Source: Rhabditoides inermis (taxonomy: Eukaryota; Nematoda; Chromadorea; Rhabditida; Rhabditidae). From it: a stretch of 64,000 nt of DNA. This document shows, piece after piece, positions 1-64,000 of the stretch (positions are counted from its first letter, which is position 1; each line of letters starts with the position of its first letter). The stretch lies in the NCBI GenBank assembly GCA_963966185.1, contig CAWZYM010000102.1, forward strand, positions 444,501 through 508,500. The letters are read 5' to 3'. A program made the position numbers and the translations under genes. The notes beneath the pieces are model-generated. The model was not told the origin of the DNA, did no database searches, and saw only the letters and a program-made list of their open reading frames with translations.

Positions 1-1462
1 GAAATACAGATTCCCTGTGTCATCAACATACATGTCTACAACGTGACTCACGTATAGATCGACCAATGTGATGGTGTGCTGTGCGGGCAGAGAGGGAGCG
101 AGTGCGCGCACCGAAGCGGCAGACTCACACTCGACAGCGGTATCGAGAGAGCCGGTGTGACGCTCGAAGAGCTGAAGATGGAAGGTCTCTCTCTCTCCCT
201 TCTCCCCCTCTCTCTCCCTCTTTTCCTCTTTTTTGTTGTTGGTATTACGTTTATCTCACTACTCATAGAGAGTAACAAGGATGACGCCGTACCAATTGTT
301 CTCAGCCGAAAACAAGACAGAGCCTTGGATTATAACTCCCTCTTCCTCTTCCTCTCCCCCCTCTCTCTCTTTCTCTTCTTCTCCCCCTCTCACCTGTTGT
401 ATGTTGGGCCCCAGCTGGTCGAGTTTCCTCTGGAACCGTCCGAGTGCGACTTGCGAGTGCGCGAGGCGCTGTCTTTCCACTGCTTCCATCGCGGACACGG
501 CCTTTTCGAGAAGGGCAGAGGCGACACTGAACAAAGCAATGAGCAAACCGCGCATTCGTCATCATACCACCTTTGTTTGCTTGTGTTGCAGTGAGAGGAT
601 AGGGGTTCTCTCTGTTCTCTTCTCACTCACCGCCTCTGCTTGTCGACGTCTATGGCGTGGAAGAGGTACTCCTTCTCCGAGTTGACCACCTGTTCGTGCA
701 GCTTGCGCTTGCGCAGAATGTGCTGGAAAAGTTTACAGAATGAAGACGTGACCAGTTTCTTCTAGATCTACACATACCGTTGATGCGCGTTTGTGTCTCG
801 AAGGGACTGAGCGTCCGAGAATACGACATCGGAAAACATGGTATACTCTGCGCCAGAGCGATAGTTTTTGATCTACCTCGCTTGCAGTTCGAAATACGGT
901 GCCATAACCGTCTGTCTCTCTTGTTTTGCGCGTTATTGCCGAAAGCTGACGCTCCGTCTTCCTCTGATCTACCCCACCGCGCGCAACTTATTGCAAGTAC
1001 AGAACTATAGGGCTGTGGCGGTTGAAATCGGAAAATCGGAAATCATCAATCATGAAATCGGAAAACATGGTATACCTTGACGGCTGTGACGCGGTCCGCC
1101 TCGCTGGCCGCCTCGATCTTCTCCAGACAGCGGCTGTTGGCGTAGGTGCCGCGCTTGAGCTTGCCCAGCTTGCCGGTCATGTCGGCCAGCTTTCGCGTCT
1201 CCGAGTCGACCAGGCGGCGGGTCTGCGAGAAGATGGTTGTTTCAAAATCGAAAAACCATTTTGTGATAAAAAAGGCGCGAGGATCTTCTGGAGCTTTCCC
1301 AGCAAAAGTTGAGTCTGGCTTTTGCTAGGATGAATAATGATGCTTCCCACCGTGCGGACTGTGCGCTCCTGCGACTGCTGAATGGAGCGGAGTGGCTGCA
1401 CGACGTCTTCATTGATGGCAGAGCCGAGGTTGCTAGAAGTGTGATCTCTCTCTTTTCCTCTC

Positions 1463-1512
<50 letters not shown>

Positions 1513-2232
1513 TCTCTCACCTGTGCAAAGTGGCGTGGGCCTCGAATTGCTCCGCTACGGCGCTCCATCCCTTGTCGATTTCACTGAATGTAGTGCTCGA
1601 ATTTTGAAGGGTAGGAAAGGAAAGATTTCACTCTCACCTTTCCGCGTTGTGTGTGATCTTGTGGAGTTGTGAGGAGAGCTTGTGCATGGTCTTGGAATAG
1701 TGCAGATCCAGCGATGCCCTGAGGGTTTCGTTCTCTCTCTCTCTCTCTCTCTCTCCTTTCCCTGACTCACTTGTCATCCATGATCTGTATGATTTCATGC
1801 ATCATGTCGTTTCTTGTTTCCACGATATCTTGTAGTTGTGGGTAATTTCCCAGACACTGCAAAGGTCAATATCTTTACGATATCTCTCTTTTTTATTGGT
1901 CGTTCGGGATCGCTTCTTATCTAATCCGAGGGGCGGGATCATGTGCATAGCTTGTTTTCGGGGAATTCTGCCATTCTTGTTTTATCTTACTTGTTTGTAT
2001 TTTATTTACGTACCGCGAATTTGTGTTGAAGTGTGGATGTTTCGGCTGAGGATCCGTGCGCAATTGGAAGATCAGGCAGGTCGGAGAGATTTGCCTGAAC
2101 AAGCAACGTGATTGCCTCCAATCGATTCTGGTTCGGTCGACTCACCTGGCTCCTCGACAGCGCCTGTATGGCGGATATCTGCGACATTGAGCGCGACAGT
2201 GAACGCCGCAGTTTCGACATGCGGTTGTTCAT
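1..2232 (-). CDS. F-BAR domain protein, 5' part (runs off the window)
   Basis: Ten exons were traced on the minus strand: 2232-2146, 2094-2014, 1856-1771, 1718-1638, 1583-1521, 1432-1351, 1222-1076, 722-631, 526-394 and 171-52. All joins keep phase, giving 324 codons before the window edge. The N-terminal ~55 residues are Ser-rich. The rest is a helical, charged F-BAR-like region: LDLHYSKTMHKLSSQLHK, GWSAVAEQFEAHATLH, the segment ending DVVQPLRSIQQSQE, and AMEAVERQRLAHSQ. F-BAR proteins bend membrane and link it to actin or endocytosis; this is inferred from the fold, and I cannot say which subfamily (NOSTRIN, GAS7 and FES types were considered). The ATG at 2232 is the first in frame with the exon chain. 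The last donor lies at 51, so the C-terminal part is outside the window. Confidence 0.72.
828..1075 (-). mobile_element. SINE-like insertion with 19 bp target-site duplication
   Basis: The 19 bp sequence atcggaaaacatggtatac occurs at 828-846 and again at 1057-1075, flanking about 210 bp. On the minus strand the insert carries gtagatcagagg (resembles a tRNA A box) and a weaker attcgaac-type B box. Related copies lie at 10130-10265, 12157-12292 and, more diverged, near 8563-8700 and 10658-10795. The long TSD fits target-primed retrotransposition. Within the F-BAR gene the duplicated sequence contains the 5' splice site gtatac. Confidence 0.6.
1458..1509. repeat. (CT)n microsatellite in F-BAR intron
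   Basis: Near-pure CT dinucleotide run of about 50 bp that serves as part of an intron. A second run is at 1733-1754. Confidence 0.95.
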
Positions 2233-2299
2233 TGTGAAGCGCTGAAAGGATCGCTTTGAAAAGAGACGTTGAAAGTTCGCAGCGCATTCGCGAATGAAG

Positions 2300-3073
2300 A
2301 CTATATGGAGCCGAACTAATGGGACGCTTTGATGGAGGATGTAACGAGTCGTAACGATGGAACTAAACCCGGTGGATCACCATTGAAAAAGAACAGCACG
2401 GTTGATGATACGTTTTTTTTTGTTGAGAATATGAAGTTGTTCTAATCGGACAATGGAACATCAATCGCGCGCAAGAGACACAGAACGTTCGTTGTGAAAC
2501 GAAACTTGAATTGAATAGAGTTGTGAAATGAAAGATGAAATTGTAGCAGATTGTGCTGGTATGGTGATTAGGCTGCGCAGATGAGCGGGATTTGAGGTCA
2601 GCCAAGGGCGAAGCGAGTGAGTGAGAGAAAGAGAGAGAAGATGCAGAATGGCGATAAGCCAAGCAGTCATCGATACGCGGAATATGAATCACACCCCAGT
2701 CGCCCAGCCCTCACACCCGCATGTCGTAAACGACATCGAATTCAGGAATATCAATGTCACATTGAAGAATCAAGCGTTATGACCAGAAAATCATAAAGTA
2801 CACGGAAGCTCGTAAATTTTCTGAAGAGCGGAAGCTTGAGAGGGCTAGATTGACATCAAACAAGAGAGGCGCATGGATTGAGAGGGGGTGAGTGTGGGAG
2901 AGGGGAGAGATGCAAATGCGGGTTGTATTCATCCCCCGTGCGCACAGTGAGAAACCGCGCCGAGCCTGCGCCCTCCGCAAATTGCGCGCTCTCTCGCCAG
3001 CCGCTCACTGTCCCGCTCTCACTGTGAGTGACCACAGTCATGGTCAGATCTCTCTCATTACTGTGTATGCAGT

Positions 3074-3110
<37 letters not shown>

Positions 3111-3160
3111 GGTTTGCGGGTATGAGTTGCGGTTCAGTGGTTGCGATCGTGTGTGGAGTG

Positions 3161-3197
<37 letters not shown>

Positions 3198-4134
3198 TCA
3201 GTGAAGGTTACCCACCTGATTGATATCAATTGTCTGATGGACAGTGATTAATTAGGCAAGGGTGATTGGGGTGAAAAACGACTCGAGCAAAAAAAGTGGT
3301 GGAGAAATGACAATGAGTGATTAGCATAGGGACATCAGTGCGAGAAATGATGGGGACCTAAGAGTTTATTGTTGTCTCCTCGCGTCTCCCCGTGCGGTCA
3401 GCTCAGTGAGTTTATTATGGCTTACGTCCTCTCCTGGTCTTTTGGTACTGGTATATTTCTGGTTTCGGCTGCGCGCCCCTGCGGCTCTCACTCCTTTTTC
3501 CGCGCTCTTTGCATTGATGGTTGATGGAGTGAGGGATGTGCGCGTGGGAAAGAGGGTATGAGGGTTTCCCTGCGCCCGACAGATTCGAGGTTTGAGGTTC
3601 GTCCCGAAACTGTCAATGCGTTGGGTAAACGGATGGTAAAGAGAGGGGGGGGGAGAGAGAGCGAACTTTGTATCGGGCGACTCATCTAGCCTAGCCAGGA
3701 TTGTGAACACTTGCCAAATATTCGATGTTGTCGAGATTAGATTCTATCGTAGGCGTCTGTTTTGAGTAGTGAGCTTCGTTGTATAGTATTCACTTTCTCG
3801 CCTCTGAACGTACGTGGAAATGTTTTTAGACAATTTGCCACGGGCGAATCACCATAGCGGTTTTCAACTCGCGCACTCGACCTCTGCACTCTCTAGCGAT
3901 CAAAAAAATGAGCTTATTTGCCCGTTCTCTGCACTGTTTTATAATGTTCTAAGACAGCTGGACGCCTTTTCGAATCTTCTTATCTCCATTCAACAGCTAT
4001 CTGTTATCTCTTTCTCGAACATTCGAAAGTCTGTTCTGATGGGATCGATAATCTTTGATTCTGATGACTTGATGTGTTTCGTGGAAAGGTTGAATGAAGA
4101 CGAATGATAGATGATGGGTTCTGCTACGGATGAA

Positions 4135-4174
<40 letters not shown>

Positions 4175-4466
4175 CTGCGCATCTCCATTTGACGATGACC
4201 ACGTGATGTCAACTGGTTTCCGTGTCGTTGCTCCATCCGCGCGAGAATGTTTCGCAAGATTTCGTCGCGCTAATCCGTGGTATATGAAGTGGATGTCGTT
4301 GTGATTGTCGTACTCCTCCAAATACAGCCAAACCACAATATAGCTCTGTGATCGACGCAAAATGTATTTCTATCAATTTTATGATGTTATTCGCCGTTAT
4401 CAATGTTTTGTGAACAATACTTTGAGTGCAAACTGTTGTTTTGTGAATGAGTGATGTTCTAGAAGC
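2300..4466. other. Intergenic region between divergent F-BAR and OAT genes
   Basis: No exon chain could be supported. It holds GA dinucleotide runs at 3075-3108, 3163-3193 and 4139-4171. It must contain both promoters, since the two genes face away from each other, but I see no convincing TATA box or other core element. Confidence 0.6.
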
Positions 4467-7532
<3,066 letters not shown>

Positions 7533-7667
7533 GTATCGATTTGTTTCCCCTTGAGCCATATTGATTTTTAATGACTTGTAGCATTTCTAATACAATATTA
7601 CTCTATGTGTACAAAAACGAGCAAGTGCGTGTATCTAGGAGTGATTTGTATGATTTTCTAGTTACAT

Positions 7668-7673
7668 AATAAA
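7668..7673 (+). promoter_or_regulatory. Polyadenylation signal of OAT
   Basis: AATAAA lies 136 bp after the OAT stop codon and is the first canonical hexamer downstream. Confidence 0.7.
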
Positions 7674-7768
7674 TGTTTTGAAATTTTGCTTGTGGTTGGG
7701 TGTGATTCACAGCTTGATAGAGAGTAGTGATAAGAAGATGGTCAGTGTATGTGTGCTTCTCGCCAGCT

Positions 7769-8542
7769 ATGGTGTTGGATCTGGAAGCCATTCCCATCAC
7801 GGCGATTCCGTTCATATTCGTCGTCGTTCTGCTCACTGTTACCGGCGCGGCGCTGAGTGAGTAGATTATTGATCGATTATACGTTTATTGATTTTTCCTA
7901 TGTAGGAACCACGACGTGAGATGCAGAGAGTGAGGCGAAATCATGTAACATTTTCTCACTGGACGCATGATGTGCTCTAATTAGCATAGAACGATTCCCC
8001 CGTTCGAGCTGATTCCAACGGTATTTTATTTATAGGATCATGCACCCTGTAAAGTAGTGAAAATCGATAAAGAATGATATTATGACGTCATATTTCTTTG
8101 ATCTAGCCGCCATTGCCCAAAATGAATAATGAAAAACGATGTCATAAGGGACGTGCTTCATCAAGTACTGATCGATTAAAATCACACAAAGCGTAGCGCT
8201 GTTATTATCAACGATTAAATTCATAATTTAACTAATGATGACGTCATCAGTGCTTTGATCTAGTCGCCCTCTGTTGCACTTCCCCTATGTAAGTGCCCGC
8301 TCAGGTGCGCGCGTGGAATTAGAGCGCAATGTGAACGATGAACCCTATGAACATTATATGTTTTTGAAATCAGTCTGAAACGAACTACATTAATTAATTA
8401 TTTGCTATACCATATGCCCACATCTGAAAATCTCATTGTGGTCCCTATTTCCTATGTTACAGGAGAGGACTGGTTCTACTTCTTGATGTGCCGATGTTTC
8501 CGCAAGAAAAATAGGAGTCAACCGCTGCCTGATGACGTTTGA
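7769..8542 (+). CDS. Small single-pass membrane protein, 55 aa
   Basis: Two exons, 7769-7856 and 8463-8542, join in phase 1 to give 55 aa. A hydrophobic helix (ITAIPFIFVVVLLTVTG) is followed by an aromatic/Cys stretch (WFYFLMCRCF), a basic patch (RKKNR) and an acidic end. The layout suggests a type III or tail-in membrane protein with the basic side in the cytosol; this is inference. I do not recognise a family. The second exon is included in the downstream tandem duplication, so a spare copy of it lies at 10558-10637. An alternative ATG at 7739 is in another frame. Confidence 0.55.
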
Positions 8543-8912
8543 TGTCGACTTGACGCTGTAGCCTGCTCCAGAGCGATGGTTTCCGATGTGTCTTCTAATA
8601 ACGCGGTGCTCTAACCGCCTGCCTCTCTTGTTTCTGCGAGATGACTCTCCGTCTTCTCTCTGAACTACTTTGTATCAAACGACTCATTGTGATATTCCTA
8701 TACTTGTTATGCAAGTTGTCCTCAAACACACTGATGACATGTATAATTGACTCTCACTGGGCAGCCCCATTCTTATCATGTCTTGGCTGTTGGATTATAA
8801 TCACGCGTATTTGGATAAACATTTTGCAATGTGCGACGATTTGCGTGAGTAATCACTCATCAGGCTGCGATAAGGCGAGGTGCCTTTATGGTAGTCACTG
8901 CATCTTCTGGAT

Positions 8913-9201
8913 ATGGCCGAGTCGGTAACCGCCGGCTACTACCTCTTCATCTGGGCGATCGTGGCTGCACTGGCTCTGACCGCGTCCGTCCTCCTCACGT
9001 GGATTCTCCCATGCTTCCAGATATGCTGCTGCTGCCGCTGCGCCGAGCCGCGGCGGAATAGCATGCGCGCCGCCCCAGGTGAGATAGACACGAGACGAGA
9101 GCCTACCGTTGCGAAATCGTGTGCGAATCGCTGCTTAGACGAGAGAGGGGGAAGCGAGGAAGAATGAGATGGGGGGAGAGAGAGAGAGAAAGGAAGAGAG
9201 G

Positions 9202-9255
<54 letters not shown>

Positions 9256-9900
9256 GAGTGAGAGACGTTCCAGCCTGCCACCGCGTCCCTTTTCCCTGGC
9301 GCGACATCGGCTGGTGCTGTCACACGTGCTTCGGACAGTATGGCTGTCTGTGGGGATGGCTGCCGTGCATGCGAGCAAAGAGGAGGGAGGACGGGTAGGG
9401 AGGGAGGGAGAGAGAGAGAGAGAGAGAGGGAGGGAGAGAGAGAAAGAGAAATCAGCTGTCTCAGCTGTTATCGATTGTTTACCTGACCGCGTTGGGTGGT
9501 TGCACTGATAACGTTCCAGACCGTCAAGTAATGATGACGTCGCAATGCAGCCGCTGGGTGGCGGTGGAGGAAACGCGGGCAATCAGTGAGTTGGTGAAAT
9601 TTTAACGTCAAGTCACGCCTTTGTCATTTTGCATTCCGATAAAAAAATGAAAGAATAACGACCCGCACAGACTTGTCAACACACGCACTTTTTGGTTTAG
9701 CCCAGCTCGCAATACGGTCCGTATGTTTTATTTGTTGTGTTGCCAGTTTTGCTCTTAACTTCCGCACAACGCGCGAGACGATGCGAGAAAATGATCTCAT
9801 CCGTCGTTGTACTGGACCGCAAGTGATTACCGAAAACGATTACCGACTTTGTTGCAGAGAGGACATCGAGGCAGGAAACGTCGCGCCGTCTGAAGCGTGA
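8913..9900 (+). CDS. Cys-rich single-pass membrane protein, 131 aa (copy 1)
   Basis: Four exons: 8913-9078, 9274-9394, 9520-9585 and 9858-9900. Phases 1, 2, 2 are consistent and the frame ends at TGA. A transmembrane helix at residues ~8-33 is followed at once by a Cys cluster (CFQICCCCRC). Exon 2 adds a second Cys/Trp-rich block (DIGWCCHTCFGQYGC, LWGWLPCM). The tail is Gly/acidic (PLGGGGGNAGN). Juxtamembrane Cys clusters are typical palmitoylation sites; that role is inferred. No family was recognised. The 55-aa gene just upstream has the same hydrophobic-then-Cys-then-basic layout, so the two may be distant relatives. Confidence 0.6.
9170..9262. repeat. (GA)n microsatellite, long allele
   Basis: GA-rich run in the first intron of copy 1. 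The matching tract in copy 2 (about 11267-11290) is some 60 bp shorter. Confidence 0.95.
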
Positions 9901-10557
9901 GTATGAGAGTCTCACGTAAAGTATGCCGTAAAATAATGTAGTAAAGTATGCCTAAACGGAAACGAGGACAGATCATTATTGTGGTATTTTGAACAGTCGG
10001 TTAAGGGAAGTACTTTCAATTTCTACCTTATGAAGTAAATGTAAATCCAAGCGAGGTGACCACTAAGTAAGAGTACTGGGTATCAATGTATCGTTTTGAA
10101 TATAGTTCTGTGCTCGTAATGAGTTGCGCGGGGTGGGGTAGATCAGAGGAAGACGGAGAGTCAGCTCTCGACAATAGCGCGCAACACTAGAGAGACAGAC
10201 GGTTATGGCACCATAATTCGAACTGCAAGCGAGGTAGATCGAAAACTATCGCTCTGGTGGAAGCTATATGACACTTGTTCTTGCAGCGTCGACGATAGGC
10301 CGAGACGAGAGAGTGCGGTGAACGAGCTTCCGGACCGGGCCGCTCTCCTCCCCTCCCTCCGCTCATCCAGGCAGACGAGGCGCAGTAGTATCTAGAGCTC
10401 TACTAACCACTAGCGAACACCCGAACTCTTTTATACCATCGCTCCCATGCGCCCATGATCCCAGAACGCCAGAACGCCAGAACACTCCCGATTCGCTTGC
10501 GTAATGGTAATAGCCCCGATTTAACCTGATTACCTCCCGAACATTCCTATGTTACAG

Positions 10558-10637
10558 GAGAGGACTGGTTCTACTTCTTGATGTGCCGATGTTTCCGCAA
10601 GAAAAATAGGAGTCAACCGCTGCCTGATGACGTTTGA
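10558..10637 (+). pseudogene. Orphan duplicate of the 55-aa gene's last exon
   Basis: This matches 8463-8542, including the splice acceptor ttacag and the TGA. Exon 1 was not duplicated, so it has no start. It could only be used if transcripts from exon 1 (7769-7856) skipped over copy 1. Confidence 0.8.
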
Positions 10638-11007
10638 TGTCGACTTGACGCTGTAGCCTGCTCCAGAGCGATGGTTTCCGATGTGTCTTCTAATAACGCG
10701 GTGCTCTAACCGCCTGCCTCTCTTGTTTCTGCGAGATGACTCTCCGTCTTCTCTCTGAACTACTTTGTATCAAACGACTCATTGTGATATTCCTATACTT
10801 GTTATGCAAGTTGTCCTCAAACACACTGATGACATGTATAATTGACTCTCACTGGGCAGCCCCATTCTTATCATGTCTTGGCTGTTGGATTATAATCACG
10901 CGTATTTGGATAAACATTTTGCAATGTGCGACGATTTGCGTGAGTAATCACTCATCAGGCTGTGATAAGGCGAGGTGCCTTTATGGTAGTCACTGCATCT
11001 TCTGGAT

Positions 11008-11927
11008 ATGGCCGAGTCGGTGACCGCCGGCTACTACCTCTTCATCTGGGCGATCGTGGCTGCACTGGCTCTGACCGCGTCCGTCCTCCTCACGTGGATT
11101 CTCCCATGCTTCCAGATATGCTGCTGCTGCCGCTGCGCCGAGCCGCGGCGGAATAGCATGCGCGCCGCCCCAGGTGAGATAGACACGAGACGAGAGCCTA
11201 CCGTTGCGAAATCGTGTGCGAATCGCTGCTTAGACGAGAGAGGGGGAAGCGAGGAAGAATGAGATGGGGAGAGAGAGAGAGAAAGGAAGAGTGAGAGACG
11301 TTCCAGCCTGCCACCGCGTCCCTTTTCCCTGGCGCGACATCGGCTGGTGCTGTCACACGTGCTTCGGACAGTATGGCTGTCTGTGGGGATGGCTGCCGTG
11401 CATGCGAGCAAAGAGGAGGGAGGACGGGTAGGGAGGGAGGGAGAGAGAGAGAGAGGGAGGGAGAGAGAGAAAGAGAAATCAGCTGTCTCAGCTGTTATCG
11501 ATTGTTTACCTGACCGCGTTGGGTGGTTGCACTGATAACGTTCCAGACCGTCAAGTAATGATGACGTCGCAATGCAGCCGCTGGGTGGCGGTGGAGGAAA
11601 CGCGGGCAATCAGTGAGTTGGTGAAATTTTAACGTCAAGTCACGCCTTTGTCATTTTGCATTCCGATAAAAAAATGAAAGAATAACGACCCGCACAGACT
11701 TGTCAACACACGCACTTTTTGGTTTAGCCCAGCTCGCAATACGGTCCGTATGTTTTATTTGTTGTGTTGCCAGTTTTGCTCTTAACTTCCGCACAACGCG
11801 CGAGACGATGCGAGAAAATGATCTCATCCGTCGTTGTACTGGACCGCAAGTGATTACCGAAAACGATTACCGACTTTGTTGCAGAGAGGACATCGAGGCA
11901 GGAAACGTCGCGCCGTCTGAAGCGTGA
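11008..11927 (+). CDS. Cys-rich single-pass membrane protein, 131 aa (copy 2)
   Basis: Exons 11008-11173, 11307-11427, 11547-11612 and 11885-11927 mirror copy 1. The open frame and all splice sites are preserved. I saw only a silent change in the coding part (GTA to GTG at Val5). Both copies therefore look functional and would encode the same protein. Confidence 0.6.
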
Positions 11928-13290
11928 GTATGAGAGTCTCACGTAAAGTATGCCGTAAAATAATGTAGTAAAGTATGCCTAAACGGAAACGAGGACAGAT
12001 CATTATTGTGGTATTTTGAACAGTCGGTTAAGGGAAGTACTTTCAATTTCTACCTTATGAAGTAAATGTAAATCCAAGCGAGGTGACCACTAAGTAAGAG
12101 TACTGGGTATCAATGTATCGTTTTGAATATAGTTCTGTGCTCGTAATGAGTTGCGCGGGGTGGGGTAGATCAGAGGAAGACGGAGAGTCAGCTCTCGACA
12201 ATAGCGCGCAACACTAGAGAGACAGACGGTTATGGCACCATAATTCGAACTGCAAGCGAGGTAGATCGAAAACTATCGCTCTGGTGGAAGCTATATGACA
12301 CTTGTCCTTGCAGCGTCGACGATAGGCCGAGACGAGAGAGTGCGGTGAACGAGCTTCCGGACCGGGCCGCTCTCCTCCCCTCCCTCCGCTCATCCAGGCA
12401 GACGAGGCGCAGTAGTATCTAGAGCTCTACTAACCACTAGCGAACACCCGAACTCTTTTATACCATCGCTCCCATGCGCCCATGATCCCAGAACGGCAGA
12501 ACGCCAGAACACTCCCGATTCGCTTGCGTAATGGTAATAGCCCCGATTTAACCTGATTACCTCCCGAACGCTTCGGAATGCCTTGCTACCATTGAAAATC
12601 GCTCCCTTATGAGAATGAGAGGTACATGTGCGTATTAGCACGTAAGTTAGTAAGTATGGTTTGTTCTTCGTTTTTAGAGAATCGCCGTCTAGAATGAGTG
12701 TAGTTTCTTTCAAAAAGAGATTGTTCATGTATTGTTGTTTTCATATAATTATTAGTGTTTTTAGTTTTGTTAGTATTTCGTTCATTGGATGCAACACAGT
12801 GAGAACCATCTTTGCCGACATTGTCCGTTGTATAACCAATAAAAGTAACATCTTCTTTGGATATTTTCGTTTTGAAATTTGCGGCAAATTCATGATGACT
12901 CTTCATGATGAAATATAGGAGAATGAGCTTGGACACGATAATTTCGCCCCCCCCATACATACACCTCGAAGTACCTCTTCCGTATTTCTTCACTCTTTAC
13001 TGTTGCGAAAATCAATAAACCACATCCGACATTTTCGACACTTGGCCGCTCGTTCGATGATCGAATCGCATCCATGGCACCATGGCACGTCCACTGATGG
13101 CTGAATTGCAGTCTATGTTCCCGATTTTGTGGTGACTCATGACTCATGTTTGTGGCATGGGGCAAGGGGGAATAGGGCAAGTTGCACACGAGAGCATTCG
13201 ATGACGCGCCGGTCCTCTTCGCGCTGGCGCGCCGGTCCTCTTTGTGTTTACCTGTCCGCACACGGTGAGCTCTCTAATAAACTGTTACAG

Positions 13291-13333
13291 ACCGCCGAAC
13301 AATGATGACGTCGAAATGCAGCAACTGATGTGA
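13291..13333 (+). pseudogene. Diverged relic of exon 3 of the duplicated membrane gene
   Basis: After a good acceptor (ctgttacag) the sequence reads PPNNDDVEMQQLM then TGA, in the frame corresponding to PSSNDDVAMQPLG in the two intact copies. The following bases (gagacgcgcgaaatcagtgag) also match the region around the exon 3 donor. Other exons of this third copy were not found, so it is an old, partial copy. Confidence 0.6.
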
Positions 13334-13507
13334 GAGACGGTGAAGGAGACGCGCGAAATCAGTGAGTGCTGTTCTCCTTTACTTTGTATTTCTGTAGTGG
13401 TGGTCTGAATCAGTGGAATCAGCGGAATTCCACCCGCAAGATATGGGGCGCGATGTTTTTTGACGCATTAACCGTGGTCATGTTCACAGTCGGCATTTTT
13501 TCTCCTA

Positions 13508-13660
13508 TCTTAATTCTTAGGGGACGATGCAGGTCAAATCATTCTCCTACCGTGATTCTAAGAGGACGATGCTGGTCAAATTATTCTTCTACCGTAATTC
13601 TAAGGGGACGATGTAGGTCGAATCATTCTCCTACCGTGATTCTAAGGGGACGATGCATCA
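13508..13660. repeat. 42 bp tandem repeat, ~3.5 copies
   Basis: Units starting attct(t/a)agg at 13513, 13555, 13597 and 13639 have a 42 bp period. Each contains ggacgatg and tcattctcctaccgt. 42 is a multiple of three, so it gives a repetitive open frame, but I see no gene around it. Confidence 0.9.
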
Positions 13661-14446
13661 AAATGCTCACCGAAAAGCTCCGCCTTCTCCCGTGACTCAT
13701 GCACCAATACACCATTTCGAGAGAGAGACGCGATGCCATCCGCGGGAAAAAGCCTAGCGCGGTGAAGAATTCTGCTTCATTAGAATTGCAAATGACCTTC
13801 ATTCCCCTAAAAACAGACCGCAAAGCGCGCGATTCGCGCGGTCGAATTGTCTTGCGCGGGCCGATAGCGCGGCTAAATGTGATGAAATGATGTCTGGGAA
13901 TTATGCGGCGAGATGGCTGCCGTACCGTGAACCGGGGGGATACCCTATATGTTCATGATGTCATCCATGATGACTAGGTTTTGTTCAACAACAAGTGAAA
14001 GTGAGTATCACACAATGAAGTTCCGCGTGCACAAGTATTCACACAAATCTCTTTAGGATTCCATAAATACCCATGTCTTTCATGAAATTGGTAAGCATAT
14101 TGTTCCATGCACACAGTTACGTAGCTTGCATTAGCTACTCGAAGAAGTATTCAATATGGTTGTTTGTTTCCTCCTCTCTCTCTGTCCGCGACCTCTCCCC
14201 AGAATGCGTGACCGCTAAAATGACGGGCAGAGGGAGAAATTCAATTCAATTGTTTTTCATTGCGTATTCAGGAAACATACGGGGACAAAATATGTGGCTG
14301 TAATAAGTGGTGCAACGTATTTGTGATTCAAAATCAAATCAAAAAATGGTAAATTCTGCTCTGTTGCATATATACTGGGGAGCCCGTGCCCGTATCGATC
14401 AGGAAGCGCGGATGCGAGATGGTTCAATCATGCATTTTCGAACCTC
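13661..14446. other. No gene recognised
   Basis: Open frames here are short and lack an exon chain. Nothing beyond unremarkable AT-rich sequence was seen. Confidence 0.5.
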
Positions 14447-16300
14447 CTATTTAAAAGAACCGGTGTTTCTGATAGCTATAATGATAGATGGTAAGGAATT
14501 CCATATTCGAAACTTGCGGTGAATGAATGTCTGCGTTCTAACGGACGGATCAAAAGAGGGTACGATTCGGTGGCAGTGAGAGTGTCTCGATGATGTGGAA
14601 ATGATATTATAGATGGCAGATGAATCAAAGACGGTGCGACCGTGTACAATTTTATGTATGTAGGCAATATCATTGACTGCTCGTCGTGACTCGAGAGTCT
14701 CCAAGCCTAGCCGGCAGAGTCTGGCGGAGTATCCTAGATTGAAAATGCCATTTCTATGGCAGATTCGTCTGGTGAAATACCGTTGAACGCCCTCAATAAG
14801 ATTCACTGAGCGCACATCGGAGGGATTCCAGAGCTCAGTACAGTACTCCAGCTTACAGCGGTAATATGTCACAAATGCTTTGCAAAGAACGGCTAAACTG
14901 CGGGTACGGTATGCTCGTAGGAAGTCATTGATTCCCCAAAGTATGCGATCGACAATGCGTTTAATGTAGTCATCGAAAGAGAGGCGAGTAGAGATATACA
15001 CACCAAGATCTTTAACACACTCTGGGGATTCTAGAGACACTGTGCCAAGGGAATATGCATAGAGCGGATTTCGTTTGCCCAAGTAAAGAACCTGTGTTTT
15101 GCTAGCAGATATAGTGAGACCCCACTCAATTGACCACTCAGAAACACAGTCGACTGCTCGCTGAAACATGAAACAGTGCGCGCGGTGAGATCAAGGGGAC
15201 TGAACGCGTAAGACACTTTTAAAGCGTCAGCATACAATGCGCAGCGAACATAGTCAGGCAAACAGTCGACAATGTTGTTAATGAATACATTGAAAAGAAG
15301 AGGCCCGAGACAGCTCCCCTGTGGAACACAGCAATTCACAGTGCGTGGGGAGGATAGACACTGACTGACAAGTACACGCGTTGTTCTATCGCACAGAAAA
15401 GATTTGATCTACGCGAGTGCACTGCCGCGAACACCAAGTGAGTGGAGCTTCTTGAACAACATGGAATGATTTATGCAGTCAAACGCCTTCTTCTAATCTA
15501 CATAAAGGCAGTCGACTACTTGCCCGTCGGTGAGATCACGCGACCACTGGGCATGACACTCAACGAGCTGTGCGCATGTGGATCGGTCCGCGCGGAAACC
15601 AAATTGGCGAGAGGTGAGAAGGTAGTGTTTCTCAAAGTGCTCTGTCATCTGCGCCGCGCAAATCCTCTCCAGCAGTTTGGAAAGTGTGGCAGTGAGAGCA
15701 ATGGGACGGTAGTTGACTACCTCACTCTGGGACCCACCCTTGTGGATGGGTCTCACATACCCTATCCTCCATATAGGAGGAACGACACATGCGGAAAGAG
15801 ACTGCTGGAAGAGGAGAAAGATTGGAGTGACAACAGAGTCTACAGTGTGCTTCAAGAAAATGTGCGTTATCCCATCTGGTGACGTATTGATTTTTGGCGC
15901 GAGTGAGAGTATTGTTTTGGCAATGAGAATGTGGGTAATGTGAAATTGATTGATTGAATGGGAAGAATCAGTGAGTGGCGCACCAGACAGGATTGGTAGA
16001 TTAGAATACACTGAGTCAAAATACTCTGCAAAAGCCTCTGCCTTCTCACTCTCATCATGAATGTACACGCCATCAGCACAGCTTATTGGGCCGATTCCAT
16101 CTGCGGGGTTCAGCCTAGATCGAACGTGGTGAAAGAATTTTCTCTGTCCCTTAGAGAGATGGTCTCGGAGAGTCGAGTTTCGATGCAAATGAATATGCGA
16201 ATCCAACACAACCACATAAGCGCTGCCGATTGTGACTGGAAAAGAGCACCTATATCAATCGATATCTCAACTCAGAGTGAATGAATCAGCTATCTGGAGA
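14447..16300 (-). pseudogene. Non-LTR retrotransposon reverse transcriptase, decayed
   Basis: Read on the minus strand, the blocks follow RT order: SPDGI, VVNYRPIALTATLSKLLE, RQFGFRADRSTCAQL, YVD-stop-KKAFD, CCVPQGSCLGPLLFNVFIN, YADA, then the thumb and C-terminal segments (WGLTISASKTQVLYLGKRN, SRLCRLGLETLESRR). This is the CR1/jockey style of RT. It is dead: a TAG interrupts the FVDxxKAFD motif near 15493, a second stop follows near 15415, there is a frameshift near 15170, and the catalytic YADD reads YADA. No endonuclease domain was found upstream, so the copy is also 5'-truncated. Confidence 0.85.
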
Positions 16301-16684
16301 CGTAGTTCATCTCCTATCGATTAGAACTATCCATTGAACCAACTTTCGAAGCAGTCGGAGGTCAATGAAGGCAATGTGTTGGATTTGGATGTGTTGGATT
16401 AGCGTAACATTCGAAAAATTTGTGCGTTTTTAGGGTCAGTACTGTTATCGGAAAACATACCGATTATGCGAATATATTGTTCGATTAATCAACTAAATTA
16501 TTCGTTATTCGAGCATTTAATCGATCAATTTTTTTTTCATTCCATGTTTAAAGGAACAGAGTATTATTAAAAGTTATATTAACCTATTATTCTCTATTAT
16601 TCTCTGCTCGCACGCATTGCGCGGTCGGGTGGGAATAATCGTCGGCCAGTACCCTTGAGCAAGGCGCCGCACTAGCTCACGAGA

Positions 16685-19544
16685 ATGGACCTAGTCCACA
16701 TCGGCGTCCAGAACTGCTGGTCCCCCGGCCTCAGTTCTGACGTTCGCATCACGGAATTGGAAGAAGCCTTGGAGAAGATGAACCGCAAGTTGGATATCGT
16801 CGCAGTGAGCGAGGTGAAGCGTCTCGGCTCCGGCCACCTTCATCTCAACCACTCCCGCTTCGACTTCTACTACGTGCCCTCGGCCAGGAGAGGAGTGGGC
16901 TTCCTGGTGGCCCCTCACCTGGTTCCCCTCGTCTCCCGGTTCGAGCCCGTCTCCGAGCGCGTCTGCTTCCTGGACCTCGACCTGCCCGCCTACACACTCC
17001 GCCTCATCTCCGTCTACATGCCCCACTCTGGCTACACGGACAAGGAGTACGAGGACTCCCTGCAGGAGATACGTGAGTGCTATGCTTCTTCTACATCTCG
17101 TAAGAGGAGAGCTAGCCCGCGGCCTGGCCGCACACGTACCGTAATCCTCGGGGATTTCAACGCCCAGATAGGCCAGCGCTGCGACTCCCAGGAGCGGTGC
17201 TGCGGCCTGTTTGGATACGGAGTGCGCAACACACGCGGACACACTCTCGCAGAGTGGATGGAGGAGGAGGGATGGAGGGCTGCCAACACCCTGTTCACCG
17301 CCTGTCCGGCCCGTCGCTGGACATGGAAGGCACCGGGTGGTACCGTCTCCCAACTCGACTACGCCCTTCTTCGTTCCCTGCGAGGCGTCACCAAGTGCAG
17401 TGTCGAGCCCAACTTCAACTTTGTCTCCGACCATCGACTCGTGCGGCTCTCGCTGCGGACAGCACTACCGCCCCGCACCCGCCGCACGCGGAAAATGATA
17501 AAGCGGCATGACTGGGCCATGTTTCGGCACGGCCTCGAAGTGCATTTGCATACCCGCTCCCCGCCAACTCTGCCTTCCACCACTGCTGCCTACGCGGACA
17601 TCTGCACGCAGCTGCACGATGCGGAGAAGGCGTCCACCACGGAGGAGTCACCCCCACAACGACTATCAGACTCGACTCTCGGCATGTTCCAGCAACGCCG
17701 GCGCCTTCTCTCTATGCAGACGGACGCCGCGCGTGCTGCACTCACACAGCTGAACCAAGAACTTCGCTGGAGTATCAAGGAGGATCTCGCCGCACACCAT
17801 TTACGGCTCTACAAGAAGGGCATCGCGAGCAAGAAGGCCCTAAGGAAGACTGAAACGACACGTCAAGTTCTCGGCCGCCTGCGCGAGCTGGACGGCCAGG
17901 GCAAGGCGACAGGCGCATCCACCACCGACCCCCGCAAGGTGAAGGAGATCATCGTGGCATTCTACAATCGACTGTTCACGACTCTCCGGACCCTCGCCCC
18001 ACTCGTTGCCGTCAACTCGTTTCCCGCCCCATTCACACTGGAAGAGGTCAGAAGCGTCCTGCTCTCTATGAAACGGAATGTCTCCCCTGGCCCCGACTAC
18101 GTGTCAACGGAGATGCTTCTCCACTCGCCAGACAGCATGCTCGAGATGATCGTCTTGCTGTTCAACCGTTGTGTGGAGGGTGGAGAAGTGGCGGACGGAA
18201 TGGCCGATTCGCTCATCACGCTGCTCTATAAGAAAGGCGACAGTCAGGACATCGGCAATTACCGACCCGTGGCCGTCTCCACTTCAATCCTCAAGCTGCT
18301 AGTGAAGTGCATCCTGGCCCGCACCCGACCGACTCTCGACGACCACCAGCCACCGGAGCAAGCGGGTTTTCGACCTGGCTACTCGTGCGCCGACCAGATT
18401 CTCGCCTGCCGCGAGATGATCTACCGTGCCCATCGACACAACCTCCACCTGTACCTCGTCTTCGTTGACTACAAGAAGGCGTACGACAGTGTGGAATTCG
18501 AGGACGCGTGGAACTCTCTGCGTGCACACGGAGTGGACCCGGCGTACATTCGAATGCTGCAGATGGTATACAACACTGGACGAACGAAGGTGCTGGTTCG
18601 AGGATCCACTGCTGACATCTCCGTTGGAAAAGGAGCTCGGCAAGGCTGTCCCTACTCTCCTTTCATCTTCAACAGCGTGCTCGCTGAAGTGTACAGAAGA
18701 GTGGAGTTCAACTACAGCGGCGCCGGCTTCGACATCGACGGAAAGAAGCTGACTCATCTCGCAGACGACGTGGTTCTGTTCGCCAAGTCGCCAGCCGCGG
18801 CGGAGAAGATGCTGAACGAAGTGGCGGAGCAGAGCAAGAAGTACGGACTGGAGGTGAACAGACAGAAAACAATGGCAATGACCAACGCGCACCAAAAGGA
18901 CATCTACCTGGGCAACTCGAGGATCGAGTACGTACGGGAGTTCATCTACCTGGGGAGACTGCTGAGCTGTGAGAAAGACGACACGGAAGAGGTCACCCGC
19001 CGCATCCAGAGCGGATGGGCTGCCTTCCAACGACACAGGCATTTCCTCACTCTACGACGAGCCCCTATGGTCTTCCGCGCCGGAGTACTGCCACGACGAG
19101 CCCCGGAAGGTCTTCCGCGCCGGAGTACTGCCCTGTCTGACCTATGGATGTGAGAGCTGGAGTCTCACCCAAGACGAGCTTTTTCAACTACGGACAACAC
19201 AGCGGAAAATGGAACGCCTGATGCTTGGGATTAGCCTGCGAGACCGGATCCGAAGCAGCACCATTCGGCAGATGACTCGCCTGAGAGATGTCATGCAAGA
19301 AGTGAAGCAGAGGAAATGGAAGTTCGCGGAACGTCTCTTCAACGCGGACGGCTACAGATGGGCGAAGGCGACTGTCAACTGGAAGCCGAAGAAGGCTGCT
19401 CGACCAGGCAGACCTTACAAAGAGTGGGAAGATGACTTCACGGACGCTATGCAACTTCCGAAGAAGAACGATGCTAAGAAGGAATGGCGACGCATCGTCA
19501 CCGAAGACCGCCGACTATGGACTGATCTATTCTCCCAGCGCTAG
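16685..19544 (+). pseudogene. RTE-like non-LTR retrotransposon, near full length with one frameshift
   Basis: One frame from 16685 holds an APE-type endonuclease (VSEVKR, ISVYMPHSG, ILGDFNAQIG, SQLDYAL, VSDHRLV) followed by reverse transcriptase (SPGPDYV, NYRPVAVSTSILKLL, EQAGFRPGYSCADQ, FVDYKKAYDSV, GARQGCPYSPF, HLADDVVLFA). The last part continues in another frame to 19544 (GVLPCLTYGCESWSLT). The switch is caused by an imperfect 39/40 bp direct duplication at about 19056-19134 (gtcttccgcgccggagtact twice). Single-ORF EN-RT organisation and the very short 3' end suggest the RTE group. Without that duplication the element would be open throughout, so it is young. The true start may be the ATG at 16685; no ORF1 was seen. 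Confidence 0.88.
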
Positions 19545-19867
19545 TCGACCACCTCTCATGCTATATGTACATGAAAATGCGATTCTGGATAAATATTTGA
19601 TTTGATATTAACCTAACACATTTGCAATTTTTGCGAAAGAACGACGATTCTGCGTTAGTTTCGAATCTGCCACTGCCACGGATGCAGGCGAAAATTTGAA
19701 TTACCCGCCAAAGATTCAATACTGCACGTTGGGGTTGATGGAAGGCTCAGGTGGTAAGATGCTAGGAGTCGAAACCACTTGATCCAAATTCGCGTTTTCT
19801 TTGTGATATCTCTATTGCGTGTTATTGATAGGAGACATACTGATACTTACGCGCAAAGGAACGGCGC

Positions 19868-20050
19868 TCTTTCACTTGCTTCATGGCTCAGTGCATGTGC
19901 GCTGCGTTGAGGCGTCATGTCGCGTCACGTCCATTGCGCCCCCGAGCTTCGCGGGTTCGATTCCGGTTACTGCCAAATGTTTTGCTCGTGTGAAAATGAG
20001 GAGTGGTTGCAGGTTGTGGCAGAAATAAGTCGCCACTGTTCCTTTAAAAC
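19868..20050 (+). mobile_element. tRNA-derived SINE
   Basis: catggctcagtgcatgtgcgc (A box-like) and gggttcgattccggtt (B box, close to GGTTCGANNCC) are followed by a body ending agaaataagtcgccactgttcc. A second copy on the other strand at about 57045-57190 shares both boxes and the same tail. Confidence 0.75.
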
Positions 20051-20324
20051 AATCAAGAGTGTTTGCATGAGCGTTCCAGTCTTGACCATATATCGTGTTA
20101 GTTACCGTTCACCTTCCCTTTAGTTTCCGTGCAGCACAAGAGTGCAAAAGATAGTCGACTACTTTTCTACTTTGTTGTTTGCTATCGTAGGTGATATGCA
20201 TATGTGAAACAACATTGATGACGTATCGCCGCGTTCTGTGGAATGTATCTTGTTTTGTGGATATGTTTTATTTGCATAGTTATCATCTTACGGACAAATA
20301 CAATTCTACATTCCACGTAAAAAA

Positions 20325-21715
20325 TTACAGTCCTCTCGAAACGGATACGGATGTTCTGTAACGAGGAGTTGTGTTTGTGGAGAAAGAAATACGACTGTTG
20401 TTCTGTTTCCTGCAGAACAGACGACGCACACAGTAGCGCAGCTCCGAACTGCAAGGGTTGCGTCATGTCGCGTCACGTTCATGCGTCATTCTCACCTCAT
20501 CCTGTAGTACGCAAGGTATCGCGCGGCGATTGCTCCAGAAAGTAAAAGACCGAAGTACATCTGAGTACTTGTTGAGAGAGGGATAGAGAGGGGGAGAAAG
20601 AAGATAGAGAGATAAAGAGAGAGAGAGGGAGAGAGAGAGAGAGAGAGAGAGATGGTCACCTGCAGGATGGCCCTAATCGGGGGTGGTTGATCCTGAGTGA
20701 GTAGGAGGGGTGTGAATACGGCACTGCCCACAGCTGTCAGCGTGATCACAGAGCGAATCGAGCGCCGCAAACCGCCGGCGATCGCGCGCTCTGAAGCACG
20801 TTGGATCGAGTCCTCTCCAATTCTCCAGGGATGGGCGGGGCTTATGTTGAAACATGAACTGCACGGCTTAGATTCATACAACTAAACACTATTTGTGTTT
20901 TACTAAAAGTTGCGAAGAAGACTCTTGTTACTGTCGACGCACTCAGTTGAGGAATGGGAGCGCGCACAGAGACCGCTCTCATTGTCAATCAACCGCCGAA
21001 TGCGTGTGAACATGGCAAACAAACAGGGGCCAGCTGAATTATTAGCGTGCGAGCGGTGCGGATGGCGCACGAAAGGTGTCAAGGTGGGCGGAGCTTCCTG
21101 GCAGTTTGTAGACAACTTTAGTTAGTTCTTTTTTTTGATAATCCTCAACGTTAAAGGGAGTGTACACTCTGAATTTCGAAGTTGAGTTAGCACAGGGATG
21201 TGAAAATATGTTGAAAATGATGTACTTTTGTGAATGCAACAATGTGTCGGAGATACCTATAAGTCAGTGAAAAATTCTGTTAAAAATTGAAAGTTGGCAC
21301 CAATTGGCACCAATTTCTGCATTTTGATACATTTTGCGCTCAATTTTCATCAACTTGCAGACATTTTCAGCAAATAGTTGTATTGACAAAACTGAGTCGT
21401 TTTCAACATATTTGCACATCCCGGTGCTAACTCAACTTCGGAATTCACAGTGTACACTCCCTTTAACGAACAACCGACGCCAAGTGGTTATTTTGTTATT
21501 TAGGTTTATTACGTACTACAGAAAGAAAGAAACGTTTCTTACCTGTTGGTAAGTTGTTAACAAACACCAATCCCAATGCAGAAAACAAGAGAATTGAGAG
21601 TGCGATGACATTGCAGGACAGAAGCCAGTAAAAACGGGTCCTGCCTTGAAGTGCTTCGAATACAGTGCAAACGAGAGGACTGGAAGGAATCAATCTCTCT
21701 CCCTCCCCCTTCTCT

Positions 21716-21747
<32 letters not shown>

Positions 21748-22317
21748 CCCCTCTCTCTCTCTCTCGTACCGTTCTTCTAATACTTCTTCGTCGTCTGCAG
21801 TGAAAAGAATGACAAATACACAAACGGAATAGGCGAAGGGAATCATGGTTTGATTGAAGATCATTGACCATTTGTTGCACCGCTGAAAGTAAATACAAGC
21901 TGAAAATCAGTAGATCAGTACTGTGGTTTTCGATACGCATACTCATACATTTACGGATAATTGAAACTTAGGATTGCATTCTTCCTCAATCGTCAATATT
22001 CCAATAAAACGATTTTGTAGATCTACATTTATAGATTTCGATTTGATCGAACACGGGGAGCGGGCCCACTCGGGCCCACACCGGGGGCACCCGGGCCCAA
22101 ACTTTTGCTATTCCATGTGGCGAGTAGTGTACCCCATCTACCTTGTATCCTTTTACCTTGTATCCAAAATACCTTGTATCCTTTTGCCCAAAAGATTGCC
22201 ATTGCGCGGTCGGCCGCAGCTATAGCAATGTAAAGAATGGAGGAGTTGATACAGAAGAGAGGAATAGCCTAGGAAGATCGTTTCTCTCTCTCTCTCTCAC
22301 CACCCCCTCTCTCTCTC

Positions 22318-22376
<59 letters not shown>

Positions 22377-22604
22377 CTGAATCATTTTACAAGCGGCGTG
22401 CGTGTTGGGAGCACATTGTGGAAACATGATAAATACTACAGTGGCGACATTTCCAAATTGATAGAAAAGATCGTAGAAGCAGATTCCGAGACGAATGATC
22501 GAGTGCATGTCCTGCAGGTTTCTGTAAACGAAAGTTGGAGAGAGGAAGAGAGGAGGAGAGGAGAGGAGAGGAGAGAGGGAGAGAGGGAGAGAGGGAGAGA
22601 GGGA

Positions 22605-22645
<41 letters not shown>

Positions 22646-22762
22646 TCCTCACTTATTGCAGACGACCCATTTGGCGTAGAGCAACCATTGTATGAGTGAG
22701 GCTGCTGCGAAGAGTACATACAGCACCGATGGTGGAATAAGAATTAGAAAGTAAGCATCCAT
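20325..22762 (-). CDS. Multi-pass membrane protein, GPCR-like, 274 aa
   Basis: Seven exons: 22762-22653, 22521-22377, 21882-21770, 21679-21543, 20790-20660, 20560-20496 and 20448-20325. All joins are in phase and the frame ends at TAA. It has six or seven hydrophobic helices, among them LIPPSVLYVLFAAASLIQWL, IPFAYSVCVFVILF, WLLSCNVIALSILLFSALGL, VITLTAVGSAVFTPLLL and YFGLLLSGAIAARYLAYY. The last helix runs into SSELRYCVRRLFCRK and a Ser/Thr-rich tail, like helix 8 and the C-tail of a G protein-coupled receptor. The N-terminus is very short and no DRY or NPxxY motif is visible, so the family is uncertain. The donor after exon 2 would be GC (cag|gcacgg), a weak site, so that junction is the least certain. 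Confidence 0.6.
20571..20652. repeat. (GA)n microsatellite
   Basis: GA-rich tract in the intron between the last transmembrane exons of the receptor-like gene. Confidence 0.95.
21149..21468. mobile_element. MITE with long terminal inverted repeats
   Basis: The left end cgttaaagggagtgtacact matches the reverse complement of the right end exactly for 20 bp. The similarity continues (gttgagttagca / tgctaactcaac) for about 60 bp. Length is 320 bp with no coding capacity. A TTAA sits just inside each end, so a TTAA-targeting (piggyBac-type) origin is possible but not shown. It lies in an intron of the receptor-like gene. Confidence 0.8.
21711..21765. repeat. (CT)n microsatellite
   Basis: CT run in the intron between exons 3 and 4 of the receptor-like gene. 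Confidence 0.95.
22276..22372. repeat. (CT)n microsatellite
   Basis: Long CT run directly abutting the predicted exon 2 donor of the receptor-like gene. Confidence 0.95.
22535..22642. repeat. (GA)n microsatellite
   Basis: GA-rich run in intron 1 of the receptor-like gene. Together with the CT run at 22276-22372 it could pair as a long hairpin spanning exon 2. Confidence 0.95.
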
Positions 22763-23737
22763 TGGACTGAAATATTTTTGTGATTATTATAACTGATTAT
22801 AATACCATCAAACATTGCGATGTCAACAAGAGAATTCAATAATTAAAGTATTAGAATACTAAAAATTTAAAGTGAAGTAGTGAAGATGCGAATTCCGTGA
22901 TAGCGCCAAACAAACAGGCGTGAATTACAAGAAGTATGATGAATGATGAGTAGATATTATAAAAGTGGCCGTGTCAGAAGTGACAGACAGGTGTGGCAGG
23001 TGTAACAGAAGCGGTTGTGGCTAGTGGCGCATGATGAGAACATGCATGTCGATGTCCTTTCTTGGCAGACTTATAGTTCGCTGGCAAAATATTAACTGAT
23101 TGAAACAAAAACATATATGCCTCAGAAAACACTACGCAACATCAGAAAGGTCTTCAGAATTCGGAATAAATAGGCGAATATGGCGTTATAAGTACACGCA
23201 CACACGCTTATTTCATTCGAAAACTACCCCATTTACACTGATTGGTATACTGTACGAAAGCTAGCTGACAACAACATGTAACTTAATTTTTATAATTGAC
23301 ACGTGTGCACGCTGACACCCGCTATCACGTACTAGTCTTCACTGTTTCTCAGACAAGCGATCATTCCACTTTTTCACAAATCCGTGGCTTGTCGTGTGGG
23401 CTAATTATTGTGGATAGTTTTCAAAGATATTGAAGTATAGTCAGCGTGTACTTCGCGGGTAATAATATGTAAAAATAAATTATCTCTTTCTTTCTCTCTC
23501 TCTATACTCTATTTCACTCTACTGCATGAAAAATGCAATCATTTATCATTTATCCTGATTGTGCTGTTATGATTACTATGACTGCAGTAAATTGGATTTA
23601 CATACGTAAACTAATGATGTAAAAAAAATATTCCCGTATGCAAATGAGAAAACATTCAGCAAGATCGCACGAGTCTGAGGAATACGGTTACGGTATGAGT
23701 GAAAATTTAAACTGACTACAGCGTAGATTACTACTAT
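22763..23737. other. No gene recognised; presumed promoter side of the receptor-like gene
   Basis: AT-rich, no exon chain. No core promoter element stands out. Confidence 0.45.
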
Positions 23738-25060
23738 TTTTCTCGGAAAAGTCTCCCGGTTTTCGGACTTGATTTTCGTTTTCAACCGTTGAACGGTTTT
23801 ACTTGTTTCCCGTTACGAATCGGTGTGAAAAGAACAAACATGCAATTTGTGCAGTGAGATGTGCAACTTTGCAGATGTCACGTATCTAATGCCTCTACTT
23901 TTCCGTCAAAATTAAAGGAAAAAGTCTTACACGAACACGTGCTAACTTTCATGAATTAGGGTGTGACACATGCGAAACAGTTTTCATAGCTTGAATTCGT
24001 GGAACTTTATATACAGAAGTGCTATGTGGCTCTCAACTAGACACTCATTGTCATAGCTCATACTTGTGGTATGTGGTTAGTATGATGTCGAATAATTTAG
24101 GCAGGGAAGATGCTCCATAAAAGGTCTGCTCCACAGACCTTTTTTTTCTCTTTTTGACGGACTATACTAACGATTTTCACTATTCAATAAATTAACATGT
24201 AACAACATTTTTACACAAAAATGAGCCTAATTCAGAGCAATTACTATTATAGAAAAGTAATCAGTGTAAGTAAACAAATTACAGTAGTTTAGCGGCACGC
24301 GGCTTCGAAATTGCACAGCGACTTTTGAAAAGTGAGGGAGGCCGCGTCGAAAGCGACATATTGCACTGCAAAGTCAGATAAAAAGAAAGTAGATCAGAGT
24401 GGCGCGACCTGTGCGGCAAGTCCTTTCTGAGCGCGACCAGGAATGGGCGGCGCCTGTTGGTTACGGTACTCTGGACCCGAAAGTTTGCAGGTGTACCAAG
24501 CATACGATTCACACGTCGTAGATTCAATCCTCGTTGAGTGTGTATGCTTCAGCCGCATTGTGTTAAAAGCTACATTCATGCTTCATGTATGATTGAGTAT
24601 GTGACTAACACATCACTCGTGGTCTTTTGTAACCCACTTTATTCAAATGGTTTTTCACGCGCTCAGAACTCAATGGTTTTGTAATGATACCAATGACAAG
24701 TGAGAAGACAAAAACACTGAACAAATGAAACACAACGCTGAGTATTGCCAACCCAACGTAGCTTCCGGCAACAAATGAGTACTGACTTCTCGGAAAAATT
24801 CCGGTTTCTGGACTTAAAGTTGAACGGTTTTACTCGTTCCGTTAGGGTGTGAAAATAACAAGTATGCAATTTGTGCAGGATGTGAATTTAGGGTGTGTTA
24901 CCTTGCAGATGTCACGTTTTGAATACATCTACTACTTCCGACAAAACTACCATGAGAAAATAAAGAAGTGTTACACTGTTATAGGAACACGTACTCGTAC
25001 TGACTTTCGAGAATTATGATGTGACAATTGAAAAATAATTCTCAAAGCTCACTTATTTTT
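23738..25060. repeat. Diverged direct repeat pair, ~270 bp each
   Basis: 23738-24000 and 24783-25060 share ordered blocks: tcggaaaa, gttgaacggttttact, atgcaatttgtgcag, ttgcagatgtcacg and gaacacgt, with many substitutions and small indels. This is an old duplicated interspersed repeat of unknown type. Confidence 0.65.
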
Positions 25061-25290
25061 GAGGAATTCGATCCAGAGACGCGCTATATTTTGCACATTA
25101 TTAATATTGTGGTAATAATTATTTATAGTGTCGTTAGCAATATGTGAGAGAAATGCAATAAATATAAATGTTTGAATATGAAAAAAGAGAATAACAGAAC
25201 GAATCTCGAAAGTGGAGTCGTTGTCAATCAACTAGCAGTGATTTAGCAGCGAGAAACGTCGGGGCGACAAAGAACTGACAAACTATTTAT

Positions 25291-25790
25291 TCAATAAAAT
25301 GCGGTTTCTAACTGTGTGGCCACATTTGAAAACGGCGAGTTTGAGCCCAAAATCATCAGTGGATTGGAAGTAAAGGAAGTTTTTAAATGGAAGATTATGC
25401 TCACGGGACCAGCTCCATAGCGAACCAAACCATTGGATTGTGTATAGAGATCCTGGATAAAACTTTTGATTTTGATTAGATTTGACGTTGTCAAACCTGC
25501 ACGAGTTCATACAGCATCTTGTAGAGCATCACGATGTCGTGGCCACACATCCAAACTGTTCGAGAGTTCGAGAGAATGTATATAGGCGAAGTGCCTCTCT
25601 GGATGCGCTGCGTCGGCCGACGCTTTGAGATCGAGTGACGTTGTACGTAGCACGCTGCACGCACCCGAATAGGATAATCGATGCCCCAGATGGTTCGAAG
25701 ACGCACGTACCGTACTCCAAGAATGGACGAACGCATCAACTCTCGGCAGATGTGAAGTAGATATCTGTTTCGATATCGTAGATATCTCAT
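25291..25790 (-). CDS. Possible 3' exons of an unidentified minus-strand gene
   Basis: A frame ending DIVMLYKMLYELVQ stops at a cag|gtttga donor at about 25498. It can be joined to an exon after atccag near 25461 (DLYTQSNGLVRYGAG) that ends at the TAA at 25291-25293. Length is modest, the start is unknown and no family is recognised. It could be chance. Confidence 0.25.
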
Positions 25791-26234
25791 GTTCGATCGG
25801 ATCTGGCGATCAGCGGATGCGGAAGATTGTGAACGCCCTGTTGTACGCCTTCGAATAAATGATGCGGCCGTGTTTGGACAGTCGTAGATTTTAGGTTATG
25901 GTGTTCTCCGACCACTGCATAATGCTGTGCGGCGGAGTGTTACGACTGATATGGACTGGTATAGCATTCAATTTAGCAACTTGATATTTACTAAGACTTC
26001 GACTTGTGTTATCGAAAAATCTTCCTCCATCTTTCTTTCTCTCCTTCTATCTCTCGATCTCCTTCTACTCAATTACAAACTACACTACACACATTACACA
26101 ATTTTCTAAATAAAAAAGTAGTGTTTTGCGAGGTTTTGAAAGTTGTCAAAGTGAAATCTATTTCACAACAAAAAACGTGGCATTGTCTCGTGACATAACA
26201 ACGTATTTGGTACACAAGTATGCATGACACTATA

Positions 26235-26378
26235 GGCCCCATTATACTTTCACGCTGACGCTGACGCGACGCTGACGCTCCCGTGCAAAAGATGCAACTA
26301 TTGACGCAGCGTGATCAAAATCGATAGGTGCATCTTTTGCACGGGAGCGTCAGCGTCAGCGTGAAAGTATAATGGGCC
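26235..26378. mobile_element. Foldback MITE with TATA target-site duplication
   Basis: The ends ggcccCattatactttcacgc and gcgtgaaagtataatgggcc are inverted copies. The match continues through gctgacgctgacg and gctcccgtgcaaaagatgca to leave only a short loop. TATA flanks both sides (26231-26234, 26379-26382). The surrounding repeat has a second copy at about 29610-29695 that lacks this insert. Confidence 0.88.
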
Positions 26379-26525
26379 TATAAGACCTCTCGCTTTGTAA
26401 TTATGCCTATGGCGCACCAAAATGCGCGTCCTCATACCCTAGGGTATACACGACTACTAATTTATTAATAATAGATTAGTAATAAAATAATTTTACTGAT
26501 ATAATAGTAATTTACAATACAATGA

Positions 26526-28073
26526 ATGCATCTAGAATGGTCGAATGCGCGCAATCAGCGCCTCTCCGCCGCTCTCGTCTATGCTAATTCGAGTGGCGCG
26601 CAGTGGGGTGTTCGAGCGTGTCTCGCAGACGATTCGACCTCATTTGAATACGTGATATCGATAAGAATGGGGCTGACGCGAGATCGACAAGCTGCCCTCG
26701 TGTCATTTCTTTTCGAAGTGGTGCACTGGAAGCTGGCGAAACAGAACGGATTGGCCAACAGGATCAACGAGTTGGAGGACACCCACTTCTTCGCAGAACA
26801 GTGAGTAAGGGCGGTGTCCCATTGTTTGTTCGTATGTGTTAGGCCCCGGGCACTTTTTTGCGAGAAAAATCGCGCGAAAACTGCAATGCTTTGGCATGCA
26901 CTATCGATTTGCGAATCGCAGTGCGAATCGCGAAAATGTTTTTTTGGCAAAAAAATGCGAAAATAGGTGGCATACTTTTTCGCGCGAAAATTTTAGCGAA
27001 TCGCGAAAATTTCGCAGACTCCGTTTTCGCTGCGAAACGAGAGATACCAGAGATTCTCTACTTTTTCGCGAACCCATGTACGAAACATGACTGTTCTGTA
27101 TATTTTTCGTTCTTTATAAATGAAAAGACACTTCATAAACATCGTGGAAGCTGTATTGATCACAATTGTTTGCAGTTATTACATACTAGTCGTTGCGCAC
27201 TCGTACAACCCGATTCGCGCGAAAATTTTGGCGAGTTCGAAAAAAGGCGTGCGCAACTGACAAAACAATGTTCCTATTTGAATGTTTGGTGTTAAACATG
27301 TCACACAACCTCTAAGAAGTAAGTTTTCAATTATAACAAAGAAAACAAGTCTGTGTAATTCTCAGTGGAAGCGAATATCTTCGGATTCGCCAAATTTCAG
27401 CGAAAAAATCACGAATTCGCGCGATTATGGGTAGATTCGCCATTCTCTCAAGCTAAAAATTTTGCGATTATTTTCGCATTTCGCTCGCGAAAAAGTCTGC
27501 CGGAGGCTTTACAGTGGAATTGAACAATGGGAATTGGACCATTGCAGCCAGTCGTCGTCCGCTACCCAAAGGATCAAGGAACCACCTGCGTGGTGGATCG
27601 CAATGGAACTGTCCAAGGTAAAACACTTAAAACTGGCTATGGGAGTTGGCATTGTTCAGTTGACGAACGACAGTGAGCGGTTTGTGCTAGAGTGCCTCCA
27701 GACAATCGACTGGTCATCGTGGGTAACTGTTGATGACATGATGAGCACGTGCGCGATTCCGCACAGCATTCTGTTCAACAACAGGTGCAGGACCAAGAAG
27801 AACTCTCAAGAGTGAGTTGCGAGTGAATGTTGATGTTTTGAATTTGCATTCATCCTATTTAGGCATGTCCGCAGGGTCATTCGGGATGCCGCCGTGGAAT
27901 TGAGCATCAAAGATGTGCTCCAGAGAGACAAGATCCTCGCGCGCAAAGGCAACCAGGAGCGTTGGGTGGTGCGTGCTTATACTCTCCTCTCCTGTTCTCA
28001 CCGAATCGTTCAGAACACGTTCAGGATGAGCGGTCGCCGGTTCAACATAAAGTGTGAAATTGAGACTGAGTGA
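26526..28073 (+). CDS. Conserved-looking protein of unknown function, 260 aa
   Basis: Exons 26526-26800, 27515-27811 and 27863-28073 join in phase and end at TGA. AATAAA follows at 28150. The protein is mixed helical with Trp-rich stretches (EQWELDHCSQSS, PPAWWIAMELSK, LQTIDWSSWVTVDDM) and a basic C-terminal part (HVRRVIRDAAVELSIKDVLQ, NTFRMSGRRFNIK). No domain is recognised. The first intron is almost entirely a TIR element whose right end supplies the splice acceptor. An upstream ATG at 26522 is in another frame. Confidence 0.55.
26838..27514. mobile_element. TIR element occupying an intron and supplying its splice acceptor
   Basis: The left end tgttaggccccgggcactt is matched imperfectly by the reverse complement of the right end (tgtaaagcctccggcagactt), followed by gcgaga/gcgagc. 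The interior has many gcgaaaa-type words in both orientations and no coding capacity. The right end ggctttacag abuts exon 2 of the surrounding gene. Confidence 0.6.
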
Positions 28074-28149
28074 AGATTCCAAAAAGTCCAAGAACTCATG
28101 ACTTCTTAACTTAAGACTTCTTAACTTATGGACGTATTGTGTTTTCCGG

Positions 28150-28155
28150 AATAAA
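28150..28155 (+). promoter_or_regulatory. Polyadenylation signal
   Basis: AATAAA lies 77 bp after the stop codon of the 260-aa gene. Confidence 0.65.
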
Positions 28156-28588
28156 ATGCTTAGATTTATTTGGATCAAATGTTCGTGATAAACACCACAT
28201 AAGCCCGATAATTTAAAGGAGAGGAGTACGCAATAAAAAAAATGAAATGATCAGCTGATGTCTCACGTCAAAACGATTTCTACAAAAGTCTCTAGGTCCG
28301 TGGCGGGACCAAGCTTGTATCTAAATTCCCATTGAAAACTCGTGCCAAGTTTGTAACTCACCGCGAAGGAGGCGACCGACGATTGCCTTGTTTTCAAGAT
28401 GCTATTTCATTTTATATGGCTTTTATATTAATTAGTAGATTTTTCATTTTATTTCAATTTAATCACCATATCAACATTGATTATGTCAACCTCGTGTTAT
28501 TATTCCGTACACACCTCTCCTGTAACAGTTGTCAAAAAACGAAATCTATTTCACAACAGAAAAAGTGACATTGTTTCGTGCAAGCGTA

Positions 28589-29599
28589 CAAGCGGGCGAG
28601 TCGCCTCCGACAAAACACGGTCTCCGCCCACTTTGGCACCCTCCCAAAGTGGGCGGGGCCGTCTTTGGGAGCGAGCGAGTCGCCTCCGACTTGCCGCCGA
28701 CAATCCTCCGATTTCGTATGATTTGAAAGCGAAATGCGATTAATCGATCTTTCATCTGTGTTTTGTAATGTAAACAAGAACTGTACCGCTTTCAAGGCAT
28801 CCACGTGACAACACGTATATGATGACATTGTTACACGTAATCACTCAGGTTACTTCATGGTTTATGGGTCCGTCATGCAGATCAGGGCGGCGACGATGTG
28901 GGCGTAAGGCGGTAGCAGACACGGCTGGTTGAGTAGTAGGTCGAACTTGCCGGCACAACGCGCACGCTTCTCCGGTGACGAATGACGCACCGTCAGAGAA
29001 GACTGACGACTTCTTGTTTTCAACAAACAGAGCGCTCAGCGGGCATCCCGCCTTACCATGCCTTCAAACTCCATGTCCCTCTTCATCGTATAGCGCAGGA
29101 ACTTCTTGGCTCGCATCCTCGGTTGGCGCATGCGCTGGCACGATGCTGGTCTTCTTTCCTCGTACTTCTGCATGCACGTCGATGAGGGTTGATGACGATC
29201 ATGTTTACGTTGACGAAGGTGAAGATGACCATCACTCATCCCGCGCACTGACCTATAAGTACCCAGGCAAACAGACTACCAACATCCATGCCACGACGTG
29301 GGCGTGAGCGCCGGCGCCGGCGCCGACAGCTTCTCCACATTAGTATATAGTAGTTATCAATTTCAAAATATAAGGGTATCACCCAGCTTTTGCTAGCATA
29401 TTTTAACTTATTTACAAGTGTAAATACATTTTGATGATTAAAAATATGCGCTCAGAAAAACGTAGTGAGAAATATCAACTTTTGCTATTTGAAATTCGCG
29501 CCAGTTTTTTGTCGGAGGCGACTCGGAGCGTACCCGCCCTTTTGTCGGCGGCGACTCGGAGGCGACTCGGCGCGAACCCGGCGGCGAGTCGCCCGGTTG
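28589..29599. mobile_element. TIR DNA transposon, non-autonomous, TA target site
   Basis: The left end CAAGCGGGCGAGTCGCC and right end GGCGAGTCGCCCGGTTG are imperfect inverted copies (15 of 17 matching). TA flanks both sides (28587-28588, 29600-29601). Subterminal words gtcggaggcgactcg / cgagtcgcctccgac recur at both ends. No transposase is visible. TA duplication suggests the Tc1/mariner superfamily. Confidence 0.7.
28861..29248 (-). pseudogene. Possible captured gene fragment inside the TIR element
   Basis: Two protein-like blocks on the minus strand, RAKKFLRYTMKRDMEFEGM (ending at a gtaagg donor) and FDLLLNQPCLLPPYAHIVA (ending at the TAA at 28864-28866), look like exons of a real gene. 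The join between them is out of order or missing. The source gene is not recognised. Confidence 0.3.
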
Positions 29600-29801
29600 T
29601 ATGTGAGTGACATAACAACGTATTTGGTACACAAGTATGCATGACGTCATATACCTCTCGCTTTGTAATTATGCCTATGGCGCACCTCCCAGCCAGACGC
29701 GCGTCCTAATATCATACCTACCAACAACGCCACGCTTACCTTTTTTTCTCTAGAAGGACCTATTTTTCTACTTTCCACGATACGTTGTGTTTTAAATAGA
29801 A

Positions 29802-31181
29802 ATGCCGCCTGTGAGGAAGAAGCGCTGCGTTGGCGCCCCACCGAAAGACACCACCTACGTCCCGCCGGAAGCTTCAACCAGTACGGTAGGTGAGTTGTTT
29901 CAAAGTTTTATTTTATGTATAAACGTGACGTTATATACATTGCGGTTGTATCGAACGTTATTCAATGTCATTCGTTATTCAATTCATGCAACCGTCAATG
30001 TTTGTGGTGTAACTATTCTAACTGCTCGAAGCGTGATCGCATTGCATCCTGATCGCATTGCAGATGTCTCGGACGCGGTTGTGCGTCGCTCGACTAGGAA
30101 CCCGCACCTGCGACCGCCGGCCGACTCCTACCTTGATCAGCTGCCCAATGAACTGCTCATGCAAGTGTTCAAGATGCTCAGTCAACCGGTGAGGAGGGAG
30201 AGTGTGTGTGTGTGTGTGAGAGAGATATATAGGCGTCTCCATTCCAGGACCAGCACGCCGCTCGCATCACGTGCATGCGCTTCTACCGCATGATGTCCTC
30301 CGACCACGACTGGCTGAAGAAGTCCGACATGACGATGCGATTCGATATGAAGGCCAGTGGATCAGGGGTGAGTTATATATCAAATTAAGCTTCTTATGTT
30401 CTTTCATTTTATAAGCTATGTGAAGGAACACTGAGTGAGTGATACCTGACGCTGTTTTTTGTTTGATTAGCCGGTTGAATCCGGGGTCCTTTTTTGATGG
30501 CTCGATCGCGCTCAGAGTCAACGACAGTTGTGCAGGTGATGGTTTGCGAGCCGTTCGATCGGGATCACTGGCGCGACTTCACGTGGAGCATCCAGGGCAG
30601 GGACAGGGAGCGGCAATGGAAGAGCATCCACGCCGCCCTCCGATACGTCCTCCCGCACTTCAAGATCACCAGGCTCACCGAGGTAAGTACATTTCCTCGT
30701 TTCATCATTCCTCTTTTCCCCATTTCGTCATTGTGAAGTGCATTTCATGCTCTCGTATTGAAGGCGTAGTCTCTTCTGACGCCCAAGTGGTTCGAAGGGA
30801 TAGCGAGGCATTCGTAGTCGGGAGTATTCCGGAACAGATCAATCACTCTCTCTCCCTTCCTGCTCTCTCTCACGCACGTGGGGTGCAATTCGAGAACGTT
30901 TTTGGAGACGATTCGAAAGACAGTATTGAAGAAACGGCCAGTCATTGCAGGTGAACACTGCCTGGCCCGGGAATGTTGGTGGAGGACGATTCGAAAATAA
31001 ATAACACTCATTGCATGTGAACACCTCTCCGTGGCAGCAGGAGTGCATCAGAGAGGCGGTGCGGGAACACTGCAAGTGCGGCGCCGCCCCGCATTCCTGC
31101 ATCAAGAAGTGGTATCGGAGGGAGAAGGTGAGGCCGAAGAAGACAACGATTGCAAAGAAGACGATTAAAAAGAAGAAGTGA
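29802..31181 (+). CDS. F-box protein, 212 aa
   Basis: Five exons: 29802-29889, 30064-30188, 30248-30367, 30518-30682 and 31041-31181, all in phase. After a basic/Pro-rich start comes an F-box (YLDQLPNELLMQVFKMLSQP then ARITCMRFYRMMSSDHDWLK), residues ~50-100. F-boxes bind SKP1 and bring substrates to SCF ubiquitin ligases. The C-terminal half has DRDHWRDFTWSIQGRDRERQ, a small Cys/His group (EHCKCGAAPHSC) and a Lys-rich tail that may be a nuclear signal. The exon 4 acceptor (cagag at 30513-30517) and the exon 5 acceptor (cagcag) each have a 2-3 base ambiguity. The substrate is unknown. Confidence 0.68.
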
Positions 31182-31308
31182 CGATGGCGGAATCTCTGTG
31201 GTAGTGTAGTTATGTCAAATTTCACTTTTTTGCATGCAAAGGGAAAGAATGTGAAAGGTTCTGTTTTGTATACTGTGATATATAAGCAATCTCTTGATCG
31301 AAGAATGT

Positions 31309-31317
31309 GGGTTTATC
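31309..31317. repeat. Left 9 bp target-site duplication of the MULE
   Basis: gggtttatc here pairs with atgtttatc at 40488-40496; 7 of 9 bases match. 8-10 bp duplications are typical of Mutator-like elements. Confidence 0.75.
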
Positions 31318-31359
31318 CCCTACCGGACACTCTGAGTTTGCGGACACTCTGCGCACCGG
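31318..31359. repeat. Left terminal inverted repeat of the MULE
   Basis: 42 bp beginning CCCTACCGGACACTCTGAG is identical to the reverse complement of 40446-40487. The core word gcggacactctgcgca is repeated as subterminal copies at about 31384-31399 and 31433-31448. Confidence 0.95.
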
Positions 31360-31922
31360 TGATAGGGGATAAAATCATGCGGACACTCTGCGCACCAAAA
31401 AGGAAAACTAGTGGTTTTGAGTGAAAAACGCGCGGACACTCTGCGCACACTGGGTTTTAAACTAATGGTTTGACCTATTGATAAAACCGTATACATTATT
31501 GTTTCTCAGCGTCGCCGGTCGAAGCGGCAGAATACTGTTAATAGTTTTATTGTTATTATTATTATTATTATTATTGTAATCACAAGGCATATTGTTCTTC
31601 AAATTATCTTGATTCGAGACTATCAATATTTATATTGGGTAGCTCATTTACCGTAATATATTAATTTCGGCCACACGGACGGTACGAAAGTGTTTGTATT
31701 TATATTCTGTATAAGTTGTTAGGTATTTTCCGTAAAAGTTTTTTGGTTTACTATTATTATTTACAGTACTGTAAGGCTCGGTCTGGCAGCGCCTTGGAGC
31801 CGAGACAGACGTTGTCTCCCAGGTCATGCAGACTCGTGAGTTCGCCTTGTTTTTACAATCTAACTATTTCATATAACGCCATAATAATACAAAGTTCTTG
31901 AAACAAATTCGAAATGATGCAG

Positions 31923-32190
31923 TGAACCGCTTCATCGCGACGGACTGCCTGCCGCACTTGTTGTTCTACGGGCCGCCGGGTACGGGAAAAAACGAGAACG
32001 ATTTCTGCGGCGGCGCGCACAATGTACAACGACAAGCTCCAACTAAACGCCAGGAACGACAGGGGTAGGTTTTGGCGGTGTTGTAACTCATGTTGTTGTT
32101 TATGCATTCCATGTTCACTAGGTATGTGAGAAGGAGAGTCTTTCTATGACGGAGGACGGCAAGCAAGCACTGCTCCCTGTTTCTCTTCCA
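31923..32190 (+). pseudogene. Captured RFC small-subunit (clamp loader) fragment
   Basis: After a cag acceptor, NRFIATDCLPHLLFYGPPGTGK matches the Walker A region of replication factor C small subunits, RFC5 type. The frame then breaks by small indels (the expected AAARTMYNDKLQLNA is recoverable from another frame) and ends at a donor near 32065. A second exon at 32122-32180 (EKESLSMTEDGKQALL) matches the later sensor/helical part of the same family. The exons between are absent and a stop follows. This is a spliced-out, decayed host-gene piece inside the MULE. Confidence 0.72.
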
Positions 32191-32214
32191 AGCGTTTGAC
32201 ACAATGTTGTAGGG

Positions 32215-33019
32215 CAACACGTCGCCTGGCGAGTCTGACCGGAAGGCGCACCACTTCCCGGGGCTGATAATTGAAGGAGAGCTCATTGCTCTCTCGGATA
32301 TCATTGCCAATGCCGTGACCACACATATCACCGCCATTATACAGGTAATTCACATTATTAAATACATAAACAGAAATGCTACTGGGTGAGCGTGAATGCG
32401 ACAACCCTGTGCGTCGGTGGCTCAATGTGCGAGTTGGAGAGAGTGGAGGTGCGGGGTGCGAGCGTCGCTCTCTCCACTATCCTCACCGCCACACATGTAC
32501 ATGCCGACTGCAAGTGGCTCACCATCGACACTCACATTCGCGCACATACACTTTCCATCAAGGTGTGCCTGCATGTCGGTTGTCTATGTAATCAGCACTG
32601 TTCAGGCGCACGCTCTCCTCCTTCGTTCTGTCTGCTCCTTCTCCACCTGCTCCATCGAGTGCCTCGGCCTGATGCTGCTGACGGGTAGCCTGGAGGGCAA
32701 GGCGGCAGTCACTGCTCCCTTCGTTGACGCACCTGGCACACTGCCGAGTGACTGCGACCTGACTGCACTTATCGCGTTCTGCTGCTCCCCCCTCTCATCA
32801 TCCAATGTCTACTTGTGGATGGATGGTAGTGGAGCGGGAGAGGCGATGTCGGCTGGGGATGGGGAGCACTGGTCCGAGATCGCCGCCCTAGTCAAGGATA
32901 AATTCCCCTCGCACTCTGTCGACCCATTCGAGACTTTTTTCTGGTGCTCTCTCGCACAAGCAGGTGCCGGAGAAGTTCAATGTCGAATGAGATGCTCGAA
33001 TGTTGTATATGCGATCTAG
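32215..33019 (+). CDS. Exon group of unknown function inside the MULE
   Basis: Three blocks with good splice signals stay open in one frame. 32213-32344 reads HHFPGLIIEGELIALSD to the ITAIIQ donor. About 32370-32560 reads VSVNATTLCVGG to HTLSIK. 32606-33019 reads HALLLRSVCSFSTCSIECLG to the TAG. The protein is hydrophobic and Cys/Ser-rich and no family is recognised. No start codon is assigned. It could be another captured host fragment or a second MULE gene. Confidence 0.4.
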
Positions 33020-33206
33020 TGATAAGATCGCTTTCTATTTGTTGTTCTATAGATTGTTGTTGTATTTGAAACATTTACATTGAATATAACATAAATATGA
33101 ATGATGGTTTGTCTTATCTTTTTGGATTTTACTGATATGCGTTCGTTGACGCTTCCTTTTTGGAATACCTACACCTTGGGTTGATGAATGTTGTAAATTT
33201 ATTTAG

Positions 33207-36200
33207 ATGGATGTTGATGTAAAAGAAGGTGGACAAGATCAAGAGGGGTTGCGTCGCTCGAGACGCGTACGGGAACCGTCGTACAAGGTGTGTTTGAGTA
33301 TGAATGATTATATGTGTGGTGTCTGTACTTACAGTTCCTGGAAAACATCGCAGACGTGTGCCAACCCAAGCAGAAAAGAGCAAAGAAGTCAGCAAAAAAG
33401 GTATTTATTGTAAATATTATTCACGATTGGCATGTTCTCATTACCACATCATTACCATCACCGCCATTTACATTTGAGAGTGGACAGCCTCCCATCTACG
33501 CTGGTCCTCCATCCGCAGCACAGGCTGAAGGGGAGTTGCCTTCTACCGGTCCCGTCGCGGGCGCAGCCCTCGTGGAGGAAGAGCTTCCCGCCCACGACGA
33601 CCAGGAAGCTGCCAAGTTTGTAAGTCACATTTATATTACATATGATGATCGCAATGATATATCGTTCAGCGAAGGGATTTGCCTTCTGCCGAGGAGAGTC
33701 CAGTCGCCGGCGCAGCCCTCGTGGAGGAAGAGCTTCCCGCCCACGACGACCAGGAAGCTGCCGAGTTTGTAAGTCACATTTATATTACATATGAACAATG
33801 ATATATCGTTCAGCGAAGGGATTTGCCTTCTGCCGAGGAGAGTCCAGTCGCCGGCGCAGCACTCGTGGAGGAAGAGCTTCCCGCCCACGACGACCAGGAA
33901 GCTGCCGAGTTTGTAAGTCACATTTATATTACATATGAACAATGATATATCGTTCAGCGAAGGGATTTGCCTTCTGCCGAGGAGAGTCCAGTCGCCGGCG
34001 CAGCACTCGTGGAGGAAGAGCTTCCCGCCCACGACGACCAGGAAGCTGCCGAGTTTGTAAGTCACATTTATATTACATATGAACAATGATATATCGTTCA
34101 GCGAAGGGATTTGCCTTCTGCCGAGGAGAGTCCAGTCGCCGGCGCAGCCCTCGTGGAGGAAGAGCTTCCCGCCCACGACGACCAGGAAGCTGCCAAGTTT
34201 GTAAGTCACATTTATATTACATATGAACAATGATATATCGTTCAGCGAAGGGATTTGCCTTCTGCCGAGGAGAGTCCAGTCGCCGGCGCAGCACTCGTGG
34301 AGGAAGAGCTTCCCGCCCACGACGACCAGGAAGCTGCCAAGTTTGTAAGTCACATTTATATTACATATGATGATCGCAATGATATATCGTTCAGCGAAGG
34401 GATTTGCCTTCTGCCGAGGAGAGTCCAGTCGCCGGCGCAGCCCTCGTGGAGGAAGAGCTTCCCGCCCACGACGACCAGGAAGCTGCCGAGTTTGTATGTC
34501 ACATTTATATTACATATGAACAATGATATATCGTTCAGCCGGATCGAGTGCAACGACGAAAGCCAAGAAGAATGAAGAAAGAGAATTCGGAAACAAAGAA
34601 CAAAGATGCTTCCAACGAGACCAAAATGAACTCACCAACTATTCATTCGGTTCAAGGTGGTCTGTGTTTCAAGATCGGCGTCTACAAATACACCGTGAGT
34701 ACTATTCGCTTGTTACGGCGTTGCTTATTTGGTTCAATAATTTCTCATTTTTTCAGGTGTGGGACCATGTTGAGGCCAAGAACTACATTCTTCGAGCAAT
34801 GCGGCAAGCTGGTGTTCAAGTTGGAGCAGAAGGAGAAGAAGAGCAGCGCGATGAAGATCTTTTTGTTGATGCAATCCAGTTTGATGATAAGGACCAAGGA
34901 GTACATGGCAAGCCGTTTCCAGTAAATAGTGCCCCGGCTGGATCGCGTCATTCTGTAGGTACGTTAGTTATTTTAAAACATATTTTGTTATGCGTGTACG
35001 CTTTAGATACACGAATCGATGCGGTGTTGATGAAGTATCTCAAGCCCCCTCCCAAGAAGGGAGACGACGGCAGTCTCCACTGGTTGTTTTTTTAAAATGT
35101 ATTATTATAGTCATATATATCGTTCAGGACCTTCTCGTCCAATGGTAGAGTTCACCTGTACGAGGAAGGGAGGCGATACAAAGTTGATCAGAAGATATTG
35201 AGGTAAACGTCCTTAATTGATAACTTTGCATCGTTTTCATTGTAGTTCGACTATACGTTTTGGATGTGTTCAGCCAGGATGTGCAGGGAGGTTGTTCATA
35301 CAACCTCAAAAGAACGACGACGGGGAGATCAAAGTGGTGGTTATCAAGAGACTCAACCATACCTGTGATGAGGAGCACAAGTACGGGGAAGCAAGGGTGA
35401 GTGTTGCTAGGATATGAACAATATTTTCTGGTCGTTTATAATGCATTTGTAGGAAGCCTTCGCTTGTGGAGTTGTCAGACGATTGGCAGGAGAGGCGATT
35501 GATACGGAAACGTGCTACTCCATATATCTGGAGATGACGGAAGGGCTATCGTGTCGGAAGAAAGAAGAGACTGCTCTCCGAAGGTATGGCAAATACATTT
35601 TACTGTTTTAATTTTTTACAGCATCCGGCGGTGGCGATCAAGGAAAGTGAGCCGTGCTTCCAAGTTGGATCCCAGCCTGTTCACGATCGATGGTATTTGA
35701 ATAAATGGTTGTTTTTTATTCATAAACTTCAGGAGAGTCGATATTGTTGTATGATGGGTGGAACGAAGAGGACTCGGCGTTGCGGTTCATATTCCTCGGC
35801 ACTCGGTCGGGATTGGAGCGTCTGGCAGTCTGCCTGCGTGTCTACATCGATGGCACTTACGCAAGCAGACCAGAAGACTCGGCACAAGTGTTCAGGATAA
35901 TGCCTGACGTAAGTGACAGATAAAGTATCAGTTGTTATTATTTCATGTGTTCATAGGATCCTGATGGTGGTGATGGAGTCGTCGTTGTGATGTCATCTCA
36001 TTCTCTTCGCGCGTATTTCGCAGTCTGGGCAGTCCTTCGCAGGCTCATGGGCGAACAGTGGTGTGGATTCAAGCAAGTCGTTATGGGTCAGTTACTTCCT
36101 AGTATTCTGTTTTCATAATGTTTTGGTTGTAGATCTGGAGGCGGCTTCTCTCAACGCGGTACGTATGCACTTCCCTTCCGCAGATGTCGTATTGTGTTAC

Positions 36201-37811
36201 TTCCATCTGCGTAGCGCCTGGCGTCTGCAATGGCGTAAAAAAAGGGGTGAGTGACAATTTGTAATTAGATTGCATTATGATGTCAGGAAGCGATTCTATG
36301 ACACCGGAGCTGGACACCTTCCTACTTGGTTGTACCGGACTTCCATTTCTTCCCCACGACCGAGTCTCGAAGGCGTTTGACGAGCTGTCTGACGCCCTTC
36401 CCTCAGCTCCCGCCAACGATCGTGAGTGGAGAATGCTATTGAATGCGAACTATCTATTACATGTTTGTGCTGTAGGCATCCGCGCGTACATGTACAAGAT
36501 GTACTGCGGCACCTCTGCGATGTTCTCTCCGAAGGATTGGTCACACTTCGACAGGATAGCTCAAGGACAGCCCATAACCAACAATCGGCTAGAAGGTATC
36601 CACAAAAATCTGAAGGTACTATTTGTTGCACATTTTGATTAAGATTAACTGTTTAAATTCAGTTGAAGTACGGGGTCCGCACCAACCTGACCAAATGGAT
36701 GTGGTTGCACAGGCGCCGGTGTCATATGCAGGTGCGTCGAACTGCCGCAATTCGGGGAGATCCATTCTACATTCGACAGAAGACGCAGGTAAAATTCATT
36801 CTAACTTTTCAGTCATGTCATAATGTTCAGCGTGGTCTTCACAGAGATGGCGCCTTTCGAGCGGCAGTGCTTCTGGAGGGAGACGAATCGGACGGACAAC
36901 GGGCTCTGCGTATCGGAAGATATCTGAAGGTATTTGATGTTAACATAAACATATCAATGTGTATGTTTTAGGCTCGCAAGCTCGGATCTACTTCTCTCCA
37001 GAAGAAGAAGTGTGATGATACGACTTATAAGAAGAAGAAGAAGAAGTCGGCTACGGAGAAGAAGAAGAAGAAGACGGCTTCGGAGAAGAAGATGAAGAAG
37101 CCGGCTTCGGAGAAGAAGATGAAGAAGCCGGCTACGGAGAAGAAGAAGAGGAAGGCTGTTGCGGCGTGGAAGGAGGACTCTGCGGCCCTGGAGAACAAGG
37201 ACGCGAAGTCTGCATCGCCGGAAGAGGAGGCTGTTGCGGCGTGGAAGGAGGACTCTGCGGCCCTGGAGAACAAGGACGCGAAGTCTGCATTGCCGGAAGA
37301 GGAGGCTGTTGCGGCGTGGAAGGAGGACTCTGCGGCCCTGGAGAACAAGGACGCGAAGTCTGCATTGCCGGAAGAGGAGGCTGTTGCGGCGTGGAAGGAG
37401 GACTCTGCGGCCCTGGAGAACAAGGACGCGAAGTCTGCATTGCCGGAAGAGGAGGCTGTTGCGGCGTGGAAGGAGGACTCTGCGGCCCTGGAGAACAAGG
37501 ACGCGAAGTCTGCATCGCCGGAAGAGGAGGCTGTTGCGGCGTGGAAGGAGGACTCTGCGGCCCTGGAGAACAAGGACGCGAAGTCTGCATCGCCGGAAGA
37601 GGAGGCTGCTGCGGTGTGGGAGGAGGACCCGCGTGATGCGAGGGAGGAGGACACGTGGAAGGTAGCCTTTTTTCCACATAATTTCTCGTAACATGTCTCT
37701 CAGGTGTTTGCGCCCAGTTACATCAGCACCGCGGAGAACGTCTGGGAAAGTGGAGAGCACGGTTGGGAGGAATGGGTGGATGCGTACAAGCATGGCGATG
37801 GTATGCTGTAG
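33207..37811 (+). CDS. FLYWCH zinc-finger MULE transposase, ~1171 aa, 24 exons
   Basis: Exons: 33207-33287, 33335-33400, 33479-33619, six repeats (33670-34493), 34539-34694, 34757-34958, 35007-35082, 35128-35202, 35246-35396, 35453-35583, 35622-35692, 35733-35908, 35957-36086, 36133-36246, 36287-36615, 36663-36788, 36831-36929, 36972-37661 and 37704-37811. Every phase matches and no stop interrupts. Order: basic N-terminus; acidic 33-aa repeats; FLYWCH-like finger (WTFSSNGRVHLYEEGRRYK, FGCVQPGCAGRLF, NHTC); MULE DDE domain with VYIDGTY (first Asp), VVMDLEAASLNAV (second Asp), CYFHLRSAW (CxxH-type motif) and ITNNRLEGIHKNLK; a Lys-rich linker; six 25-aa repeats; and a Trp-rich end. It would cut and join the 42 bp ends. 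The exon 3 acceptor and the donor at 35083 are the least certain joins. Confidence 0.85.
33670..34493 (+). repeat. Tandem exon-intron array (6 x 99 bp exon + 45-50 bp intron)
   Basis: Exons start at 33670, 33814, 33958, 34102, 34246 and 34395. Each is 99 bp, phase 0, and encodes RRDLPSAEESPVAGAALVEE then ELPAHDDQEAA(E/K)F. They are separated by nearly identical introns of 45 bp (the last is 50 bp). The end of exon 3 (33479-33619) matches the second half of the unit, and the intron before unit 1 is also the 50 bp type. The array adds 198 acidic residues. Confidence 0.95.
37150..37620 (+). repeat. 75 bp coding minisatellite, ~6 copies
   Basis: Units encode AVAAWKEDSAALENKDAKSA then (S/L)PEEE, 25 residues each, within exon 23 of the transposase. 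Units differ mostly by tcg/ttg. The 75 bp length keeps the frame. All three forward frames and the reverse frames are open here, which gives misleading long frames on both strands. Confidence 0.95.
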
Positions 37812-39120
37812 ATTTTGCGTACGTGTGCGAATGTGCATATTCTATATATCAGTTTGTTATACCTTTTACATACATACCCATTTGTAGAATTTTGTAGAAA
37901 TATTGATTTATATATAGCTTTTTGTAGATGTTTATTCATAGAAATCAAGATTGTTACTGTTGATGTAAAGTAAGTTTTCCGAATCGATTCATTTTATATA
38001 TACGGTTTATATACATATTATACTGCATAATTTACAGGTTACAGATGTTCATTTATTGTTATTCTACTTAATTGTTAATATTAATAAAACATTGTTACAG
38101 ACATTGTCAAAACCGGTTGTGCGAGAGCTTCATTACATATCCTGCCAACAATTTCAATTGGGTGTAAGATGCATAGTTCAGAGTTCAGAGTTTTATCCGG
38201 AATCGTTATATCTGTACATGACATTGCAATCACAACAATATGAATGGAAGCATGCAGTAGGGCCAAGATCTTTGTAGGCTAACGCCGGGGGAATACAGTT
38301 TAGCAATCAAGGTTAGTGGTGAACGACGCACCGCACAGCGCCGACCGCACAGCGCGGGTAAAGAAAAAAATAAGATGCATAGTATCGATCACAATGTCAC
38401 TCATACTAGTAAACTGTCAGAACACACCTGCTTTCCCGACTCGTGAGTGTTCAGTGTCCGGAATGATGAAGGAAATGCACGTTCAGAATCGTGATGGAAA
38501 CGGCATAGCGTCGCAGCAAGAGCCGCTCGCTGGTGATTGTTAACGAGTTCGGGATATATGACAGTGAGAGAGTGAGAGGAGAGAAAGAGGGGCTGAAGTG
38601 GTGAAACATGTAATCGCAGGTGGTGAGTCTGTTTGCGTCTTGCCTAAATTGCTACACCGCCAACATGAATCACGCCGCCGTTATTGTGCTCAATCCTTTC
38701 GCCCAGTCCGCGCGCAATAGAGGCGAGCACGGATATGAGGATTAAAAAACGTAGTTGTATTTCTGCAACACGCAGGGTATGGATCTTTTCACTTCCCCAA
38801 CATCTCGTAAGATCATGAATCAGTATCTACTTCTAATGAGAACAACAACAAAACACTAACAATTCATGTAGCAAAAACTATGCATTATGCCACCGAATCA
38901 ATCACCCCAGCTGGAGGCTACATAGCACTCTCATCTGACGAGTGAAAGAAGCGGGGACACAAACACCCCAATCGCATCCATGTAATCTAATATTCCACTG
39001 CAACAATACAAATCGTGTCGCCTAAATCATAATCACCTCGATCAATTCGATTCTATGAATAAGTATTCAGATCAACCAGAAAAATGAGCACATTTCAAAC
39101 AAAGATAAACATAAACTCCC
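37812..39120. other. MULE right arm, non-coding part
   Basis: AT-rich after the transposase stop. AATAAA occurs at about 38090. No further gene seen until the NASP-like fragment. Confidence 0.5.
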
Positions 39121-39129
39121 AACAGTACT

Positions 39130-40010
39130 TTTCTCGGGAGCCTTGCCGAACTCGTCTAGCGTTAAGGAGCGGGCCATCGTAAAGTACGCCCGTGCCAGAA
39201 AACAGTCAGAAACCTCAATGTTCCTCTGCAGAGTCAGAGAAGCCTCCAGGTCGTCAATAGCCTGAACACAATTGCACAGTGTTTATAATATTAAAAATAA
39301 TACAAACGTTTTATAGAGAAACAACCAGTAACAAAATACAAATTACAAAAAAACCCACAAATGAGTTCGTCCGCCTCGAGAATGTTCTTCTTCATATTAT
39401 TCGAGACGTCATCGTCGACGAGAGCCATCTCCAGCAGCGTCTGGAACGCCTTCACGCCGCACTGACCGTACACCTCCACACTGAAACAAAAATAATTACA
39501 AATCAATAATGACGAAACATCGTTGTAGATGACGTCACGATCAATCTTAACTCATATTCTAAAATACAAACGTACAAACCCTTCTAATACAAACCCTTGT
39601 CAGCCTCCTCGGTGGTGATGGTGATGGTGGTGGCCTCTCTCTCCTTCGTCTGCTCGGTCTTCTCCTCCTCCTTAGTCTCAGCCGTCTCCTCCTCAGTCTC
39701 GGGGGTGACCTCGGTCGTCTCTCCCTCCTTGGCCTCCTTCTCCTCCGCCTTCTTGTCCTGCTCCTTGGCGTTCTTGTAAGCTCAAACGTCACGTTGTCGG
39801 CAATGTCGGCGCGCCCCACTTCTGAAAATATTCAATAAACCGATAATTAGTAATAATGAGCATAACTTGATACAAAAACTACCAATAACAAAATACCAAT
39901 TACCAAAAAAACCCACAAATAAGTCCGTCCGCCTCGAGACGTCATCGTCGACGAGAGCCGTCTCCGGTGCACTCTCCGAGTTTGTCGGCGGCCTCGTCGA
40001 AATTGAGATG
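39130..40010 (-). pseudogene. Captured NASP-like (histone chaperone) fragment
   Basis: Minus-strand blocks in order are NFDEAADKLGEC, VYGQCGVKAFQTLLEMALVD, an acidic Glu/Lys/Thr stretch (TPETEEETAETKEEEKTE) and AIDDLEASLTLQRNIEVSD then ARAYFTMARSL. NASP/SHNi-TPR proteins have the same order: a TPR half, an acidic insertion, then more TPRs. The segment around 39380-39450 is partly repeated at 39920-39970 with deletions, and stops interrupt it, so it is decayed. The family call rests on short blocks and could be wrong. Confidence 0.45.
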
Positions 40011-40263
40011 TAGTCGCGCCTTCCGACCGAGAACAGATGCTTGATAAAAATAAAATCTAATTTAAAATCTAGGATAAGATTTTCATCCGTTTATTGAGAA
40101 AATCATGACATATTATTATTATTATTATTATTATACACTATAATGATGAACTTCACAATGAATTATTCGGTGAAATTAATATTCAATTCATCAATATCGC
40201 GAAACAACAACATCAACATAACTTAAAATCAATCAAAATGTCCTAACGAATCCAAAAAAAAAC

Positions 40264-40496
40264 ATGTTTGCGCAGGGTCTTTACAAATGTTTTCATGTGT
40301 CGCGCTCTATTGATAAATTATCATTGGGTCAGATAGGGTGTGCGCAGAATGTCCGCCCATTTGGCCAGTTCGCGCATGTGCGCAGATTGTCCGTGCGCAG
40401 ATTGTCCGCAAAATGGAGACTCGCGCGAGCGAGTGACAAGATTAGCCGGTGCGCAGAGTGTCCGCAAACTCAGAGTGTCCGGTAGGGATGTTTATC
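40264..40496. repeat. Right terminal inverted repeat, subterminal repeats and TSD of the MULE
   Basis: The terminal 42 bp is 40446-40487 and the target-site copy is 40488-40496. Upstream, gtgcgcaga(a/t)tgtccg occurs at about 40340, 40378 and 40392 in the same orientation as the terminal copy. Confidence 0.93.
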
Positions 40497-40549
40497 AGGC
40501 ATAAAATCGGTGTACAAATAAGTGGGATGTAAGTTGTCTGTTTCATCTT

Positions 40550-41236
40550 CTAGTCGTGCTCGTCTTGCTCTCCCGCCTTTTCGAGAGCATCGATCTTCTT
40601 GCGGAGCTTGTCGTTCTCGTCGGTCGCTTGCTTGAGCCGCTCCTCCAGCTCGCGCACCTTGCTCTCCATCATGCTCATCTGCTCGTCCTTGCGCATCCCC
40701 TCCGCCTGCAGGTCCTCGATCAGACGATCGCGCCTCTCGATCGCCGCCCTTCCAATCCCCGTTGCCTCCGGCGAACGCGCCTCGAGGCGCGCAGCGACGT
40801 GCCCGAGCAGGCGCGTCGCCGAGCCCTTGCCCATCCTCTTGAGCAGTGGCGCGGCTGGCTGAAATGGAGCGGTGGTGGTGGTGAGCGGCACTCCCCGCAC
40901 TCACAAGAGCAGTTGCAGCGTGGGCGGGCCCGACGTGCCTGAGAGCGCACAGGGCGCACACAGCCGTCGAGCAGCACATGCTCGCGACAGGGGCACCTCC
41001 TAGCACACAGGCACACGCCAGAGTCGAGAACCGAATCGGCTGCAAACACCGCTTCAGTACCCGTCACACTACGGTACTCTACAGTATCCCTACAGTAACC
41101 CTAGTACCTGCGACGGTCCACAGTCGTCGTCGTGCGACACCGCGCACGATTTGCAGCAGCGGCGGTTGCACGCCGAGCACTCGTGGGTCGCCAGAGAGCC
41201 GCTGTCGCATCGGCACTCGGGGATGGTGAGGTTCAT
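40550..41236 (-). CDS. B-box zinc finger / coiled-coil protein, 190 aa
   Basis: Exons 41236-41108, 41039-40905 and 40858-40550 join in phase 0 and end at TAG. Exon 1 encodes a Cys-rich module (ECRCDSGSLATHECSACNRR, CCKSC, HDDDC). Exon 2 encodes a second one (CCSTAVCALCALRHVGPAH), whose spacing resembles a B-box. Exon 3 is a long amphipathic coiled coil (MMESKVRELEERLKQATDEN, DKLRKKIDALEKAGEQ). TRIM-type proteins pair B-boxes with coiled coils for oligomerisation, but there is no RING or C-terminal domain here. The MULE target site is only 54 bp past its stop codon, so the insertion lies in its 3' UTR region. Confidence 0.62.
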
Positions 41237-41654
41237 GTTGGTGGTCACGTCACTCACTGCAACAATAGGAAAGGTGAGAGAAGATGAGACGAGAGGGGGG
41301 AGTCAGAAGGGGGAGAGGGGGAGGGGATGAAGGCAAAAGGATCAGCGGTGGAGACAGGGGTCGTGAGGCAGATCAACCCACTGTTAGTAAAAGTCAGTGG
41401 AATTATCAATATGAGAATGCCGGTCCAGCCGCTGCGCCGTTCTTTTATGCCTCCCCCGCAACCGAGGGTGATTTCTGGCCAGAGTGTTATGTATGCAAAT
41501 GAGTGTTACAGCAGCGGGGGCACGTGCGCATGCGGGCACGTGTGTCTGGTCCGAGGCGGAGAGTATCCGCCATCATTCCTCTCCTGTCAGTCGCGGCGAG
41601 TGGTTGCTTGCCCCACAGCTCGTGTTGCTCCTTCCCCCTTGCCATGGTGCAACG

Positions 41655-41825
41655 CAAAAATCTCTCTCTCTCCCTCACTCTCCCTCACTCTCCCCTCTCT
41701 CCTCTCCCTTCTCTCTCCCTTCTCTCTCTTCTCTCTCTTCTCTCTCTTCTCTCTCTTCTCTCTCTTCTCTATCTCTTTTCTCTCTCCTTTCTCTCCCCTC
41801 TCTCCCCTCACTCTCTCTCTCCTTT
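41655..41825. repeat. CT-rich tract with TCTTCTCTC units
   Basis: About 170 bp of CT-rich sequence with a repeated ttctctctc unit. Confidence 0.95.
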
Positions 41826-41842
41826 TAGTCGACGTAAGGAAT

Positions 41843-42455
41843 GACGAGGGAGAGTGGTCAGTTGATGCGGCGGCAGCGGTGTATTCCTGCTTCAAGTACT
41901 CCTCTCCGTGCAAGCTCCCTACCGGAGCCGGCGCCGCCTTCTCTCCTGGACCCGCCCCTACTCCCTGGACCCCCTGCCCTGCATGGAGGAGAGGTGGGGT
42001 CGAGGAGGGATACTGTAGCTACCGTAGTAGGAGCGATCGGGGAGTGGTGGCGCATGGGAGGTGGCTCTCGTATCAGTGAGGGCCAATTCATGCATTGCGC
42101 AGAAAATTGCCTCCCCACTCATCGCTGATCCGCTCACGTTAGCGCTAGCGGCACCCTAACTTCCGTATAAAAGTACCGTATTCGTGTATTCCGTCGCGTG
42201 TCTAGCCAGAGGTTGGCTGCCCCATTCGCCCTTCTCTCGCGCCCGCTGCTATATTGATCAACTCCTTGGTCAATCCTGCAGCCGCACGCCAACTTGAGTG
42301 GGAAGGCAATTTTCTGCGCAATGCATAAATTGGGAGAATCAGCTTGCACAGTGTGTGCGGCCGGCAAACGACGGCAATGGCGAGTGGGCGGGGCCAGAGG
42401 TGAGGTAAGGAATGACGATGGAAGGGCGGTCAGTCGATGCGGCGGCGGCGGTGCT
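41843..42455. repeat. Short duplicated segment flanking a MITE
   Basis: ggaatgacgagggagagtgg (41843) and ggaatgacgatggaagggcg (42412) begin about 45 bp of matched sequence running into gatgcggcggc-gcggtg. Confidence 0.7.
42083..42333. mobile_element. TIR MITE, ~250 bp
   Basis: ccaattcatgcattgcgcag...aaaattgcctccccactc at the left is mirrored by gagtgggaaggcaattt...tctgcgcaatgcataaattgg at the right, about 40 bp with a few mismatches. The interior includes a TATAAAAG at about 42168, which looks like a core promoter TATA box, but no gene start follows convincingly. Confidence 0.8.
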
Positions 42456-42625
42456 GGGAGGTCGGGTGCAGGTACGGAGTGACCCCTCCTCAGGTGCTGC
42501 TTCTGGAGCTGCCGTCGTCGTCTCTGGAGCCATCGCCCCTGCCGCCGTCGTCGCTGGAGCAGCTGTCGGAACCGAGCTGGTGCTGCTGTCGCGCTGTCGG
42601 AGCCGCCGCTCTGAGCAGCGAGGTG

Positions 42626-42667
<42 letters not shown>

Positions 42668-42810
42668 TCTGATTGACCATTGATTAAATATCGATTGATA
42701 ATGACGTCACTGTTCCAGACGATCAGCTCCCCGCATCTGCCGCTCTGCCAGGACGCCACCGACCCCGCCTGGCAGTTGGGGACCAGAAAGGAGGAGATGC
42801 GGGTTAGGGT
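42417..42810 (+). CDS. Weak candidate gene
   Basis: Exon-like blocks at 42417-42471 (from ATG), 42494-42620 and 42719-42800 have usable splice sites. The translation is Ala/Ser/Leu-rich in more than one frame and ends open. No family. It may be an artefact of GC-rich repeated codons. Confidence 0.18.
42630..42664. repeat. (CT)n microsatellite
   Basis: Pure CT run. Confidence 0.95.
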
Positions 42811-43185
42811 TACTGTAGATTACAGTAGTTTGGAACCGACAGTAGATTTGATCGATTTCGTGGTGGGAGTGATTGGGAGACGGCTCTCTTCTCTTTCCCC
42901 TGAATCGTTCTATTTTTACGCACTCCCCCCTCTCATTGATAGAATATCGATTAATAGGCACAGTAATCCTAAACTTAGTAATTGAGTCCCAAATCATTTC
43001 AGCCTCTCACGCTTTCCTGTCCCTGTCCTGTTCGCTTTCCCTGCCTGTCTTCATAGAACGACGCTCTCAGGCAAGTTAATCTCTGTCTTTCTCTCTAATC
43101 TCTGTATCTGAAACCTAAATAATCCGATCATTTATGTGACAAGTCGGGGCGCGGTCTTCTCTGGCACCTCTCTCGTGGAAGTCTG

Positions 43186-43443
43186 AAGCTCCCTTCCTCC
43201 TTCCCTCTTTACTCCCTCTCTCCTTCCTTCCCTCTTTCCCTCCTTCCCTCCCTCCCTCTTTCCCTACCTCTCTCCCTCCTTCCATCACCTCTCCCCCTCT
43301 CTCCTTCCCTCCCTCCCTCCCTCCATCCCTCCCTCCCTCCTTCCTTCATTCCCTCCCTCCCTCCCTCCCTCCCTCCCTCCCTCCCTCCCTCCCTCCCTCC
43401 CTCCCTCCCTCCCTCCCTCCCTCCCTCCCTCCCTCCCTCCCTT
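43186..43443. repeat. (CCCT)n microsatellite
   Basis: About 255 bp of ccct/ccttc repeats. The last 100 bp (43342-43442) is a pure (CCCT)n run. The complementary strand (AGGG)n is G-tract-rich and could form quadruplexes. Confidence 0.97.
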
Positions 43444-43617
43444 CCTGCGTTATGTTGCTACATTCGTTGCTCTTTATTTTTTCTTTGCCAATAAATTGGT
43501 TTGTACCTTGTTGTTTCGGAGTGGTTTGAGGTATGGTAGTATTGGTATTGTCAGTGGTTTGATGTATAGTTGGTTTGTGGAATGGTGGAGTTAAAAAACG
43601 CTGGATTTCCTCATCTC

Positions 43618-43619
<2 letters not shown>

Positions 43620-43660
<41 letters not shown>
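43620..43660. repeat. (CT)n microsatellite
   Basis: Pure CT run. Confidence 0.95.
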
Positions 43661-43662
<2 letters not shown>

Positions 43663-44195
43663 TGGCTCTTCCTGACTGTGTGAACATTGGTCGATTATCG
43701 ATTGAAATGTGATGACGTGCACATTCCCAGGTTTAGCAGTTCACACTCGGAACATTTTTAATTGTCCCTAGTTGTTTTATGGTTGTTTGAAAAATGGAGA
43801 CAATTGAATTGGACTGAGATGTTGGAATAGTTGGGAGGTAAATTGATTGAATCGTGAAAAGTACCATGGGTTACTGTACTTTCAAATAGCTATACTGTAT
43901 ATTGAATACGAGTCCCTCTTACTGTTTTCTGCTAAATTTCGATACGTTTCACGCATAGAATAACTTGCACACTTACCCACCCTTTGGTTCTTAGTTCGGT
44001 TCCTGTTACTCAAACCACTATTCCATTTCCTACCGTACACGTAATTTGGAGTACGGTATTATGAAAACACGGAGAAGCAGTTTACAAACCGTGATCCGTC
44101 ATGTTGGAGCGTCAAACACGTTCAAACAGCACTCATTTATGTCCTTTGAACATTGGTACCGCACACTCGGTTACTGTATTTTGAATTTCGGGTAC

Positions 44196-44246
<51 letters not shown>

Positions 44247-44880
44247 TACCGTCCCTTTCACCCGCGCTTGTTCAGTTTAGATGGATACGTTTCACCTATT
44301 GATTGTATCACAGACTCAAATGTTGTTGGCAAATGGTACTGAAAACACTACCGCACCGTACTTCTAATTAGGTATACAGTACTTTGACTGCCGTCAGAAA
44401 ACAAATACGAAATAGATTTGAAAAGGATAAAACATGGAAGCGAATGACGCTCGCTTCTGTTCTTCTGTCACCCGCCCTCTGGTAGCGGTTATCAGTAACA
44501 TTGGGGGAGTATTTACCGCTACTGGTAACTGCGATAAGCCAGTCTTGAGCTGGGCTCGCCTTCCATCTGCGAGCTCAGCTCCCCCTCTCTTCGGGGAAGT
44601 CGCACTTTGCAGTCCTATTGGAAGTCGCACTTTGCAGTGTGATATCAAGAATATGACATCACGTTGTGTTTTCAAAGCACAAGAAAATCACTGCGCCTAT
44701 TTCGAACTCGAGGCGCGATCGTGAGACATACTCACTATCCACTACACCACAACACTCATACCGGAAAGATCAAATGAAGAGTGGATAGGAGCGGTGAGAT
44801 GATTGCCGAAATTCACATTGCACTCTTGAGGCCAGACCGCGATCGTCGAGACGTTACGGAATTAGGCGATTGCATATTAG
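43661..44880. other. No gene recognised; GA run at 44198-44243
   Basis: A (GA)n run lies at 44198-44243. Short open frames lack splice context. Confidence 0.5.
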
Positions 44881-44884
44881 GAGC

Positions 44885-44945
44885 CCTCATAGCTCAGATG
44901 TTAGCGTGTCCGGCTGACAATCTCATGACCGTTGGATCGATTCCG
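44885..44945 (+). mobile_element. tRNA-like SINE head
   Basis: catagctcagatgttagcg (A box-like) and ttggatcgattccgc (B box-like) are spaced as in a tRNA, but there is no foldable anticodon arm or acceptor stem. It directly precedes the 64 bp tandem array. Confidence 0.5.
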
Positions 44946-44948
44946 CAG

Positions 44949-45850
44949 ACAGAAGAGAGCATAGTACTGTGTCTAGAAAGTAGTGGTCACCGTAGCAGAG
45001 ACGTGAGAGTAGACAGAAGAGAGCATAGTACTGTGTCTAGAAAGTAGTGGTCACCGTAGCAGAGACGTGAGAGTAGACAGAAGAGAGCATAGTACTGTGT
45101 CTAGAAAGTAGTGGTCACCGTAGCAGAGACGTGAGAGTAGACAGAAGAGAGCATAGTACTGTGTCTAGAAAGTAGTGGTCACCGTAGCAGAGACGTGAGA
45201 GTAGACAGAAAAGAGCATAGTACTGTGTCTAGAAAGTAGTGGTCACCGTAGCAGAGACGTGAGAGTAGACAGAAGAGAGCATAGTACTGTGTCTAGAAAG
45301 TAGTGGTCACCGTAGCAGAGACGTGAGAGTAGACAGAAGAGAGCATAGTACTGTGTCTAGAAAGTAGTGGTCACCGTAGCAGAGACGTGAGAGTAGACAG
45401 AAAAGAGCATAGTACTGTGTCTAGAAAGTAGTGGTCACCGTAGCAGAGACGTGAGAGTAGACAGAAGAGAGCATAGTACTGTGTCTAGAAAGTAGTGGTC
45501 ACCGTAGCAGAGACGTGAGAGTAGACAGAAGAGAGCATAGTACTGTGTCTAGAAAGTAGTGGTCACCGTAGCAGAGACGTGAGAGTAGACAGAAAAGAGC
45601 ATAGTACTGTGTCTAGAAAGTAGTGGTCACCGTAGCAGAGACGTGAGAGTAGACAGAAGAGAGCATAGTACTGTGTCTAGAAAGTAGTGGTCACCGTAGC
45701 AGAGACGTGAGAGTAGACAGAAGAGAGCATAGTACTGTGTCTAGAAAGTAGTGGTCACCGTAGCAGAGACGTGAGAGTAGACAGAAGAGAGCATAGTACT
45801 GTCTCTAGCAAGTCGTTGTCAACGTAGCAGAGACGTGAGAGTAGACAGAA
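44949..45850. repeat. 64 bp tandem array, ~14 copies
   Basis: Units begin acagaagagagcatagtact with an exact 64 bp period from 44949. Most are identical apart from aga/aaa at one site (variants near 45209, 45401 and 45593). The last unit and a half (from ~45780) is degenerate. Confidence 0.97.
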
Positions 45851-46954
45851 GAAAACCATAGAACTGTCTTTAGAAAGTTGCTATGACACAATGGAAACGT
45901 CATCGTAGACAGAACATTTTTCTTTTCTTGTGATAAGAGAGTATTATAAAGTGTACACAGCAAGTGCGTATCTAAACTCTTTTCTAATCTTCTATAACTA
46001 GTTCTATAACTAGCCGGAGCGCTAGTTATATCACATAAAAATGTGACTGTGGAGCGGGCTCACCTCGCAATTCACAATGATGCGAGCATAAGAAACTATT
46101 TCAGGAGAGTTGAAGAAGCAGTTGGCTAAAAGATTATGAAGCAAAGGATAATATTTTTTGTAACTGCTTTCTTATACATATTTATGAGAAAGAGACGAGG
46201 AAAGTAAACGCGTCGCGTTGTGCCGAGATGACTGTGCTAGGGGCGCAATGACCGATCATGATTCGGTCAAAACAATGCTTCCACATAATCTTCTAAAATG
46301 GAAAAAAACACTTGTTGTTGCATGTACACAAGTGTTTGAGTCTATTTTGAGCAACTTGTGAGCGAGAATACGTGAAAATGATAGCAAAGCATGCTGAACG
46401 CATTGCAGTGTATGTGATTTTCCAGCACTCGCAATCTGGTATGTTTATGTTCGCATACCTTCAAAAAACAAACGAACAGTCTTAGTCAGTGGGCAAAATG
46501 TTTAGAACGGTCGTATGCCATGTCGTAACACAGATCGTGGCGGCGTTACGAATCTGCTGTCAAAGAGAGAGGGTATGCCAGCGGCGGCATCGCGAGTCGA
46601 CTCGACTCGCACTCTCCACTACCCGCTTTCTTGGCCAGATCGCACCGGCTGAACACAATCTGGCACCAAATAGGCGGATTTCAAAAATTCAAATTGATCA
46701 TATCTCTAACGTGTTTCTACGGGGTGTTCTCCTCTCATGTCAGGTGATAACAATTGACTATAACATTTATCTGCATAGATAGGTACAGGATAAAAGGTTA
46801 CGCCACACACACGCGTTAGTCCGCCACACGCGTCCGCCACACCTATCACCTATGACACTCCTTCTCTCGCCCTCCGGGCTCGCCTCTCTTGCTCGGTCTC
46901 TGACCCCGCCTCCTGCGCACTCACTCGCGCATTACACATCAGCTACACATATAC
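45851..46954. other. No gene recognised
   Basis: AT-rich. Contains a possible Helitron 3' end at about 46000-46025 (see findings). Near 46960-46997 the words tctccgtccaatcaaaaga occur twice in tandem. Confidence 0.45.
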
Positions 46955-48195
46955 ATGACATCTCCGTCCAATCAAAAGATCTCCGTCCAATCAAAAGAAT
47001 GTGCGTCGGTCCTCGTTGCCGAGTCCAAGGTCGGAGATCGAAAGACCCCCACTCACTTCCTGGAGGTTTCCGACACTGTCTGGATGGCCCAGGTCCTCTC
47101 CTGCGGATACCCTTACAACAACTCCACTTCCTTCGTCCTCACCTCCCGCGTTCTCTACGATGCCGCCAACCACTGTGCCAGTCAGAAAATTGCCGTCTCT
47201 CGCCGGCAACGTTGCCCTCGAGTACATCTGGGATCTACCCGACCGTATCCGCGTTGAGAAGGACGCCATGCAACAGTTCATCGTTGAGAACCAGCATCTG
47301 CTGGCGCGCAACGTTCGGAGGAGGAGGAGGGGGAACAAGTGGTCCAGCATCCTGTCCATCGACCCCAAGTTCCGACTTCTTCCGGGAGCAGATCCCGTGG
47401 ACATCGTCCGGATCGAGACGCCAGACGTTCTCCTCATCGCCTACCCTGACCATCTCACAAAGTAAGCTATTTCTTGTTTGTCTCTATTAACATCTCCTTA
47501 CAGCATGTTCACTCTCGGACTGGACGCTCTGATGACCGGCGGCATCTACAAGTGCGGGGTGAAAGATCACAAGCGGAATGGCCAATTATACAGTGTGCAT
47601 GGAGTACGCGTGAGTATTAATGTAATTACAGTATACCTAATTACACCATCCATTTTGGCCTAACCACATCACTTTCAGGGCGAGCGGTCTGTTCCCCTGG
47701 TGTAGGCGTGTCTGAAAAAGGCGACGATTGCGAGCTATGAGGAGGTGTGGCAGTTTGTGTTCGACCACGCTGCTGGTATGGGTTCGATTCACACGGATGA
47801 CCTGGCCGACTGCAAGTTCCTTATCGATTTCGAGTCTGCGCAAGCTAGTGCCATCAAGGCTGTATTCGGAAATGCGCAGGTACGTTAGTTAATTGTTGGT
47901 TAAACAGGGTTGTTTTAAAACACTGGCTTTAGATCCTGGGATGAGTGCTCCATTTTGCACAGGCGATCAACCGACAAGCCGTTCACTACCTCGGAAAGGT
48001 CAGTACTTAGGGGCACTACAATTATACGCGACTGTTTAGGAGGACGTGGACTCGGATCCAGTGATCAGCCAGTGGGTAAGACGAGTCGCGCAGCTGTGTT
48101 CTCTACTCGACAGCAGGTCATTCAGCACGGCGTCTTCAAGGTGCCCCTGGCCACGGTCAGTCGACTGCGCGGAGATGCCAAGAACTTAGGAGAGA
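46955..48195 (+). pseudogene. Second MULE-family transposase, dead copy A
   Basis: Blocks in order: FVLTSRVLYDAANH; after a frameshift near 47185, ALEYIWDLPDRIRVEKD; LDALMTGGIYKCGVKD then NGQLYSVHG; after an intron, ERSVPLV-stop-ACLKKATIASYEE; IHTDDLADCKFLIDFESAQA; LHFAQAINRQAVHYLGK. These follow the MULE DDE order (DGTF, QLYxxH, VPLVYALL, DFExA, GCxFH). It is inactive: first-Asp motif reads TGG instead of TDG, a TAG at 47703-47705 replaces Tyr, and TGA replaces the Cys of GCxFH near 47942. The C-terminal part is missing after 48187, replaced by an unrelated block. Confidence 0.78.
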
Positions 48196-48204
48196 TAGTG
48201 AGAG

Positions 48205-48535
48205 TTATACGTGGCAGACCCGAAACACACAATGACACAACGCGTAATACGGCAAAACAGAGTATATTTATCGTAGGAAGAGTGCATGATTGCGAAAACC
48301 AGAAGGAGTTGACGCTGGAGGATTCGGTGGGAGCATATATACGGTCGATAGGTGGCGTGATGGGCGAGGGAAGGGCGCCGAGGAGATCGCCGGGCCTGGA
48401 ATGACAACACATTAGGGCCCGTTTCCAAAAGGAGAGATAGTGAGGGGTGAGAGATGAGGAGTGATATTGAAAGTGGTGTGGGAAGTGGTCTAATTGAGTG
48501 AGTGTTGATTGGTTGATCGATAGGTGGCGTGATGA
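48205..48535. repeat. Repeated 330 bp block, copy 1
   Basis: Starts ttatacgtggcagacccgaa and ends gataggtggcgtgatgactg. Near-identical copies lie at about 55648-55980 and 60238-60550. No coding signature recognised. Confidence 0.85.
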
Positions 48536-48537
48536 CT

Positions 48538-48820
48538 GTCAATAAACTGTTAACAAACTGTCAACAAACTGTCAACAAACTGTCAACCAACTGTCAACAA
48601 ACTGTTGACAAACTGTCAACAAACTGTCAACAAACTGTCAACAAACTGTCAACAAACTGTCAACAAACTGTTAACAAACTGTTAACAAACTGTCAACAAA
48701 CTGTCAACAAACTGTTAACAAACTGTTAACAAACTGTCAACAAACTGTTAACAAACTGTCTTGGTTATAAACTGTTAACAAACTGTCAACAAACTTTTAA
48801 CAAACTTTTAACAAACTGTG
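48538..48820. repeat. 11 bp minisatellite, array 1
   Basis: Tandem aacaaactgtc / aacaaactgtt units (11 bp) with occasional aactttt and ataaactg variants, ending directly at a retrotransposon fragment. Confidence 0.97.
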
Positions 48821-49804
48821 GAGGAGTGTGGAGGAGGAGTGGAGCTGCACCCGACAGGACGGAAAGTCACCGACCTCGACTACGCGGATGACATCGCTCT
48901 GCTGGGAGAAGACCCTGTTAGCCTGCAGAAAGCCGTCGACCGTCTCAGTCTCTTTGCCGCCTCGTACGGTCTGACCCTCAGGCCGGACAAGTGCGAGTCG
49001 ATGACCATCCCGCGAGGAGTAAAGGAGGACTGCACTGTCAATGGAGAGAAGATCGCGCAGAACAACATCTCCCGCTACCTCGATTCGTGGATTAGCAGCG
49101 ACGCCGACCTTACTAAGGATGTGGAGGCGCGAATCGCCCAAGCCTGCTCCGCGTTCAATTCGATGGAAAAGGTTTTGTGGAGATCGAGCGTCGCCAATCA
49201 CGTCAAACTGCGGATCTACCTCACCGCCATCCGACCTGCGATGCTCTACGGATCCGGCACTTGGGCTCTCAATAAGAAGCTCGAGGAGAATCTGGATACG
49301 GCGGAACGCAAATTCTTGCGCCGGATGCTAGGCTACTTCTACCCAAACCGTCGCCACAACTCGCAGTTGTATCGGGATGTAAACAACATCTACTCCCGTC
49401 TCCTGCGCAAAAAGTCCAAGCTGCCCACCCTCTCGCGGCAAGTGGCGGCAACGAGAGTTCGTCTCTTGGGACACGTGCTGCGACGAGAAGACCATTGGAT
49501 TTTGAAGCAAGCTGCGCTCACACTACCGCCGCCGGAGTGGAGACGAGGCCCAGGAAGGAAACGCGCCACATGGGACGAGAAGCTGAAGGAGGATGTCGGG
49601 CCCACGCCTGCCGTGCGTGCCAAAGTTACTTCGAGAGACACTTCGTTCCGCAGAGCTTGGAACACTCGCAACGGGCAGTGGATGGACGCTGTTATGGACA
49701 TGGCACAAGACCGCGTCAAGTGGTCAGAACTGGTTCACACGATGCTCGCCGGCTAAGGAGTGACAACGCTCCAGATGATCTACGGAGAATCGGCCGAGAA
49801 GTGA
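48818..49804 (+). pseudogene. 3' fragment of a non-LTR retrotransposon, copy 1
   Basis: Open frame from 48818 to TAA at 49754-49756 (312 aa) starts inside the RT palm just before DLDYADDIALL. It includes the thumb (PDKCESMTIPRG) and a C-terminal domain (KLRIYLTAIRPAMLYGSGTW, LLGHVLRREDHW, GPGRKRATWDEKLKED). It ends in a (GTGA)n tail, as RTE/CR1-type elements often do. There is no endonuclease or 5' RT, so it is not autonomous. Confidence 0.88.
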
Positions 49805-50546
49805 GTGAGTGAGTGAGTAATAATAATAATGGTTTATCCATAGGTGCAGACAAAACACAAACACAATATACAAACTTGGGGCGGAATGTACAAAGGTTTA
49901 GTGTTTTGTCCCCGGATGGGTCCTTGGAGGGTATTGCTCCCTATAGCAAAGCCTCATCCGGTGGGTAGCATCTTTTGAGAATCTTCTTTCTTCTTCCATA
50001 TAGAGTATGCGGCCTTGATCCATCCTCGAACGCGTGAGCCTTATGGACCACGTTGCCTCTACCGTCGAACGTTATCGAACTTCTCGCGTCCATTAGCATA
50101 CTTGCTCCCGGTCGATCCATTCGTCACCATCATGTTGCGAAATCCAAGAAATCCGCGAGTTACCCACTAGTGCACTTCCAACAGGCTTATTTGGCTCCTC
50201 CTTATCGTCTCACAGTGAACGGCTCCAGATATCGATCGATAACAATGACGTACTTCTCTTCCGTTCGCGGGTGCCGCCGTAGCTCTTCAATTCGTTTTCG
50301 CTTTGTACCTTCTTTTCCTCCAATCGAGAATCCGCGCTTCGCCCACTAGTGCACTTCCAACAGGCTTATTTGGCGTCGCCTTATCGTCTCGCAGTGAACG
50401 GCCTCAATTCGAGAATCAGTCGATACTCCAAGAAACCTCATATCCAAGCGGCGGCGGCGGTGACTTTCATTGTCGTCGGGTGGTTATTCGAGGGAGCGCG
50501 GGAAGGGGCAACCGCTCGCGGGGACGGGAAAATGAGAAGTGAGTGA
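49805..50546. other. Unique sequence with a short internal duplication
   Basis: About 60 bp around cactagtgcacttccaacag (50166) recurs at 50347. No gene seen. Confidence 0.6.
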
Positions 50547-50968
50547 GTAACAAACTGTTAACGAACTGTTAACTGTTAACAAACTGTTAACAAACTGTCA
50601 ACAAACTGTTAACAAACAGTTCACAAACTATCTTTGTTATAAACTGTCAACAAACTGTCAACAAACTGTTAACAAACTGTCAACAAACTGTTAACAAACT
50701 CTTAACAAACAGTCAACAAACTGTTAACAAACTATCAACAAACTGTCAACAAACTGTCAACAAACTGTCGACAAACTGTCTTAGTTGTAAACTGTCAACA
50801 AACTCTCAACCAACTGTTAACAAACTGTCAACAAACTGTCAACAAACTGTCAACAAACTGTCAACAAACTGTCAACAAACTGTCAACAAACTGTCAACAA
50901 ACTGTCAACAAACTGTCAACAAACTGTCAACAAACTGTTAACAAACTGTCAACAAACTGTCAACAAAC
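50547..50968. repeat. 11 bp minisatellite, array 2
   Basis: Same aacaaactgt(c/t) unit with interspersed ttagttgtaaactgt and ctttgttataaactgt variants. Confidence 0.97.
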
Positions 50969-50969
50969 T

Positions 50970-51963
50970 GTGGAGGAGTGTGGAGGAGGAGTGGAGCTGC
51001 ACCCGACAGGACGGAAAGTCACCGACCTCGACTACGCGGATGACATCGCTCTGCTGAGAGAAGACCCTGTTAGCCTGCAGAAAGCCGTCGACCGTCTCAG
51101 TCTCTTTGCCGCCTCGTACTGTCTGACCCTCAGGCCGGACAAGTGCGAGTCGATGACCATCCCGCGAGGAGTAAAGGAGGACTGCACTGTCAATGGAGAG
51201 AAGATCGCGCAGAACAACATCTCCCGCTACCTCGATTCGTGGATTAGCAGCGACGCCGACCTTACTAAGGATGTGGAGGCGCGAATCGCCCAAGCCTGCT
51301 CCGCGTTCAATTCGATGAAAAAGGTTTTGTGGAGATCGAGCGTCGCCAATCACGTCAAACTGCGGATCTACCTCACCGCCATCCGACCTGCGATGCTCTA
51401 CGGATCCGGCACTTGGGCTCTCAATAAGAAGCTTGAGGAGAATCTGGATACGGCGGAACGCAAATTCTTGCGCCGGATGCTAGGCTACTTCTACCCAAAC
51501 CGTCGCCACAACTCGCAGTTGTATCGGGATGTAAACAACATCTACTCCCGTCTCCTGCGCAAAAAGTCCAAGCTGCCCACCCTCTCGCGGCAAGTGGCGG
51601 CAACGAGAGTTCGTCTCTTGGGACACGTGCTGCGACGAGAAGACCATTGGATTTTGAAGCAAGCTGCGCTCACACTACCGCCGCCGGAGTGGAGACGAGG
51701 CCCAGGAAGGAAACGCGCCACATGGGGACATGGGACGAGAAGCTGAAGGAGGATGTCGGGCCCACGCCTGCCGTGCGTGCCAAAGTTACTTCGAGAGACA
51801 CTTCGTTCCGCAGAGCTTGGAACACTCGCAACGGGCAGTGGATGGACGCTGTTATGGACATGGCACAAGACCGCGTCAAGTGGTCAGAACTGGTTCACAC
51901 GATGCTCGCCGGCTAAGGAGTGACAACGCTCCAGATGATCTACGGAGAATCGGCCGAGGAGTG
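50970..51963 (+). pseudogene. Non-LTR retrotransposon 3' fragment, copy 2
   Basis: As copy 1, but an 8 bp insertion at about 51725 (cacatggggacatggg) breaks the frame after 258 codons. A Gly-to-Arg change before EDPVSL and Glu-to-Lys in NSMKKV are shared with copy 3. Confidence 0.9.
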
Positions 51964-51978
51964 AGTGAGTGAGTGAGT

Positions 51979-52832
51979 GAGTAACAAACTGTTAACGAAC
52001 TGTTAACTGTTAACAAACTGTTAACAAACTGTCAACAAACTGTTAACAAACAGTTCACAAACTATCTTTGTTATAAACTGTCAACAAACTGTCAACAAAC
52101 TGTTAACAAACTGTCAACAAACTGTTAACAAACTGTCTTCGATATAAACTGTTAACAAACTGTTAACAAACTGTTAACAAACTCGTCAACAAACTGTCAA
52201 CAAACTGTCAACAAACTGTCAACAAACTGTTAACAAACTGTCAACAAACTGTTAACAAACTGTCAACAAACTGTTAACAAACTGTCTTCGATATAAACTG
52301 TTAACAAACTGTTAACAAACTGTTAACAAACTCGTCAACAAACTGTCAACAAACTGTCAACAAACTGTCAACAAACTGTTAACAAACTGTCAACAAACTG
52401 TTAACAAACTGTCTTCGATATAAACTGTTAACAAACTGTTAACAAACTCTTAACAAACTCTTAACAAACTCTTAACAAACTGTCAACAAACTGTTAACAA
52501 ACTATCAACAAACTGTCAACAAACTGTCAACAAACTGTCGACAAACTGTCTTAGTTGTAAACTGTCAACAAACTCTCAACCAACTGTTAACAAACTGTCA
52601 ACAAACTGTCAACAAACTGTCAACAAACTGTCGACAAACTGTCTTAGTTGTAAACTGTCAACAAACTCTCAACCAACTGTTAACAAACTGTCAACAAACT
52701 GTCAACAAACTGTCAACAAACTGTCAACAAACTGTCAACAAACTGTCAACAAACTGTCAACAAACTGTCAACAAACTGTCAACAAACTGTCAACAAACTG
52801 TTAACAAACTGTCAACAAACTGTCAACAAACT
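51979..52832. repeat. 11 bp minisatellite, array 3
   Basis: About 850 bp, with higher-order structure: blocks ending gtcttcgatataaactgtt recur about every 150 bp. Confidence 0.97.
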
Positions 52833-53826
52833 GTGGAGGAGTGTGGAGGAGGAGTGGAGCTGCACCCGACAGGACGGAAAGTCACCGACCTCGACTACGC
52901 GGATGACATCGCTCTGCTGAGAGAAGACCCTGTTAGCCTGCAGAAAGCCGTCGACCGTCTCAGTCTCTTTGCCGCCTCGTACTGTCTGACCCTCAGGCCG
53001 GACAAGTGCGAGTCGATGACCATCCCGCGAGGAGTAAAGGAGGACTGCACTGTCAATGGAGAGAAGATCGCGCAGAACAACATCTCCCGCTACCTCGATT
53101 CGTGGATTAGCAGCGACGCCGACCTTACTAAGGATGTGGAGGCGCGAATCGCCCAAGCCTGCTCCGCGTTCAATTCGATGAAAAAGGTTTTGTGGAGATC
53201 GAGCGTCGCCAATCACGTCAAACTGCGGATCTACCTCACCGCCATCCGACCTGCGATGCTCTACGGATCCGGCACTTGGGCTCTCAATAAGAAGCTTGAG
53301 GAGAATCTGGATACGGCGGAACGCAAATTCTTGCGCCGGATGCTAGGCTACTTCTACCCAAACCGTCGCCACAACTCGCAGTTGTATCGGGATGTAAACA
53401 ACATCTACTCCCGTCTCCTGCGCAAAAAGTCCAAGCTGCCCACCCTCTCGCGGCAAGTGGCGGCAACGAGAGTTCGTCTCTTGGGACACGTGCTGCGACG
53501 AGAAGACCATTGGATTTTGAAGCAAGCTGCGCTCACACTACCGCCGCCGGAGTGGAGACGAGGCCCAGGAAGGAAACGCGCCACATGGGGACATGGGACG
53601 AGAAGCTGAAGGAGGATGTCGGGCCCACGCCTGCCGTGCGTGCCAAAGTTACTTCGAGAGACACTTCGTTCCGCAGAGCTTGGAACACTCGCAACGGGCA
53701 GTGGATGGACGCTGTTATGGACATGGCACAAGACCGCGTCAAGTGGTCAGAACTGGTTCACACGATGCTCGCCGGCTAAGGAGTGACAACGCTCCAGATG
53801 ATCTACGGAGAATCGGCCGAGGAGTG
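52833..53826 (+). pseudogene. Non-LTR retrotransposon 3' fragment, copy 3
   Basis: Appears identical to copy 2, including its 8 bp insertion. The spacing of 1863 bp shows that fragment plus minisatellite was duplicated as one unit. Confidence 0.92.
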
Positions 53827-53842
53827 AGTGAGTGAGTGAGTG

Positions 53843-54535
53843 AGTAACAAACTGTTAACGAACTGTTAACTGTTAACAAACTGTTAACAAACTGTCAACA
53901 AACTGTTAACAAACAGTTCACAAACTATCTTTGTTATAAACTGTCAACAAACTGTCAACAAACTGTTAACAAACTGTCAACAAACTGTTAACAAACTGTC
54001 TTCGATATAAACTGTTAACAAACTGTTAACAAACTGTTAACAAACTCGTCAACAAACTGTCAACAAACTGTCAACAAACTGTCAACAAACTGTTAACAAA
54101 CTGTCAACAAACTGTTAACAAACTGTCAACAAACTGTTAACAAACTGTCTTCGATATAAACTGTTAACAAACTGTTAACAAACTGTTAACAAACTCGTCA
54201 ACAAACTGTCAACAAACTGTCAACAAACTGTCAACAAACTGTTAACAAACTGTCAACAAACTGTTAACAAACTGTCTTCGATATAAACTGTTAACAAACT
54301 GTTAACAAACTCTTAACAAACTCTTAACAAACTCTTAACAAACTGTCAACAAACTGTTAACAAACTATCAACAAACTGTCAACAAACTGTCAACAAACTG
54401 TCGACAAACTGTCTTAGTTGTAAACTGTCAACAAACTCTCAACCAACTGTTAACAAACTGTCAACAAACTGTTAACAAACAGTACACAAACTGTCTTTGT
54501 TATAAACTGTCAACAAACTGTTAACAAACTGTATA
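53843..54535. repeat. 11 bp minisatellite, array 4
   Basis: Same higher-order pattern as array 3, followed directly by MULE copy B. Confidence 0.97.
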
Positions 54536-54538
54536 TGG

Positions 54539-55320
54539 GTTCGATTTACACGGATGACCTGGCCGACTGCAAGTGTGTATGGGTTCGATTTACACGGATG
54601 ACCTGGCCGACTGCAAGTTCCTTATCGATTTCGAGTCTGCGCAAGCTAGTGCCATCAAGGCTGTATTCGGAAATGCGCAGGTACGTTAGTTAATTGTTGG
54701 TTAAACAGGGTTGTTTTAAAACACTGGCTTTAGATCCTGGGATGAGTGTTCCATTTTGCACAGGCGATCAACCGACAAGCCGTTCACTACCTCGGAAAGG
54801 TCAGTACTTAGGGGCACTACAATTATACGCGACTGTTTAGGAGGACGTGGACTCGGATCCAGTGATCAGCCAGTGGGTAAGACGAGTCGCGCAGCTGTGT
54901 TCTCTACTCGACAGCAGGTCATTCAGCACGGCGTCTTCAAGGTGCCCCTGGCCACGCTCAGTCGACTGCGCGGAGATGCCAAGAACTTCAGCGAGTACCT
55001 TCACAAAACGTGGCTCGAGCAGAAGGTACGCAGTGATGTAGTTTATCTCTAACTCTTCTTTTCATTTCAGCACTTCCGTAAGATGTGGTCGCACTACGAC
55101 AACTACAGGCACCGCACGACCAACATGTCAGAGGGGTACAACCGTCGTCTACGTCAGGCACTCAGTGAGTAGCCCCAAATACTCCAATACCAGGCCATGT
55201 TCTTTTAGAGTACAAGAAGCCCTCCATCGACGACTTGATGAGGTTCCTCCGCGCAGAGGTTCTCAACGTGTTCAAGCAGTCCTCAGGCTGGCTGCACCGC
55301 CATGTAATCGTTTAGAGAAG
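54539..55320 (+). pseudogene. Second MULE transposase, copy B (C-terminal part)
   Basis: Starts at the second catalytic block (ADCKFLIDFESAQA), preceded by a 44 bp direct duplication at 54536-54619. It has the same TGA in place of the GCxFH Cys. Unlike copies A and C it keeps the C-terminal exons: NFSEYLHKTWLEQK, HFRKMWSHYDNYRHRTTNMS, EGYNRRLRQAL and KPSIDDLMRFLRAEVLNVF, a typical MULE end. Confidence 0.78.
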
Positions 55321-55499
55321 AGTTTGAATCAAAATCAGGTTAAGTGGTGCCGATTTGGTAGCTTGTTTAGATGGGTCGCCATAAAAGCGAACACACAAAA
55401 TGTGCGTGACAGTGTCGAGTGTCCCTCTTTTTTATGGTTGGGCAGTAAGTATAATAATTTCCGAGATGAGCATAGTCTGAGTTAGTGCTAGTCGTGTGA

Positions 55500-55620
55500 T
55501 ATGGTAAAACTGTTAACACATTCTTAACAACGTGTTAACAGTTTGTTAAAAGTTTGTTAACAGTTGACATATTGTTAACAGTTTGTTAACAATTTGTTAA
55601 CATTATTAACTCATACCGCC
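55500..55620. repeat. Inverted orientation minisatellite patch
   Basis: gttaacagtttgttaac units are the reverse complement of the 11 bp minisatellite seen elsewhere in the region. Confidence 0.85.
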
Positions 55621-55647
55621 ACCTGGTCAAGGTGGACAGCAGAAGAG

Positions 55648-55980
55648 TTATATGTGGCAGACCCGAAACACACAATGACACAACGCGTAATACGGCAAAA
55701 CAGAGTATATTTATCGTAGGAAGAGTGCATGATTGCGAAAACCAGAAGGAGTTGACGCTGGAGGATTCGGTGGGAGCATATATACGGTCGATAGGTGGCG
55801 TGATGGGCGAGGGAAGGGCGCCGAGGAGATCGCCGGGCCTGGAATGACAACACATTAGGGCCCGTTTCCAAAAGGAGAGATAGTGAGGGGTGAGAGATGA
55901 GGAGTGATATTGAAAGTGGTGTGGGAAGTGGTCTAATTGAGTGAGTGTTGATTGGTTGATCGATAGGTGGCGTGATGACT
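55648..55980. repeat. Repeated 330 bp block, copy 2
   Basis: Near-identical to 48205-48535, including the following minisatellite start. Confidence 0.88.
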
Positions 55981-56258
55981 GTCAACAAACTGTTAACAAA
56001 CTGTCAACAAACTGTCAACAAACTGTCAACCAACTGTCAACAAACTGTTGACAAACTGTCAACAAACTGTCAACAAACTGTCAACAAACTGTCAACAAAC
56101 TGTCAACAAACTGTTAACAAACTGTTAACAAACTGTCAACAAACTGTCAACAAACTGTCAACAAACTGTTAACAAACTGTCAACAAACTGTTAACAAACT
56201 GTCTTTGTTATAAACTGTTAACAAACTGTCAACAAACTTTTAACAAAATTTTAACAAA
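55978..56258. repeat. 11 bp minisatellite, array 5
   Basis: aacaaactgt(c/t) array, nearly the same order of variants as array 1. Confidence 0.97.
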
Positions 56259-57044
56259 CTGTGGAGGAGTGTGGAGGAGGAGTGGAGCTGCACCCGACAG
56301 GACGGAAAGTCACCGACCTCGACTACGCGGATGACATCGCTCTGCTGGGAGAAGACCCTGTTAGCCTGCAGAAAGCCGTCGACCGTCTCAGTCTCTTTGC
56401 CGCCTCGTACGGTCTGACCCTCAGGCCGGACAAGTGCGAGTCGATGACCATCCCGCGAGGAGTAAAGGAGGACTGCACTGTCAATGGAGAGAAGATCGCG
56501 CAGAACAACATCTTCCGCTACCTCGACTAGCGCTCCGGCGCGCTGTCGCGCGCCTCCGCGCTAGAACATGAAAATTAGAAGAATAGAAATTCATACAAGT
56601 TTTTGGTTATGTTCAATACTACTGTTTATCCACAAATTCATAACATTTTGACGAGTGAAACGAATTATTAACGTAAAGAAGATTAGTCGATTGATGTATT
56701 GATTGCACTGATAAGTATGTTGTCTAGGAGCGGGGTAATAATAATAATAACAATAATAACTGGTTTGCAAGTCCTATAGTAAGCTGCCGCGCGCTTCACC
56801 TATCAATGTCTATGAAAAGAATAATGATATATTTCTTTTTTTCTGAACTGTACTTTTCTATGCTCCCAAAAACTAAATGCGCTCAGGCACAAGTCAGCAT
56901 CGCTCTGATATTAGCCCTCCTCCTTCTATCTCTCCCTCTTTCTCCCCTCTCTTCTCGCTCTCTCCTTCCTCTCTTTATCTCCCTGCTTTCTCTTTATTAT
57001 TTTTTTCGTTTTTCTTCCAGTGTTAAAGACACAGTGGCGACTTA

Positions 57045-57190
57045 TTTCTGTCACAACCTGCCACAACTCATCATTTTCACACGAGCAAAACATTTGGCCG
57101 TGGGATCGAACCGGCGAAGATCGGGGGCCACAATGCAGCGCACATGCTCTGAGCCATGAAGCTATTGACTAAGCGTTGTTCAATTGCGCT
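57045..57190 (-). mobile_element. tRNA-derived SINE, second copy, inside the Helitron
   Basis: The reverse complement reads catggctcagagcatgtgcgc and ccggttcgatcccacgg, then the same tail as 19868-20050 (caaatgttttgctcgtgtg, agaaataagtcgccactg). Confidence 0.75.
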
Positions 57191-57679
57191 TATGTCTCCG
57201 ACCCCAATTTGCAGTATTGAAGCGTTGGCGGGAAATTCAAATTTTCATCTGAATCCTTGGCAGTGTCAGATTCGAAAGTAACGCAGAATCGTCGTTCTTT
57301 CGAAAAAAAAAATGCAAATGTGTTAGGTTAACATGGTTTTAAAAAAATACTACGTGTCAAATAAGTCGCCACTGTTCCTTTCATGCTACGAAAACAGACA
57401 GTTCTGCTTTTCTGCTTCTGCAACATCTTCCCCTCACTAATCTCTTTCTCTCTTTCTTTCTCTTTTTTATCTATCTCTTTTTCTTTTTCCCTCTCTTCCT
57501 CTTTCTCTTTCTCTCAGGTCTCCTCTCGCGCGTGCACCTTTTGATAAATTGGCTATATCTTTCTCACATTGTAACCACTCAGGTTGAATTTTACGGAAAA
57601 AAGGTACGGAAAAAAGCTGTTTTTTGAACGTAATTACGGAAAATAAAACAGAGATGTCTTTCTGCAAAGTTTCACGCGA

Positions 57680-58290
57680 ATCGATTCAGTAGAAACGGAG
57701 ATAATCTTGCGGACACACATGAAAAAGTGAAAAAGTGACCATTTTTGGTAGTATTTTGACCAAAAAGAGAGGTAATGAAAGCAAAATTGAGAACTGTCAC
57801 AGAATGGACTGCATCACAAGACATAAACTCAACTATCAGTCAAGTTTCTTGCAAATTGGTTTTGTATGAATCGAGTTATGACCGCGGAAATACTAAAAAT
57901 CGCAAAAGTGAGGCGAGAGCGCGCGCGCGGCTCTTGCTAATTTGGCTATATTTTCCTTACACCGTAACCAATGATGATGAAACTTGCAGGTTAGTGACAG
58001 AACTAATTGTTGAAAGTAATTACAGAACAAGAAGCGAAACTGTTTCTTAGGTGAGAAGCTTTTGCAGCGGACAGCACCAAAATCGGCGAATTTTGAGGTT
58101 TTTCTACCAAATATAGGCAATGAGTGTAATTGGAGAGTAATCACAAAGTGAACTGCATCCTGAAGTACTATGTAAACTTTTCGCAAAGTTTGACGCAAAT
58201 CGGTTCGGTAGAAACGGAGTTATGCCCGCGGACACACAAGAAAAAGTGCAAAAGTGACCATTTTTGGTGGTTTTTTGACCAAATATGGAC
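57680..58290. repeat. Internal direct repeat of the Helitron
   Basis: gcggacacaca-gaaaaagtg-aaaagtgaccatttttggt occurs at about 57710 and 58228, with the 30 bp before (aatcg-ttc-gtagaaacgga) also shared; offset is about 515 bp. Confidence 0.8.
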
Positions 58291-59179
58291 GTAGAGGAGG
58301 AGTTGAGAGGTGCCTGAATTTTGTCGTCGTCCTTGGAAGAGAACACAACTTTTTACCAAGTTTCATGGGAATCGGTTGAGTTTGAAGCTAGTTATGACTC
58401 TGGAATGACGGACACCATAGGACATTTTAGTAGAAAAGGCGATTCGTGGATTAGCAGCGACGCCGACCTTACTAAGGATGTGGAGGCGCGAATCGCCCAA
58501 GCCTGCTCCGCGTTCAATTCGATGGAAAAGGTTTTGTGGAGATCGAGCGTCGCCAATCACGTCAAACTGCGGATCTACCTCACCGCCATCCGACCTGCGA
58601 TGCTCTACGGATCCGGCACTTGGGCTCTCAATAAGAAGCTCGAGGAGAATCTGGATACGGCGGAACGCAAATTCTTGCGCCGGATGCTAGGCTACTTCTA
58701 CCCAAACCGTCGCCACAACTCGCAGTTGTATCGGGATGTAAACAACATCTACTCCCGTCTCCTGCGCAAAAAGTCCAAGCTGCCCACCCTCTCGCGGCAA
58801 GTGGCGGCAACGAGAGTTCGTCTCTTGGGACACGTGCTGCGACGAGAAGACCATTGGATTTTGAAGCAAGCTGCGCTCACACTACCGCCGCCGGAGTGGA
58901 GACGAGGCCCAGGAAGGAAACGCGCCACATGGGACGAGAAGCTGAAGGAGGATGTCGGGCCCACGCCTGCCGTGCGTGCCAAAGTTACTTCGAGAGACAC
59001 TTCGTTCCGCAGAGCTTGGAACACTCGCAACGGGCAGTGGATGGACGCTGTTATGGACATGGCACAAGACCGCGTCAAGTGGTCAGAACTGGTTCACACG
59101 ATGCTCGCCGGCTAAGGAGTGACAACGCTCCAGATGATCTACGGAGAATCGGCCGAGGAGTGAGTGAGTGAGTGAGTGA

Positions 59180-59765
59180 GTAACAAACTGTTAACGAACT
59201 GTTAACTGTTAACAAACTGTTAACAAACTGTCAACAAACTGTTAACAAACAGTTCACAAACTATCTTTGTTATAAACTGTCAACAAACTGTCAACAAACT
59301 GTTAACAAACTGTCTTCGATATAAACTGTTAACAAACTGTTAACAAACTGTTAACAAACTCGTCAACAAACTGTCAACAAACTGTTAACAAACTGTCAAC
59401 AAACTGTTAACAAACTGTCAACAAACTGTTAACAAACTGTTAACAAACTGTTAACAAACTCGTCAACAAACTGTCAACAAACTGTCAACAAACTGTCAAC
59501 AAACTGTTAACAAACTGTCAACAAACTGTTAACAAACTGTCTTCGATATAAACTGTTAACAAACTGTTAACAAACTCTTAACAAACTCTTAACAAACTCT
59601 TAACAAACTGTCAACAAACTGTTAACAAACTATCAACAAACTGTCAACAAACTGTCAACAAACTGTCGACAAACTGTCTTAGTTGTAAACTGTCAACAAA
59701 CTGTTAACAAACAGTACACAAACTGTCTTTGTTATAAACTGTCAACAAACTGTTAACAAACTGTA
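59180..59765. repeat. 11 bp minisatellite, array 6
   Basis: Same unit and higher-order variants as arrays 3 and 4. Confidence 0.97.
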
Positions 59766-59766
59766 T

Positions 59767-60230
59767 ATGGGTTCGATTTACACGGATGACCTGGCCGACT
59801 GCAAGTGTGTATGGGTTCGATTTACACGGATGACCTGGCCGACTGCAAGTTCCTTATCGATTTCGAGTCTGCGCAAGCTAGTGCCATCAAGGCTGTATTC
59901 GGAAATGCGCAGGTACGTTAGTTAATTGTTGGTTAAACAGGGTTGTTTTAAAACACTGGCTTTAGATCCTGGGATGAGTGTTCCATTTTGCACAGGCGAT
60001 CAACCGACAAGCCGTTCACTACCTCGGAAAGGTCAGTACTTAGGGGCACTACAATTATCCGCGACTGTTTAGGAGGACGTGGACTCGGATCCAGTGATCA
60101 GCCAGTGGGTAAGACGAGTCGCGCAGCTGTGTTCTCTACTCGACAGCAGGTCATTCAGCACGGCGTCTTCAAGGTGCCCCTGGCCACGGTCAGTCGACTG
60201 CGCGGAGATGCCAAGAACTTAGGAGAGATA
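59767..60230 (+). pseudogene. Second MULE transposase, copy C
   Basis: Same 44 bp start duplication as copy B, but truncated at the aagaactt junction like copy A and followed by repeated block copy 3. It therefore combines the left junction of B with the right junction of A. Confidence 0.85.
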
Positions 60231-60237
60231 GTGAGAG

Positions 60238-60550
60238 TTATACGTGGCAGACCCGAAACACACAATGACACAACGCGTAATACGGCAAAACAGAGTATAT
60301 TTATCGTAGGAAGAGTGCATGATTGCGAAAACCAGAAGGAGTTGACGCTGGAGGATTCGGTGGGAGCATATATACGGTCGATAGGTGGCGTGATGGGCGA
60401 GGGAAGGGCGCCGAGGAGATCGCCGGGCCTGGAATGACAACACATTAGGGCCCGTTTCCAAAAGGAGAGATAGTGAGGGGTGAGAGATGAGGAGTGATAT
60501 TGAAAGTGGTGTGGGAAGTGGTCTAATTGAGTGAGTGTTGATTGGTTGAT
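60238..60550. repeat. Repeated 330 bp block, copy 3
   Basis: Matches 48205-48520 and diverges after gattggttgatc. Confidence 0.88.
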
Positions 60551-60746
60551 CTTGAGGAGTGTGGCGAGAAGCCTCTGATCATCTCACTGTACTCTTTATG
60601 GGTGAGCGGGGGAGAGAAGGGAGAGCACGTGCAACGCGCGTGCGAAAGAGATACGTCAGAGAACGCTGGAGCGGCATGATAACATCAGAGAGAGTTGTTG
60701 AGTACATGCTAAGCTTCCGTGTGCGCAGCATACTTCACAGCTACAG

Positions 60747-61828
60747 TACAGCTCGAGTTAGGTGATCCCTGTCCATGGACGTCCATGGACGTCCGGGATT
60801 TTGATGGACGTTTCTGGTGTCTCTCTCTTTACACACTCTCTCGCGTTCCCATCGCCTCCTCCCCACAGGCAATTTATGGCCCCTGTTTGAAGGGAATGTG
60901 GGCAGTGAGAGAACTGACTTTTCGAAATGAACTTTTCATGAAGCCAAACCATTACCATCAATTATGTTTTGTTCTGAGCATCTCGAATATACCATATTTC
61001 ATAGTGCTCCGATGAAATTCATTACTTGCTGACTTTCAGTACTGACTTCCATTTTTACGTGAGTTTTCAAAGCATAATCTATAAGATGTATATGTAGTAT
61101 TGTTCGTATTGTTTGTCTTAGTCTACATGCGGTTTGTGGTGACTGATTTTCATCATTTATAATTCCAAGATAATTGGTCCCCCGATAAGACAAGGTCCGT
61201 TGTTGCATCCATTCACTCTCATCCGGGCGTCCATGTACGGTGTGGACGTGTCTGGTGCCTCTACTCTATACACACTCTCTCGCTTTCCACTCGCGACGCG
61301 CATCGTACAGGGCTATTCTGCCGATGGCGGTACAGTCGGACGCGACTGCTTGTGTGAAGTCTGAAACGTCACTCAATTTTCTAGAACCTGAAAATTAGGA
61401 TTATCTTGGGATTAAACATGATGAAAATCGGTCACCACAAACCGCATGTAGACTAATACAAACAATGCGAACTATACTACATATACCTCTCGTAGATTAA
61501 GCTTTGAACTCTTATGTAAAATGGAAGTCAGTACTGAAAGTCAGTAAGTAGTAAATTTCATCGGATCACTATGAAATATGGTATATTCGAGATGCTCAGA
61601 ACAAATCATAATTGATAGTAATGGTTTGGTTTCATGAAAAGTCATTTCGAAAAGTCAGTTCTCTCACTGCCCACATTCCCTTCACACAGGGGCCATAAAT
61701 TGCCTGTGGGGAGGAGGCGATGGGAACGCGAGAGAGTGTGTAAAGAGAGAGACACCAGAAACGTCCACCAAAATCCCGGACGTCCATGGACGTCCATGGA
61801 CAGGGATCACCTAACTCGAGCTGTTGCC
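60747..61828. mobile_element. Foldback element with ~430 bp inverted arms
   Basis: The left arm, starting acagctcgagttaggtgatc (60747), and the right arm, ending gatcacctaactcgagctgt (61828), are inverted copies. The similarity extends inward past catgcggtttgtggtgactg (61126) and its mirror at about 61431. The centre (about 61175-61395) is single copy here but related to 63246-63360. No coding capacity. Confidence 0.88.
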
Positions 61829-61849
61829 ATGACCTCTCTGCGTGCAGCC

Positions 61850-61965
61850 TGCATTTTTGGCGACTTTTCTGCATGCAGTCTGCATTTTGAGCCGACCTTT
61901 CTGCATGTATGTAGCACATTGGTTTCGGAGTCCTCCCTGCATTGGACCTGCAGCTGACCTGCATG
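61850..61965. repeat. TGCAT-rich repeat related to 63110-63250
   Basis: Repeated ctgcat/gcatgcag words and the shared string gtagcacattggtttcggag (61912 and 63230) link the two segments. Confidence 0.7.
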
Positions 61966-62365
61966 GCCGATGCCGCGCCGCGCCGATTTACTCCTATTTT
62001 GTTTGTTTGTTGTTATTGTTTATGTTCGTTCGTTGTTATTCATTGTTATGTTACATTACGCGTATACTATTATTCTCTTTCATACCAACAAAAGTTGTGT
62101 GGAGCTTTTGCTTCTTTGCCGGCTAAAATCGATTTAGTCAGTTTCGAAATGTTGTTCGCATATGTAGTTTATGATGATCGTATCCATTCTGAATTGACTT
62201 CGATTTGTACTTCATTGTTTGCTTGTGGGTCGCCATGGTCTTGACCCACACAGCGGTCTGAAACTACATTTTTCATTGTCGCGCTAGGGTGGTGATGAAA
62301 TATGATTTTCTGATTGACCAAGTTATCGCTTGTGTATTGTGATCGAGTTCAGAGTTTGTGCCGCC

Positions 62366-63000
62366 ATGCCGGACCGGCGCTCGCGCGCTGCGTCGTCTTC
62401 GGGAACTGAGGGCCACGAACGGGCAGCGGTCAGCCAGCGTTGGTGAACTGCGAGGAAGCGATCATGTACCTCCGCTCCTCTGCAAACTGCAACAAAACTA
62501 CGACAACAGGTGGGAGATTGATGTTTTATGAGTATTGATGATGTACATCGTGTGTAGGTGGCGGAGTGGACGAGGCGGGCCGGACGAGGGACCGGAAGAT
62601 CACGCTCACCATCTCGGACTGATGTCGCAGAAGGTGAACGTGGTGTTGCCCGAGAAGGCGAGAAGGTGAAGTGGCATCTCAAGTCGAACGTGATCCGCTA
62701 CAAGGAGGAGGAGATTGCGGGAGGTGAGTATGTGTGCAGGGAGATGTGGGAATGAAACCGAGTCCTTACAGGCGAAGACGAATGGGAAGTGAGGTGGAGG
62801 CGCTGGGCAGGGACGTGGTGCTAACTGTCCAGACGAGGAAGAAGGCGACCGATGAGGATGAGGACGAAGAAGAAGCAGAAACAAAAGAAGCTGACCGTGC
62901 AATGTACGCGGTCGTGTCACCCCACCGCGTACATTCAAGCCCTCGCTTCACTCTCAAGAGCAAATCCACGTACTCCCAAGTGTCGAATGAGTTTGTGTAA
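62366..63000 (+). CDS. Unresolved small gene
   Basis: ATG at 62366 begins an Arg/Ser-rich frame. Later exon-like blocks at 62558-62730 and 62771-63000 end at TAA with AATAAA 10 bp beyond (63011). The last exon is acidic then basic (KKATDEDEDEEEAETKEADR, SPRFTLKSKSTYSQVSNEF). Splice joins are ambiguous: a donor at about 62670 or at 62722 gives different frames. No family recognised, so only the 3' end is reasonably firm. Confidence 0.35.
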
Positions 63001-63010
63001 TGTGCATATC

Positions 63011-63016
63011 AATAAA
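63011..63016 (+). promoter_or_regulatory. Polyadenylation signal
   Basis: AATAAA just after the stop of the small gene ending at 63000. Confidence 0.6.
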
Positions 63017-63245
63017 GTATTATAACTGTGTCATGGAGTCGATGTAGAATGTATATGGTTATGAATGGGATAATCGATTGAGGGGATCGCGCAGCTGAAA
63101 AGGGGAGAAATGCAGCATGCTTGCAGGCTGCGTGCAGGCCCGATGCAGAGAAGAGTGCAGTCTGTTTTCATGCGCATTGCAGACTGCGCTCCGCTCTGCA
63201 TTGCAGTATCATTTTGATCTGCATGCATGTAGCACATTGGTTTCG

Positions 63246-63440
63246 GAGTCGCGACGCGCATCGCACAGGGCTATTCTGCCGATGGCGGTACAGTCGGACG
63301 CGACTGCTTGTGTGAAGTCTGAAACGTCACTCGACTTTCTAGAATCCGAAAATTAGGAAATATAAATATTATATTTATCTGTCTCTTGTAACCGACATCA
63401 AGAATATACCATGGTTCATAGGGCTCCGATGAAATTCACT
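63246..63440. repeat. Copy of the foldback element centre and inner arm
   Basis: cgcgacgcgcatcgcacagg through gtctgaaacgtcactcgact matches 61292-61375. The later atataccatggttcataggg and ctccgatgaaattca match the foldback arm in direct orientation. Confidence 0.75.
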
Positions 63441-63529
63441 ATTTGAATAGAGCCTCATAGTCAGGGTGGCAACAGTTCTGGTCCCAGTGGCAGTCTGCCA
63501 AGTCTGAAAGCGATCGCAACTCTTCCATG

Positions 63530-63880
63530 TTCGAGAAACCGTCTTCTCGAGATGAGCAAAATGATGTCTTATTTTTGTAATTTCGATCATTTTGAACATA
63601 TTCAGATAGTGCCACCCGTGCTAATTTCCAGTTGAACTTGAGTGAATTGCGCAAATCCACTCTCGACTCACTCATTTATGACCCTTCCCCACCGGCAAAC
63701 GGTCGGGTCTTGGCAGACTGCCATACCATGCCTCCTCTCGCTCCGCCCCTATCCCACTGTTTTTGGTGTTTGAGATATCAGCTGTAATTGTCCGTGTATC
63801 GGCTTTCTCTCATCGAGACGAGTAAAATGGCGTCTTTCAATTTTGATTTGGACTATTTTGAACAAATCCAGGTATCGCCA
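63530..63880 (+). repeat. Diverged pair of short first-exon-like segments
   Basis: Near 63560 and 63826 two segments share the layout ATG...T(T)T-AATTT-GAT-ATTTTGAACA-ATTCAG/ATCCAG followed by a GCCACCC string. Translations are MMSYFCNFDHFEHIQ and MASFNFDLDYFEQIQ. The second is followed by a gtatcg donor-like site. They could be duplicated 5' ends of a gene continuing past the window or a promoter repeat. Confidence 0.3.
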
Positions 63881-64000
63881 CCCGGGCGACGGTAGTGGCA
63901 TCTCGTCTAGCAAGCTTGGTTGGTACCCTTGTAGCCGCTGCGGTGGCCATCCCATTCGCGAACCTCTACACTCGACACCTACAGAGAGCGCTGATAAAGA

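Follow-up and report, generated by a model that had tools for sequence, protein, structure and literature searches.

A low-copy FLYWCH-MULE in the nematode Rhabditoides inermis with probable repeated capture of host gene fragments

The window analysed here, a 64-kb stretch of Rhabditoides inermis DNA, contains a complete 9.2-kb MULE (31318–40487). We consider it very probable that this element is a low-copy, structurally intact and recently mobile nematode FLYWCH-MULE, Phantom-like in architecture, that has captured host genes repeatedly. Pieces of four genes of the host lie within it: RFC5, NASP, dihydrolipoamide dehydrogenase (DLD) and an uncharacterised gene on C396. These captured genes are its most informative feature.

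Results

Element ends and flanks

The element is bounded by 42-bp TIRs that are identical in inverted orientation at 42 of 42 positions (Table 1). The left end holds the subterminal 17-mer GCGGACACTCTGCGCAC three times without mismatch (31340, 31379 and 31432), and the right end holds it four times with at most three mismatches; with the same tolerance, it occurs nowhere else in the 64 kb. The flanks, GGGTTTATC and ATGTTTATC, agree at seven of nine positions, the seven being contiguous; under equal base frequencies, the chance of a match of at least 7/9 is 0.0013. The norm for MULEs is a target-site duplication of 8–11 bp, whereas the flanks of each full copy in this genome match at 7/9 despite perfect TIRs, which we count against our preferred explanation. 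An empty allele of the window insertion site was looked for and none was found, and an Rfam scan of the window gave no match. The identical ends, repeated subterminal word and 7/9 flanks reported in the first-pass annotation were all reproduced; together with the open spliced frame and domain matches described below, they support its assignment of a complete FLYWCH-MULE.

Table 1. Features of the element and its flanks (window positions)
Feature	Positions	Strand	Details
Left flank	31309..31317		GGGTTTATC; presumed target-site duplication copy
Left TIR	31318..31359	+	42 bp
Subterminal repeats, left	31379..31448	+	two more exact GCGGACACTCTGCGCAC copies (31379, 31432)
DLD fragment (later piece in host)	31750..31804	+	87% to C236
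RFC5 fragment	31821..32037	+	exon–intron–exon, P-loop region; 79% to C86, 77% to C529
RFC5 second fragment	32120..32176	+	84–86%
C396 gene fragment	32177..32293	+	97%
C396 gene second fragment	32296..32938	+	90% (31 mismatches and one 35-bp gap)
DLD fragment (earlier piece in host)	32941..32984	+	89% to C236
Transposase gene	33207..37811	+	25 exons, 1138 aa, open
Exon–intron tandem array	33670..34538	+	six units of 144 bp (one of 149 bp): exon 99 bp, intron 45–50 bp
FLYWCH-like finger	35128..35396	+	exons 13–14
MULE DDE domain	35733..36615	+	exons 17–21; D606, D669, C690-x2-H693, E791
C-terminal coding repeat	37145..37628	+	75 bp (25 aa), 6.4 copies
High-copy genomic repeat	38172..38328		
NASP-like fragments	39131..40045	-	antisense, 69–91% to C292/C290; pieces 39131–39271, 39367–39546, 39626–39828, 39963–40045
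Subterminal repeats, right	40340..40409	-	three degenerate GCGGACACTCTGCGCAC copies
Right TIR	40446..40487	-	42 bp
Right flank	40488..40496		ATGTTTATC; presumed target-site duplication copy, first two bases differ

Transposase gene

The exon model of the transposase was curated by hand with phase checked. Its spliced frame has a single terminal stop and 24 GT–AG introns of 38–123 bp. The open frame predicted earlier is correct; the predicted exon count of 24 is reached if the 123-bp intron 33401–33523 is read through, which keeps the frame open.

Profile searches matched both PF10551 (MULE; E = 8e-5, 23.4 bits) and PF04500 (FLYWCH; E = 0.0028, 18.2 bits), but both scores lie under the Pfam gathering scores, 27.6 and 23.6, respectively. 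The PF04500 match was obtained only with a 68-aa stretch scanned in isolation, and the profile was not listed when a 542-aa stretch was scanned at E ≤ 10. The finger had been described as N-terminal: it does precede the catalytic domain, but it lies at about residues 424–491 of 1138, not at the N terminus of the protein. It reads LNH where relatives have HxH, and a PDB search with this stretch returned chance matches only (E of 0.66 and 0.89).

A protein search with the catalytic region gave four matches among 3719 candidates, of which, by Pfam, 4/4 contain PF10551 and 3/4 FLYWCH. When it was aligned with four MULE proteins (three FLYWCH-MULEs among them), 28 columns proved invariant across the five sequences, including the catalytic D, D, C-x2-H and E. 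With the 542-aa core as query, 7998 candidates were scored and none matched at E ≤ 1; with the transposase as query, tblastn found nothing in the fetched genomic stretches other than C401, which carries a second full copy.

Both coding repeats differ in number between the window element and C401: the 144-bp exon–intron unit is present in six copies versus one, and the 75-bp C-terminal repeat in 6.4 versus 4.4. In a nematode, an intron length near 45 bp is nothing out of the ordinary, and the repeated exon is present six times here against once in C401; the emphasis previously placed on 23 introns as unusual was overstated.

Second full copy and recent movement

The second full copy (C401:387859–399589) lies at an unrelated locus. 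It has perfect 42-bp TIRs and flanks that agree at 7/9 positions, six of these contiguous, but a 1-bp deletion and an insert of 3 kb have left it broken. No empty allele for its site was found among the 40 of 841 candidates scored. With repeats excluded, the two copies differ at 28 of 5415 non-coding positions (~0.5%) and at 5 of 2311 exon positions; the repeat arrays (8/288, 2/153 and 9/484 differences) were left out because copies there cannot be paired surely. These are the only two near-identical loci of the element in the genome. Two near-identical full copies at unrelated loci indicate that the family moved recently, in line with the recent activity suggested in the first-pass annotation. 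The comparison by dN/dS gave no sign of constraint (one synonymous and four non-synonymous changes), and exons are only weakly less diverged than other sequence (P, one-sided, of 0.042 against all non-coding sequence and 0.056 against introns alone).

Single-ended copies and target sites

The TIR was found at 15 places in the genome. Four belong to the two complete elements and the other 11 lack a full partner, so that the refuting condition named in the first-pass annotation, ends occurring singly elsewhere, applies in part. In nine of the 11, however, the shared sequence continues beyond the 42-bp TIR into subterminal sequence. The place at C545:18191 (34 bp) duplicates one of these nine in tandem, and C65 shares 30 bp only. 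An end-like place in C367, with two mismatches, was left uncounted because a reversed control gave two matches.

Two of the single-ended copies, C301 and C363, have readable empty sites. C301 carries 264 bp of the right end, 98.9% identical to the window end, with a 6-bp duplication and empty paralogues (L057–L059). C363 carries 325 bp (99.4%), with a duplication of up to 5 bp, empty paralogues (L060–L062) and filler that repeats adjacent element sequence; a 10-bp copy of its flank further in was rejected as a duplication, since the empty paralogues carry it too. Both copies resemble one-sided repair products. They are the two resolved among nine independent one-ended copies, and the repair mechanism proposed below is based on them; at the other seven, no duplication was found at the inner end of homology. 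Flank suffixes of 6–8 bp recur inside C480, C127, C138, C141, C12, C545 and C65 (in C141 as 8-mers 2.5 and 4.8 kb in), none of them at the inner end of homology. A search for partner ends of the single-ended copies gave just a 10-bp end in C127, with flanks lacking a clear duplication.

Ordinary decay, in which full elements with perfect 9-bp duplications later lost one end by deletion, would account for the 11 of 15 places without a full partner. It also suits C127, C12, C138, C141 and C545, which are only 71–89% alike and are therefore older. By contrast, C301 and C363 are young, as judged from their near-identity to the window end, and a deletion would have had to end inside the far target duplication twice, sparing 6 and up to 5 bp. 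We regard decay as a rather unlikely origin of the single ends and altered flanks, and for the single ends favour repair that stopped early.

Counting the duplicated ends in C12 and in C545 a single time, we find GGG in the flank, at positions −9 to −7 from the TIR, at 5 of 13 ends (nominal P = 2e-7), in both full copies on the left side only. As the pattern was picked after looking, a GGG target preference is a lead only.

Captured host gene fragments

The parent genes were named as RFC5 (E = 8.9e-67), NASP (1.3e-15; SHNi-TPR 2.3e-11) and DLD (1.3e-50). C396 is a putative gene, read from open frames; it has no Pfam match, and its shared sequence is matched only by C396 itself, the window and C401. 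The possibility that C396 is another copy of this transposon was rejected on account of these few matches and because its open frames extend past the shared part. In the C396 parent the two pieces are separated by 2.1 kb, partly a copy of the high-copy repeat listed in Table 1, and the two DLD pieces stand in the element in reversed order relative to the C236 host gene. As read from the frames, the pieces from RFC5 and C396 still contain introns, and a retrocopy origin was rejected for this reason. No clear microhomology was seen at the capture junctions. Short matches of the RFC5 P-loop to C149 (41 bp) and of the NASP region to C398 (48 bp) were dropped. The first-pass annotation had missed the captured fragments. 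With the RFC5 piece frameshifted, they look like decayed cargo, not functional genes.

An ordinary intact FLYWCH-MULE might instead have gathered host scraps locus by locus, through end joining or insertions unrelated to one another, with no Pack-MULE-type capture. The pieces are indeed short, those of RFC5 and NASP are diverged (about 69–91%) and the RFC5 piece is frameshifted. However, both full copies, at unrelated loci, contain the same left passenger block, and over 1888 aligned bases of the left side they differ at only 9, which indicates that the block moved with the element. Moreover, C480, C138 and C141 have NASP pieces in their right arms, and C127 has a weak match (71 bp, 72%, E = 3e-4), so that these pieces predate the two full copies. 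Independent acquisition at each locus is therefore very improbable, and we retain repeated capture by the element. The C127 relative (760 bp) matches the left end at 84%, followed by the 5′ region of the transposase at 71%; this region comes after 228 bp, versus 1466 in the window element, and no match to the left passenger block was found.

Least probable is that the transposase has been domesticated as an immobile host gene, which the presence of only two near-identical loci and the weakly lower exon divergence might suggest, but against which stand the perfect TIRs, the flank duplication, a second locus with both ends and the breakage of that second copy.

Discussion

In the mechanism that we propose, the transposase would excise the element at its TIRs and subterminal repeats, and the element would be reinserted through a staggered cut of about 9 bp. 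Excision breaks would be repaired by copying an element-bearing template; a template switch during this copying could capture the RFC5, C396, DLD and NASP pieces, and an early stop could leave one-ended copies.

Judged from sequence, the element looks autonomous and Pack-MULE-like at once; given the open transposase within it, it is Pack-MULE-like rather than a classical Pack-MULE. Pack-MULEs are mostly non-autonomous. Those of plants are likewise TIR elements with DNA-level fragments of unlinked host genes (PMC8277862, in part), whereas here the cargo adjoins an open transposase and the host is an animal. Animal Pack-TIRs are also TIR transposons with host sequence, for which gap filling and template switching have been invoked, but they are mainly hAT and Tc/mariner; the relevant part of the same survey, of 100 animal genomes, states that its reference genomes yielded no Pack-MULE (PMC8277862).

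The portion of the report on Tm1-A, a Meloidogyne FLYWCH-MULE of the Phantom subclass, that is drawn on here describes a similar element: the host is a nematode, FLYWCH is followed by a MULE domain, the transposase gene contains introns, motifs recur within the ends, each isolate has one autonomous element, duplications of 9 bp occur in the family, and the FLYWCH likewise lacks one ligand histidine (PMC3169594). Compared by description only, Tm1-A differs in its size (2.5 kb, 496 aa, predicted seven exons), and that portion reports no host coding-gene fragments; Tm1-HH elements carry a histone hairpin, likened by the authors to Pack-MULE acquisition (PMC3169594). Phantom MULEs, as covered in part of a second source, include members with FLYWCH and aphid members with a minisatellite after the transposase frame, with 8–10-bp duplications where given (PMC6446971); here the repeats lie inside the coding frame, one being an exon–intron unit, and the element is Phantom-like by architecture. 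Turmoil-1 of C. elegans, according to the section cited, is another DNA transposon of a nematode that encodes a transposase and has captured two fragments of host genes, but it belongs to the Harbinger superfamily and holds these fragments within its 760-bp TIRs (PMC2572040). Mutator-like elements have been reported, in the section cited, to be numerous in Caenorhabditis (PMC10015627).

Tentatively, FLYWCH-MULEs of this nematode lineage might shuffle genes as plant Pack-MULEs do, acting as autonomous engine and carrier, building chimeras of unlinked genes by template-switching gap repair and leaving one-ended 0.3-kb footprints as an abortive by-product. The exon–intron tandem array is a recent case in which protein length was altered by whole exon–intron units. 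In plants, MULEs that capture genes are known to generate chimeric sequence; in animals, capture by MULEs is hardly recorded. With a young, autonomous-looking carrier, the parent genes, a relative free of the block and one-ended copies all in one genome, the capture mechanism becomes directly testable in an animal.

Transposase gene and element ends

The element at window positions 31318–40487 holds a transposase gene (33207–37811), which was modelled by hand as 25 exons encoding 1138 residues, with one stop, at the terminus. All 24 introns are bounded by GT–AG; 22 of them are 38–56 bp in length, one is 62 bp and one is 123 bp. The first-pass annotation had counted 24 exons, a number that is recovered by reading through the 123-bp intron, which leaves the frame open; the curated model has 25. 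Both profiles that the annotation proposed as a check do match, but below their cut-offs: PF10551 in the catalytic region (E 8e-5, 23.4 bits against 27.6), and FLYWCH (PF04500) only in the stretch of exons 13–14 scanned alone (E 0.0028, 18.2 bits against 23.6), no FLYWCH match being listed in the Pfam scan of the 542-residue transposase core. A protein search with the catalytic region alone returned four proteins (E 5.8e-12 to 0.016), the weakest of which, from Brachionus calyciflorus, is the sole named one; PF10551 is present in all four and FLYWCH also in three. When these four are aligned with the window transposase, the D of IDGT, that of DLEAA, C-YF-H-L and N-x2-E-x2-H are among the columns that do not vary across the five proteins. 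The catalytic residues of the window transposase are D606, D669, C690, H693 and E791; the invariant D, D, C/H and E columns bear out the MULE DDE motifs recognized earlier. The FLYWCH stretch reads LNH where the relatives show HxH, and therefore one ligand may be missing.

As the first pass had described, the terminal inverted repeats (TIRs) are 42 bp long and identical (42/42), and a subterminal word is repeated inside each end of the element: a 17-mer with three exact copies inside the left end and four copies, with up to three mismatches, inside the right, and none elsewhere in the 64-kb window. A 42-bp tandem repeat at 13500–13657 contains CTCCTACCGTAATTCTAAG, which resembles the opening bases of the MULE end (CCTACCG), and comparable words are found in a stretch of contig C65 as well. 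The element lies between two frames, a plus-strand one that stops 136 bp to its left and a minus-strand one about 60 bp to its right, which we read as host genes. The minus-strand frame, coiled-coil-like by sub-cutoff Pfam matches only, has two paralogues (96%). Elsewhere, an 11-bp satellite (ACTGTCAACAA) forms several blocks within 48535–59764, and a 44-bp pair present at both 54530 and 59762 suggests that about 5 kb was segmentally duplicated.

Captured host gene pieces

The left arm of the element (31750–32984) is a mosaic of host gene pieces, and the right arm carries others in antisense. Comparison of host exons with protein structures identified the parent genes as RFC5 (8.9e-67), NASP (1.3e-15; Pfam SHNi-TPR, 2.3e-11) and dihydrolipoyl dehydrogenase, DLD (1.3e-50). 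For host RFC5, the best 7 of 120 listed matches are all from nematodes (Ostertagia, Ancylostoma (twice), Parelaphostrongylus, Haemonchus, Nippostrongylus and Auanema), at 63–65% identity, which places the host among the nematodes. The frames on contig C396 have no Pfam match, and we read them as one multi-exon gene; the 2.1 kb that separates its two pieces there may be partly an insertion, since part of it is a copy of the high-copy repeat that also lies within the element at 38172–38328. A 2231-base query holding this repeat gave 953 first-look candidates, of which 40 were scored.

Introns are present within the RFC5 and C396 pieces, which argues for capture from DNA. Compared with the host gene on C236, the DLD pieces stand in the opposite order. 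Divergence from the parents ranges from about 5% for the longer C396 piece, leaving out its gap, to roughly 9–31% for the RFC5, DLD and NASP pieces, and this inequality suggests several capture events.

Captured pieces in the window element and inserts in the second full copy
Feature	Position	Location	Basis or content
DLD piece	31750–31804	left arm	DNA match to C236
RFC5 pieces	31821–32037, 32120–32176	left arm	DNA match to host RFC5 gene
C396 gene pieces	32177–32293, 32296–32938	left arm	DNA match to C396
Second DLD piece	32941–32984	left arm	DNA match to C236
NASP-like pieces		right arm, antisense	DNA match to C292/C290
3.07-kb insert	C401:393758–396824 (L023)	exon 11 of second copy	integrase-like frame
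390-bp insert	C401:389425–389815 (L023)	near right end of second copy	inverted ends TAGGGATGTC / GACATCCCTA

A second full copy

The genome (172.6 Mb, 599 contigs; the window lies on contig C102) was searched with a 27-bp end at ≤3 mismatches, which found 15 places; an 18-bp core recovered all of these and added one at chance level. The search for further ends with 9-bp flanks, as the first pass had proposed, did yield a second full copy, C401:387859–399589, which has perfect TIRs and flanks that are 7/9 alike (CTACAGTTC / CTACAGCCC), but only 4 of the 15 places make up the two complete elements, and the other 11 are without a full partner. The window element is flanked by GGGTTTATC and ATGTTTATC, the right differing from the left by GG to AT next to the right TIR; in C401, two of the first three bases are changed (window orientation). 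This mismatch beside the right TIR is common to both copies despite their perfect TIRs and young age, and simple mutation at that rate is an unlikely source. GGG at −9 to −7 outside the TIR, seen at 5/13 ends, may reflect a target preference.

Outside repeats, the two copies differ at 5/2311 exon and 28/5415 non-coding bases. The C401 copy is broken by the loss of one base from an A run of exon 19 (possibly a sequencing slip), one extra base, as aligned, in the C-terminal repeat and two inserts. The larger, judged by its translation, is probably an LTR-retrotransposon remnant; the smaller sits between copies of GGCATAAT and looks like a small element nested with an 8-bp duplication, which we take to be hAT-like. 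A six-frame genome search found no further near-identical transposase, and relatives at 60–80% on contig C112 and at 34–58% on 13 further contigs. Those on C112 lie in 2.4-kb tandem units (C112:157181–162494), and no 18-bp end was found on that contig.

Exons 4–9 of the window element are six near-identical 99-bp exons, each with its own intron, in a 144-bp tandem unit (149 bp in one case), which explains part of the high exon count; C401 has one copy. A 75-bp C-terminal coding repeat is present in 6.4 copies in the window element and 4.4 in C401. Both arrays were altered recently, since the two elements are only ~0.5% apart, and the near-identity of the units suggests that the change may have been an expansion in the window element. 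Each unit, once spliced, has a length divisible by three, and the reading frame therefore survives.

One-ended copies

Since C12 and C545 each contribute a duplicated pair, the 11 unpartnered ends amount to nine independent cases, one of which is a C127 relative with a 10-bp end. On C545, both halves of a ~6.3-kb tandem duplication (18191 and 24465) carry one and the same MULE end with its flank; in the first half, the part of the end that is shared is only 34 bp long.

Two one-ended copies, C301 and C363, lie within host repeats, and the empty site can be read in other members of those repeats. At C301, the right-end sequence spans 264 bp (98.9%); after it come GACTC and a repeat of TGGGAG, the hexamer directly preceding the TIR. 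The empty paralogues L057–L059 (3/3) read ATATGGGAGGTCCCC, as does L064. At C363, 325 bp of end (99.4%) are followed by filler copying adjacent element sequence (TTTCACCGA) and then by GAGAG, which repeats the five bases adjoining the TIR and whose first two bases could be filler; the empty paralogues are the same in 3/4 (L060–L062), and the fourth (L063) is one base off. At both sites the surviving duplication is what trimming back a 9-bp duplication from the broken end would leave, and in our reading both sites would represent one-sided gap repair after excision that was then abandoned. Alternatively, they could be one-ended insertions or later deletions; no duplication at the inner end of homology was seen in the other seven cases.

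The C127 relative, 760 bp in total, matches the left end of the window element (226/270) and reaches the transposase 5′ region (131/184) after 228 bp, compared with 1466 bp in the window element, with no match to the left captured block. It closes with a weak NASP-like stretch (51/71, E 3e-4) before the 10-bp TIR end. We infer that the NASP pieces were acquired before the left block, which would have been added in the lineage leading to the two full copies.

Relation to known elements

An animal survey (PMC8277862) describes MULEs as rare in its animals and reports not having identified any Pack-MULE in reference genomes; thousands of Mutator elements are reported in Caenorhabditis (PMC10015627), where the relevant passages cite gene acquisition and give no case. 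Among the papers listed, mainly non-subscription literature judged mostly by title and abstract, none reports a Pack-MULE of an animal that encodes a transposase itself. What is known is that nematodes harbour FLYWCH-MULEs, such as Tm1-A as described in PMC3169594, and that a nematode DNA transposon can capture genes, as described for Turmoil-1 (PMC2572040). The window element is, like Tm1-A, a FLYWCH-MULE in a nematode host and, like Turmoil-1, a nematode DNA transposon with host gene pieces, although Turmoil-1 is a Harbinger; the captured pieces of the window element stand beside its transposase, a combination for which the literature covered here gave no earlier report in an animal MULE.
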